Below, piece after piece: positions 1 through 64,000 of a stretch of 64,000 bases of DNA. Within the stretch, counting starts at the first letter, position 1, and every line of letters starts with the position of its first letter. The DNA comes from Cymbidium sinense (taxonomy: Eukaryota > Streptophyta > Magnoliopsida > Asparagales > Orchidaceae), in assembly GCA_021442155.1 (NCBI GenBank), contig CM038216.1, positions 157,279,983 through 157,343,982 on the forward strand. The letters run 5' to 3'. Below the pieces are notes generated by a model. The model had not been told where the DNA came from. It did not search any database and saw nothing but the letters and a program-made list of their open reading frames with translations. The position numbers and the translations under genes were made by a program.

Positions 1-1300
1 CTATTATGCAATTTAAACATAACATCAAGCATTTTATAAATCCAATGCAAAAGAATAAGAGGCTAGTGTGGTCGGGTGCTGCCGTCAACCACAAAAAAAT
101 AAATGTGTAGCTAATCTCTACCCTTATACAACTCAGTATATGAAAGAATAATTATAATTTATAAATGAATAAATGCTATGGGGGTCTTCCTATATTCAAT
201 TCATATCTCCTTCATTTCTTCATTTGGATTTGCTTGCTTCAAAGGCATCACAGGGCCTCCTATGACAAAGCCTTCTAGCCACTGCTCATCCTAATCCTTC
301 ATAACACTAATCCTAATTTCTAATGCAAAATTACTTTAAAAATAAGAAAAATAAATCTAACTATACCTGCAAAGAAAGTGTTAGCTAAACACACTACACA
401 ACCCAAGCAATTATATAAATAATTTGGACTTAGCACCCTGCACATGGGCAACCAAGCCCACCTATCCTAATTTAGATTATGCTCAGGGGTTAAGCAACCT
501 ACAAAAGAGAGCATTAATGATTATTTTAAGCACACCTTAAGCACAATCTCCTACAAAAAACATGATTAGGCTAATCACTATCTAACATCCAGTCTATGAA
601 TTATACACCCTAACATCTAGTCTACAACAATACATCATAAAACTAAACATAGATCACTTCAGGTACCACCCAAGTATAAAGCTAGGAGTGGTGACCTACT
701 TCTAAAGTGTGTGTATTAAGGCTTGTGTGGGCCTTAACTAGGCATTGTTATGATTTTAAGAATTAAATGATGTAATTTAAGAGGTTGATTTCATTTTAAG
801 TGGTTTAATTGATTTGGGAATTTTACTTAGCATTTTCTTTTGTTCCATTTGGCCTAAACTTAACAACTAAGTGTTATAAAGAGAAAAAAAAGAGGATCAC
901 TCTCTTTCATCCCTACCTTAAGTCACATCTAAAGCATATTAATTAACAAATTCTCTTTAGTGAATGGCTTATTACATATTTTAAATTAATCCTAAGTTTA
1001 GGTTTACTTTAAATAACCTCATTCAATAAGAAAGGCATCTTAAGATTAATTAGAATTAATTACTATCACATGACACATATTCATTCATTTCTTTCTATCA
1101 TATAAAACATGCACATGATTAAATCTTAAGCATACCTATACATGCAATATATTTTTAGTACACTTAAATGATCAAGGTAAACATGTATTTTAGAATTTAT
1201 TCCATTTGATTAAATTATTTTATCATATTAATTTAAAGTTCTACCAAAATTCTTATATAAAAATATATAAAAGTGAAATTAAACAGGCACATGTCATTGT

Positions 1301-1904
1301 TAACAAGGGAAGTAAGGTAATCAAATTGACCTCCTTGGGACTAACTAAAGCCTTGTATTTCCGGGATGTCCAAACTATATACCCATTACATTCAAACATA
1401 TGTAAATTTATACACATGAACATAAAAAAAGAAAGCTTTGAACCATGTGATCAATTGATTCAATCATTTGAACAATTTTGAATGCATGTCTTTCTTAGTA
1501 TAAAAAGGAGATTTTCATTCATTAGATAAATACACATTCAAATGAATAAAAGTTTTAAGCAGATACTTCATATTATTAAACCAAGGGAGTAAGATAAAGA
1601 CCTCCTTAGGGCTACTTAAATTCTTGGATCCCCAGAATGTCCAAAGTAGATATACCCACTACTCTTAAATACACATGAATGTATAAATAACTTCAAGAAT
1701 GGAAAAATTATACTAAAGTTATATATTTGAAATAAGTATGCATATGGAACAAAGACTTATCCAAATTCTAGTATTGAAGTATGTAAGAATGAAATCAAAT
1801 GAAGTATGTGCCGCTATTAAACCAGGGAAGTGAGGTAATTAAATGACCTCCTTGGGGCTATCTAAAGCCTCGTATTTCCGGGATGTCCAGGCTATATACC
1901 CATT
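1301..1904. repeat. Three spaced copies of an 85-90 bp motif inside LTR copy A
   Basis: Similar blocks lie at 1301-1387, 1574-1660 and 1815-1904. Each begins with a purine-rich word such as AAGGGAAGTAAGGTAA, passes through GACCTCCTT and ends with GGGATGTCCA or AGAATGTCCA followed by TATACCCA. Spacing is about 273 and 241 bp. LTR copies B (about 19910-19990) and C (about 34620-34695) carry the block only once, so copy number differs between LTR subfamilies. Confidence 0.7.
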
Positions 1905-4639
1905 AACATTCTTACTTGCATGAATGAAAGAAAAGAAACTTCACTCACACACTAAAATTATAATCACATAAATCTTCTATGTATTTATAACTAGCATTCA
2001 TAGCATATATAGTCATTCATTTATAAGTTTTGGAAAGTATATTTGGATTTAATAATGATAATAGCCACACATGTATTATTTTAGACCAACACATGCAAGC
2101 TTGATGTAAAGGAAACCATTTAATTTAATTAATTTTGCAAGAGATGAATGCATGAATCAAGTGACATACAACATTTGATATGATTGGAAAGGAATAAACG
2201 GACATAAGCACATGATTTTATTCAATCCAATTAACTCTTAAGGACAATCATATTAAATAAGCTCATTTAAAATAAACCAAAATTTCTTAAAGTCATTTTT
2301 AATCTCATCTTTGATTTGATTTGAGAGATCTGAAAAAGGTTTGTTAATCCTAATCCCATTCCCCATATTTGAGTTAATTTGATTTAATGAAAAGTAATTA
2401 TATTGATTTTATGGATTAATTAGGTTAATGTCAATTAAACCCTTATGTTACCTTAAGATAATTAATTAAATGATTATGAGCCAATGTAATATGCAAAAGA
2501 ATTGAAAACTAAATAGCAATGCTCTTATGAAATGAGAGGGGTCTAATGCAATTAGCTCACAATCATTAATTAATTAAGCTTAAGGAACTCTCTTAATTAC
2601 TTTTATGATTTTCTCACACATGTGCTAACCATAATTCCATTAGCTCTCTTTAGGTTATTGAACACCTAAAGCACGACCCATGGATTAATTAAGGAAAATC
2701 AGATGAAGTTACCCTTTTAATTAGGTTAACCAAGTCATTAATCCATTAATCCATTTCTCTTTACTTAATTACTGATTTAATCAATTATCCTTTGAAATGA
2801 AATGGGCATAAGGGAAAAAGATTGGGAAAGAGGTCTCAACCTAGTTACATAAGCCCCTCACTTAATCAAAAATGATTTGGTGTGATTTGAGTTTCAATTT
2901 TATTAATTAAGCAATTAATTAGTTAATTAATCCTTAATTAGCATTTTGGTTGAAAAAGATAAGGAAACTTAGGGGAAAGATTAGGAGGGAGGCCATAGTC
3001 CAACTCCCTAAGTCTCCCTACTATTAAGCAGTGATTAAGGGATCTAATTTGTTGATCAATTACTATTCACATATTTAATTATCACTTAATTAAGTTAAGA
3101 AGGTAATTAGAGCTTAAATAATCAATTTTCTTAATTAATCAACTAATAAATTCCAACCAAAATAGGGGAGGCAGAGGTCACCCCCCTCAACATCCTTAGA
3201 ATGTTTGAAAGTGATTGGTTAATTAATTACGGAGTAATTAGGCTAATTAAAATTTTGATTAAACCCTAATTAAGCTAAATTTATTCAAAATTAATTAAGA
3301 ATAATTTTAATGGATTCCCCTCTAAAATACCTTTAAAATGAGCCATTATTTATATATTTTGGATTTTTTTATAATTAGTTATGAATTATAGAAGTTTTAG
3401 CCTTAAAAATATATTAATTAGCCTTAGTTAAGCCTTGTGATTGTGCCACATGGCGTCGTGCACTTTTTTCACATGTGCAAGATTGGCTATTTGCATCTCA
3501 CATCTGATGATGGACGCATATGATCTCCATCATCCAATCTTAGATCGGATAGCTCAGATTGATCCCATCGTGTTAAGGGAGAAAATAGACAGATCTAGCG
3601 TGATTTGATCAAAGCCGTCCATTCTTATCACATGGAATAGACGGCCCATGATCCTCCTTCCCGTGAGCGATGAATGACGGAGGCCGTCCGCCATGGGTCA
3701 CTCGATCTGAGCTCACCCGAGCTCAGATAAACTTCAAAATCAACCCACACCATCAAGAAGGAAACTGCACACATCCAATGATCAAGTTTGACTCACATGC
3801 AAATTTTCTTCAGAAAGATCCAACCAAAATTTCTTATTTCTACAATTTTGAGGAATTATGTCTTCGAAACTTAAGACTGGTGGCATCGATGTATCTTATC
3901 CCTGATGACCACAGTGGCCAATTCTCCATAGTTCACTTCGTGGATCAACTTTCATCACTATGGAGCTTGGTGGTGATCAAAGTCCCTCCTCCAATGGCTT
4001 TCAAGCTTGGGAAATGACTTGGGTAGCTTCGAAGACATGCGTGGAAGGTGTGTGTAAGAGGAATTTGGTGGAGATGGAGTACTGGTAAAGTTAGGGTTAG
4101 GGTCTAGATTGGAGTGTCCTATTTTAGTTTTGCACGGAGATGAAAAATGCCATAGGATGGAAGCTTGGAATCACTCTAGGGATTGCAAAGAGGCTCGAAT
4201 TCACCCTTAGAAGCTCTGATGATTTGAATTGATGCATTTCCCATTCAAATTGAGGAGGAATACCCCTTGATTTGTTGAGGTGGATGAATGGGATAGCTAC
4301 CCATTTTTTTGGTCGACCAGTCACCATCAGAGCATTGGAGTGGTCTCAATCGAGTCCATGTGGCTTGTTTGGATTAGGAGAGCCAGGAGGCTCCAAGGTT
4401 GATTTGGCCATATTGTCTTTCCTTAATCCCTTAGATGATCGAATTGCATGGGAAGTGAGTTAACTCATCTCCCTTTGGTCCATGGCCAACCTAGCATGGG
4501 TTAAGCGGCTTAGGTGTCTTAAGTGATGCCTCATTTGGATGAGTGAGGATGCTAAGGTGAAATGAAGACTAGACATTGCCATATGAGGAAAGAATCCAAT
4601 GTGGGAGAGGATCCATGGAGGATTTGCATTGGACTTGGC

Positions 4640-5220
4640 TCTGAATAAGTTTGGCCTGATTTTAGGTTGACCCAAGATGGGTTTGGATCAGGTTTGGTCA
4701 ACCTCCAATGGGTCATGGGTTGGTTTATGGGTTTTAGCTTCATTTGGTCAAATGGGTTCATATTGGATTATGTTGGGTTGGGTTGACCAATTTGTCAAAT
4801 TGGGTCAAACTGAGGCTTGGGTTAGGTTAAAATGATGATTTGAAGAGTTTTGGCTCAAGTGGTTTCAATTAATTTGGCCTAGGTTTGATTTTGGCTCATT
4901 TGGAATCAAATGGGTCAAATGGGTCAAGTTGACTATTTCAACCAAAATAACCAAATTGACTTGGGTTGAGTGTTGGTTTAAGTTCAATTGGTTAATTAAA
5001 AATGATTGTGGGTTTTAGTTTGAATCAATTTGGATTTAATTTTGATTTTGGTCAATTTAACCTTTAGGTCAATTTGGGCTAGGTTGGCGTCAAGTTGACT
5101 AATTGATCAAATTGGGCTTAATTATGTCTTTGGTCAAGTTCAATAATCAATTTGGAATGAACTTAAGTCATTGGTTGCAATCAATTTGGGTTATATTGTG
5201 ATTTGACCCATTTTGACCTT
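4640..5220 (-). promoter_or_regulatory. W-box-rich segment of LTR copy A
   Basis: By eye this 0.58-kb stretch holds about 17 occurrences of TTGAC or its complement GTCAA, many as TTGACC/GGTCAA. TTGAC(C/T) is the core of the W-box bound by plant WRKY transcription factors. The same cluster occurs at the equivalent place in copies B and C. Binding is an inference; the motif density is what is seen. Confidence 0.45.
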
Positions 5221-5331
5221 TTAGGCAATGGGGTCACAAAGGATGTGATCCAAATAGAGTGCCCGTAGAGAATGGGGCTGCTAAGGGCTTTATCCAAAAC
5301 CTTGAGAAGATAATATCTATAAGTATTCGGT

Positions 5332-5933
5332 GGCCAACTCAAGGAGAAAGCACGGGGACTCACATCTGCCAAGAGTGGTGTATCCATCGGGTGAGTCATT
5401 GTCAGCATAGCGAACATCAACCAACCTAAGGTGCTCATTGGTTTGCAACATTTAGCTTAGGAAGAAAGCATCGGGGACTCATATCCTTCTATAATGAACT
5501 GATCACTGGGATAGTCTGTCTTCATTTCGATGGGTGTTTCGACCTCGTGGCATGAATGCCAGAGGGGACTTATATCAACTCAAGAGTAGTCAAGAGGAAA
5601 GGAGCCACTGGGGGACTTACCCTAAATCTCAAATATACTTGACCTAGTTAGCACATGATGACTAGTTCAAGAAAAAAGCATGTAGGCTTACATCCTCTTA
5701 GATAAAGTCAACATGAGGTAGACTATTGTTTGTGTAGTGAGGCCTGCCAAACTAACAAGGAGCTAATCGGTTTGTAATGGTTAGGTCAGGAAGAAAGTGT
5801 GAGGACTCACATCCACCAGACAAGTGACCACTAGGGTGACGTACTAATGAGGTAGCATGCCAGTTCGATCTAGAGTAGCTAATGAGTGAGTGCCACAGGG
5901 GGCTTACTCTCGCATCAAAATTGCTCGAGACAA
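5332..5933 (-). repeat. Degenerate tandem repeats, 3' region of Tat element 1 (family 1)
   Basis: Related blocks carrying AGAAAG followed by GGGGACTCACATC or variants recur near 5345, 5462, 5671 and 5791. Blocks with GCCACTGGGGGACTTA or GCCACAGGGGGCTTAC lie near 5603 and 5890. Longer matches (GGTTTGCAAC near 5440 and GGTTTGTAAT near 5769) suggest a higher-order period of about 0.3 kb. The array sits between the integrase end and the LTR, where Tat-lineage elements are known to carry variable tandem repeats. Confidence 0.6.
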
Positions 5934-5965
5934 AAGATATGTGTTTGTTGTTGTGTTTATGTTTG

Positions 5966-6246
5966 AGGGAATAGGATGTCGCTTGGGTTCTTTTACACCT
6001 ACCCTAAACATGTTGGGGAATTTGATGAAATGGTGCCATGAATGATAGTTGTGATCCCACCAAGAAATGATGCTGCTTGGGTTCTCTCACACCTAACTTA
6101 GTTGTGATAGTCGAAATAGGATGCCTCTTGGGTTCTCTCACACCTATTCTAGTATTGCTTAGGAATTTGCATTTAATTTATATTTGTGTTGTGAAAGAAG
6201 GGTAGGATGCCCTTGGGTTATCTCACACATATCCTAAACACATCGT
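5966..6246 (-). repeat. Four tandem copies of a second 3'-region repeat of Tat element 1
   Basis: Four related blocks start near 5966, 6064, 6118 and 6204. Each has GGATG, then CTTGGGTT, then CTCACACCTA (or a close variant), then CCTAAACA or a relative. Spacing is uneven (about 98, 54 and 86 bp), so the unit has suffered deletions. They lie directly downstream, in element sense, of the integrase remnant. Confidence 0.65.
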
Positions 6247-6359
6247 GGCGAATTCACAAGCAAGCAAATAATGCTTCGAAAGAAGAGAATATTTTGATGA
6301 ATTGGAATGAAATTTTTGATGATATAATTTTCAAAATATGGTTTTATGGGTAATATTTC

Positions 6360-7500
6360 TTCAAATAGATCCCATTAACTAGAAGCATCGGGCGTTCCCC
6401 TTTATAATTAATAAGCTGATAAGATCCTCCCTGGTAGGCCTTCTCTATGACAAAAGGGTCATCCCAAGTGGGTTCAAACTTGCTCCCATCTTTCAACAGG
6501 CAAAAATTGGTCTCCTTAGAACTAAAACAAGCTCTTCTACTTGAAAGCTCTAAGGCAGACCAGCTTATTGTGAGCTTGAATCATTTTGGCTTTGTACAAC
6601 TCGAGGTTCTAGCACGCTTGTAGGCATCTCTCCTCCAAATGTTTGAGCTCTTCTAACCGGAACTTGGCATTCTGCTCTGTAGTGATTTTACTACCCATTA
6701 CTATCCTTAGTGATGGGAGTTGAACTTTTAATGGTAGAATGACTTTAGACCCATACACTAAAGAGAACGGGGTAGATTGATTCAGATTTCTGTATGTGGT
6801 GTAGTATGCCCACAAGGCTTCAACTAATAGCTCATGCCACTGTCACTTGTTATTATCAAGTGTCTTCTTTAGTATCTGGATAAGAGTTTTTTGAATGCTT
6901 TTTCTAGGACATTTGCCCTAGGGTAGTAGATGGTGGAGTATCTCCAAATCTATACCATGTCTTCTGGCAAAGCTGTTGATCTTGATGCTCTTGAATGTAG
7001 TACCATTATTGGTTATAACTCATCGAAGCACCCCGAATCTATATACGATATGATTATTGAAAAATTGGAGCACATGCTGAGCTATGAGCTCTCTAAGTGG
7101 GATTGTCTCCACCCACTTGGAAAAGTAATTGGTGGCAGCTAAGATGAACTAGTGACCCTTGGAAGAAGGAGGATGGATCAGACCCACAATGTTGGTACCC
7201 CAACACTCAAATGGCCATGAGACCAATGTAGGATGTAGAATGTTGGGTAGATGATGTAAGACCACACCGTGTACCTGACATTGATGGCATCTTCTAGCTA
7301 CATTCATGTAGTTTGTAATCATCGAAGGCTAGTAGTATCCTAGTCTTTTGATCTTTCCTTTCATCTTCGGACTGGATTGGTGTGCTCCACATAAACCTGA
7401 ATGTACCTCGATTATAATTTTATGAGCTTCGTGTTTGTCCAAACAATGTAACCACATTTGATCAAAAGATCATCGTTACAAGGTGCCATCCACGAGAGCA
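6360..7500 (-). pseudogene. Integrase remnant of Tat element 1
   Basis: Integrase inserts the retrotransposon DNA into the chromosome. The clearest piece is at 6815-6609 on the minus strand: MWAYYTTYRN, then STPFSLVYGS, then LPLKVQLPSLRI. This is the typical Tat-lineage block after the catalytic core, where a tryptophan-alanine-tyrosine stretch leads into TPFSLVYG. Downstream, split over frames, comes a segment matching the usual C-terminal pattern (FCHREGLPG and a following tyrosine-rich end) finishing near 6360. Upstream pieces near 7130-7180 resemble the core. Stops and frameshifts break the frame throughout, so no protein is made. It follows the RNase H remnant in normal gag-pol order, which supports the call. 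Confidence 0.8.
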
Positions 7501-7599
7501 TAGAAGAGGGCTCTTTACTTCATCTGATGGGCTTGAGACTTCTCTTGAGATAGTTTACCTCTATTCAAGTAATCCATGAATGGTTGCCTTCAATCTAGC

Positions 7600-8640
7600 T
7601 CCTTGTCCTTTTTGGCAATGGCAACATCCCCTTCAAGAGAAAGTCTCTCAATAAGTTCAACGTCAATAAGGGATAGGACTTGTCTATTTTGAACCCTTAT
7701 TGGAATGGACTCATCTTCTGAACAAGCCAATTTTTGGCAAGTTTGGCCAAAGCATCTGCTACTGCATTCTCTTCTCGAGGGACCTTGTAGATGGTGACTT
7801 TAGGGATTTGGGTCAACAGCTTCATGGTGTACTCATGGTAGTGACGAAGCTTACATTCTAGAACCTTATAGGACACAGCAATCTAGTTGATGACTAACTG
7901 AGAATCTCCATAGATGTTGATGCTCATGACACACACTATAATGGCTTACTTTAGACTGGCAATCAAAGCCTCATACTCAGCTTCATTGTTGGTGCATGGA
8001 TTGGAGAGATAGTATGATTATCTCATCACATCACAGTTTGGAGTTAAGAGAACTATCCCTGACCCTGGCATTTCTAGAAGAGTAGATCATGGTTCTTCTC
8101 ATTTTTGAATGAAAGTTGTACCATTAAAATACATCTCCCAATAGCAATTCTCAATGTCCCCTAAGTTCATGATTTGTTCATCAGGGAGATCATCACTAAG
8201 TGGAGAATCAATAGGAAGTGGTTATGCTACTAAGAAATCAGCTAGTGCTTATCCTTTCACCGCACAGAGGAGTACGAATGTGATATCAAACTGCAAAAGA
8301 ATCATGGAACAATATGCCAAATGTTCAAATAATGTTGGCCGTGTCATGAGATACTGCGGTGGATTGATTCTTGAAATCAAGTCCACCTTATGAGAAAGCA
8401 TGTAGTGTCATAGCTTTTGAGATGCGAAGATTAAAGCTAGGCAATGTTTCTCAATAGGTGAGTAGTTTGCTTCAGTAGGAATTAGATGATGGTTGAGGTA
8501 ATAGAGAGCATTCTTCTTCCCTTCATCATTAGCTTGGGCCAACAAAGCGCCAAGAGAGTCATCCAATGCAATAGTGTAGAGGATCAATGGCTTGCCTAGG
8601 ATAGGGGATGCTAGAACTGGTGCTTCACCAAATACTGGTT
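7600..8640 (-). pseudogene. RNase H and additional RNase H remnant of Tat element 1
   Basis: Reverse-transcriptase-associated RNase H removes the RNA strand of the RNA:DNA hybrid. Minus-strand reading gives the RT-linked RNase H first (about 8640-8300, including a YSPIEKHCLALIFA segment), then a linker with ALADFLVA near 8250. A second RNase H-like domain follows, with TNNEAEYEALIAS at about 8000-7960 and PREENAVADALAKLAK near 7785-7740. Possession of two such domains is characteristic of the Tat lineage (RH plus aRH). Several stop codons and shifts interrupt it. The domain order and the conserved NNEAEYEAL and ADALAKLA words make the assignment firm although the gene is dead. Confidence 0.82.
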
Positions 8641-9600
8641 GATGTCTTCAAAGCATACTGGCACTTGTCATCCCACTTGAACTTGGCATCCTTCTTAATA
8701 AGTGCTGGAAATGGCTTGCATCTCCCTAATATATTTAAGATAAAGAGCCTTAGATATGCCAACCGCACTTGGAATGATCTGAGTTGGGTTAGACATTTAG
8801 GGGGTGACATTTCTAAGATATCTTTAATCTTTTTCGGGTCTATTTATATTCCCCGGTGCCGGACAACTAACCCAAGGAACTTCCCTGAAGCTACTATGAA
8901 TGCACACTTCAGGGGGTTTATTTTGAGGTTGAATTGCCTTAACCATTCAAAAATTACTCTCAAGTCAAAGAATGGTCTACTTTTTCTTTACTTTTGACTA
9001 CTAGATCATCAACATAGCATTCAACTTGATGATGAATGAGTTCATTGAAGATTTGAGTCATGGCCCGTTTGTATGTAGCACCAGTATTTTTAAGGCCGAA
9101 AGGCATGACCTTATAACAATAGATTTCAATCGAGGTTCAAAAGTAGTGTTTCTTTCATCCTCGTGGCCATCTTGATTTAGTTATAGCCAAATGACCCATC
9201 CATAAAAGAGAATATTGCATGAGATGAGGTGATGTCCACCATTAATTCTAGTATAGGAAGTGAAAATTCATCCGTAGGACATGCCTTATTTAAGTCCTTG
9301 AAATCGATGCATATGAAAATTTGGTCATTCTTCTTCTTAACTGGCACAACACTGGCTAACTTGGTAGGGTATTTTTCTTCCCTGATAAAACTAACATTGA
9401 TCAATTTCTTGACCTCAGAAATGACATGTTGTTCAATTTCAAATCGCATGCGTCTAGGAGCTTGCTTGATAGGGTTATCATTAAGGTCTATTGCTAGTTT
9501 GTGGGATGTTACGTCGGGAGATAATATGGGCATCACTTTATAACACCATGCAAAGTAGCCCTTAAACTTAGTCAATAGGCTAATTAAGTCATTGGTTTCT
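8640..9600 (-). pseudogene. Reverse transcriptase remnant of Tat element 1
   Basis: The enzyme copies element RNA into DNA. The longest open piece, 9575-9177 on the minus strand, reads YFAWCYKVMP near its start, then RRMRFEIEQH, FIREEKYPT, VPVKKKNDQ, DFKDLNKACP and SFMDGSFGYN, all recognisable RT palm and fingers blocks of Ty3/Gypsy type. Further on, after frame changes, the catalytic box reads YVDD at 9016-9005, apparently intact. The thumb continues at about 8950-8630 with LKINPLKCAF and SGKFLGL, then PPKCLTQLRSF. Internal stops, for example near 8990 and 8860, make it nonfunctional. It sits between protease and RNase H as expected. Confidence 0.88.
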
Positions 9601-10440
9601 CCTCGAAAGAATCAATGTGGTTTGAGAAGAACCTATCAGACTCTAAATGATTGGTGACCAGCGATAATCATTGCCATCATAGACCAGAATCCTAGTCCTA
9701 ATCTTGATTATGCATCCCGGCCTTTATTATTCCATAGCTTCTTGAAATACTCTGACATGTGCTTGGACCATGTATAAGGAATCAAACATTTCTTTGCAAG
9801 ATTAAGAGCACAAGGCGAGTACCAATCAAAAGGTAATTCCATTAAATCTTTATATGAATTATCCTCAAGTTCTACATCCATAGACTTGAGGATGATGATC
9901 CCAATATAAATCTCCTCGGCTTAACATCTATGGAAGACCTAGAGGCTTCCTTAACTACTAAACCTTTATCTTTTTTAGAGGAAAGTGAGGTTAGAGCTAA
10001 AGTTCCCAACTATTGCCTAATGGTTTTACATAATTTTGATTCGAATACATTCATGCTTTGCTTGGAGGCCTGGTCTTCATCTCTCAGTGTCACCTCCAAT
10101 GAAACCTATTGAGAGGGTTGGTGGTATACTAATCAAGACTCATCCTCAGATTCCAAGTCTATGTGAATAGAGTACTCATGAACTAGAATATAACTCCTAT
10201 TGGTGGCAGGAAGTCTTCGCCTCTATTACATCTATGCCACACCTCTGGGTGGAGGTCAAGTCATCCTACCCATATGTTCATATAGTGGAACAAACTATCG
10301 GTGGAATGTAACATGCGGCTCTACTTCTTCCTCGATGTTCTTTTCTCGCGCACTTGTATTTTTCTTTTTCTTTTCTTTTTCTTTTTCTTTTTATTTTCCT
10401 TCTTTTTCTTTTTCTTTTTCATTTGAATTTTTACCAAGTT
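9600..10440 (-). other. Protease-RT linker of Tat element 1
   Basis: This stretch lies between the protease and RT remnants. I see no conserved domain in it. Its reading frames on both strands are short and broken, and the visible ones look like chance products. It is best regarded as the variable linker of the polyprotein. Its upstream end contains the pyrimidine tract described separately. Confidence 0.5.
10358..10424. repeat. (TTTTTC)n-like pyrimidine tract
   Basis: A low-complexity run of TTTTTC and TTTTC words, interrupted once by TATTTTCC. In the sense of Tat element 1 it is an (GAAAAA)n-type purine tract that would encode a lysine/arginine/glutamate-rich stretch in the protease-RT linker. 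It may have expanded by slippage. Confidence 0.8.
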
Positions 10441-11490
10441 CACGAGAATAGACATTTTGGTTTTGAGGAAGATAGTAGGTCGCATCTTCATGTCACAATC
10501 TCTCTAACTAAAATGGCTTTTCATCTCCTTTGACATAATATTCGATTCCATCCTTTTGAAACTTGATGCACTGATGAATTGAGGATGGAATCATCTTATT
10601 CTGGTGTTTCCAAGGCCTACCAAGCTAAGCAGTGAATGAAATTCAAATTAATTATATAGAACTTTGCTTCGGTCTTCCAGTCACTTATTTCCAAAGTAAC
10701 ACTATGGAACCTAAAGCCCTCTCGCCTTATTCATTGAATACTCCCAACATCATCTGATTCCCTCGGAGTGCAGAGATGTCGATCTTCAAATAGGCAAGGG
10801 TCTTTAGACTCATAATGTTCATTGATGCACTTGGATCAACCAAAACCTGGAAGTCTAAATTTACCCATATCCACTGTGATGTAGGGAGGGTTGTGCTCCA
10901 TGTCCCCTAGAAGAAGGTCTTCGTCGGTGAATGTGACTCCCTAGGCTTCTCTTGAATAATATGCTTCTCCCCAATAGCAGTCAGCTGAGCTAAGCATATC
11001 TCTGGATCTAAAAGAGCCTTGATTAATGATTCCCTCATCTCTTTGGATAAGACAAGGACATCATAGATGCTTACTTTAGCTGGCAACTTTCTTAGGTGAG
11101 CGAGGACATTATAATCAACTTTAGGCTGATCCTCCACAAGCATATCCATGGGTAGAGCATCCTGTGGAGTGGCTTCTTGCTCACTGGTACCAATGACATG
11201 TTTCCCTTATCTTGAGGTGTTGCCCTAGCAAGTAGAACCTTGCCACTATGGAGGTTAACTTCGGTGATCTCTTGTGGCAGTTTAATGGCAGATTCTACCT
11301 GCTCGTCAGGCTCACCTACAACTTCTTCTATAGGACCCTCAGAATCGGATGATTCCAAGTCTATCATAAGAGGGGAACCTATATTATTTAGAGAAGGAAA
11401 GTCCATCTCTGAATCAAAAAAGGAAAGATCAAAGTTATTGTAATTATTGTTTAGACTTGAAGAGTTTCCTATGAGAGTAGAATTAGACAA
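10440..11490 (-). pseudogene. Aspartic protease remnant of Tat element 1
   Basis: Retrotransposon protease cleaves the polyprotein. On the minus strand 11490-11092 encodes an acidic linker followed by LPQEITEVNLHSGKVLLARA. The piece 11149-10907 follows, with VDYNVLAHLRKLPAKVSIYD and SKEMRESLIKALLDPE, a block typical of Tat polyproteins just before the protease. The active-site region reads VDPSASMNIMSL, its first six codons at 10840-10823. The usual Tat form has glycine where the first serine stands, so the catalytic loop is probably damaged. A GRPW-type end block follows near 10620. Stops interrupt the frame at several points, for example near 10735. Confidence 0.78.
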
Positions 11491-11499
11491 CCCATCAGA

Positions 11500-13600
11500 A
11501 GTGACACAAATATGTAATTCAAACTAGCTTTATTCCTTGATTTCTTGGATTTAGAAGGAGGCACATAGTAGAAATCTAGTAAAGTAAGTGGGGTGAGGGA
11601 TTTGATTCTATCATTCACTGATACAATATGTCTACTAGAAGAAGAGCTAGCTAAAGAAGAAGTGTCGACTAAAGTAGCAGCTACAACGATGGAATAGAGG
11701 CTGGGCTCGGTGGTTCTACTTGGCTATCCAGTATGGCCGCCGCTACTATTGAGCTCACTTTCCCAAGTTGTCATGACAACTTGAAACCTTCCTTGATGTT
11801 GAGAGCTACCTCGTGCACCAAAAGGAAAGTTTCTTGATTTTTGATACAATCTTTTTAGAGGTTCGGGATAAGGAGATATCCCAACCTTCTTTGGTTTTGA
11901 GAGATCACATGTATTCCCAAGGATTGCTCTAACGGAACTGGATGGTTGTTCCACTAGGTATTCCTTCGGGATAACTATAGTGCCTGTCTTGTAGCTATGT
12001 CCAAGCCAGTCTTTGAATGTAAATCAATCCTCCAAAATATGTCCTAGTATGCGGTGGTAGGGGCAAAAGTTAGGATCATTGCTCTTGCCCACTTCCTCCA
12101 GCTTCCTAGGTTTGGGTAGAAAATCATGTTGCTTTAAGAGGTTCTTAAAGATTTTCTTGATTACCTCCCTCTTAAATGAATAAGTTTTTTTAGTTTATCC
12201 AAAAGAGTAGGTTGATGGTAGCTACCAGATGGCGGGTATGTGTGCCAATGCTGTGAGTATGGCTGAGGAGGAGGATGTGAATGGGGCTATGGAGGTGATA
12301 GGGATGGCCTAGAGGAGAGGTGGAAGTGATGGTTATGGAGCACGAGATCTCTCATACTACTCTCTAATCGGTTGCTTCCCCTTGTCCAATGCTACTACTG
12401 CCACTAGCTTCTTCTTATAGGCCTTTGTTTCTTTGGCTTTGATGGTTGGCCTTGAAAAGGGAACTGTTTGGCCTCTCCTTGTAGACTAGCTGCCTTGTTG
12501 ATTAGCTTCTTAAATGTCTTGATGGTAAAACCTTTGAGCATGAAGGTGACTGGTCCATGAATATTCGTTAGTAGAATTTCAATGGCATGATGTTCAAACA
12601 ATTGTGGTTCATATTTCATACTCAAATTCTGCCATCTAAGAATATAATCAACTAGGGACTCATTGGGGTGTTATTATACTATAACGAGATCACCCATAGT
12701 CACCCTTTATTGAGCTCCAGCAAACCTCTTAATGAAGAGTTGCTCCAACTCATCAAAAGTCTTCACTGAACTGTTGGGGAGTTCAGCATACCAATCAAAG
12801 GCTATACCTGCTAAACTGCTGATAAAAAGATAGAATAGTAATGCATCGCTGCCACCAATGTTGTAACAGTTGGCCCTGAAATGCGTTATGTGACGGTGTG
12901 GGTTCCCGCTGCCATCAAAGCACTTGAAAGAAGGAAGCAAAAAATCCTTAGGATATTAGATAGCATCAAATTCCTTTGAGTAGGGTCTATCCTTTAGAAC
13001 TGATGATCTGCCTCAGGCTTGTATCAATGCTTCTCTCACCTGCTGCTCAACCATGAGTTTAATATCTTTTCTTGTACGGAGGTACTATCCACTACCTTCC
13101 TATACAAGCTAGTGCTACCCTGCTCCACTGGAGGTGAAGTCTTGGCTTAATCTAAGACATGCAACAACTCGAGCTGAATGGTCTCTATAATAGTAAGATG
13201 CACTACTGGGGCTTGATTCTAAAGTGTCAAAGCTGCTACTAGTAAATCTTCAAGCCTCTTTTCCATTTTGTCAATTTGTTCATCCTTCTGTTTAAGTTAT
13301 TGAAGGAGGTGTTGGGTTGAGTAGGTTGTATCATCTTGCTTGGTCGCAATACCTTCCAAGCTCTACTGATCCCTAACGAGGGAACCCCTAGTGTCAACCA
13401 TATGCACCTCTACTAATTCCTCTAGCATATCATCTTCATTAGGATCAAAGCTAAACTTCTCTTTTCTATGTCAGACCAAGCATACCCTAGAATCTCCTCC
13501 TTCTCCATGAGATACTGTGCTACAATATCATCTAGGGAGCGGTCCAACTAAGCAAGCATAAATGATCATGGCTGACCAGTGGCGGGATCATTGTCATGAA
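11500..13600 (-). pseudogene. Gag remnant of Tat element 1
   Basis: Gag forms the virus-like particle. In element sense it begins with a coiled-coil-like stretch at about 13330-13230 (LKQKDEQIDKMEKRLEDLL). The capsid-type block follows at 12940-12707, with FDGSGNPHRHITHF, then GIAFDWYAELPNSS and FDELEQLFIKRFA, which is the standard retrotransposon gag pattern. 12625-12404 continues the domain. A zinc-binding relic lies near 12075-12005 (FCPYHRILGH, then FKDWL). An expected later cysteine codon there appears as TGA. The tail runs to about 11720 (RAILGNTCDLSKPKKVG). Frame breaks separate all pieces, so the gene is inactive. Confidence 0.82.
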
Positions 13601-13699
13601 CAAAATATATTTAACCTCCCCTACTATTGGAGAGCTAATCTTGTGAGGACTACGCTCACTTGAGGATACATGCTCCTGGCTATCACTAGATCTAGGTGG

Positions 13700-15025
13700 A
13701 GTGGTACTCCTGAGAGGATATATAGTTATAGGGACAATGGTACTATCTTCCTAACCCTCTGCTTCTACGATCTCCATGGTCTGTGGTGGTGGTGGTGATG
13801 GCACAACTACAATACTTTGAGGTCGCCATTCCCTCTTCACTGAAATTGGAGCAGGAGGTCGAGTAGGAGAGCTTGGCCTTGCCTCAGGTGGTGTAGATGA
13901 AATGAGATCTCTTGGACATAACTGGATCACTAGTGGAGTTTTTTTTCCCAATATGTTGCCTTCATGGCCTTTGACAGAACTGTGGAAGATAGAACTTGTA
14001 CTAGAGATGGACTTGGAGTAAAGTGATGTGGTCGAGGCACCACCGACTCTCTTGATGCAGGAGCTCTCCTCCCATGGTGGGTAGTACCCGTTAGTAGAAT
14101 GTTATCAGTATGACCGGCACAAGTAACATGCTAATCGAGAAAATTGATAAAGGCTGAGGCCGCTGACTACCTGGTGTACCTGCCTTTCTCTACTAGTGAC
14201 ATGCACTGATACCGGGCTTCTCTAGCCCTCTCCTATAGGATGTGCTCACCAACTCTGCGAGGAATAACCGACTGTAAATCAAATTGGGTCTCGGACTCTG
14301 ATCATCCCTAAACCTCACCTACTCAGCATAGAACTGACCTAAGGCCAGCATATGACCTCCTTCTATCTCTGGTAGGAGCCTCATACTGTACTGTAGGTGG
14401 AGGTGGCACTGTAAACCTCCTAACATCTTCCTCTCCATCAGATCTAGAGAGAGGATGGAACTTGTTCTATGTGATCAGAGGAGAAACAATCCTGGGTGAC
14501 TCCTCCACTATAAACTGGGAAACTACCTCCAACTCCTTGGTTATGCACTCATCATGACACTTGATCTTGTGCCATCAATTACGACTAGTCTGGGAGAGGA
14601 GCGAAGACATATCTCAAAGGTTGGGAGACTACCCAAAGGGGATAGCCTTTTTGAAGGAGCTAGTGGCTGGTACGGGCAAGAAAGCACAACAACGAATGGA
14701 ACTAACTCGAATTATTGGGAACTACCACAACCTTCCTCTTTAGTGAGGGAACTAAATCAGATGGCATCTCAACATGAATGACTAGCTTATGCCCAATCAC
14801 CACACTCCTGCTAACAGTTATGAGGGTTGCCCCCTCACAAGTGATCCTGGCCCCTTCGAATCCTCGACCAAAGTGAATGAGATGGGCAAAGTCGGTATGT
14901 GGGAGGCTAGATTGATCCAAGCCCAAATCCATCCTAAAAGGGAAAGTGCAGACAAACTTCTGAGAGTCCATAACACTAAACTGAACTAAGTAGAAACTGA
15001 CTGAAACTGAGTTGAAATTTTGCAA
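13700..15025 (-). pseudogene. ORF1-like segment upstream of gag in Tat element 1
   Basis: Two open pieces lie between the leader and gag. The first, 15025-14702, has an in-frame ATG at 14971 (context TGTTATGGA) that starts MDSQKFVCTFPF and continues with a mixed hydrophobic sequence. The second, 13951-13751, is proline-rich (ISSTPPEARPSSPTRPPAP). I recognise no domain. Tat relatives such as Ogre carry an extra ORF in this position, so an upstream ORF or an extended gag N-terminus is plausible. The 14971 ATG is preferred because it has a G at +4 and follows the leader directly. Plus-strand frames at 14554-14989 overlap it and are probably shadows, though I cannot exclude them. Confidence 0.35.
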
Positions 15026-15101
15026 TTTGTGAAAACAAACTCTAATAAGATTTATTCTCTTATATTTTGCTTAACTTTAGAATTTTTATTTAGAATTTGA
15101 A

Positions 15102-16677
15102 CCCACACTCAACAATTTGAATATGTTAAGTGGGGCTCCTTGAATTTAGAAGAGATATTTTTGAAGGAGAAATTTTTTGAGTTTAGAATCCATTTTCAAC
15201 AAATTTGTGTATGTTGAAAATGGGCTCAATTATTTTGAAGAAATTTTTTATGCTTCCATTGGTTCATATTTGAATTTGACTTTTATGTTTGAGGACCCTT
15301 TATTTAACAAATTTGAGTATGTTAAATAAATGGTCAATTGATTTTTTTTTATTTGGAATTTTGGGATTTACTCACCTAGCAAATTTGGGTATGCTAGATG
15401 AGATGTTTGAAAATAATTTTCTTCTTTTGCTTATTTGCTTGTGATGTGAATCATGTGTGAATTTGGAAATAAAATCTTTACTGAGCAAATTTATATGCTA
15501 AATGAAGTCCAAATCAAATTTGATTTTGATTTTAAAAATGGGATCTTTACTTAGTAAATTTGGCTATACTAAATAAAGCCTCAAATGTGTTTGGTTTTTG
15601 TTTTGATTTTTGAAAAGAGGGCCTACTTAGCAAATTTGTGTATGCTAAAGAAAGAATCAAATGTGCTTTGCTTTGTATTTTATTTGAAAAGAGGATCTTT
15701 ACTTAGCAAATTTGTGTATGCTAAATAAAATCCATGTGTTTTGTTTTTGTTTTTGATTTGAAAAGAGGATCTTCTCTTAGCAAATTTAGGTATACTAAAT
15801 AAAGAATCCGAATGTGTTTGATTTTTGTGATTTTGAAAGGAGAATCTTTACTTAGCATATTTGGGTATGCTAAATAAAGAATCCAAATGTGTTTAATTTT
15901 TGTGTTTGATTTCTAAAAAGTGGATCTTTACCTAGAAAATTTGTGTATGCTAAATAAGAGATCCAAATGTGTTTGATTTTTGAAAAGAGGAGCTTCCATT
16001 TAGCAAATGTGGTATGTTAAATAGAATCCAATTTATTTTTCTTTTTGAAAAGTGAAACTATCATTTGACAAATTTGAGTATGACAAATAGAATTCCAATG
16101 TATTTTGATTTTTTTTATGATTTTTGCAAAGTAGATTTCCATTTAACAAATTTAGGTATTTAAAATGGAAGTCAATTTTGTTTCATGTTTCAAAGATGAA
16201 GTCTTTGTGTGATTTATTGCTTTTTAAAAAGATGGAAAATCACACTTAACACACATAGAATGTGTTGAGTGGAGTTTCAAATGGTGTGATTTTGTTTGAA
16301 GACAAAGCCTCCATTCAATAAGTTTGGGTATATTGAATGAAGAGGCTTCTCTTCAAGTTTGTAATTTTGAAAGGGGAGAAACTCTAACTTCAACATATGT
16401 AAGATATATTAAAATAGAGTTTCAATTTTATGATTTGATTTCATTTGGGGATGAAATCTTCATTCAATAAATTTGGGTGTATTGAATGAGGATGTTCATT
16501 TTTAAATATGTGATTTTTGAAAAGATGGTTTTAATTTTATTTTGGAAATGAAATCTTCATTCAATAAATTTGGGTATATTGAAATGAGGATGTTCATTTG
16601 TGATTTTTGAAAGATGATTTTGGTTTAATTTGGAATGAAATATTCATTCAATAAATTTAGGTATATTGAATGAGGAT
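15102..16677 (-). repeat. Tandem array of about 20 hairpin units in the leader of Tat element 1
   Basis: About 20 units spaced roughly 70-110 bp apart each contain an inverted repeat of 8-14 bp around a conserved 10-base loop, AATTTGNGTA on the plus strand (TACNCAAATT in element sense). Examples: CCATTTTCAACA with TGTTGAAAATGG (15190-15223); TTTATTTAACA with TGTTAAATAAA (15299-15330); CTCACCTAGCA with TGCTAGATGAG (15371-15402); CTTTACTTAGTA with TACTAAATAAAG (15545-15578); CTTTACTTAGCA with TGCTAAATAAAG (15846-15879); CATTCAATA with TATTGAATG (16312-16339 and 16461-16488). Arms differ between units but stay complementary within a unit. Spacers carry T-rich text such as AAATGTGTTTGATTTTTG. In element sense the array lies between the PBS and the first ATG, in the untranslated leader. 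Confidence 0.85.
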
Positions 16678-17186
16678 GTTTATAAGTGCCTTTTTTTCTT
16701 TTTTATTTTCTTTTTTTTTTGTGAAAGGATGTTTTTGATTTTTTATTGGAAAGATCCTACTACATAACAATCTCGAAGATTGTTAGAAGAGGTTAAGTTA
16801 TATGTGTTTTGTGAAACTTTTTATGCAAATATTTTTATTATGTCAATTTTGGAAAAGTGCTTTTGAAAAGCTATATTTTATATGGGATTTATTTTTCTTT
16901 TGTTTTTAGAATGGACTTTACCTTATAATGGAGATGGTAAGAAAAAGGTCTTTAGTTATCTCTATTTTTTTATTAAATTTTATTTTCACCTATTGGGAGA
17001 CCCAATAGGGTTTTAAGACCCACCTGGAGTGAGGTCATAAAACCTAAAGGATGTTGGCTAGCTTAGCTTAAGAATGAAATAAACTAAGTGCCAACATAAA
17101 GAATGATAGCCTTGGATTCATATGAAATACAAACCCACTATTGATACTTGGAGATAATGATCATTTACCAAAGATGGAGAGAGGAA
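16678..17186 (-). other. PBS-proximal leader of Tat element 1, with two perfect hairpins
   Basis: This T-rich leader segment has no gene. It holds two perfect stem-loops outside the main array. One is TAACAATCT and AGATTGTTA around CGA (16765-16785). The other is CCTATTGGG and CCCAATAGG around AGA (16989-17009). Their loops are unlike the array loop. A run of T and TTTTC words fills 16689-16722. Confidence 0.6.
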
Positions 17187-17207
17187 CCTTCCTCAGCAGA
17201 GTTGCCA
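17187..17207 (-). other. Primer binding site region of Tat element 1
   Basis: In element sense the LTR ends CACCCACA. Eight bases follow, then TGGCAACTCTGCTGAGGA. A TGG-starting sequence a few bases inside the 5' LTR is the standard position for the tRNA primer site, and many Tat elements have a similar TGGCGACTCTGCTGGGGA-type string here. I cannot assign the tRNA with certainty. This site fixes the element orientation as minus. Confidence 0.65.
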
Positions 17208-20200
17208 AAAGAATCTGTGGGTGTTTTATTTTATTTTCATCTTCATCTATGAGGTAAATGAAAATAAAAATAAAATACTTTATTTGTTGGACACCACGTA
17301 GATCTGTATATGTTCTTATTAGGGTGATTGAGTACAACATCAAGGAATGATGTACTATCTTGAGAGATAGAAGTCACCACTCTACAATGGACCTAATCAC
17401 CTAATAAGGACTCCTAAGTACAATGGGTCTTTGAATGTGTCAGAGATTCTTCCCCTACTTTACATGGAAAGTAAAGTAGGGTTTATTTTAAATTAGTTTG
17501 TTAAGTTCCCTATGGAGGCAAGCCCCCATAATTAATTACATCCTAAGGAATGAGATTCCTTAAGAATACTCTCAATTAAGGTGAATGATCATTGTCTCCC
17601 ATGATTTCAAATATAGGACTATGAATCAATTAATTATTTTTAGAAAAATCAATTGGGATTGTTTAAAAGGAGGAGTTATTTTTAGAACCAAAGGGAGATG
17701 AGTAGGGGATACTCATTATACTAAAAAGCCTAGTGAACATCCCAAACTATCCTATGATTGGGCTTTATACTTTTGAAGTTGAGGAGATTTATTTGTTTGA
17801 GTTGAATATTTATTAGAAATCTAGGAACACAATGTCATGTAAATGCCTAAGAGATTAGGATTTATGCTTGTAGCCTGTAAAGGGAAGAAGCAACCTTAGA
17901 TCCTAAATCTATGGAGCCTTGGAGAGGGTTAGATCTTGACCTAAATCTAAGGCAAAATGGGTATATGGTTTACCTCCACAAGAAAGGATAAAGCACCCGA
18001 CTGTTGGACTTACAACCGCCTAGAGGTGGCTGCCATCTAACTCCATCTATGATTTTAAATACATGTAGGCAAGTCTTATGCTTTTGAAAGATAGGTAAGT
18101 TGTTGTTTATTTAGAAAGAAGACTAATTCCTTAAACACACTCCCTAAGAGACTAGATCATGAAGGGAATGAGTAATGACTTAATCTAATGAAAGTTTTTG
18201 TTAAGTTTTATTTTGATTTTGGATAATTTATTTGACACAGACTATGAGATTCATATGCCTAATGCAGAAATTATCAGCCAAAAGGAAGGTGTATTTTCTC
18301 GGCAAAGGTGGAAGCCCTCCATAAGCAAGAGTGAAGCAAGATGATTTTATGCATGAGGTGAAACATACAACATCCATCTAAGGGGTGGTTAAATCTTTTA
18401 TTATCTTGATTTATGTCCTCGACTTTAGGTAAGGTTATGAGTTATTTAATTTTAATTTTTAGTTGATTAATTGGATAGAAAATTTATTTTTTCTAAGAGC
18501 CTAATCGCATCCAGGCCATTCATCAAATAATAAAGAAACTAGAAAAAAATATGCCAATATAATGCACAAGCTAAACAAACATCAAACAATTTTATAAAGC
18601 TAGCACAAAAGAACAAAAGGCCTTTGTAATCGGGCTCCATCGCACAAACTCAAAAAGAAATTAGTAGCTGAGCTCTTCTTTATACAACCCAGATTACAAA
18701 TGAAAAACTACAACTTAGAAAGAATTTATGTTATGGGAGTCTTCATTCTTCTTTGTTCATTTGTTCATTTCTTTCTTTCCTTCTTTTCTTTCCTTCTTTT
18801 TTTTCTTTCCTTCTTTTGGTTGGTTGGGATGTAGTTTGCTCCAAGGCTTCACATGGTGCATAAGACTTACTCATATGATCAATGTTCATCCTAATTCCCC
18901 ATAACTTCATTCCAAATTATAATTGCAAAATTACATGAAATGGGAAAAGTAAATTTAACTAAAACCTAAAAAAATAGAGGTTAACTAAACATACCACACA
19001 ACCCAAGCATGTATATGAATAATTTGGACTTAGCACTCACACATGGATAACCAAGTCTATCTGTCCTAATTTGGATTATTCTTAGTATAAGCAACCTGCA
19101 CAGCAAAAATATTTATATTTTTATTGCAACACCCCTTAAGCACAATCCCCTACAGAAGACATGATTAGGCTAAGATCTCCGTACCATCTAGTCTATGCAC
19201 ATACACCCTAACATCCAATTTAAAACATTACATCACAAAATAAAACCATGCATTTACCTTAACATAGAGCGAGAAATGGTGTATTAGTTTAATGTGTGTG
19301 CCATTTAAGGCTTGTGTGGCATGTCTTAGCTAGGCTTTAAGGTTGGAATTTTCTAAGTGTGCGAGAGATTCAACTTAGGATGGTGGTTTTAGTTTAAGTG
19401 GTTTAGTCAATTTATCAATTTTATTTGATGCTTTGATTTAGTTTGAATGAACCTACACTTAGTTATAAGAAAGAGAAGAAAAGAGAAAGAACTTATCTTT
19501 CATCCCTACCTTAAGTAATTTCTAAGGTAGATTCATTAGTGATTTTTCTTTAGTGAATATTTTATTATGTGTTTTAATTACCTAAGTTTAGATTTACTCT
19601 AAGTAGCCCTATTCAAATAAGAAAGGCATCTTAGGATTAATTAAGTTGAATTACTATCACATAACACACATTCATTTATTTCTTTCCAACATGTATACCA
19701 TGCATACGAATGATCCTAAGCATACTTATACATTTAATGCAAAAACTTTAGCACACTTTGATGATGAATGCTAAGAGATGTTGCTTCAAGAAAATTTGAA
19801 GATTCAAGGATGCATGATTTTGTTAAGTAGAAAAGAAGGGCTCTTTTATCCATTAATCAAATGCACATTTACATGTTTAAAAGACATAAGAGAGTATGCC
19901 ATTATTTTCTACACCAGGAGTGTAAGGTACAAGACCTACTTAGGGATACTTAAAGCCTTGCAACCCCGGGATGTCCAGACTAATATAGCACTTTTATTAA
20001 ATACATGTGCATGTACAAAGAAATAAATGAATGAAGAATCATGCAAAAGATTTTTGTTTTTGAGTTTGTTATGCAATTTATATGTGTAGATGTGAAGATC
20101 CTTCTTAAGTCATAACATAGAAGTGTATAGGAATGGATTTAAGCAAGTGTTATGTTCTTTTCAAATGAACTATACACTTTGCAAATCCTATCCAAATCCG

Positions 20201-22463
20201 TGTTAAGAGAAGAGAAGGAAAATCACATGAAGCACATCTTATATTATAATCACATGCAAACTTATAAGTACTTATAAGTAGCATACCTTCATTTATAATT
20301 TGATTTGTAAGTTTTGAAAATAATTTTTGATTTAATAGTGATAATATCCACTCATATTCTTATTTTAGCCAAAACATGCAATTTGACATAAAGGAAACAT
20401 TTTATTTGATTAATTTTCCAAAAGAGATGAATGCATGATTTCATATGGAAAACAATCATTTAGCATGCTTGGAAAGAAATAAATTGATGTAAGCATATAA
20501 TTTCATTCACCCTAATTAATTCCTAAGGACAATCCTATAAGATAAGATTATTCAAAGTGAATCAAAATTGCTTAAAGAAACTTTTATTTTGGTTTTGAAT
20601 TTGATTTGAAAATGATTTGTGAGAAATGGTTTGCTGGTCTTAAACCATTTCCCCATATGTGAATCAATTTAGTTTAATTTTAGAACAATTTGATTCATTT
20701 TTATGTTTTTTTTAGGTTAAGGTGTGAATTAAATTCATTAATTACCCCTTTCCTATACCACTTTAACATAATTAACCAAATAATTATGAGCCAACATATG
20801 ATATGCAACCACATGGAATTTAAATGAGCAATGCACCTAAGAAAGAAGGGGGCTTAATGCAATTGGCTCATAATTATTGATTAATTAAGCTAAAGGGTTT
20901 TCATTAAGTGCTTTCATAACCTCCTCACACATGTGAGTTGGATTATGATTTCCTTAAGCTTACCTTAGGCTTTTGAACACCTAAGGATCTACCCAGCAAG
21001 AGAATGATTAAGTTTCTGGATTAATTTTTAGTTTTGAGTTGGGTTAATTAAGCTATTTAATGAAGTGATTAAATCATTCATCAATTTACAAATTAATTAA
21101 GTCTTCATTCAAATGAAATAGACTTAGGGAAAAAGATTTGGAAAAGGAATCCTAATCTCATTCCCTAAGTCTATCCACTATTCCAAGGTGATTAATAAGC
21201 TTAATTAATAAATTTATCACCATTTAATAGATTAATTAATCATTTAATTGATTAAAGGAGTGATTAGAGATGAAATAAGTAATTACCTAAATTAATCCAA
21301 ATAATAATTCCAAGAAAATCATGGGAGGCAAAAGTCATCCCACTGGTTAACCCTTGGGAGTTTAGAATTAAATACTAAAGTAATTAAAGGGTAATCAATA
21401 TAATTACATCCCCAATAAAACCAAATTGAGTGAAGGTTACTCTTCAAAATCAATTAAACTTAATTTTATATTATTCCCCTTTGAATTATCTTTAAAATGA
21501 ACTTGAGTTTCAGTTTTTGGACTTTTCTACATTTAGTTATGAATTTATGAAGTTTATTTGATTAATAGGTAATTAAATAACCTAATTATATAACTAATCA
21601 TGTTGGCGCCATGTGGGCTGCTGATGCTACACGTGCTTTCCACATGGCATGAAAAATTTGTTATTTAAGTTATCACATCACGCACCACGTCAGCTGGCAG
21701 TGCAACATGCTTTCCCCTAGGCCATTAGATCAAGGATTGGATGGTCAAGATTAAACCCACAGTTATAAAGGGATTAATTAGTGGATCTAACATGTTTTAA
21801 TCAGGGTCATCCATCCAAAACATGTGGGATGGATGACCCATGATTCATCTCTGCCTTTGCTTGCGGGAGATGGAGACCTTCCACCCTCCATGGCTTGATC
21901 TAAGCTCACATGAGTTAGAATTTGCTAAGATTCAACCCACACCATCTAGAAATATAGGGAAGAATATCCAACGGTTGAATTTTAATCGGCTGACAATTCC
22001 CTTCACAAAGGACCAAGCAATTTTTAAATTAAGGTCGATTTTGAGTCATACCTCGCTGGAGGTTATCACCGCAGCTTCCAACGGTGGAGGTAGCTTCGTC
22101 CAGTGGAGATGAAGTCCTGTTGAAAGTTTTAAGGTTTAATTTAAAGTGGATCTCCTAATTGGACAAGCTCCCCTTCAATGGCTTGCGACTTTGATCGAAG
22201 TGAGGCTTCCCATGGCTTGGTGACTTGGGAAAAGCTTTGGGTGAGCTTGCTCCCGTGATGGTGTTTTCAAAGTGAATTGGATTTGATTGAGGATTGATCG
22301 AGTTGGAATCTCTTCCCACCTCCCCTATTTCAGCTATGTAGAAAATTGAGAGAGGGAAATTGGAGAGAGCTTGGAAATGCTTAGGGAACTTTGTGAATGC
22401 TTGCTTTCGATCCTCTAAGCTCAATCAAATGCAAGAGTGTTGGTTTGAGTGGAAATGAGGGGG

Positions 22464-22474
22464 AGTATATATCC
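22464..22474 (-). promoter_or_regulatory. Candidate TATA box of LTR copy B
   Basis: On the minus strand the sequence reads GGGGATATATACTCCCCC, a TATATA core inside a GC-rich frame in otherwise AT-rich DNA. Copy C has the related GGAGATATACTCCCC at about 37131-37144. Downstream in element sense is pyrimidine-rich, leader-like sequence; upstream lies the W-box cluster. If real, U3 is about 2.3 kb and R-U5 about 5.2 kb. No transcript evidence is available. Confidence 0.35.
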
Positions 22475-22776
22475 CCTTACTTGGATCAGACAGCCAAAGC
22501 TTATTCTTCCATTTTTGATCAGTTACTCTAATTGAATGGGTTATTTAGGCTGTTAGGGATCTCATATGCTTCTATTTTGGCAAAGGAGTGGAATGGTCGA
22601 GGTGCACATGTGTTAAATGAGTGTGGGAGGTGATCCATGTAGAGAAATTCCATTGGGTAGGGCAGTTTTGGCCTTGGGTTGGGTTTGGTTGAGCCAAACC
22701 CATTAGGTCATGTGCACTACCTCCCTTGTATAAATGGTCCACTAGGAGGATGCCAAGGGGCCATCAAAAGGAATTG

Positions 22777-23893
22777 ACCAAATTCCAAGTGGATTTGGCC
22801 ATAGGTTACCCTTTAACCTAGGGGTAAAATGATCATTTGGCCTCAATTTTGATTTAGACATATTTGAAATGATTGAAAAATGGTTGTGCTATTTTTTAAT
22901 GAATTTGGAGTTGATTTGATATGCTTTGGCTCAAGTTGACCCATTTATGTCAAAATGGGTCAACCAAATTGGGTCAAACTAAGGTTAGCTTAAGTTCATA
23001 TGACCATTTGAAATGTTTTTACATCATTAGTTTGGTTCAATTTAATTTATATTTGGTTTTTGTTCAATTGAGTTTATTTAGGTCAAATTAGTCAAGTTGA
23101 CCAATTTAACTCATTTGACCCAATTAGATTAGGTCATGGGTTCATTTAAGTTTTGTTGATCATTTAAAATGTATTGCAAGCTTTAGTTTCAATCAATTTT
23201 GGTTTAGTTTGATTTCAAGTTAATTTAACCATTTAGGTCAAGTTGGGTTCATGGTCAATTGGGCTAGGTTGGGTCTAGTTGGCCAATTAAGATTTTGGTC
23301 AAGTTCAACAATCACTTTAGAATGAATTTGACCCATTGATTGCAATCAATTTGGCTTAGATCAAAATTTGACCCATTTTGGCCTTTATAAGTCAAGTTGG
23401 GTCAACTTGAGTCAAGTAGCCAATTGGACTAGGTTTAGCTCAATTGATGGCTTGATCATGTTCAATCATTGATAATGGATTGATTTAGATCAGTGGTTTC
23501 AATCAATTTGGCCTATAATGAATTTTGGCTAGTTTGGGTTTCATTTTGGTTAAGTGTTGACTTGGTCAATAGCTAGGTTTGACTTGGTTTGACCCAATTT
23601 GGATGATTGATTATCCCATGATGATTGTTGAGGCTTAGGTGGGATTAGTTCAATCTAATTTGGGTTGGATTAGAATTTGTCTCAAAAAGGTACTTTAGGT
23701 CACTTTGGGTTAAGTGAGCCTAAATAAGTCAATTGATCAAGGCTTGATTCAAGTTTGGTTTAACTCACATATAGACTTATGATTGAGATATAAATCTCAT
23801 TGCAAGTGATTTGGAGTCAAATGGGTTTTGGTTCATTTGATAATTTCAAGTCAAAAGCGTGATCATGGGTTTGACTTGGGTTGGTTTGACTTT
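22777..23893 (-). promoter_or_regulatory. Dense W-box cluster in LTR copy B
   Basis: By eye about 26 TTGAC/GTCAA cores lie in 1.1 kb, against about 2-3 expected from base composition (36 percent GC assumed). Examples are near 22950, 23090-23125, 23240, 23295 and 23395-23425. The cluster ends about 300 bp before the candidate TATA box in element sense. WRKY factors bind TTGAC(C/T), so an enhancer role is possible, though degenerate local duplication could also create the density. Confidence 0.5.
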
Positions 23894-24799
23894 GGATTTG
23901 GTGATTGAAGTTTGTGTTTATATTTGGATTCATTGAAAGATTGATTGAATCATGAAGAAAATCCAAGGGTTTGGATTTATTTGGGTTTGATTTGGCTAAG
24001 TTAAAGAATTTTGACTTGAAAGGATATAGGTTGGATTTAAATTAGATTGGGGTTGTGTTTTGAATTTGGTTTGGTTATTTGAATTTATATTTCATTTATA
24101 TTTGTGAATATAAATGAGAATATAAATGGATTATGAGAAAATCTTTTGAGTTTGAAGTGATTTGGATTTGGCTTGGCTAAGTCCATAAGATAAAATCAAA
24201 AGGGCTTAGGGAAGACTTTGGATTTGGAATTGAGTTTTGAATTTAGTTTTGGTTGTTTGAATTTATATTTCACTTATATTTATGAATATAAATGAGAATA
24301 TAAAATGGGTTATGAGAAAATCCTTTGAATTTGGAGTGATTTGGATTTGATTTGGCTAAGTCCATAAGATGAAATCAAATGGGCTTAGGAAAGATTTTGG
24401 GTTTGGAATTTATCATGGATTTCAATCATTTTGAATTGATTCATGATTTGGATTTTGGAATTGATTCAAATTTGAGAAAATCAATTAAGTTGAAATTGAT
24501 TTAAAATTTGATTTGGAATTGATTTGAGTTTGAAGTTGGTTTGAATTTGAAGTTAGACTTGAAAGAAGGATGTAAGGATTTGGTTCAAGCTATAGGGTAG
24601 GCAAGTCATCCTAATACCCCTAAGGCATAACCTATTCCTATGGCTAACTCTTCTAAGTCTCTAGGGTTAGGTCAAGTGTTCACCTAATCACTATAAGTGT
24701 CTTAAGACTAAGGAACTCTTAGCATCTAGAGGAGTCCTATGTCTAAGATGGAGAAGTTGAGAGCTCACTCCAAAAGTGAGGTCAACAATAATCCAACAA

Positions 24800-25800
24800 A
24801 TGAAATAGTAACTAAGAGTTATAAGTTTATAGTTCTAATGTAAGTTAATTTGATGTTGTCACTATCTACAAGAAATTTTAGTTGTGGATCTATGGATTTT
24901 GAAATGCAAAAGGATTTTGTAAAGGCTCCCCCCTTGGCCAGCATATCAGCACTCCTAATGAATATGTGAGATGTATATGTTAAGATTTTTTAGCATCACC
25001 TTTAGTCTTGATCTCATTAATTAAGAACAAATGTGTGTTATGATCATTGCTCTCCTTGATAATGTAGATAAGTGTTTTAGAATTAGTTTCCAACCAATAA
25101 TGTGCTGATGGATGGATGGAGGCCATTTGGATAGCATGGCTGCATATTGCCACCTCAGCATGAAGGGGGAAATGAATAGCAAGTGGCATCAAAAAATGAG
25201 AAGATGTTCACCTTTGTGTCCTTGAAAAATGCCCCCAACACCTACAATACCCTTCTTCTAATCATAACTTCCATCAATATTAATCTTGATCCTTCCATGG
25301 GTATGTTTTATCCAAATAACTAGTTCCTAGATTTTTCTTGTTTCTCTTTTCACATCCTCCTAGTTTGCTAAGACTCTACATTCCCCAAATGAATTATGAA
25401 TTCTTTATAGTTCCATAGCTAATCACCTTCCTTAGATAGGATTAGTATTTCTAAAGATAAAATCTTCTATTATTATTATACTCTCATAGTTTGCCTCATT
25501 TCTTGTCAACAAGATAAACCATAGTATAATTAGTGATGTGACCAAAGAGATGTTAACCGGCCATATTTCCATAATCTATCAATTCTAAAGTAACTCTAGT
25601 AGGCATTTTGCGTTATAGTTCATGTCCAAATGGAGTAGATCAGCAAATTCATTCCATACTTTTTTGTTGAAACTATAATGGATAAAATAGTGTGATATGC
25701 TTTCTTCCTCATTCATGTAGAGAAGGAATATTGAAGGTAGCTTTAATCCCTTAAGTTTGAGAAAATCGTCCATAAGTATTAAGTTGTGCATCAGTGTCCA
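24800..25800 (-). pseudogene. LINE 3' part: zinc-finger (zf-RVT) and RNase H remnants
   Basis: On the minus strand 25791-25585 encodes MHNLILMDDFLKLKG, later NEEESISHYFIHYSFNKKVW, matching the cysteine/histidine block that follows RT in plant LINEs; its cysteines are largely lost. 25192-24980 encodes an RNase H-like segment with LHAEVAICSHAIQMA and WLETNSKTLIYIIKES. In a shifted frame it ends with ADMLAKGGAFTK at about 24935-24900, the usual LINE RNase H end. The element then stops next to LTR copy B at 24787. I see no poly-A tail, so its 3' end was probably cut by that LTR or lost. Confidence 0.7.
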
Positions 25801-27600
25801 ACAAAAGAATGAAATTGAGAGTTTAATAGTAAAATTTCATATCACTTTACCACAAGGGAAAGTTTTTTGTCCTTGCCACCTACAATTATAGATCAATTTA
25901 GATATGGAAATTGGGTTGGTTTTACTTTTAAAAACTAATTTATTCTCTTTGGAAGCATCAATTGGTATAGTGCATATTTCTTCATAAATCTATAAAGGGA
26001 GATGTTCTCTTAACATTGATTCATTCTATTTTAGACCTTACTAGAAATCTGCCACTCTTTGAGAATTAATTGGTCTTTCCTCTAACATCCATTTAAAATG
26101 AGCATCTTCCCCCATCCAGGGGTCATTCCAGAAGTTAATTGTTCCATCATCCAAATCCTAAAAATAAGATCTTCAGTTTCATCTCTATGTTCAGCAGAGT
26201 CTGAATTCCATGGATTGGTGATCATAAGATGTGAATGTTGGAAATACTTATTGAACATGAAATTTGCCCATAGTGTACTCCTTTCCCTGAATCAGATATA
26301 TAATTTGATTGAGTTACATTTGATGTTATCCCCATGAGATTTGAGTCCATGACCCCCATTACCAGTCGGCTTGCACACTTTCTTCCAGCTGGTCTAATGA
26401 ATAGATTTATGCTTAGGACTCCATATGAACTTGTTCAATATCCTTTCAATCCTTATTTGAATATTTTTGAGAATTTACTAAACGTGGGTGGTATATAGAC
26501 AAATTGAATTGGGGATGCTTTTAACTAGAGTAAGTCTCCCTTAAAATGATAGAAATGAATTTTTCAAAGAATGAATCTTTTTCTAAATTTTGTCAAAGAT
26601 TGCATGGGAAAGAGAGGAAGTGAGTTTCCCTAGTGGGTTTCCCTTTAGAGTTGGCCAAAGGTACATAAAGGAGATGGGGTGAAGGAAATCTCTTACTTTA
26701 TCCAATAATCCCCATTCTTGTTATCCTTTTCATATAAAAAAGGGTTTGTTAGCATTAATATCCATACCTAATTGTGAAGAGAAATCCTTGATGATATCCA
26801 TAGGGGACTTTATAGACTTCTTGCTACCATTGTAGAAAATTAAGAGATCATCTGCAAAAGCCAAGATATTCACCTTTGTATTGTAGTCAATTGCTTTTTT
26901 AGACTCAATCTCCTTATTTATCTTCTTAAGAGGATATCTAGTGCTGAAATGAAGAGCGAAGATGATAGGGGATCCCCCTATTTAACCCCCCTTCTAGCTT
27001 TGAAGAAGCCATTCAAATGTCCATTAAGATGGATTTTGTAGTGGTTGTTAATGAAACTTCTTTGAATAAGTATGCAGAACTCATCTAAGAAGCCTTTGTC
27101 TTTGAGATATTTGAAAATTAAATTCCAATGTATTGCATCATATGCTTTCCTGAGGACTATTTTTATGATTACATTACCTCCTCTACATTTTCTATCAATA
27201 TCATTGCTCAGTTCTTGGGCAAGTAGTATGTTATCAATGATGTTTTTTCCCTTCACTAAAGTAGCTTGATTGGGTGATATAAGATCAAGAAGTATTTACT
27301 AAAGCTAGTTGGTAATGATTTTGCTTATGATTTTATAAATAATTCATGTTATGCGTATAGGTTTGAATGTATCCCATGTATGAGCATCTTTCTCTATTGA
27401 TATTAGGATGATGGCTAAAGTTGAGAAGAAGTTGTGGATATTTTGGCCTTTGAAAAAACTTTGGATAGCATTGATGGCTTCAGTTCTTATAATGTGCCAA
27501 GATTTTTGACAGAAAAGGGCAGTGAATCCACCAGGTCGTACAACCTTGTATCCATCTATGGAATTGAGTACTTTCATAATTTCATCTTCTAAAGGAATGG
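25800..27600 (-). pseudogene. LINE reverse transcriptase remnant (L1-type)
   Basis: Non-LTR reverse transcriptase copies LINE RNA at the target site. The N-terminal part is at 27577-27344 (VVRPGGFTALFCQKSWHII, then FKPIRIT). 27256-26978 has MKGKNIIDNILLAQEL, RGGNVIIKIVLRKAYDAIHW and NGFFKARRGVK. The catalytic box reads FADD at 26858-26847, apparently intact. Downstream text such as KVCKPTGNGG near 26390 matches the usual region after RT in plant L1 elements. Stops and shifts divide the frame, so the element is dead. It is continuous with the endonuclease to its right and the zf-RVT/RNase H to its left. Confidence 0.85.
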
Positions 27601-28199
27601 AAGTAAGATTTTCATTATTAACCTATTCACTGTTAAATTGATAGAGCTATTGATAATATAGATGGTATGAATTATTATTAGATGCTTGATTGATCTAGTT
27701 TGAGAATAAATTCACACAGCTTTCCATAATGTCTTCCTGTTTATGAACCCATCTCCCCTCATCATATTTTATATTAGTCACCCCAATTCCTTCTTTTTTG
27801 TTTAATGCATGCATGGAAATATTTTGAGTTTCTATCACCTTAGAGGAAGTTTTTGGTAGAGGCTTTTTGTCTTAAAAAGCTTTCTTCTCTATCAATATAA
27901 TCTTGTAGCTTTGTTTACAACTGTTCCAACTTCAATTCAAGTTCCTCATCTTGGTTATCTTTTAATGCAAGTAGTTCAATTTTGTTGGTGTTGATCTGCT
28001 CTTCAGTGGAATTGATTAAGTGGTGGATGCTACCAAAGGATTCCTTATTCCATTTCTTGAGGGCTTGAGAAGTAGCTTTGCATAGAAGCTAGAGTTTAAT
28101 CCAAGGATTGTTTTCTTCTACTCCTTACCATGCATTTAAAACACAATTTTCAAAGTCAGGATGTAATGTCCACATATTTAGAAATTTGAATTGGGGTTA

Positions 28200-28900
28200 G
28201 GATGGTTTGGGCATACATCTAAAATTGACTAATAAAGGGAGAGGTCAGATGCAATCTTTGCAAAGTGTAGAACGTGCAGGTTACATGAATGAGTTAGCCA
28301 ATCTGAGTTAATTAAGATACGATCAAGTCTCTCATAAACCTTCCCCCTTCTCCAAGTGAAAGGAGAGCTAATAAAGCCTACATTAAATAGACCAACTTCC
28401 TCAATAAAACCAGTAAACTCTATGATGACTGAAAGATTAAGCTTCATGCATCCCTTCTTCTCGGTTGGACTAAAAATCATATTAAGGTCCCTCCACCAAC
28501 CAAGAGCAATGGTATTCAGACTGATTTGTTTTATATCTTGCTAGAGTTTTTCTCTTAATTTTCTAATGCAAGCAGCATAAATAAAGGAAGCATAAGAGCA
28601 AACATTAGACTCTTGGATGTGGATATGGATGTATTGACTGGTTTCCAATAAGATCTGAACCTAGAATCCATTGTTCCAGAAAAGCTAGATTTTATTGTTA
28701 GCATTTGGATATATGAAGAATTGAGGAAAACATATTCTTATCTTGGATAGATTTTGGGTTATCACAAGAGGTTCAAGGATAGCAAAAAATTCTATTTTGT
28801 GGTGTCTCATAAAGCTTTTGAGTCTATTAGAGCCATTGTCCTTATCAATACCTCTAATATTCTAAATCATAATATTCACCATAAAGGGGGAGGTTTGCTC
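28200..28900 (-). pseudogene. LINE endonuclease remnant (AP-type)
   Basis: The apurinic-type endonuclease nicks target DNA for LINE insertion. On the minus strand, broken frames start near 28880 with NIRGIDKDNG and KIEFFAILEPL. The later part at 28480-28229 has FSPTEKKGCMKL, SSPFTWRRGKVYERLDRILIN and SDWL, which are the classic plant LINE endonuclease motifs. A GDFN motif expected just upstream reads RDLN in the frame I could follow, so a catalytic residue may be changed. ORF1 (RNA-binding protein) was not found further upstream, so the LINE is probably 5' truncated near 28900-29300. The stretch 27600-28200 between RT and endonuclease is a linker. Confidence 0.75.
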
Positions 28901-30408
28901 TTTGAGGGTCATATAGAGGACCCTTCCCCATTCAAAAAATCATCCATCTTTTGTCTTTTGCTTGCTAGTAAGTTCTTTAGTTCCCTAATTCCTCTTTGAT
29001 TCTATTTTTTGTGTTTAAACATCTACCATTCTTCAGTTGCTATATTGAGAATATCTTCATACCTTTCTTTTTTAGTCTCTCCATATCAGTGGATTGAGCA
29101 ATCCTCTTCCATGATAATATCCTAGGTAGGGGTAGCTTCTAATATAGGATTATCTAGAGAATTTATCTATTTCTATCTGCATTTGAATAAGTCTGATTTG
29201 TTGTTTGTCTTATTCAATGTTTGTAGGATTCTTTCTATAATTAGGTTCTTGATTTTCTACCACATGAAGGGGTATCTCATTCAAATTATTTTCAATAGAT
29301 ATTTGATTATTGATGTTCAAATTAGGCTCAATTGGGTGCTGAGTGATGATCAATAACCATCTTAAAATTGGTTGTAATAATTGGTTTTATCTAATTTTGG
29401 TTGGATCAAGATTTGATTCAATTTGACCCTTTAGGTCAAAGTAGATCAAATGGGGTTAAGTGGATCAATTGGCTCAATTGGCCTACTTGGATACAATTGG
29501 GAGTTAGGATATGATCAATTGTTCATTTGAAAGTGATTATAGGGATTGATTTGGGTTGAATTGATTACAAAGTTGAAAGTAATAGCTTGGTCTCATATGA
29601 TTTTAGAAGTAGTGGAAAGTGATAATGGTGATTGAGCAATAATGGTTATGTGGATAATGGTATTTGGACAATGATGGTTTGGAGATGAAGGTGGAGATGG
29701 TAATGAAGCAATAATAATTAAGTGATAGTGGTTGGATAGTGATTGATAAGTGATGATAACCAAATGATAATGTTTGTTAAATAATGATAATTAGATGACA
29801 ATGGGAATGTAATGATGGATAAGTAATGGAAGTCAGGTGATGGCAGTAGGATGACACTAGTTATTAGTGGTGATTTAACTTATTCAATATGATTTTAGAT
29901 AAACTAGGTGTAGGTTGAAGCTAGAAGTCTAATTTAGCTAGCCTAAAGTGCATAAATTGATTAGGTCTACTTCCTTAGTTGATGATTGACATAATAGTTT
30001 TATGTGCAGCCCAATAAGTTAAGATGACATAAAGATATTCATAATTTTCAAAAGGTAGAGCAAAGTTAGCCAATCAGGTCGACAGCAATCAAAGGTGATT
30101 TGGCCAAGCTTACGTCTTATTAGTGAATTAAGTTAGTTAGAGGTAAGTGATTATGGTAGGTCTCAATTGGCATAACTAGTACCCATATAATCATATCCAA
30201 CTTATGCTACATCAAAAACTCACATCAAGCAACTCATGATGGGAATTATGTACAAACTATGCTAAGACTATATCTAAATCAACTGAGTCTATTCAACACC
30301 TTGGTGAGCATTACTAGAAAAGGTTCAAGACAAACTTTGTTAATCAAGTGATTCCAATAGTATCCTTATGTATAAATATATGAATAAATATGTGCATAAA
30401 TAACTATA
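28900..30408. other. Debris between LINE and chromovirus
   Basis: There is no gene in this stretch. 29370-29560 is rich in TTGACC, GGTCAA and CAATTTGG words and resembles the W-box part of the long LTR, so it may be an old LTR fragment. 29590-29860 is a GATAATGG-rich low-complexity tract listed separately. The rest, 29870-30408, is unique AT-rich DNA as far as I can see. Confidence 0.4.
29590..29860. repeat. Degenerate GATAATGG / GATGATAA repeat tract
   Basis: Words such as GATAATGGT, GATAGTGGTT, GATGATAACC and CAATGATGG recur irregularly every 10-25 bases. This looks like a decayed minisatellite. No other function is visible. Confidence 0.5.
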
Positions 30409-30768
30409 TGTTACAGCCATAGATACCACCATAGCTGAAAGTGACATGGAACAACACGGCCCAAAGAAAAGGAAGAAACCAGCTTGGTTCAAGGACTATC
30501 AAATTGGTGAAAGTTAGTGGGTGCTTCTAGTATAATTAGTAAATAAGGTTAGTGCACACCTGTCCACTATCAATTAGTTAGTTAGAATTTTATAGGCGAG
30601 CATAAGTATTAATAGTAGCCTGTAGTGGGATAAAATGGAGTTTTTGGCTTCTTCTATTTTCAAGAAAATCTCTTCCCTTCCCCCTTTTACCATTGTTCTA
30701 TTAGGCAGTGGTTCACAGGAGTTGTCGGCATCCTTGAATTGCCTCCTTCTTGTAATTGTGCTCTATCA
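30409..30768 (+). repeat. 5' LTR of chromovirus
   Basis: Starts TGTTACAGCC and ends CTCTATCA (TG...CA), 360 bp, and matches 43016-43375 almost base for base. It holds a copy of the reading-frame end GPKKRKKPAWFKDYQ that in the 3' LTR belongs to the polyprotein tail. Confidence 0.93.
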
Positions 30769-30771
30769 TTT

Positions 30772-30789
30772 TGGTGCTTTTGTTGAGAG
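30772..30789 (+). other. Primer binding site of chromovirus
   Basis: TGGTGCTTTTGTTGAGAG begins three bases after the 5' LTR. Plant chromoviruses often have TTTGGTGCTTTCATTGAGA-like text here, so this is the likely tRNA primer site, with some decay. Confidence 0.65.
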
Positions 30790-30798
30790 ATATATCCC

Positions 30799-31720
30799 AT
30801 GGCGGATGAACTAAGTTCTGCAATTCACCCGGGCTATATTAGTGACAAAACAGCCAAAACTATTATCGTCATTCAGGATATCTTGCACCTTACACTCCTC
30901 AAATTTGGCAGGAACATTGCCAATTGCATATGCCTGCATCCCTCGAGCAACCGATTAAGTACTCAAATGAAGGAAATCATAGTAATTCTGACTTCCAAGG
31001 TATCAACCCCTTCAAATCTATGCATACAACCATCCCTCACTTTGTGCAATCTTGAAGCCTGAATCCAAAAAATTGAACAATATTATGGGTTCCATAGACT
31101 CATTGATACTGATAAACTTGCACTGACTTCCTTTCACATGGATGGGCCAGTGGAGGATTGGTACTTATGGCTTTGCAAAACTAAACAGCTTTCCTCTTGG
31201 TCCCAGTTCTTAACAACACTCCGCAATTGATTTGGACCTTTAAAATACTGTGATCTACGAGGTGAACATGCTAAATTGCAACAGATGATTATGGTGGAGG
31301 ATTATCAATTACAATTTGAACAATTGTTTAATCAAATTACAGGTATTGATGAAGTTTTTCTATAAAGTTGCTTTGAATCGGGGCTTAAACTCCATATTCG
31401 AAAAGAAGTTCGCATTCACTAACCTACTAGCCTTGATCAAGCTACTGAACTTGCAAAGTTAATTGAGGATAAGCTCAATGATGCTCATGCTATAATTACC
31501 CCTTCCATTGTGATTGTTTCGCCGCCAAACCCGATGCATCAACCACTACCTACATTACCTCCAAATCCCACTAAATAGATTCAACAATGAGCATCACTAC
31601 CTATTTCTAAACTCACTCCTGTAGAATTAGCTAAATGATGGGATCGTGGCTTATGTTACAACTATGATGAAAAGTTTCATTGTAATCACATATGTAGAGG
31701 CAAAATGTTTTTGCTGCTAA
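30799..31720 (+). pseudogene. Gag remnant of chromovirus
   Basis: Translation starts at MADELSSAIHPGY (30799) and is open for 87 codons. Frames then break. Recognisable gag blocks follow: EQYYGFHRLIDTDKLALTSF near 31075, SSWSQFLTTLRN near 31195, KLQQMIMVEDYQLQFEQLFN near 31275 and ATELAKLIEDKLNDA near 31440. These match the capsid pattern of plant chromoviruses. The zinc knuckle near 31655 reads GLCYNYDEKFHCNH, with tyrosine where the second cysteine is expected, so it is damaged. In-frame stops occur at several places (for example TGA at 31228). Confidence 0.85.
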
Positions 31721-31799
31721 TCAAACCATCATCAAACACAGATTCCTATGATTCCACCCAACAACTAGACCAACCAGGGGCCTTTGATCAACCAATGAA

Positions 31800-31921
31800 T
31801 GACCTACAATAAGAAATTAGTCTACATGCTCTCAATGGCCAATAGACACTCAACACATTTCGCCTCACTGGTCTTCTAGCAGGTCAGAAGGTCCAAATCT
31901 TGGTCGATAGTGGCTCAACTA
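31800..31921 (+). pseudogene. Protease N-terminal part of chromovirus, cut by LTR copy C
   Basis: The frame reads TFRLTGLLAGQKVQILVDSGST near 31857-31919, the standard start of the aspartic protease with the D-S-G catalytic triplet intact. It ends abruptly at the insertion point of the solo LTR. The continuation is at 39592. Confidence 0.85.
31917..31921. repeat. Target site duplication of solo LTR copy C (left)
   Basis: AACTA at 31917-31921 and AACTC at 39592-39596 flank the LTR. Four of five bases agree. The protease reading frame needs the C form, so the left copy mutated after insertion. Confidence 0.75.
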
Positions 31922-34900
31922 TGTGGTGTTTATTTCTCAAACCTTTAGGGATTTAAAAAATAAAAAAATGTTGTGTTTATTGGGACACCACGTAGATTTG
32001 TAGATGTACTTATTAGGGTGACCAGGTGAGACATTGAGGAATGATGTACTATCTCGAGAGACAGAAGTTACCATCCTATAATGGACCTAATCACCAAATA
32101 AGGACTCCTAAGGACAATGAGTCTTCGAATGTAGCAGAGATTATTCTCCTACTTTATATGGAAAAATAAAGTAGTATTTTTTTTAAACTGGGTTCGTTAA
32201 GTTTCCTATGGAGGTAAGCCCCCATAGTTAATTACATCCTAAGGAATGAGATTCCTCGGGAATACTCTCGTTTAAGGTAAATGATCATTGTCTCCAAAGA
32301 TTTCAAAGATAGGACTATCAATCAATTGGTTATTTTTAGAAAATCAAGTGAGATTTGAACAAAATGAAAGAGTCATTATCTAAACCGAAGGGAGATGAGT
32401 AGGGGATGCTCATGATTCTAGGAAGCCTAGTGAGCATCCCAAAATATCCTATGGTTAGGCTTTACATTTTTGAAATTGAGGTGAATTATGTGTTTGAGTT
32501 GAATTTTTCTTAAAAATTTAGGGGCTTACAATTCCACAACACAAGATTGTAGAAATGCTTAAGAGGTGAGGATTTATACTTGTAGCCCTCAAAGAAAAAT
32601 AGCAACCTCATATCCTAAATCTAGAGCTTTGGTGAGAGCCAAGGCACGACCTAAATCTAAGGTGAAAATGGGTACATGGGTTACCTCTACAAGAGAGAAT
32701 AAATCACCCGACTGTTGGACTTACAACTGCTTGGAGGTGGCCGCTAACTAACTCCTCCTATGATTTTAAATACATGTAAAAAAGTCTTATGCTTGCAAGA
32801 TAGCTAGGCTATTGTTTATTTAGAAAGGAGACTAAATCCTTAAACATACTCCCTAAGAGACTAGATCATCAAGGGCATGAGTAATGACTTCATCTAATGC
32901 AAATTTTGTTAAGTTTTATTTTAATTTTTGGACACTTTTATTCGACACGGGCTATAGGATTCATATGTCTAATGTATGAGAAATTGGTTATGGGCCAAAA
33001 TCAAGAAGAAGGAGGTGTATTTCCACCATGGCTCTCAAATGTCAAGTCATTTTCTCTGGTAATGGTGGAAGCCCTCCATTAGCAAGAGTGAAGCAATATG
33101 TTGTATGCATGATGTGAGACATATAACATCCAGCTAAGGGGTTGCTAAATCTTTTATTATCTTGATTTATGTCCTAGGTTTTAGGTGAGGTTATGAATTA
33201 TTTAATTTTAATTTTGAGTTGATTAGTTGGATAAGAAACTTAATTTTCCCTAAGAACCTAATCGCATCTAGGTCGTTCATCAATCAATGAAGAAACTAGG
33301 GATAATCATGCCATCCTAACCACATAAGCTAAACAAACATCAAAAAAATTGATAAAACTTGTGCAAAAGAATAAGAGGGTGATGTGGTCAGGCTCCACCG
33401 CACAAACCCAAAAAGAAATGTGGGTAGCCGAGCTCTAGCCTTATACAACCTGGATAACAAATGAATAATTACAATTTATAAGAAATTTATGTTATGGGGA
33501 TCTTCATTCTTCATTTCTTCATTTCTTCTTTTCTTCATTTCTTTCTTTCGTCATTTCTTTTCTTCCTTTGGTTGGTTGGGATGTAGTTTGCTCCAAGGCT
33601 TCACATGGTACATAAGACTTAGTCTTATGACCAATGTTCATCCTAATTTCCCATAACATTCATTCCAAATCTTAATTGAAAAATTACATGAAAAAGGGAA
33701 AGATAAATCTAATTAAACCTATAAAACAGAGCAGTTATATGAATAAGTTAGACTAAGCACCCCTCACATGTGTAACCAAGTCCACCTATCCTGGTTTGGA
33801 TTATTCTTAGGGGTATAAGCAACCTACAGAATAAAAAATATTTATTTATATTTTTATTATGGCGCCCTTAAGCACAATCCCCTACAGAAGACATGATTAG
33901 GCTAAAACCGCCCTACCATCCAGTCTACGCACATACACCCTAACATCCAGTCTAGAATATTACATCACAAAATAAAACTAAGCATCAAACCATGCATCGC
34001 CCTAACATAGAGCTAGAAATGGTAACTTAGCCTAATGTGTGTGTCATTTAAGGCTTGTGTGGCATGTCTTAGCTAGGCTTTAAGGTTGGAATTTTCTAAG
34101 TGTGAAGGGTTTAACTTAGAGGGTGGTTTCAGTTTAAGTGGTTTAGTTGATTTGTTAATTTTAGTTAATGATTTGATTTGGATTGAATGAACCTACACTT
34201 AGTTACTAAATGTTGTAAAGTGAAGAAAAGAGAAGAGAACTTCTCTTTCGTCCCTACCTTAAGTAATTTCTAATGTAGGTTCATTAATGGTTTTTAGTGA
34301 ATATTTTGTTATGTATTTTTATTAACCCTAAGTTTAGGCTTACTCTAAATAGACCTACTCAATAAGAAAGGTATCTTAGGATTAGTTAAGGTGAATTGCT
34401 ATCACATAACACACAACCATACTATGCATATCTATACATGCAATGCAAACTTTAGCACACTTTGATGATGAATGCTAAGAGATATTTTTTTAGAAAATTT
34501 GGATATCCCATGAATGCATGTTTTATTTAAGTAGAAAAGAAGGACTCTTTTATTCATTGGTTGAATGCACATTTACATGTATAAAAGACATAAATGAGTA
34601 TGGCACTATTATTTTCTACACCATGGGTGTAAGGTATAAGACCTACTTAAGGCTACTTAAAGTCTCGGAACCCCGGGATGTCTAGACTAATATCCCACTT
34701 TTCTTAAATACATGTGCATGTACAAAAAGACACAATTGGATGAAAAATCATGCAAAAGATTTTTGTTTCATTTGGTTGTATAATTTACATGTGTAAAGTG
34801 AAGATCCTTCTTAAGTCATAACATAGAAGTGCATAGGAATAGATTTAAGCAAGTGTTATATTCTTTTCAAATGAACTATATACTTTGCAAATCATATTCA

Positions 34901-37129
34901 AATCCATGTTAAGAGAAGAGAAGAAAATCACATAAACACATCTTATGATATAATTATATGCAAGCTTGTAAGTACTTATAAGTAGCATCACTTCATTTAT
35001 AATATTCAATTTATAGGTTTTAAAAATAATTTCTGATTTAATAGTGCTAATAGACACTCATATTCTTAACTTTAGCCAAAATATGCAATTTTACATAAAA
35101 GGGAACATTTTATTTAATTTAATTTTTCAAAAGATATGAATGCATGATTTCATATGGCATACAATATTTAGCATGCTTGGAAAGAAATAACATGATGTAA
35201 GCATATGACTTCATTCACCCTAATTAATTCCTAAGGACAATCCTATAAGATAAGATTATTCAAAGTGAATCAAAATTCTTTTAAAAGATTTTTTATTTTG
35301 AATTTGATTTGATTTAGAAATATGAAAAGCGTTTGGTAGTCCTAATCTATTTCTCTCATGTGTGAATCAATTTGGTTTAATTTTAGAAAAATTAGGTTGA
35401 TTTTATATTTTGGTTAGGTTGAGGTGTGAATTAAATCTATTAATTACCTCTTACCTATACCACTTTAACATAATTAAACAAATAATTATGAACCAACATA
35501 TGATATGCAACCACATGGAATTTAAATCAGCAATGCACCTAAGAAATAAAGGAGTCTAATTCAATTGGCTCATAATTTTTTATTAATTAAGCTAAAGGGT
35601 TTAATTAAGTACTTTCATAACCATCATACACATGTAGTTTGATTATAATTTCCTTTGGAACCTCTTAGGTTACTGAACACCTAAGAATTAAGATGATTAA
35701 GTTCTGGAGTTAATTTGATTTTAAATTTGATTAATTAAGCTATTAAATGAAATGATTAAATCATTAATCAATTTGTAAATTAATTAAGTGTTTATCCAAA
35801 TGAAATAAACTTAGGGGAAAACATTGGAAAAGAAATCCTAATCTCATTCCCTAAGTCCATTCACTATTTCATGGTGACTGACAAACTTAATTAATGAATT
35901 TATCACTATTTAATAGGTTAATTAATCATTTAATTGATTAAGAGAGTGATTATGGGTGAATCAAGCAATTCCCCTAATTAACCCAATATTAAATTTCAAA
36001 AAAATCATTGGAGGCACAGGTCATCCCACCAATAAATATTAGGAAGTTCGGAATTAATTGTTGAAGTAATTAAGGAGTAATTAGCCTAATTACATTCCCA
36101 ATAAAAACCCAAATTGAGTGAAGGTTATTGTTCAAAATCAATTAAACTTAATTTTATATTATTCCTCTTTGATTTATCTTTAAAATAAACTTGAGTTTAC
36201 ATTATTTGGATTTTTATACAATTAGTTTTGAATTTATGAAGTTTCTATGATTAATGGAAAATTAAAATAGCCTAATTAATTAACTAATCCTGTCTGCACT
36301 GCATGGACTTCTAATGTGGTGTGATTTCCACTTAGCGCGATGGGATTAGTTATTTAAGTTATCACATCACGTGCCGCATCAACTAACAGCGGGACGCGCT
36401 TTCCCCTGGACCGTCCGATCAAAGATCAAACAGTCAGGATTAATCCCATGGTTCTAAAGGGCTTAAATCAGAGATCTAACGTGATTAAATTAGGGTCGTC
36501 CATCCAAAACATGTGGGATGGACGGCTCATGATTCATCCCTGCCTAAGCTATGGGAGACAGAGGTCGTCCGTCCTCCACGGCTTGATTCGAGCTCACTAA
36601 GCTTCAGATTTGAAGGTGTGGGAAGAACATCCAACGGCTAGAATCTAATGGGATTATAATTCTCTTCATAAAGGACCAAGCATTTTTCAATGGAGGATCA
36701 ATTTTGAGCCATACCTTATCGGAGGCTATCACCAGTGCTTCCAACGGAGGAGGTAGCTTCATCTAGTAGAGACGAAGCTCTGTCGAAGATATCATGGTTC
36801 AATTTGAAGTGACTTGCTCAATTGACCAAACTCCCCTCCAATTGCTATCAGCTTTGGTCTAGGTGAGGCTTCCCATGGCTTGGAGACTTAGGAAACACCA
36901 TGGGTGAGCTCAACTAGGTCCCTTGATGGTGCTTGCAAGAGCAATTTGGATTTGGTGGAGAATTGAGTGACTTGGAATTTCACCTCACCTCCCTTATTTT
37001 GGCTTTGAGAAAAATTGAGAAGGAGAAATTGGGGAAGCTTGGAATTGGCTTAGGGAAGCTTGGAGATGCTTTCCTTTGATTCCCATACCTCAATCGAATT
37101 CCATGTCTATGGTTTGAGTGGGAATGAGG

Positions 37130-37146
37130 GGAGTATATCTCCCCTC
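37130..37146 (-). promoter_or_regulatory. Candidate TATA box of LTR copy C
   Basis: GGAGATATACTCCCC on the minus strand corresponds to GGGGATATATACTCCCCC in copy B. The core is shorter here (ATATA). It has the same position relative to the W-box cluster. Confidence 0.3.
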
Positions 37147-37459
37147 CTTGGATCGGATGGCTGAGAGCTATCTTGCTATTTTTGATCAATTTATCTGATT
37201 GATTAGTTGGTTTTGGCTGTTAGGCACTCCATGTGGTTCATTTTAGGTAGAGGAGTGGAGGAGAGGGAGTGCACATGTGCTAGGTGGGTGTATGGAGTGA
37301 TCCAAGCAGTGAATTTTCATTGGAGGGGTCAGTTTGGCCTTGGGTTGGGCCATGGCTAACCCAATCCCATTGGGTCATGTTCACCACCCTCCTTGATGTC
37401 CATGTGGTCTACTAGGAGGATGCCAAGTGGCCTTGAGAAAGAATTGGCCAAATTTCAAG

Positions 37460-38600
37460 TCAATTTGGCCATAGGTTACCCTTTGACCTAAGGGTAAAAT
37501 GATCATTTGCCCTTGATTTTTATTTGGATAGATTTGAGATGATTCAAAAGTGGGTTCGTCCAAATTTCAATTGATTTGGAGTTCATTTGGTTTGAATTGG
37601 TTCAATTTAACCTATTTAGGTCAAGTTGGGTCAATTTAGGTTAGGTTGATTAATTGGTCAAATTGGTTCAAACCATGGGTTAGGTCAAATTCAAATGATC
37701 ATTTGGAGCCTATGGGTGTCATTGGTTTGATTCAATTTGGTTTATATTTGATTTTGGTTCATTTGAGTTCATTTAGGTCAAATGGGTCAAGTTGACCAAT
37801 TTGACCCATTTGACCCAATTGGGTTAGTTCATGGATAGGTTTAGGCTTGGTTGATCATTTGAAATATATTGCAAGCTTTGGTTTCAATCAATTTTAGTTT
37901 GGTTTGATTTCAAGTTGATTTGACCTTTTAGGTCAAGTTAGGTTCATGGTCAATTGAGCTATGTTGGGTCTAGTTGGCCAATTGAAGCTTTGGTCAAGTT
38001 CAACAAGTGATTTAGAATGAATTTGACCCATTGGTTGCAATCAATTTGGCTTATATCAAGATTTGATCCATTTTTACTTTTTAGGTCAAACTTGGGTCAA
38101 GTGGTTAATTTGGCTTGGTTTGGCTCAATTGATGGTTTGATCATGTTCAATCATTGATTATGGATTGGTTTAGATCAATGGTTTCCATCAATTTGGCTTA
38201 TGATAGATTTTGGCTTGTTTAGATTTCATTTGGGCTAAGTGTTCACTTGGTCAAAGGTTAGGTTTGACTTGGTTTGACCCAATTTGAGTGATTGATCATC
38301 CTAGGATGATTGTTGCTCATAATGTGAGGCTTAGATGGGCTTAGTTCAATCCAATTTGGTTTGGATTAGAATTTGGCTCAAAAAGGTCATTTAGGTTACT
38401 TTGGGTTAAGTGAGCCTAAATGGGTCAATTGACTTGATTAAGGCTTGATTCAAGTTTGGTTGAACTCACATATGAACTTATGATAGAAATATAAATCCAA
38501 TTGCGAGTGATTTGAGTCAAATGAGTTTTATTTCATTTGACAATTTCTAGTCAAAAGGGTGAGTATAGGTTTGACTTGGGTTAGTTTGATTTTGGTTTGA
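37460..38600 (-). promoter_or_regulatory. W-box cluster in LTR copy C
   Basis: About 26 TTGAC/GTCAA cores by eye, with runs at 37775-37815 (five cores in about 40 bp) and 38080-38100. It lies in the same place as the clusters of copies A and B. Confidence 0.5.
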
Positions 38601-39591
38601 TGATTGAAGTTTGTGTTTATATTTGGGTTTGTGATTGAAGGATTGATTGTTTGAAGACAAAATCTAACGGTTTGGATTGATTTAAGAATGATTTGGCTAA
38701 GTTCAAGAATTTGACTTGAAGGAGCATAGGTTGGATTTAAGTTGGATTTGGACTTGAGTTTTGAATTTGGTTTTGGTTATTTGAATTTATATTTCATTTA
38801 TATTTGTGAATATAAATGAGAGTATAAATGAGTTATGAGAAAATCTTTTGAATTTAGAGTGATTTGAATTTGATTTGGTTAAGTTCAAGGATTTTACTTG
38901 AAAGAGTATAAGTTGGATTTGGTTGGATTTGGATTTGAGTTTTGAATTGAGTTTTGGTTATTTGAATTTATATTTCATTTATATTTATGAATATAAATGA
39001 GAATATAAATGGGTTATGAGAAAAACTTTTGAATTTGGAGTGATCTGGATTTAATTTGAGCTAAATACATAAGATGAAATCAAAGGTCTTAGGAAAGATT
39101 TTGTGATTTGAATTCAATCATGGGTTTCAATCATTTGATTTGGAATTGATTCATGAATTGGATTTTGGAATTGATTTGATGATTTGAGAAAATCACTTGG
39201 GTTGGAATTGATTTAAGGTTTGATTTGAGCTAAGTCCATAAGATGAAATCAAAGGGCTTAAGAAAGGCTTTGGATTTGATTGAAGATTTGAGAAAATGAA
39301 TTGAGTTGAAATTGATTTAATATTTGATTTGGATTGAAGTTGGTTTGAATTTGAAGTTTGACCTGAAAGAAGGAAGTAAGGATTTGGTTCAAACTAAAGG
39401 GTAGGCAAGTTTTCCTAATACTCCTAAGGCATAACCTATTCTTATGGCTAACTCTTCTAAGTCTCTAGGGTTAGGTTAAGTGTTTACCTAATCACTAGAA
39501 GTATCTTAAGACTAAAGAACTCTTAGTGTTTAGAGGAGTCTTATGTCTAAGATGGAGAGATTGAGAGCTCACTCCAAAAGTGAGATCAACA

Positions 39592-39830
39592 AACTCATAA
39601 TTTCATACAAAAACACCTAATCAGTTTTCTGAAATTACCCATAACGCCAACAGCTCCCTTCAATGTCCTGATCAGAAACGATGAATGACTACAGTGCTCA
39701 GGAAAATGTTTCAACACAACTCTTCTCATTCAGCAGACTCTATTTATTATCGATCTTTTTATCTTACCACTACAAGGTGATGATATTGTATTGGGCATTG
39801 AATGGTTAAGAACTCTAGGAAGCATCTTAA
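39592..39830 (+). pseudogene. Protease C-terminal part of chromovirus
   Basis: Starts with HNFIQKHLISFLKLPI, the half-motif that normally follows the protease active site, directly after the solo LTR. It continues with TLFIIDLFILPLQGDDIVLGIEWL, the usual end of the domain before RT. A TGA stop lies at about 39684. The split shows that the LTR landed within the catalytic-site coding sequence. Confidence 0.85.
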
Positions 39831-40930
39831 CTGATTACAACACTATGACCATGAGTTTCATCTGGCAGGGGCAACATTTAATTTTACATGGTAACAAAAC
39901 GATCGACATCTCTCCCATTCGTTTCGGCCAACTACTTAAGCTGAACTCTAGTGGATCAATTTCTTTTTGCTTCCAGCTGCTTCAGCTCTCCACGGTACAA
40001 GACCACTCAAACAGTACTCCACCTTTAATTCCTACAAAAATCAGCATACTTTTGTATCAGTATTCAGACTTATTTGCTGAACCAACTCAGTTACCACCAA
40101 CTCACACTTATGATCATCACATTCATCTCAAAGAAGGCACAAATCCTATACATATTAAGCCTTATTGTTACCCACATTTTCAGAAAAATAGAATAACTCA
40201 GTTAGTACAGGAAATGCTTCAAGCCGGCACAATTCGTCCAAGTTCTAGCCCCTTCTCTTCTCCAATCTTATTAGTGAAGAAAAATGATGGCACATGGCGA
40301 TTCTGCGTCGACTACCGTGCATTAAATAAAATCACCATTCCTCATCATTATCTCATCTCGACAGTTGACAAACTACTCGAAGAACTTTATTGTGCAACTA
40401 TATTTTCCAAACTAGACCTTCAGGCAGGCTACCACCAAGTGAGAATGGCTGAGGAAGACATTTTAAGACTGCTTTCGAACCCATGATGGTCACTATGAAT
40501 TTTTGGTTATGTCATCCGGGCTCATGAATGCACCGGCAACCTTTCAAAATCTTATGAATTCCATCCTTCAACCGTATCTTTGAAAATTTGTCATCATTTT
40601 TTTACAACATCCTCATTTACAGCGCCACTCTCCAAGATCATACTTACCATCTAACCCAAGTCCTCTGTTGCTTTCTTGACCATGCTCTGTACCTCAACAG
40701 TGCCAAATGCATTTTCGCCCAACCTTCCATCGACTATCTCGATCACACCATTTCAAATCTTGGAGTTCAACCAAACAATGACAAAATTCAAGTAATTCTT
40801 CAATGGCCTATGCCACAATCTATCAAAGCGCTGCGCAGCTTCCTAGGTCTTGCCATCTATTATCGCAAATTTGTTAACTCGTTTGCTGATATTACAGCCC
40901 CACTAATAGCTATGCTAACTAAAGAGTAAC
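39830..40930 (+). pseudogene. Reverse transcriptase of chromovirus (catalytic site lost)
   Basis: The largest open frame of the window is here (39791-40486). It carries the linker (DLFAEPTQLPPTHTYDHHIH) and then RT blocks PYCYPHFQKN, GTIRPSSSPFSSPILLVKKN, WRFCVDYRALNKIT and FSKLDLQAGYHQVRM. After a frameshift near 40455, text equivalent to the palm follows ([10 protein letters not shown] near 40530). The catalytic box, expected as Y/F-x-D-D, reads FFYNILIYS at about 40597-40623, so both aspartates are replaced. The thumb and the link to RNase H (FAQPSIDYLDHTIS, QSIKALRSFLGLAIYYRKFV) are readable to 40929. The enzyme could not work. Confidence 0.92.
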
Positions 40931-41410
40931 TCCACTGGACTACTAAAGCCAAAACAGCCTTTGATCTACTTAAGAAATGATTAGCATCTCTCCCTATTCT
41001 ACAACTACCTGATTTCAGCAAACCTTTTATCATTGATATAGATGCATCCGGCACAGGTATTGGCACCATTTTATACCAAGATTTTAAACCCATAGCCTTC
41101 TTCAACAACAACTCAACCCTCAGATGCGAAAAGCTTCCACATATGTTCATGAGTTATTTGCTATCACAGAATCAGTTAGTAAATGGCGACACTACCTTCT
41201 TGATTCTCATTTTACAATTCATACTGATTAACGGAGCATTAAAGAAATGTCTACTCAAGTTATTCAGACACCAGAATAACATCGGTTCTTAATCAAATTG
41301 TTGGGCTATGATTATACCATTGAATACAAAACGGGTCCATCTAATCAAGTTGCTGACGCCCTCTCTAGAATCCACGACAACTCTGCTACCGTTGTTCCTC
41401 AAGGTTAGCT
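40930..41410 (+). pseudogene. RNase H remnant of chromovirus
   Basis: After a stop at 40927 the sequence reads LPILQLPDFSKPFIIDIDASGTGIGTILYQ near 40990-41080, the N-terminal RNase H block with its aspartate. In shifted frames VHELFAITESVSKWRHYLL and then LIKLLGYDYTIEYKTGPSNQVADALSRI (to about 41372) follow, the latter the normal RNase H end. Stops at about 41231 and 41279 interrupt it. Confidence 0.85.
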
Positions 41411-41441
41411 CATTTCCCTTATTACTTCACCGGTCTCCTCT

Positions 41442-42690
41442 TTGCTCCAAGACTTGAAACAAGAAACCGCATCTCACCCGGAACTCCAAAAATTGCTTCA
41501 CAATATTACCCAAGATCTTGGAATTTTTCTCTTTTACACCATCAAAGACAACCTCATCAGATACAAGGGCCGCATAGTCCTCGAAGCTAGCTCCCCCGCG
41601 AAACTATCCATACTTCAACACTATCATTCTGGAATTATTGGTGGACACGGTGGTTTTCGCAAAACTCTGCAACGGATCCAATAACACTTCTATTGGCCTC
41701 ACCTACGAAACGATGTCCAAGCCTTTATTCAATCCTGCCCAATTTGTCAAGTCACCAAATATGAATCACTAGAACCAGCTGGTCTACTACAATCATTACC
41801 AATTCCTATGGCAACTTAGGAAGACATTTCCATGGATTTCAATGTTAAACTTCCACCTTCACGTGGGAAGAAAACAATTATGGTTATCATCGACTGGTTA
41901 ACCAAGGATGCCCATTTCATTCCGCTTTCAGCTCAGATTACTACCGCATCAGTTGCCTCCATTTTCACTTTTGAAATTTGCAAACTACACGGCATTCCCA
42001 AGTCCATTATATCTGATCACGATCGCCTCTTCATGAATCAGTTTTGGCGAACATTATTTCAGGAATTGGGAACTAAACTCCAATTTAGCTCCGCCCATCA
42101 CCCGGAGATGGACAGTCTCACTGAGTTCACTAATCGTACTGTCGAACAATACCTCTGCTGCTATGTCATGGATAACCCCCGGATCTGGACTCGATTTCTG
42201 CCTTGGGCCGAATTATCCTATAATACCTCATTTCACTCCGCTATAAGCATGATCCCATTTCAAGCTCTGTATGGTCGCCTCCCCCCACCAATACATCCTT
42301 ACAGTGGCAAAGATTCTCTAATCACCTCCCTTAACGACTGGCTCTAGGAGTGTGACACCATCCTTCTCGACCTAAAAAGCAACTTAACTAAAGCCGTCAA
42401 TCGAATGAAGTAGCAAGCTGACAATGGCCGTCGAGATATTCAGTTCGACGAAGGTGACTTAGTATTCGTCAAACTACAGCCATACAGGTAAACTTCACTC
42501 TGCACCACACCCTATTGTAAACTCGGCTGTCGTTACTATGGCCCATTTACAGTCCTTAAACGAATTGGCACCATTAATTATCATCTTGAACTTCCCCCTC
42601 ATGCCAAAATACACCAGTCTTTCATGTCTCTCTCTTGAAATCTTTTCATTCAAACCCTCAACTCCATCCCAATATCCTTCCAGCATCCTT
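41442..42690 (+). pseudogene. Integrase remnant of chromovirus
   Basis: The zinc-binding N-terminal domain reads HYHSGIIGGHGGFRKTLQRI at 41622-41681, then CPICQ near 41736. The core has MDFNVKLPPSRGKKT (first aspartate, 41832), SDHDRLFMNQFW (second, about 42012) and HHPEMDSLTEFTNR (glutamate, about 42098-42140). The three catalytic acids are therefore present, although an in-frame stop at 41682 and further stops at 42345 and 42411 break the protein. A later FDEGDLVFVKLQPY near 42444 and FTVLKRIGTINYHLELP near 42550 belong to the C-terminal domain. The order is normal for a chromovirus. Confidence 0.9.
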
Positions 42691-42707
42691 CTAGGATAAC
42701 CACGCAG

Positions 42708-42943
42708 TCCTCCACCCAGAATTCATTCTTGCCTCCCTCCAAATCAACAGAGGCTCTACTCCAACCTAGCAACATTAAGTACAATAGACAGGTATGTCAT
42801 CTACTGAGGCCACTTGGATCGACTGTCCTCCACCCAGAATTCATTTTTGCCTCCCGCCAAATCAACAGAGGCTCCACTCCAACCTAGCAACATTTAATAC
42901 AATGGACAGGTATGTCATCTACTGAGGCCACTTGGATCGACGA
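42708..42943 (+). repeat. 118-bp tandem duplication in chromodomain coding region
   Basis: TCCTCCACCCAGAATTCATT starts both units, at 42708 and 42826. The units are about 93 percent alike. Because 118 is not a multiple of three the duplication shifts the frame. The coding content is HPEFILAS and then a block ending MSSTEATWID, the chromodomain area. Confidence 0.9.
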
Positions 42944-43124
42944 TGCTGACCTTTTGGTTTCTCTTGCTCCTTACAACCTTGCAGACAAGGCAGCTTCTCC
43001 GGCAGGGCAAGGAATTGTTATAGTCATAGATACCACCATAATTGAAAGTGACATGGAACTACACGGCCCAAGGAAAAGGAAGAAACCAGCTTGGTTCAAG
43101 GACTATCAAATGGGTGAAAGTTAG
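42912..43124 (+). pseudogene. Chromodomain-like C-terminus of chromovirus polyprotein
   Basis: The chromodomain tail targets integration to heterochromatin in many chromoviruses. The frame from MSSTEATWIDDADLL continues with APYNLADKAA and ends GPRKRKKPAWFKDYQMGES. The first part resembles the usual ATWED...FP...LEDK end of plant chromovirus integrases. The last 36 codons lie inside the 3' LTR, which starts at 43016, so the polyprotein tail overlaps the LTR. The duplication just upstream breaks the link with integrase. Confidence 0.7.
43001..43014 (+). other. Polypurine tract of chromovirus
   Basis: GGCAGGGCAAGGAA lies one base before the 3' LTR start (TTGTTATAG region). It is purine-rich with two C interruptions and is the likely plus-strand primer. 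It also codes for part of the polyprotein tail. Confidence 0.6.
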
Positions 43125-43375
43125 TGGGTGCTTCTAGTATAATTAGTAAATAAGGTTAGTGAACACCTGCCCACTACCAATTAGTTAGTTAGAATTCTAC
43201 AGGGGAGCACGAGTATTAATAGTAGCCTGTAGTAGGATAAAACGGAGTTTTTGGTTTCTTCTATTTTCAGGAAAATCTCTTCCCTTCCCCCTTTTACCAC
43301 TGTTCTATTAGTCAGCGGTTCACAGGAGTTGTCGGCATCCTCGAATTGCCTCCTTCTTGTAATTGTGCTCTATCA
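43016..43375 (+). repeat. 3' LTR of chromovirus
   Basis: TGTTATAGTC ... CTCTATCA, 360 bp, aligned without gaps to the 5' LTR at 30409-30768 with about 23 differences. It begins within the polyprotein reading frame. Confidence 0.93.
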
Positions 43376-43425
43376 TCATATCCTTTATTATTTTCACTTA
43401 ATTTTCTCCTCTCACATTTTCCTTT

Positions 43426-43442
43426 TCTCTCTCTCTCTCTCT
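43426..43442. repeat. (CT)n microsatellite
   Basis: Short run of CT units just outside the chromovirus 3' LTR. Confidence 0.8.
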
Positions 43443-43479
43443 GGTATAATTGAACTCCCTCAAATTTGACTTGACCTCA

Positions 43480-44040
43480 TCTCTAATGGCAACAAAAATT
43501 AGCTGCAGAACCCCTATGTTGTATGTATAAGATACCGTGACAATTGGTTGCGAATAGAAGTATTAGGCGGTTGCGGCCACCATCTGGCAAGACAAGGTCC
43601 AATGGCTTAGTGCTTTTAAGTTGATGGGGGGATCGGGGAGGACGAAAAAAATACATTCATTTCCATTTCAAGGCAATTAAAATGGAGATTTTGTAAATAT
43701 TCTCCTGTAGCGTAGCTATAATGGAGTCTTTGTATACCAAACCGAGAAGATACCATCCAATGTCATTTATGACATTTATGTGCTCCATGCTTGATGGTAG
43801 TGTTCCGACTCGGTATGAATCAATGAAACAATTAACTAAAGATGGCACGTTCTCCGCAAATGAGATAAAAACGGCTCAACGACCATTTATTTAAATCCTT
43901 ACTCCTTCATTCTTAAATTTTCCAATCAATTCAATTATGTCATTATCTAGGTTATCCATTAAGATATTATCTTTATATGCAGACAGATAACCAAATCTTT
44001 TTGAAATATTATGAAATTCATGGCAGACTATAATTTAAAA
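43480..44040 (-). pseudogene. Unidentified coding-like fragment
   Basis: On the minus strand, 43848-43657 is open and reads MPSLVNCFIDSYRVGTLPS, then INDIGWYLLGLVYKDSII and LQENIYKIS. Just upstream, in another frame at about 44010-43900, FGYLSAYKDNI and DLDNDIIELIGKFKNEGV-like text looks equally protein-like. Base composition is less AT-rich than the surroundings. I do not recognise a family and it does not resemble the retroelement genes nearby. It could be a broken exon of a host gene or part of an unknown transposon. A stop and a shift separate the two pieces. Confidence 0.3.
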
Positions 44041-46129
44041 TAAATTAAAGATAAATGACTTTTATTTGCTAATTGAATGTTATATGATTGAAAAATTAAG
44101 ATAAAAACATGGTGAAAATTATTACTTTCCAAATAAAAATATATTCTAGAAAAAGAATTGTTACTCTCTACCTATTCATATTCTAAAATGTTAAACTTTA
44201 AAAATAATATAAATATCATTCCTCCTCTTTAATATCATTAAGATCAATGGCATGAGATTGTTTGATCATCAATCAAACCATCAATTTCAATGGATGACGC
44301 TAATTATGAAAAAAATAATGGTGAATTCAAAGCTTACAAACTTCCTGCTAACCTCTTCTTGCCACTTCTTGCCTCATTGGTAAGGATTTTGCTTATGACG
44401 AATTGGCAGCGAGTTGAGGATTGGCAGAGAGGATACATTAAAAGATTACAAACTTCCAATGGCTTGAAATTAAGAACACGAAATGATAATGATATTTATA
44501 ATATATTTAATGATTTTGATTGATGAGAATGACAAAGTAAAATAATGTCAATATAAAAATAATCATCCACCTATGCAACTTAGTATTGAAGAAAGTGAAT
44601 GCAGCAACTTACCAAATGGCACTTAGCATACTCAGCTTGATGTGGATCAATCCTTACATCATTAGGAAGTAAGCTGATCTAGGCACTTTTCAACTTCAGG
44701 TGTGCATGGAAAAGTTAAGTGCCAAAAATATGGAGCGCGTGTGGCCTAAAGAAATTCAATCTATAAGGGAAGGTTAATTTTTCTTCTTTGTATTTTATTC
44801 TTTTTTTTTGTACAAATTCATTCATTTATTATTTAAAATATTTAATAAGCACCCTACAAAAATATTTAGTGAATAATAATTAATTTGTAAATAAATCATC
44901 GAGGACTCAGAGAACACACTCCATGTACTCATTGAACTATAGGCTACTCATCATTTATATTACTAAATCAACCATATATTTTCATAGTCAAAGAAATTGC
45001 CACCCTTAGGCAAGTAATCATGAAGAAATCGTCTAAATATTACTAGTACTAACCATCATCTATAGCTAGCCAACTTAAGGCATTGATGAGTACACTAGTA
45101 ACGACTTGAAGAAATTTGATTTAACAAAAGCATTTGACTATAAGTGCGTAGTCAACAAACTTGAGCGATGACTAAAAGTCAAATCTTAAGGTGTCTAAAA
45201 GTGATGAGACTATTTATTGTAAGAAAGCCAAAACTTCCAAGCACAAGACCTACTTGTGAGCTAAAGCCACTAAGAAAAAGATAAGTTTGCACCTAGCCTA
45301 ATTACGTTTACTTATAAGCTAAGGCACACTAAGGTGCTAAGTATTCAAATGTGGGAAACCACTTAAATACTCATATGCACTCACTCTTTTGTATTTGTGC
45401 ACTCTACAAAGTCCAACTAAAAAAATTAATTACCTAGCCTCGGTGAGATGACTTCCCCTTTTTTTGACATGATATGCAATGAGAACACATGAGTCTCTTT
45501 TAGTCAATGAGTCTTGATAGGTGCTTCCATTAAGACTATGAGTCTAGCATAAGGTAAGGTACATCTAAAGTGATGATTATAGTGATAACAAACTAACTGC
45601 CCCTTTATACTGAGATTCATATTGAGTAGTGCGTGAGGCATTTCTATTAGCGACGAAAGGTTGGTTCCCCTGTAAAAACCAAGAGTTTGTCATAAGATGA
45701 GGTGAACCTATGATGATTATTAAATAACTCATAATAATGCAACTATTAGTACATTCAAGTACATAAGCAAACCTAACTATAAATTAATAGATGCTTTCAA
45801 GCACGCACATCATGACTTCAAGTACAGTCAAGTACATAATTACAAGCATTTATGATGTAGTATAGTTTTAAGTACTACCAAGTACCTTCAAAATAACTAC
45901 ATACAATATAAGCTGATTTGTGATGATTACACATAAAACTATGATCTACGATTATTAAAGGTCAATAAATAACAAGTGTAAAGAATGAGAAAATTACACA
46001 AATAAAAGTAAAAAATGAGATGAGTTATAGAAATTTTATGATTTTATTCCATATTTCAAATTTTTCTTTCATATGCAAAACTATTACAAGTATAATTCCT
46101 ACACTTGTATAAAAAGGCAAAATGTTGAG

Positions 46130-46560
46130 TTAGTCGATGGCACTTCCCTCATCACTTTTATTAGAAACTGATAATAACTCTTAGGTATAAGAATAAACTA
46201 TCAAAGTGGCCATTAATGAATCATCTTTGAATATAGAATATGATCCCCTCCTCAAACTTCCACATAAGGTGTAACTCATACTATGATCAGTTTAGAAAAT
46301 ATGCTAAATAGCTTTAACGTACTATAATTTAGCTTCTCATAAAAGAATTTTCTCTTTGCAATGAGCGATTTTAGCATCAAGCTACTTTTTTTTTTTTTTT
46401 TTGTAGGCTTCTTGATAGGTCAAACTCTTGTTGCAATGATGCCCTTATTACCTAACATTCTACCTCTAACTCACCTAGTCGCTTAGGACTTACCAAAAAT
46501 TCCTGGTCGAGATTGTAGGTAGCTTGCAAAGTCACTACATGTGCATATATATATATATAT
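46130..46560 (-). pseudogene. Coiled-coil-rich coding relic
   Basis: Minus-strand translation gives LQATYNLDQEFLVSPKRLGELE, then ASLQQEFDLSRSLQ and LDAKIAHCKEK with regular hydrophobic spacing. Downstream it ends in an acidic ELLSVSNKSDEGSAID before a stop near 46133. The heptad-like pattern and acidic end resemble the C-terminal part of the accessory proteins of Tat elements, but the link is weak. A poly-T run at 46387-46402 (lysines in this sense) and stops interrupt it. Confidence 0.3.
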
Positions 46561-46569
46561 ATATATATA
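46545..46569. repeat. (AT)n microsatellite
   Basis: 25 bases of alternating A and T. Confidence 0.95.
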
Positions 46570-49500
46570 CTCCCATGTTGAATGCATTATTTGAAGGATT
46601 GATAGTATGTGGGTCATAAGAGCTTATTTATAACTAAGGAGAAGTCAGGAGAAGTTCTTCTTAGGTGAGTTGATAACAACTTTCCCTTTCTTATCATTCT
46701 ACAGCATCTCCATAAGCCACATCACTACAGCTCTAGCAACTGGGTGAGTTGCCTTTTCTCTTGTATGCGGAGCATCTATGCACCTCCTCCTTTGTTAGCG
46801 TGCATCGTAATGAGATTAGCTCAAGATTTAGTGTGGAAAGTGGGACTTCTATGATGGTTGCAAGGCCAAGTCACAATAACCTAGGAGAGGATCCACCCAA
46901 AAAGAAAAGAACATCCAAATCAATCAAGTAGATAGTAAAGTTGATGTTACTTAAGAAAGAGCAGGTAAGCATAACTAGTTTTTTCAAAACTAAGCCAGAC
47001 CGATCGGTTGCACCAATTCGACTAAGAACCAATCTCGAGGCCACTCCATACAATTTTTAAAACATTATTTTAATTTAGTGTAGATCAAGGAGAACTATTG
47101 GTTCAAATGACAATTCAGTCTTAGTTTGAAAAAATCACTAAGGGTAACAATATAATAAAAAAAGTTAAAACAGTTAAGTTAACCACCAAAAACCTTACTA
47201 TTCTTTATCAAATTTATTCTGCTCACCAAGTTTGTCTTCACCTTCATCCTTTTACTTTGACAACACTGTTTGTTGTGTTCTCAGCTTGTGAGTCTTCAAG
47301 TTTATCAGTTTTACACTAGCTATGCACCATCTTCCTCCCTCTTGAACTACAAAAAACCATCTACCTTACCTAAAAGGTACAAAAGGCTTTGCTTTCCCCC
47401 TTTTTTTATATTCTATTTTGTGATAATTGACAAGTACTTAATGCAAAATAAGTAATTCAATCATGAAACTATTAACATTTTTGGTAGAGTTTCAACAATT
47501 CAGGGATTATTGGTACCCTTGCTTTATTTGCCTAATTTTATGATAAGTAAATTCATATTCTTTTATTTTATGTGAAAGACATAGTATTGTATAATTAAAC
47601 TTAAATGTGATTGTATAGATACATTTGGTTATGTCACCTAAATAAGATGTTAATAATAATTATGATTAAATATTAATTTCAAGAAATTTTTATTATTTTT
47701 ATTGCAACCAAAAACATGGGAGAACATTTTGACATTAAAACTAATGGAATTACTACATCTTTTTAATAAATATCAAAGTGTGAATCATGTTATCCAATTC
47801 TTCTCATCTTTATTTAAGTTTCAGATGATCAATTTTTAAAGGAATGGAATGCAAGATTATAAAGGATTATCTACATTTTTCATATGAGAATAGAAGAGGT
47901 TAGCAATTTAAATATTTAATTACATTTTTTATTATATATTTACATTGTTGCATTGTTATTACATTATTTAGATCACATTTAAATAATTTAATATTTATTA
48001 TCTCATTTAGTCATCTTGGTTGAACCATTGAATCTTGAACCTCTCATACATTTAATTTAATTCAATGTTTGATCTGATATTCACAACCTTGAGAATAACA
48101 CTTAGAAAAATGTCAAGCAATAAATTATAATTAACACTAGTATTTAGTACAAATTATACAAGTTATTATACACTTTGTTGGCTGAGTGATATAAATCAAT
48201 GTCTAGTTTTCTATCCTATAGCTTTTCTACTTCTTTGCATTTAGCTAAGCAATAACCACCTTCACCTTCTCAAAGGTAGTGAGCCTAGTCAACATAGGTC
48301 ATCCAACTAAACACTTTATGAACAAAACTTTATTTTGCTAGTTCTTCACTTTATTCATCAGATCCATTATTTAAAATGAGTTATAGAGAATTTCACACAC
48401 CTATTCTTGTGGGCCTTAACATAAACTAAGTGACTAAATTGAAACTCTAAAAGATCCTCTAACTTGTGGATAAGAAATAAACAAATTCTCACCAATAAAT
48501 TCAGTAGCAAGCACCAACCCATAAAATTTGAAAATGTTTACAATCTTTAACCATAATGGGAATCTCATCCCAAACTAGTAGTATTCAAAGAAAATACACA
48601 ACTTATCCTCATATATCATGTTAAACTTCTTCTCTTCATGAGCAAGCTAGATGGAGAAGTTTTGTTACCATGGTTGTATGTTAAAAACACTTTGTATGTC
48701 AAAAACATAGTTGAATATACAAAATTGTAGTATTTGAAGTACAAGAATGTGCTGGAACACCTTTTCATTGTAACTTAATGTACTTACACAAAAGAAAGTT
48801 GAAAGAAAATAACATACTCTCACAAAAAAAACCAAAAGAAAATAGCAAACTCACAACAAAATTTTTTAAAAAAAGCTAAATAAGTAAGGATGGAGATGAA
48901 TTAACCAAACTTTATTGCTTGTATTTATAGAGGTAAAATTTTTTGATATTTAAGGTGACATCAAATAAAAAATAAAACACACTTATATTTGATCTTCCCA
49001 ACCTTATTGCAAGATCCAATGAAATTCAACACCATAATTTTGACAAGGCTAATCAAACTTGATACATTTAGGAAGGCGAGTACAACTCATCACATCACTT
49101 AAAGTATTCATTCATGAATACAAAAGTTAGAATAGATATAAAAATTAGTAAAGTAATGAAAAAATGAATCAAAGCTAAACTGAACAAATCAAATTTTATT
49201 ATAATCCAACTCATCATTATAAAACACTCATCATAGTAAATTTATTATAACTCTTATTATAACACAACATGTATTTGTATATCAAAAAATGTGTAAATAA
49301 AAGATCTAATGTAATAATTGGAGAGATCAAATCTTCTCTTATTAGATACTACAAGATAAATTCATCACCCTCCATGGAGTTGAAAGATTTTTATAACTCA
49401 TCATGGTGGCAAGATATCACAACCTTTGCATAATGTTACAATTTTCCTCTACAAACTAACTCGAGCTCCCCTAAGAAAGTTGAATTCATGTCTTGTTCCA

Positions 49501-50219
49501 ATGAGGCTACTCTCAACCACAAATGAGTTACCTCAACCTATAAGCTAGTGTCTTTAGCATCCCACTCCTGAGAGTTCTTCTCACCTAGATTTTTGGCACT
49601 AGGCTAAAATCAAAGCACCTTGCACCTACTAACAAGAAGGGGTTCTCTCAACTTGCATTGAAAGAGTTGTCACATATTGTTCGGCAATTTCATAAGGAAA
49701 TTCACTTCTTTTTTGTAACAACCTCTTCCACTCGAGGAACTAAGTAGAGAGGACTCATTTCCTATCATATCTAGTATGTTGGATTCACCTTTGTGGAATA
49801 TAATCATGCACCAAGATCAGCAAACTTTCTATCCAAAACATGCAGTGGCAGAATAATGAGTCACTCTAGTAAATTGGTCATGCTATGCTAAAAACCCATT
49901 GCAAGATCAATAAAGCCTCATTCTTAGTTGGTGTACAACCTAGAAACTCATCTACTATTATGCGAATCTAATTTTATCATGGTAGGAACATGCCAATTCT
50001 CCAAAAAGAATCCCATTAATGATAAAAGACTAAACTTTAGCAATTGTCAAAAACTATCTAACCTTCACAAGTGAAGCAAAACTTCTAACCAAATCTACTT
50101 GTATGTAAGTAAATAATTTTCAATGTTAAGCTCACAAAAAATAAAAAGTTCAGCAAGCAACTAACTCTACAATATTAACATGTGACCTATACACATGAGA
50201 AGTCATCTTTTTAACTTGC

Positions 50220-50460
50220 TTCATCATAAAATGTATTGCTTCCATGCCATACCAAGTTGATTCTCCTTGGTAGGTGTCCTACTTATTGTTGGGCCATCAT
50301 AGTAAGTGCACCACTTGACACCTTTAAATGTTATGTCAACCACTACTCCTCAACTCCAGTAGTTCCATCATATACTTTGGTAGTAGAGACCTCTGCAGTC
50401 AATGATTATCAAAGCCATCCATTAACTTTGGGAAGAGAAGCCCTCTAAAGATGTGGACAC
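50220..50460 (-). pseudogene. Possible Tat gag fragment
   Basis: Two frames on the minus strand give VYDGTTGVEE and then, shifted, TFKGVKWCTYYDGPTIS followed by QLGMAWKQYIL. The order of a YDGT start, a TFKG...W motif and a later F/W-rich helix fits the retrotransposon gag domain. Identity is weak and frames are broken. Confidence 0.3.
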
Positions 50461-53400
50461 ACATTAACAACATGATTGGGAAGTAAATAAAATAAGTCAA
50501 GTACTCCACTAGCACCATAATTATAGGCCAAAATCACATTAGTCATCACATCAGTAGCTAAATTAAAAAGTGATAATACATGTTTCCCAAGAAGTGCTCA
50601 TAAGATAATAAATGAGAAATTTAACTCTTTCGATATAGTATTAAGCTTTTATTTATTCATTATTTTTTCATCTTTTGGTAGGTCACCTATTCAAAGAGCA
50701 AGACAATTGGATAACTAAATTTATACCTAAAGTATAAACTGTTTGCTCAGCTCCCCATGGAGTTTAGGTCAAAGTCATAATTCACTTCGGGTCCAAGTTA
50801 CAAAGTCAAGTTAACTACAACTTTTAATGAAGAATATCAATATCTTTGCATCATAATTTGCCTAGTAAACTTGCCTAAACTACCTACTAGAAGTTCTCTA
50901 ATGGTAAACTTGCTAGCCACTCAAAAAAGTAGAACTAGAAAAGGACTCATCTAGCAAGTTTATTCTTTACTTCAGACCTTCTTAGTCATCTCACTTGGAA
51001 GACCATGTTAGCAAAGAGCTACTTTGATTACCATAATGAACTACTATACACATGCCTATATCATTGTATTATATCATACTTTTACTAATTATTTGCATTA
51101 CTATCCTCCAACCCAATACAAAGGAGGTCTAGATATATTATTAAAGATTTTTTTGGGGCATTTAAAGAACTTAATTTAGTTATTTTATATATTTTATTAC
51201 TATTCAATAAAAAGGTTCTTTTTAATCTCTTTTTTTATCTCTGTTGTCAAGTCACCAAAATATTTAACCTTTTAATCTCTCACTCTTCTTTGTCTTAGTC
51301 ACTCTAAGCTAGTATAGTAAGTAAAGTCTAGTATTGTCCATGAACAATCTATGATTCAATGTAAATTATTTTTTATAATGATTATCTTACTTAGTTAAGC
51401 TAATAAAGTTTAATAACTTAAAAAGGAATTGATTCTCTTAATATTACCTCTTAGAGGTAAAATTAGAACCAAGATATCTCTTTCCAATCAAATATTTAAT
51501 TGATATATTCTTTATGTATATATGGTTTCTTAGAGAATTAGCAACTTTAATAATGGTGCTCTCACTTAGACAATAAATTTATAATGTAATCAAATTTAAA
51601 AAAAAATTGGGATTTTTATTTTTAAGATTGTTAGTATGTGTGTATCTATAATCAAAAAATAATTAATCTTTAACATTATGTGCACTAGTTTTATGACTTC
51701 TTCGATGGTGGATAAGATCTTATCTTATCTGTTATAAATAAAAGCTTAGTTCAAGCTAATTTACATAAACCATAGATCCCTTTATCCTCTAGTTTATTAA
51801 TATTTAGTATACTTTACTATTTCATCATACATCACTCCTAGTAATACTTATGTTTTGACTTCTACCATTTAATTATAACAACTAATATTAGAGCTTAGTT
51901 TGGTTTATAATGACCATAAATTTTGATGCCTCAAATAGGCTTATATTTGGAGAACCATGATTTGTCTTTTGTTTTAATTCAAAATGTTTTAATTAATATA
52001 TTACATAATTTAAGAGATCTATAATTAGTTTAAAAGAAGTAAAAACAATTTCTTTAATTAAAAAAATTTTAATGTGAGGATATTAATGAAGAAAAGTGGG
52101 CATAAGGAATGTTTATTTATGGGAGACAATTAAGAAATAGTTTATCTCCAAGATTAAGTTTGTCAAAAAGAATAATAATTGTTTGTGGGAGACCAACTTT
52201 TAACTTTGTGAATTTCTTTATTTTAACTTATTGAATCTTCTTGTTGATCGAAAATGAGTGTAACCAGCATGTAGGCGTCAGCCGAGGGTGATGAATGGAA
52301 CTCGCTGGCCCATCAAGTTTCTTCTTTCGATAGCCCAGGTGGTTTTATGAAATTAGTTCACCATATTGTGAAGTATTTTCTAAGTCAAGATCCAAATAAA
52401 GAGGAATTTCATTTTCTTCAATGATAGCTTCCATTTCTGAGGGTCTAACCTTTGGCAAGCCCCATAATTGAAATCCCCTTTCCAATTTTTGATGAGCTTC
52501 TTTCTCTCAATTTAGTAGCGACTCTAGTCTTGTCACATGCCTACTAGATGGCACCAACTGTGGTTGCTGAAGAGGGCTTATATCCACAAGAGGAGGAAAC
52601 TGAGGAGCCTATCGCAGCAACCAACTTCACTTCTTTTGACATACAAGAAATGCTAGTGAGCTTTCCTTATTCTATTCACCAAGATACTTGCGAGTCCGCA
52701 AGAGGCAAGTCCTCTAGCCATAGGGTGGCAATGTTAAAGATCCTTGTGCCTTCGCTGACCATTCTGAGCTTGCCAACCTATTGAGAGAGGTCACCATTTT
52801 GAAGGATGCTTTGGACTTGTCTAATCATGAGATAGATGAGTTATGATCATTGCTAGAGCTAGAGTCGCAATGATGGAAGTTTGTGGAGGTGGAATCTCAA
52901 AAAAAATTTGTGATTGTGCTGATTGAGCTTACCGTGGTTTAGACCTTGATCAAATTACAAGGAACTTCTCTCCTCCTTTATGGCATGAACTTTATGTATG
53001 ATCATATGTGTGAGAAAGATGGACTTGTCAATGATTGGCACTCAAATCCCATTATAATGCTATCAAAAAAATGATGTATTGGGAGATAGCGAGTGTGTTG
53101 TTTTTTATCCCTATATAATAAAATCCTGCTTTTCCCTACTTGCTTTTTATTTTGACAAGCATCCTCTATGATGCAAGTAAAATTTATTAAATTTATTTTT
53201 GATGTGACTTGCACTACACATGATATTCACAAGATTGAGTAATCATTCTTCTCATTTAATGTATGATGTGACATCCATGTTACTACATCTTTCTCACTAC
53301 ATCTATAAATTCACTTTTAATGGGGTTTGAATCTTTATTACTTTCAACTTTATGCAAGTGAATCTCTATTTCACCAAGTAGAGTTTTCTATCATTCTTGC

Positions 53401-53924
53401 TTTAGGTGATCTCCTTGTGATGGAACTCTTAAAGAAAGTGACTTCAATGTTTCTTCAACACAAGCCAAGGAGGTGCTTGATCTAGATTCACTCTCCATGA
53501 CTTATTCTTTTAATGGCTACTATTAAGGAAACCCCAACTTCATTGTTAAGGTAGATGTGAAGCATGATAGATTCAACACAACTCGAGCCGATGAGTTGTG
53601 CATCCTACTTGACCATTTCAAAAATGGGTTTCAACTTCATCTTCCTCACGAGTGGATTAACATACTTAATTTTTATACATTAGTTCCAACCCAGTTCCTT
53701 CCCAACTCGATGGCGAGTATCATGACTTTCATCATCCATCCAAGGGAAGAAGAGATTCCATGGAGCATGAGCCTTTTTAGGCAATTGTTCATAGTGAATG
53801 CCCATCAAGACAAGACCAAGCAATTCTCAACGACTTCACTAAAAATTCATGGCATGGTGAATAAGGTGTAGTGCTAGTGCTCCAAACACTTTTTGATCAA
53901 GAGATCCTCAAAATGGTTGGTATG

Positions 53925-53926
<2 letters not shown>

Positions 53927-53980
<54 letters not shown>
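53927..53980 (+). repeat. (CT)27 microsatellite
   Basis: 54 bases of uninterrupted CT inside the accessory gene. In the plus-strand frame starting at 53871 it encodes an alternating serine-leucine run. Confidence 0.97.
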
Positions 53981-53982
<2 letters not shown>

Positions 53983-54035
53983 ACTACTTAGTAAGTAAAG
54001 AGACCAAGCTTGGCAAGTCTAATGCTCGGCCATCC

Positions 54036-54259
54036 TTTGAACATCTTTTTTATCTTCACTTTAGAGATGTCACAGCTATTCTCTACAATGTGAATTTTTT
54101 TTATTACTGGTAGTTTAGTATTTTTCTTTCTAACTTGCTTTCATTAATTGATGAAAGCAAGTCACAAATAAAAATACTAAACTATAAGTAAATAAAAAAT
54201 ATACATTGTAGAGAATAACTGTGACATTTCTAAAGTGAAGATAAAAAAAGATGTTCAAA
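54036..54259. repeat. 224-bp near-perfect inverted duplication
   Basis: The outer ends are TTTGAACATC (54036) and GATGTTCAAA (54250-54259). The inner ends are ACTTGCTTTCAT (54133-54144) and ATGAAAGCAAGT (54151-54162) around TAATTG. Intermediate pairs include CTTCACTTTAGA with TCTAAAGTGAAG, ATTCTCTACAATGT with ACATTGTAGAGAAT and TAGTTTAGTATTTTT with AAAAATACTAAACTA. Each arm is about 108 bp with few mismatches. The left arm is continuous with coding-like text (SFEHLFYLHFRDVTAILYN), so the right arm looks like an inverted copy of it. The inner word ACTTGCTTTCATTAATT recurs again at 54353-54369. Confidence 0.9.
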
Positions 54260-54327
54260 TGACACAATGGAGACAAAGGATTCATGTAGTTGAACCCCAC
54301 TTAGGGGATAAAGGCTTGTTATTTTAT

Positions 54328-54352
54328 TGTTGTTGTTGTTGTTTTTGTTGTT
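54328..54352. repeat. (TTG)n-like microsatellite
   Basis: Run of TTG units with one interruption, between the inverted duplication and the third copy of its inner word. Confidence 0.8.
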
Positions 54353-55058
54353 TACTTGCTTTCATTAATTATTTTTGCATGTTTTCCCATAACAAAGGTA
54401 ACCTTGTTGCCCCCGAAAGCTTGACTCTAGCATAGTTAAGTTTCACGAAGAGGGAGAGCATGAAGTTGGGGAGGCGAGCCTAGTGGCGATGGTGGAAAGC
54501 CTGGTTAGAAGGAAGATGATGGTCCAAAGGTGGCCCCAGTTGTTAATGAGGTCAGGCCAAGTACAACTCCTTGAAAGTCCAAGAAGAGGTCCATAAGCTC
54601 AACTCCTCAAGGTCATCACTAAAGAAGTGACTCCGAGGAGGAAGAGGAATGGAGCAAGTTTACAGACAACTACATTCCAAAGCTAGCTAAGCTGACCAAT
54701 AAAGCCTATGAGTATATACAAACAATCTACTCCATGAAGTTCAATGAGCATCTAGAGTAGATTCTCAATGCATGACAGCATAAGCGATGGCTTGGTAGTC
54801 TACCTAGGAAGTCTGCATGAGATTTTTTGTTTAAGTGAAAAGAAGCATATTCCACGAAGATTCAATTGGTGAAAATGATGAAAGATCCTTTATTATGGAA
54901 GTCAAATATAGGGATCTTCAGGCTAAGGTAGCTCAATAAGAGGACGAGAAAATAAGGTGACACTAGAGCTTACTCACCTAACCGAGTAAAACAGGGAGCT
55001 GCAAGAGGAGTTATCTCATTGTACTAAAGCATTTTAGATCAAAAAAGTTGAGTTCACT

Positions 55059-55441
55059 TGATTTCTAGACGGTAATGAATACTATAATCTTCTTTAGCAA
55101 AAATTCAAGGCAAAGCCTAACTTTGTTATCACCAAATTGGTAAAGCATGGTTGGTTGGATGCCAAGTTCTTAGATTTTCTAATGTACTCGTGCTTTTGGA
55201 AACGGACGATTGGGGTAACGTGAGTTAATTTTTTCTTCTTCTTTTTTTGGTGATTTCTAGACTCTAATGAATACCATAATCTTCTTTAGCAAAAATTCAA
55301 GATAGAGCCTAACTTTGTTATCACTAAATTGGTTAAACATGGTTAGTTAGATGCCAAGTTCTTAGATTTTTCTAATGTACTCGCCCTTTTGGACTCTGAT
55401 GATGAGGGTAACATGAGTTAATTTTTCTCTTCTTTTTTTAT
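55059..55441 (+). repeat. 192-bp tandem duplication of the last accessory-gene exon
   Basis: Units start TGATTTCTAGAC at 55059 and 55251. Both encode FLD.NEY.NLL, then QKFK..PNFVITKLVKHG and LDAKFLDF. The second ends LALLDSDDEGNMS before TAA-type stops; the first has decayed there (LMYSCFWKRTIG). Some differences between the units are stop-creating changes, so they diverged after the gene lost function. Confidence 0.85.
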
Positions 55442-55823
55442 GAGTATAAAATGTATATGTACTTCTTAATCATTCATTTTGTACAATTTTACTTTATAAA
55501 TGAAAATATAACTTTTCTTTCTTTTGTCAAATACAATTATAATTATTTTCCTCTTTGTGACTTTAAAAAACTTTTTGCAGAGCGTGATTGCAAATGCCTC
55601 TTACCTAATTGACAATAAGATTTTCTTTGTTATGGTTAAAAACTTATTTATGTCATTGGCATTGTTCTCTCTATTAACACTGTAAGACTTTGGGGAACAT
55701 ATTGTTCAGTAGTTAATCTTCTCTTTGTAGTTATATAACTGTTATGGGTTAGATGAATTCTTTATTATGCTTTTAGCAGGAAAAAAACATAGCCGCTTAG
55801 CTGAAGACTTATTTTTTCCATTT

Positions 55824-56005
55824 TAGTTACTAACCTCATAACATGTTAGTCTTCAAGTATAATCCCCAACCTCACAAGGTGTTGATCTTTATAGTATAGT
55901 TACTAACCTCATGAGGTGTTAGTCTTTTTAGTATAGTCGCCAACCTCATGGTGTGTTGGTCCTTTTAGTATAGTCACAAACCTCATGGGGTGTTGGTCAT
56001 TTTAA
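55824..56005 (-). repeat. Five tandem copies of a 37-bp repeat
   Basis: AACCTCA occurs at 55833, 55868, 55905, 55942 and 55979, spaced 35, 37, 37 and 37 bases. Consensus: TATAGT, then AACCTCATG, then GTGTTAGTC and TTTTAG. It lies between the pol end and the accessory gene of Tat element 2. Confidence 0.92.
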
Positions 56006-56030
56006 CACATTTGGTTAAACAAGTATGCTC

Positions 56031-56425
56031 CATCACTTGGACCGAAGATGGCGCATTAAGTCTCATGTGAACTTGGGCCAAAAATTGCACACTAAGTCAC
56101 TTCATACTTTAGGTAGCTCCTCTAGCTTGGTTTTCTTAACACTTAAACTTGAAGTCATCACTCAGCTTGTGAGGAGTTTCCATCACTCGAGATGAAGCTA
56201 ACACTCCAAGTTTTACGTAAACTTGCACCAAAAATGGCATGCCAAGTAAGCTAGTCTATTGATAGCTTGTGAGCATTATTTTCTTATCTCTTAAAGATTC
56301 AAGTTGTTGTAAGTAGATTCTACTACTTGGGTTGACTATGCCACACCAAATTTTGCACAAACTTGAGTCATAAATGACACACTTAGTAGCTTATTTATAG
56401 ACTACTCCCTTAGTATAGTTCTTTT
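56031..56425 (-). repeat. Three tandem copies of a ~143-bp repeat
   Basis: Units start near 56032, 56175 and 56318. Each has CATCACTTGGA or a variant, then AACTTG, AAAT and CACACTAAGT or a variant, then an AGCTTGTGAG-like end. They are degenerate but collinear. They adjoin the 37-bp array and precede the integrase of Tat element 2. Confidence 0.75.
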
Positions 56426-56799
56426 ATGTTCATCATTAACCTATATAGTTATTCCCTTTTGAAACAAACATATATTAAAAATTATAAAAATCATTTATTA
56501 AGACTAGTAAGATATATAGGATAATTAGCGATTATATATTAAAAAAACTTTCTATCATGGGTAGAATTTTTTAAGTCCCTCACATTTCATGTTATTGTAC
56601 ATCCTCTCCTAAATAAGACTATAGTCAATATGCACTTGGACTGACTTGTTCTTTAATTATGAATAGCCCATCCGAGTTGTTGGTGAGCTTAGCTAGTGCA
56701 TTATATTAGGCGGCTGCATCTACTTTCTTTAATACTAAGTCACTGCTCTTGAAGTGCATCTCTCTTACATGGTGATTATAGAATCTCACCATTTTCCTT

Positions 56800-57560
56800 T
56801 TAGTCTCTTTTTTCCTTAGTGATGCCTTGATCCTTAATTCTTTGAGCATGCTGAGTGCATCTTTCATGGCCTCTGAAATCACCCTTTCCCATTCTCTAAA
56901 GTCATCTCATAAATCCTCCATTATTAAGACCCTTTGGTTGTGTAATTCAAACTTGACAAGTAGGACGGCTTTGGTTCCATGTGATAAGATGAATAGTGAG
57001 TATCTCGTTGAATTGATAGAAGTGATTTTAAGGTCCCATAGCATAGCAAGTAGTGAGGCTACCCATTTAGCCCTAATTCCTTCCACCTTCTTCTTGACAA
57101 AAGTTAAGGATCCTCTTGTTAGCTGCCTCTACTTGGTTGTTGCTCTATGGATGATGCACTAAAGAGAACTTCAGCTTGATCGCTTGACACTCACATAAAT
57201 TCCTTAAACTTCTTTTGGCAAATTGCTTATCATTATCTATGATGATCGCCATGGTGAGTTCATACCTACAAATGAAATTTTGTACTACCTATGGCTTCAC
57301 TTCAATCCACTTGCTGAAGTGATCGATCATGATAAGGATGAATCATCTCTGCCCATTGGCCATTAGCAAGGGGATTATTAAATCCATTCCCTAAATAATG
57401 AATGGTCAAGAACTCGTGATGGGCTAAAGAGGTTGTGGCAGTTGTCATTGAAGTGCTATGAATTTTTGGCATTGGGCGCACCTTCTTAAAAATTCTTCAA
57501 CATCTTTCCTAAGGGTGGGTTACAAGTACCCCTGCCTTATGATTCTATGGGCGAGTGTTT
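56800..57560 (-). pseudogene. Integrase remnant of Tat element 2
   Basis: Minus-strand reading gives LRKDVEEFLRRCAQCQKF near 57510-57455, the zinc-binding end. ILIMIDHFSKWIEVKP follows near 57335-57290, the core start. AIIIDNDKQFAKRSLRNLC comes next (about 57245-57190), with the second aspartate, and HHP then NNQVEAANKRIL near 57155-57110 with the glutamate. Stops lie between blocks. A later part near 57040-56830 is poorly kept. Order and motifs match the Tat lineage. Confidence 0.82.
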
Positions 57561-57899
57561 GCCCTCTTGGCTGACTATTGCACTCACTTTACTGTATCTC
57601 CTCTAGCTTTTTTTTTTTTTTTTGTTCTGACTCCCTAACACTGAAATTAAGTGAGGTCATTGATATTTAGAAGAGCTCTCCTCTGATTAGCATGTATTGT
57701 GCAACCATAATTCTAAATCTTCTCAAATCCTGCATTGTTTCCTTAATCTCCCTAATTCATTAGAATTTTCTAATAGGTTCAATCCAACTCTACAAATATT
57801 CACACTCAACTTGCATGACCTCCTCTTCCTTTAATTTGGCTAAGTAAGCTTTATGACTAAGTGTTCCCCAAGTCTAGTATCTCAAGATAATAGGTCTAT

Positions 57900-58690
57900 G
57901 AGCTAGTCCTATTCCCTATGTATCTGTTTAATTTTAAAAGTACTCCAATTATTTAATCTCCACTTTCACCTTTACTACATATTTTGTAGAGACTCATTTC
58001 TAACTCTATAGTCTCTATTGACTTGTCTCACTACTAGCTATGACTTAGAATTGGCTATGACATGTGAAGCTCCAAGTGCTTGAGAAAATCTCATCCTGAC
58101 GAGTAGGGCCTCATACTTCGATTGATTATTTGCAAGTGGTCTACTAAATTTTGATTGATTGTGTGATGGTGATGTCAGTCAGACTTTTCAACACAAACCC
58201 AGCACCAATGGTCTACTCGCCTAATGAATCATCATTATACAGTCGCCATAGGGGTTCCAGATTAACTAGAGTGTCATGTAAAGTGCCAAAGTATACAATA
58301 AAACTAGCTAATTCCTTAGCTTTGATCGCCATTCTAGGTGAGTACAATATGTCAAACTCGCTCAATTCCGTTGATCATTTTACCAGCCTCCCTGAGTGAT
58401 CAGGCTTAGCAAGTACAAATTTGAGCGGGTTATTAGTGACAACTTGGATGGAGTGTGTTTGAAAGTATGATCTCAATCTTCAAGTAGAGATAATAAGAGT
58501 GAGTGTGAGGTTTTTAATGGGTAAGTAATTCAACTCGGCACCTTATAGAACTCGCTAACATAGTAGATAGGCCATTACTTCCCACCTAACTCTGCAATGA
58601 AGATAGAACTGATTGTGTCTTCCCCTACTCAAGTACAATAGCAACCTCTCTCCTTCCTTCGGGCATTGTAATAAATGTGGTGATGCGAGT
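57900..58690 (-). pseudogene. RNase H remnant of Tat element 2
   Basis: PLANNQSKYEALLVRMR at about 58140-58090 on the minus strand corresponds to the conserved NNEAEYEALL block of the Tat RNase H-like domain. Flanking text is strongly degenerate. The stretch 57560-57900, between this and integrase, shows no clear motif; it contains a poly-T run at 57608-57622. Confidence 0.6.
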
Positions 58691-58699
58691 AGAGTCCTT

Positions 58700-59480
58700 T
58701 GGTTGTAAAAATCTTCTCACAATCTAGGGTCCATTCAAATCTCTTCTCCCCCTTACAAAAATTAAAGAATGGTGAGCATCACTCTTTGACCGTAGAAATA
58801 AATCTATTTAGTTCTACTACTCACTCTATTAGCCACTGCATTTTCTTTACTCTCATGGGTGGTGTCATCTTGAGTATGGCCTTTCCATTGTTGAGGTTTA
58901 CCTTGATTCCTTCAGGGGTGATGAGGAATCCCAATAAATTCCTTGATCCCACATCAAAAGTACATTTTAAAGAATTAAAGTGTATGTTATTCCTTTTTAG
59001 GGTGGCGAACATCTCCTTAAGGTCTTAGATGTGTTACATTGGAGACATACTTTGGACTAGCAAGCCTTCAACATAGACTTCCACATTCATCCCTTCTTCT
59101 TTTTTGTTCTCTGAACACTTGATCGACCAACCTCTGATAGGTCACCCCTATGATCTTGAGCCTGAAGGGCATAACTCTATAATAGTATAATTCTTTTTCA
59201 ATAATGAATGTTGCCATATCTGAGTCTACGGAATGCATTTGTATTTAATGGTACCCTGAGATCGCATCTAGGAAACTCATCACTGAATAGCCCATAATCA
59301 AGTCAACATGAATGTCTGTGTAAGAGAGGGGATACACATCTTTAATACATACCAAGTTCAAATTAGTGAAGTTAACACATATTATGTACTTATCGCTCAA
59401 CTTTTGTGCCGTAAGAACATTTAATATCCATTCTAGGTATTGTACTTCTTTAATGAATTTTGCTTCGAGCAACTTGGTTG
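58700..59480 (-). pseudogene. Reverse transcriptase remnant of Tat element 2 (catalytic box changed)
   Basis: 59472-59245 on the minus strand encodes LLEAKFIKEVQYLEW in part (seen as MLEAKFIKEV), then CVNFTNLNLVC and SFLDAISGYH, standard RT palm blocks. The catalytic box that usually reads YVDD is YVEG at 59075-59064, so it is inactive. 59012-58821 continues with MFATLKRNNIHFNSLKCTFDV, GFLITPEGIKVN and a PPMRVKKMQWL block. It is clearly diverged from Tat element 1 RT, so the two elements belong to different families. Confidence 0.85.
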
Positions 59481-59689
59481 CCTCTACATAGAAAGGCTAG
59501 ACAAGTAGGGATGTTGTCCTCATCTTCTGATTAATGGATTGTGCTTCTTTGCAGATATTAAAGTGGTGGCAAGCAACATTGATGTTGATTCCTAACATCT
59601 CGATGGTAGTCAAAGCATATACATTAAGGTTTTTTAAAAACATCTAAGCAAGTTCTTTTTTATACTTGGGGTTAAAACTTAAGGTGATC

Positions 59690-60054
59690 TTTAGAACTCA
59701 CTTTGGGTCTTGCTTGGTGAAAATTTCTCCTATTTCATCGAGAACTTCAATCCCAACTCTTATGGTCTCTAATTGTAGTACTTGATGTTTATTACCAAAT
59801 TTGCCAACTACTTTTAAGTAACAGACTCGAGACTGGTTGATATTTTCTTTTATAGTGATCTCCTTACCTCTAACAGTAATTTGATGGCTATATAGAAGGT
59901 TGATACCATTGCTTGAAAGTGTTGAGTAGAGGTTGATCAAAGATGGCATTATAGGTGGTTGGAGCCTCCACTATGACAAAGTCAACCACAGCCATGAACA
60001 ACTTCCTCCCATCCCCTAGGACATGATGAGGGTGATTGCCCCTTCAATTTCTCT
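59690..60054 (-). pseudogene. Protease end and linker of Tat element 2
   Basis: The minus-strand frame 59949-59698 reads MPSLINLYSTLSSNGINLLY, ITVRGKEITI, then LQLETIRVGIEVLDEIGE. This is the stretch between protease and RT in Tat polyproteins (TYNAI..RP.LN, then a charged linker). Just upstream FMAVVDFVIVEAPTTYNAIF is readable near 59990-59940. The piece ends where the CACTA element begins at 60055, so gag and the 5' LTR of this element lie beyond the CACTA insertion, outside the window. Confidence 0.7.
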
Positions 60055-60067
60055 TACTACAAGAAAA
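60055..60067. repeat. Terminal inverted repeat of CACTA element (left)
   Basis: TACTACAAGAAAA; the first base is T instead of the usual C. The matching right end is outside the window. Confidence 0.75.
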
Positions 60068-60090
60068 TTTTAGATTTCTAGTGGAACAGT

Positions 60091-60480
60091 CCATTAAAAA
60101 TCAACCAAAATTCATTAGTAATATGAATTTCTGATGAATTATACACTGATCATAAAATCTTAGTTGGAAATAATTTTCAGCAGACAAAAAATCCAATGGA
60201 AAATAGTTCCCAACATATTTTTGATCGTTTTTCAGCTGGAAAGTATTTTAAGAAGAACCGGTAAAAAGACCATCTAAAAATGCTGCTAGAATATTGAATT
60301 GGTTGAAAAAAAATTATAGTTAATTCTAGAGGTATTTTTAGCAGGCTAGGCCATCAAAAATTCTTGGCGAAAATAGTTTGCCAGAAAGTCCATCGAAAAA
60401 ATTTGTGTCAAAAATTTCTTGTCATCGGTAACTTGCCAATGCCCCGTATCAAGTTTACCGATAAAAAATCCATCAAAAGT
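60091..60480. repeat. Subterminal CCATC(A/G)AAAA repeats of CACTA element
   Basis: Related words start at 60091 (CCATTAAAAATC), 60193 (CCAATGGAAAAT), 60270 (CCATCTAAAAATG), 60351 (CCATCAAAAATTC), 60390 (CCATCGAAAAAAT) and 60470 (CCATCAAAAGTC). CACTA elements carry such short subterminal repeats as binding sites for their TNPA-type protein. No gene lies between here and 60775; that gap is AT-rich. Confidence 0.65.
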
Positions 60481-60774
60481 CTGCCAAAAACTAATACATA
60501 AGTGAAAAAAAAAAACATGAGCTTTACATATGCTCTGATTTTTACATATGCAGAAGAATTATAAAATAACCTCATAATTTTCTTATAACTAATTCTAGCT
60601 CAGCATTCATATAAGACCAATAAATAGCTAATTTTAAATATTTCCTTCATCCTAGTACATTGAAATATATTAAAATGAAATAATAGTTTCAAAATATTTA
60701 AATGAAATAATTTGAAATATCAACATCTCAACAAATTATTTATAAATAAAATAAAGTATAAATGAGACTTAATC

Positions 60775-62010
60775 CTCATCAATCTATTTGTCATCATCCT
60801 CCTCCTCCTCCTCTGCCTCCACTACTTGCTACTTTCCCTTGTGGCAGTCTCTACACATCTTCTCCATTCTAGCCTCCATTACAGTCATCTAGGATTCCAT
60901 CTAAGCAGCTATCATTGCTTTTATCTCCTCGTCTATCGCAGTGATATGCCTTTGAACTATCTCATCAATCGATGGACTACTCATTCTAGAGAACAAATGG
61001 TGTGCATCATATGCTAACCTTTGTGAGCATACATTGTAAATCTACCCCCATCAACTTTCTTCTAATAGCCTCTTTTCATATGTCATACTTTGATTGCTCT
61101 AACTATCAACTAGAACTTCTTGCATCAATGGAGCCTTGACTAGCAACTTTCTTTAGCCTCATGCAGTCATCCCACAAACAAGTTGAATGTGCATTAAATA
61201 GAATAGATTGTCAATTGAGTTATAATTTAAAAAAATTAAGAGTTAACTTATGTATGCTCTCCATGACCGAACATCAACCCACAATTGGTAAGCTTATACT
61301 GATGTATTATATTATGTAATTCAGCATCAGTCAGCTCTCGTCCAAGAAATTTATCCTATAAACATCTCAATGAAATTAATTAAATGTGATAATAAGTTCA
61401 ATTAATTCAAGTAATAAATAGCTTACCATCCTTCATCTGTAATTAGTGTGTGGCATTGTGGAACTGAACCTTTAGTATATAAAGAGGTGCCCATGCCCCC
61501 ATAATCAGAAGCTCAAATTTGCTTTATCTGCTCTCTCTCTCTCTATCTCTCTATCTCTCTCTCTCTCTCTCTATAATAAAAATAATTTAGAGAGGCCTAT
61601 ACTCTACAAAGGTCAGTCCACACATCCTCTCCAATCCAAAGAGTTCTTTGCCTAGACATGTATGTGTCTGTGAATGTATCTTGTAAGCGAGTAGTGCCTT
61701 TAGACTCAAAATTTCTTTTGATTTTTTAGATGTCCTCTGGCAGCCAGCTGAAATCCTTCTATAACATAAAATAAACTAATATTAATTAGTAATGCTTTAA
61801 GATAAACTAATGCAATTAAAATTTATAAATAGTTATTATAATACCTCAAATTCCCTAAATCACATGTCCCAAACCTCAATTGGGACCTTCTTCCATGAAA
61901 CATTTGGAGCATCATATTTGCTACTTATTATATCTCTAATTTTATGTATAGCTTCCCTAGATGGATTGAACCTAAAAATTATAATTAAGATTAGAAGTAC
62001 AATATGTCAA
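60775..62010 (-). pseudogene. PTTA/En-Spm (Transposase_24-like) gene of CACTA element
   Basis: This is the second CACTA gene, presumably the subterminal-repeat binding protein. Minus-strand pieces in order: REAIHKIRDIISSKYDAPNVSW near 61970-61895, PIEVWDM and FREFE, KDFSWLPEDI near 61755, RQRTLWIGEDVW near 61655. Then come MGTSLY near 61500, KFLGRELTDAELHN near 61360-61315, LTNCGLMFGHGEHT, and AHSTCLWDDCMRLKKVASQGSIDA near 61195-61115. The C-terminal part has HITAIDEEIKAMIA, MEARMEKMCRDC and an acidic EEEEEDDDK before a stop near 60777. Gaps between pieces may be introns; a (CT)-rich run lies at 61512-61572. A few stops suggest decay. Confidence 0.7.
61512..61572. repeat. (CT)n / (CTAT) microsatellite
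   Basis: CT units with a few TATCT interruptions, probably in an intron of the PTTA-like gene. Confidence 0.9.
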
Positions 62011-62449
62011 AAGTAAAACTTTAAAAATATGATTATGTGTTGCCTTCCGGCTCAATAAAAATGTGTGTCATTAACGGCTCAATGAGCGTACAAGTATCAT
62101 GCAGATCAGGTGGCGTATGTTAAAACTTGGGCTCCATAGAACCTATGTGTTTTTGATATGGAAAGATTGGGTAATGTCTACATGCTCTAGAGAATGATAG
62201 GCATGTGTACCAGCTAATCCAGAATTCTAAGGTGGCAAGATCAAAATGGAGATCAAGATAGTGATTGTGGTGGTAGACTAAATAATGAGTCGGGACACAA
62301 CCTTCTTCTTTCACTTAAAAATTCTTATAAATGATCATCATGGAGCATCATCATCACCACCTGATACTATCTGTAAGTAAAATAAAATAAAATAATTAGA
62401 TCAATCATAAATAAGTGTACTTAAAGAACTTAATAGGAATAGTAGAAAT

Positions 62450-62665
62450 TTATAATGTGAATTGCAATATGTAGGTATAGCATATAAGAAAAAGCATGTA
62501 AAAAAGATAGAATATGAATTGCAGTATGCAAGTACATTATATAAAAAATATGTAAAAAGAATAATATGTGAATTGCATTATGTAGGTATAGTATATAAAA
62601 AAGCATATAAAAAGGACAGTATGTGAACTGTAGTATATAGGTACAGTGTATGAAAAACATTTTTT
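62450..62665 (-). repeat. Four tandem copies of a ~55-bp repeat inside CACTA element
   Basis: Units start near 62453, 62510, 62562 and 62617. Each has TGTGAATTGCA (or AACTG), then TATGTAGGTA and TATAAAAAA, then AAAAAG. On the minus strand they translate to a repeating FYxLYLHxAIH pattern, a chance product of the repeat. They lie between the two CACTA genes. Confidence 0.85.
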
Positions 62666-62829
62666 GCATAGTTAAAGTATGTTAAAAAGATAATATGTAA
62701 CTCTAGAATATTATTTTTAAGGCATGTCTATAAAAAAAATATGCAAGTACCTTTAATGCATGTGTTAAGTCTTCTACTCTGATGAATCAAAATAAATAGA
62801 ATTAATAGTGTCATGTTCATCATCATCCT

Positions 62830-63918
62830 CATTGCTCTCATCTTCTGACTGAATAACATCCTAATAATTAACATTAATATCAATAAAGCTCACAACTACT
62901 TCTACATCATCAACTGGAAGTTTAAAACCCACCATCTCATCCTCTTGATGAGCAAGTTCAATAGTGTTTTTAACTTCCACGCTTGCTCTAGGTTTGATTT
63001 TAATTATCACAACCCATTCCATTTTATCTCTTATTCTTCTTGGATATCTTAGGCAATACACTTGAGTGGCTTGATTCACATGAATAAATGGATCATACGT
63101 AACATATTTTCTAATCAATTTTACTTTAGTAATTCTATATGACTTATGCTTCCTTAATTTTTTATTGCATATAGGATCAAACCAATCATAATCGAATAGA
63201 ATGACATTCCTCTCATTTCATCTAGGATACTGTAACTGCACTTCTTGTAGAACTCCATAATAATCTATCTTATCATCTGAATGTGTGTTTCCTTGAATAC
63301 AAATATCAAAGTTTTATATTTTTTTTCTGACTAAGAACTTATTTAAAATTTATAACAATTGATATTATAAATCTACCACATATTTATAATTCTTTTGGAC
63401 CCAAACTAGGTTAAATCTTTACTCCATTTCCCCAATCATGAACCTATAACATTAAGAAGAATAAAAATATTATGCAATTAACTTAGAAAATATATTAAGG
63501 TCTTAGTGATGATTGCTCACATGTAATCTAAATCATGTTGGAAATTTATCTTTAAACTTCTTATTATTAGTGATAGTGTCATCTAAGTTCAATGAGTTCA
63601 TGAATAACCTGAACTCAATATTTAAATTAACATAATTAGGTAAATACTATGTTTGATTAGAAATAAAAATGGGATATTATGGCATTGTCGTGCTTACTTA
63701 AGAAAATATTGAACTTCATCATAGTTTATATGAACATTAACTATCACTGTCCCAAGCTCCTTGTCATTTAGATATCTCAATGTGCTTCTTCCCAATGTTT
63801 TTTTAGATTCTTGGAAAATAGATAACACATTCTCTGAAGATCCAACATTATCAACATTATCTATATGTGCATGTGCCTCAAAGTAGTAAGAGTAGAAATT
63901 TATAGTCCCTTGGGCCAA
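62830..63918 (-). pseudogene. TNP2-type transposase, C-terminal part (DUF4216-like)
   Basis: TNP2-type proteins catalyse excision of CACTA elements. The minus-strand frame 63918-63694 reads GTINFYSYYFEAHA, then ENVLSIFQESKKTLGR and STLRYLNDKELG, matching the region just before DUF4216. Further on, IQGNTHSDDKIDYYGVLQEV (about 63300-63240), NERNVILFDYDWFDP and then KYVTYDPFIHVNQATQVYCL and WVVIIKIKPRASVEV (63118-62960) match DUF4216. The tail is acidic (EDEMVGFKLPVDDVEVVVSF). The 63420-63690 gap may be an intron. A stop near 63220 suggests decay. The catalytic N-terminal part is outside the window. Confidence 0.78.
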
Positions 63919-64000
63919 AGTAAGCTACACATATTGAGCCTTTGGGATTTATTTTATTCTTCATAATTCTTTTAGTTTATTCAATAATCTACATGAATTT

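What the first reader, a model, noticed from the sequence alone, without database searches (positions are those of the whole stretch)
15102..16677. Array of about 20 hairpins with covarying stems and a conserved loop in a Tat retrotransposon leader
Seen directly: units of roughly 75-100 bp each hold an inverted repeat around AATTTGNGTA. The stem sequence changes from unit to unit (inner arms TCAACA, TTAACA, CTAGCA, TTAGTA, TTAGCA, TTCAATA), yet the opposite arm changes to match (TGTTGA, TGTTAA, TGCTAG, TACTAA, TGCTAA, TATTGAA). Matched change on both arms with a fixed loop is the usual mark of selected structure. In element sense the array fills the untranslated leader between PBS and the first ATG. 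Inferred roles: RNA packaging or dimerisation (CAAATTTG in stem-loop junctions is self-complementary), leader shunting in translation, or binding of a Gag or host protein to the loop. Tandem repeats in Tat untranslated regions are known; I know of no covarying hairpin array of this kind.
Basis: partly seen in the sequence, partly recalled or inferred. Interest (0 to 1): 0.88.

Follow-up and report, generated by a model that had tools for sequence, protein, structure and literature searches.

The report
Hairpin array in plant retrotransposon leader
A large family of old plant retrotransposons carries, at the start of its RNA, a row of about ten to thirty small hairpins whose stems change in step while their loops stay fixed, which points to a functional RNA structure of a kind I did not find described.

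Summary
[quoted passage not shown] Stems covary; the loop is TACNCAAATT.

The array is not private to this copy. It is in the 30 fetched family-A loci (the window's copy included), in the 30 fetched loci of the ~70%-identical neighbour B (B included), and in 8 of 10 leaders taken by PBS alone. Loops and inner stems are more conserved than spacers. Pairing-preserving double changes in inner stems exceed tree-based nulls in aggregate (0 of 400, 0 of 400, 0 of 200 simulations). Predicted folding favours the sense strand in all 68 distinct arrays tested, and in neither array-less leader.

Against: a generic R-scape-like test found no individually significant pair. Outer pairs gave no orthologue signal. 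G-U is not clearly favoured over A-C inside the array. One PBS-matched leader lacks the array.

Best reading: a sense-strand, multivalent RNA element, most likely for packaging or dimerisation. The function is inferred, not shown.

The parts
15093..16690 (-). array of 20 hairpin units (U1 16663 to U20 15123, loop starts in sense)
   Evidence: fold z about -9
16640..16677 (-). U1, first hairpin of the array (stem CATTCAATA/TATTGAATG)
15101..15137 (-). U20, last hairpin of the array (9-nt loop)
16765..16785 (-). hairpin upstream of the array shared with element B (TAACAATC/GATTGTTA here; TAACAATT/AATTGTTA in B)
16916..16947 (-). shared hairpin CCTTACCA/TGGTAAGG, decayed in this copy
16990..17008 (-). 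hairpin CTATTGGG/CCCAATAG; absent from element B
17009..17044 (-). hairpin GGTTTTA.../...TAAAACC
17106..17141 (-). shared hairpin near the PBS; its inner stem has G-U 36 and A-C 0 over 11 leaders (structure found by RNAalifold)
17190..17208 (-). primer binding site (TTGGCAACTCTGCTGAGGA; tRNA-Arg label recalled)
   Evidence: 936 exact TTGGCGACTCYRCTGGGGA sites in the genome, backward control 0
17216..24790 (-). 5' LTR of the element, about 7.6 kb (5' end approximate)
   Evidence: 80% identity over about 7.4 kb with the LTR at 31955-39592
14702..15070 (-). first open frame after the array (ATG at 14971), no Pfam match
12707..12955 (-). gag piece (PF03732, E 7e-4, under the curated cut-off)
8960..9136 (-). 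reverse transcriptase piece (PF00078)
8408..8647 (-). RNase H piece (PF17919)
7697..7882 (-). second RNase H piece (RVT_3, PF13456, E 2e-4, 21.7 bits against a cut-off of 21.6), the Tat hallmark
1..6300 (-). LTR of the neighbouring, more diverged element B, whose PBS and own hairpin array lie beyond the window (L031); upper end approximate

Best explanation
The leader RNA of this Tat retrotransposon family is a cis-acting RNA structure: several single hairpins next to the PBS, then an array of about 10-30 short hairpins presenting the same loop (UAnnnAAAUU). Shown by comparison: the hairpins exist in diverged subfamilies, their loops and inner stems are more conserved than the spacers, inner pairing survives changes of sequence, and the predicted structure is stronger on the element's sense strand. 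Inferred: the repeated loop is a multivalent contact site in the full-length RNA. Most likely it serves to gather and package that RNA, either because Gag binds the row of loops or because the self-complementary AAAUUU at the 3' side of each loop lets hairpins of two RNAs kiss. Unit number drifts by tandem duplication and loss, which a multivalent site tolerates. My estimates: sense-strand RNA function of some kind about 0.75; packaging or dimerisation in particular about 0.4.
For: Leaders sampled by PBS alone: 8 of 10 have the array; one of the other two sits against what I read as antisense pol sequence, a probable nested insertion. The first 620 nt of eleven representative leaders are 67-88% identical to each other. 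Covariation with tree-based nulls: 123 units chosen by loop only, inner 12 pairs, paired 0.725 against 0.479, double changes 0.124 against 0.042, 0 of 400 simulations; 53 units of the PBS sample, inner 12, double changes 0.093 against 0.040, 0 of 400; orthologues within family A, inner 10 pairs, 0.0097 against 0.0046, above all 200. Twelve units of element B alone, not used to build the structure: 82.7% paired against 74.9% shuffled and 32-44% slid. Constraint: mean pairwise difference in inner stem 0.076, loop 0.089, outer stem 0.129, spacer 0.187; loop positions 6-8 (AAA) 0.009-0.025. Strand: sense folds better than antisense in 31 of 31, 30 of 30 and 8 of 8 leaders with arrays (68 distinct, since L041 repeats L031), and in 0 of 2 leaders without one. 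PBS-side hairpins: alifold -44.3 sense, -27.3 antisense, column-shuffled -3.9 +/- 3.0.
Against: No individually significant covarying pair in the generic G-test. Outer pairs showed no excess between orthologues (z about 0), and over all 252 pairs the double changes did not exceed every simulation (0.0071, maximum 0.0078). Inside the array the G-U over A-C excess is mostly one inherited T-G at pair 7: among minor states shared by at least 3 copies A-C 15 and G-U 8, and in the PBS sample inner 10 pairs G-U 43 and A-C 38. In 21 leaders, mostly family A, the covariation term of RNAalifold for the PBS-side part was slightly unfavourable, and a symmetric hairpin search there gave shared minor states G-U 7 and A-C 9. 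L078 has a matching PBS-proximal stretch but no array. Nothing links the loop to Gag. The coding frames I looked at (window, L031) are broken, and no RNA, protein or particle data were available.
Confidence: 0.4

Rival explanations
1. Translation control: the hairpins are unwound or skipped by ribosomes (shunting) to reach the first ORF over a 2.2-kb leader.
For: Position directly upstream of the first ORF and 24 ATGs in the leader.
Against: The ATG count is near that expected from base composition (28.5). Known shunts use one large stem with a short upstream ORF (recalled). A fixed loop in every unit is not needed for shunting.
Confidence: 0.15
2. Binding array for a host factor, for example for RNA export, stability or silencing evasion, or a source of small RNAs.
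For: Conserved loop in the fetched copies, variable number of units, sense-strand folding.
Against: Stems of 10-16 bp with mismatches are short for Dicer substrates (recalled). No small-RNA or binding data were available here. Rfam gave no match in the array; the only hit up to E = 1 was a microRNA family at 17230-17272, far under its cut-off (24.7 against 70 bits).
Confidence: 0.2
3. No selection: tandem duplication spreads hairpin units, and template switching between arms during replication or reverse transcription keeps the arms complementary.
For: Template switching can create and repair hairpins (PMC8794818, abstract read). Units are tandem repeats with differing numbers between copies. 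No single pair passed the generic covariation test.
Against: It does not by itself explain why loop and inner stem are more conserved than spacers, nor the sense-strand bias. Intermediate G-U and A-C states segregate at compensated pairs, whereas templated repair would tend to give perfect arms.
Confidence: 0.15
4. DNA-level palindromes that bind a regulator, like the repeated palindromic motifs of Sirevirus LTRs.
For: Palindromic repeat clusters exist in another plant retrotransposon group (PMC2829016, passages read). Array A-C states are about as frequent as G-U.
Against: Arms change sequence while staying complementary, which a sequence-reading DNA protein would not need. The loop is not symmetric. 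The sense strand folds better in all 68 distinct arrays tested.
Confidence: 0.1

Closest known systems
Structured retroviral 5' leaders (packaging signal and dimerisation hairpins; general knowledge, listings)
   Same: Hairpins between PBS and first ORF on the genomic RNA strand, including palindromic loop sequence
   Different: Known leaders have a few unlike hairpins; here one kind of hairpin is repeated about 10-30 times with a fixed loop. No packaging function shown.
Hypervariable tandem repeats in Tat/Ogre elements (PMC7004042, passages read; Macas 2009, cited there only)
   Same: Tat lineage, tandem repeats in an untranslated region, copy number varies between copies
   Different: Those lie downstream of gag-pol and vary in sequence and monomer length; this array is in the 5' leader and keeps its loop and pairing across subfamilies.
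Sirevirus repeated palindromic motifs (PMC2829016, passages read)
   Same: Many palindromic motif copies in non-coding parts of a plant LTR retrotransposon
   Different: Ty1/copia group, CGG-CCG core, in LTRs and before env, proposed as regulatory boxes; not covarying hairpins
gypsy 5' untranslated Su(Hw) site array (recalled, not looked up)
   Same: Repeated protein-binding sites in a Ty3/gypsy leader
   Different: DNA sites that act as an insulator, not hairpins

Membership tests
Tat lineage of Ty3/gypsy | additional RNase H (aRH) domain in the polyprotein (PMC6317226) | tested here: met
   RVT_3 piece 7697-7882 besides the RNase H piece 8408-8647; score only just above the cut-off
Ogre/Retand type of Tat | aRH between RH and INT (PMC6317226) | tested here: inconclusive
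   aRH lies downstream of RT and RH; the pieces I take for INT gave no Pfam hit, so the INT side is not shown
Tat lineage of Ty3/gypsy | tRNA-primed PBS next to the 5' LTR | tested here: inconclusive
   Shared TTGGCGACTCYRCTGGGGA-like site next to the LTR end; not compared with tRNA genes, the tRNA-Arg label is recalled
Tat 3' UTR hypervariable tandem repeats | located downstream of gag-pol | tested here: not met
   Array lies between PBS and first ORF
Tat 3' UTR hypervariable tandem repeats | repeat sequence varies freely between families | tested here: not met
   Loop and pairing kept in 8 of 10 PBS-sampled leaders whose PBS-side parts are 67-88% identical
Retroviral-type packaging or dimerisation leader | conserved RNA secondary structure on the genomic strand between PBS and first ORF | tested here: met
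   predicted and comparative only:
Retroviral-type packaging or dimerisation leader | binds Gag or dimerises RNA | not testable with these tools
   needs RNA and protein work
Sirevirus repeated motif | CGG-CCG palindromic core in a Ty1/copia element | tested here: not met
   second RNase H typical of Ty3/gypsy Tat; loop and stem sequences differ
Rfam RNA families | match to a curated covariance model | tested here: not met
   window 14900-17300: no hit in the array up to E = 1; one sub-threshold microRNA hit at 17230-17272

The most novel reading that the evidence does not exclude
A new kind of cis-acting RNA: a multivalent array of like hairpins, conserved in loop and pairing but free in stem sequence and unit number, by which a plant retrotransposon family gathers, dimerises or packages its genomic RNA through many weak identical contacts instead of one packaging signal.
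Probability: 0.3. Interest if true: 0.85.

Novelty: new variant of a known kind. Interest (0 to 1): 0.7.

Why it matters
How plant LTR retrotransposons choose and package their RNA is, to my knowledge, little known. This family has a leader whose structure can be read from sequence alone and tested with short non-coding RNA fragments. If the array is a multivalent packaging or dimerisation site it would be a different solution from the retroviral packaging signal. Natural variation in unit number (6-30 among the 30 family-A copies by the strict finder) would make dosage testable.

Tried and rejected
Tried with no or contrary result. (1) Strand test by G-U against A-C pairs in the array: 14 to 2 in the window's inner 8 pairs, but 23 to 20 when stems were extended; over family A, majority states of the inner 8 pairs 6 to 1 but shared minor states of the inner 10 pairs 8 to 15; PBS sample inner 8 pairs 32 to 15, inner 10 pairs 43 to 38. 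I do not use it for the array. For PBS-side hairpins it is 144 to 17 summed over the RNAalifold helices, a program that itself favours G-U, but 16 to 10 (majority) and 7 to 9 (shared minor) in a symmetric search of element B, several of whose nine hairpins are not shared. (2) Generic R-scape-like G-test with 60 simulations: 0 of 741 column pairs significant, although 5 of 16 stem pairs are in the top 25. (3) A mate for the 5' LTR: the 70%-identical LTR at the window's left end belongs to element B. (4) Exact pattern scans of viral and prokaryote collections gave 1 and 8 hits, with no model match better than E 0.24, taken as chance. (5) A self-complementary loop palindrome in U4 and U6 as support for kissing: rejected, since those stems simply run into the loop. 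(6) Pfam on the first ORF: nothing. (7) First unit finder picked up spacers; its counts were not used. (8) RNAalifold on 21 PBS-side leaders, mostly family A: covariation term +1.0 in -24.3, that is no gain.

Rows dropped before counts: the window copy from the orthologue test because the structure came from it; PBS-side alignments held 24 of 31 leaders in which a PBS was found with up to 6 mismatches, and L002, L009 and L012 were then left out; reciprocal-best filtering left 11-30 copies per unit and 14 of 20 units were used; 123 of 622 loop-selected sites were kept as non-redundant; 9- and 11-nt loops were left out of the PBS-sample test, 53 of 69 sites used. The 12 units of element B are those I picked from the hits.

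Full report
What is there. The window lies on a contig of a 3.53-Gb genome. The minus strand holds an old Tat-type LTR retrotransposon: 5' LTR of about 7.6 kb ending near 17216 (80% identical over about 7.4 kb to another LTR at 31955-39592), PBS at 17190-17208, a 2.2-kb leader, a first ORF from 14971 without Pfam match, gag, RT, RNase H and a second RNase H. Its frames are broken by many stops. Named relatives of an RT piece are plant proteins (Ananas, Dendrobium, Aristolochia and others), except the best hit, a 506-base contig filed under Klebsiella pneumoniae that I take for contamination.

The observation. Twenty hairpins fill 15093-16690. The inner stem changes from unit to unit (CATTCAATA/TATTGAATG, TTTAGCA/TGCTAAG, TTTAACA/TGTTAAA, TTTTCAACA/TGTTGAAAA and others) while the loop stays TACNCAAATT or close to it. 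Outer stems also match in some units with unlike sequence, for example U5 AAGCCTC/GAGGCTT. Folding is far better than in shuffles. In a scan of 799 windows over 64 kb, of the eight stretches compared, the array folded best on the minus strand (mean -9.0 kcal/mol relative to shuffles over 20 windows, against -5.0 on the plus strand). On 14 gap-free units 12 of 14 pairs show a double change.

Not private to this copy. A DNA search of the own genome gave 13,205 first-look candidates, of which 40 were scored. The 30 loci fetched (L001 is the window's own copy) all hold the array: 6-30 units by a strict finder; the median is 18 over 31 leaders, with element B (L031) lowest at 4 because of its 9-nt loops. 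A covariance model gave 800 hits at E <= 0.1 in the window plus 29 loci, both strands counted, so some hairpins count twice. The neighbouring element B, about 70% identical, has its own PBS and array just outside the window. A search with its leader gave 8,813 candidates, 40 scored; the 30 loci fetched (L041 is element B itself) carry 9-23 units by a looser finder run over the whole locus. Because these searches used the array as query, I also took ten places by PBS alone, the first ten in the listing: 8 of 10 have the array. Of the two without, L079 has what I read as antisense pol sequence right after the PBS, probably a nested insertion (no call annotated it), and L078 matches the other leaders only in its first 94 bases.

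Is it selected? Four lines. First, constraint: among orthologous units of family A, pairwise difference is 0.076 in inner stems, 0.089 in loops, 0.129 in outer stems and 0.187 in spacers; variants shared by at least 3 copies occur in 11%, 12%, 23% and 34% of columns. A second alignment of 23 copies agrees (0.053 loop, 0.092 stem, 0.139 spacer). Copies were found by similarity to the array, so comparison with coding sequence is biased and not used. Second, covariation with tree-based nulls that keep each column's number of changes. In 123 non-redundant units chosen by loop motif only, inner 12 pairs: paired 0.725 against 0.479, covariation 0.339 against 0.154, double changes 0.124 against 0.042, each 0 of 400 simulations. 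In 53 units of the PBS sample, double changes 0.093 against 0.040, 0 of 400. In family-A orthologues, inner 10 pairs, z 2.8-3.5, with double changes and paired fraction above all 200 simulations but the covariation score not; the outer pairs show nothing. Twelve units of element B behave the same against shuffled and slid controls. Third, strand: sense folds better in 31 of 31, 30 of 30 and 8 of 8 leaders with arrays (68 distinct; for the PBS sample the whole 1.7-kb stretch was folded), and in neither of the two leaders without one; stretches downstream of the arrays show no difference (-1.1 and -1.0). Copies are related, so these are not independent trials. Fourth, PBS-side hairpins: in eleven leaders (8 PBS-sampled, element B and two family-A copies) at 67-88% identity the alignment folds at -44.3 sense, -27.3 antisense and -3.9 +/- 3.0 when columns are shuffled. 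Several helices have pairs with double changes, and one of 11 pairs has G-U 36 and A-C 0.

Results against. A generic G-statistic with the same kind of null gave no significant pair. G-U is not favoured over A-C inside the array once all stems and shared variants are counted, and the fold asymmetry there rests partly on an inherited T-G at pair 7. For the PBS side, an alignment of 21 leaders mostly of family A gave no covariation gain, and a symmetric hairpin search gave no G-U excess among shared minor states. Rfam knows nothing here: one sub-threshold microRNA hit outside the array.

How it may work. Loop positions 6-8 are nearly invariant (diversity 0.009-0.025), positions 1, 2, 9 and 10 are low (0.037-0.074) and 3-5 vary (0.15-0.20) (9 orthologue groups). 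Thus each hairpin offers UAnnnAAAUU on a stem whose exact sequence matters less. AAAUUU, reaching one base into the stem, is self-complementary. A row of equal contact sites whose number drifts suits a multivalent RNA-protein or RNA-RNA contact. Given its place after the PBS in full-length RNA, packaging or dimerisation by the element's own machinery is my first choice (0.4), a host factor second, translation third. None was tested.

Comparison. Tat tandem repeats described in the papers seen lie in 3' untranslated regions and are hypervariable (PMC7004042, passages); expanded non-coding regions with tandem repeats are noted for non-chromoviruses in general (PMC6317226, passages). Sirevirus palindromic motifs are boxes in LTRs and before env (PMC2829016, passages). 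Template switching can maintain hairpins (PMC8794818, abstract) but does not predict loop constraint. Searches of the held library matched 504, 121, 14, 1,016, 1 and 34 papers, of which 20, 20, 14, 15, 1 and 12 were listed; no listed title or abstract start describes a covarying hairpin array in a retrotransposon leader. Subscription papers are mostly not held.

Noticed in passing
window 31920-39592: A second copy of the 7.6-kb LTR (80% identical), apparently a solo LTR, lies inside another plus-strand gypsy-like element with LTRs at 30409-30769 and 43016-43376 (93.6% identical).
   Followed up: partly
window 1-24790 and L031: Element A runs straight into the LTR of the more diverged element B without a 3' LTR of its own being recognised, suggesting recombination or insertion at the junction.
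   Followed up: partly
window 24053-24410 and 38689-39064: Both LTR copies carry a tandem repeat of about 180 bp near their 5' ends; the LTRs as a whole also fold somewhat better than shuffles on both strands.
   Followed up: no
window 54033-54262: An inverted repeat of about 230 bp (88% identity) that folds very strongly on both strands, possibly a hairpin element.
   Followed up: no
window 17227-17277: A near-palindrome at the end of the 5' LTR (51 bases, 78% self-complementary), where Rfam gives a sub-threshold microRNA hit.
   Followed up: no
L031 (sense 2968-3050): An AT dinucleotide run interrupts the leader of element B.
   Followed up: no
L078: A leader with a similar PBS-proximal stretch of about 90 bases but no hairpin array and no sense-strand advantage in folding; may be a subfamily that lost or never had the array.
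   Followed up: partly
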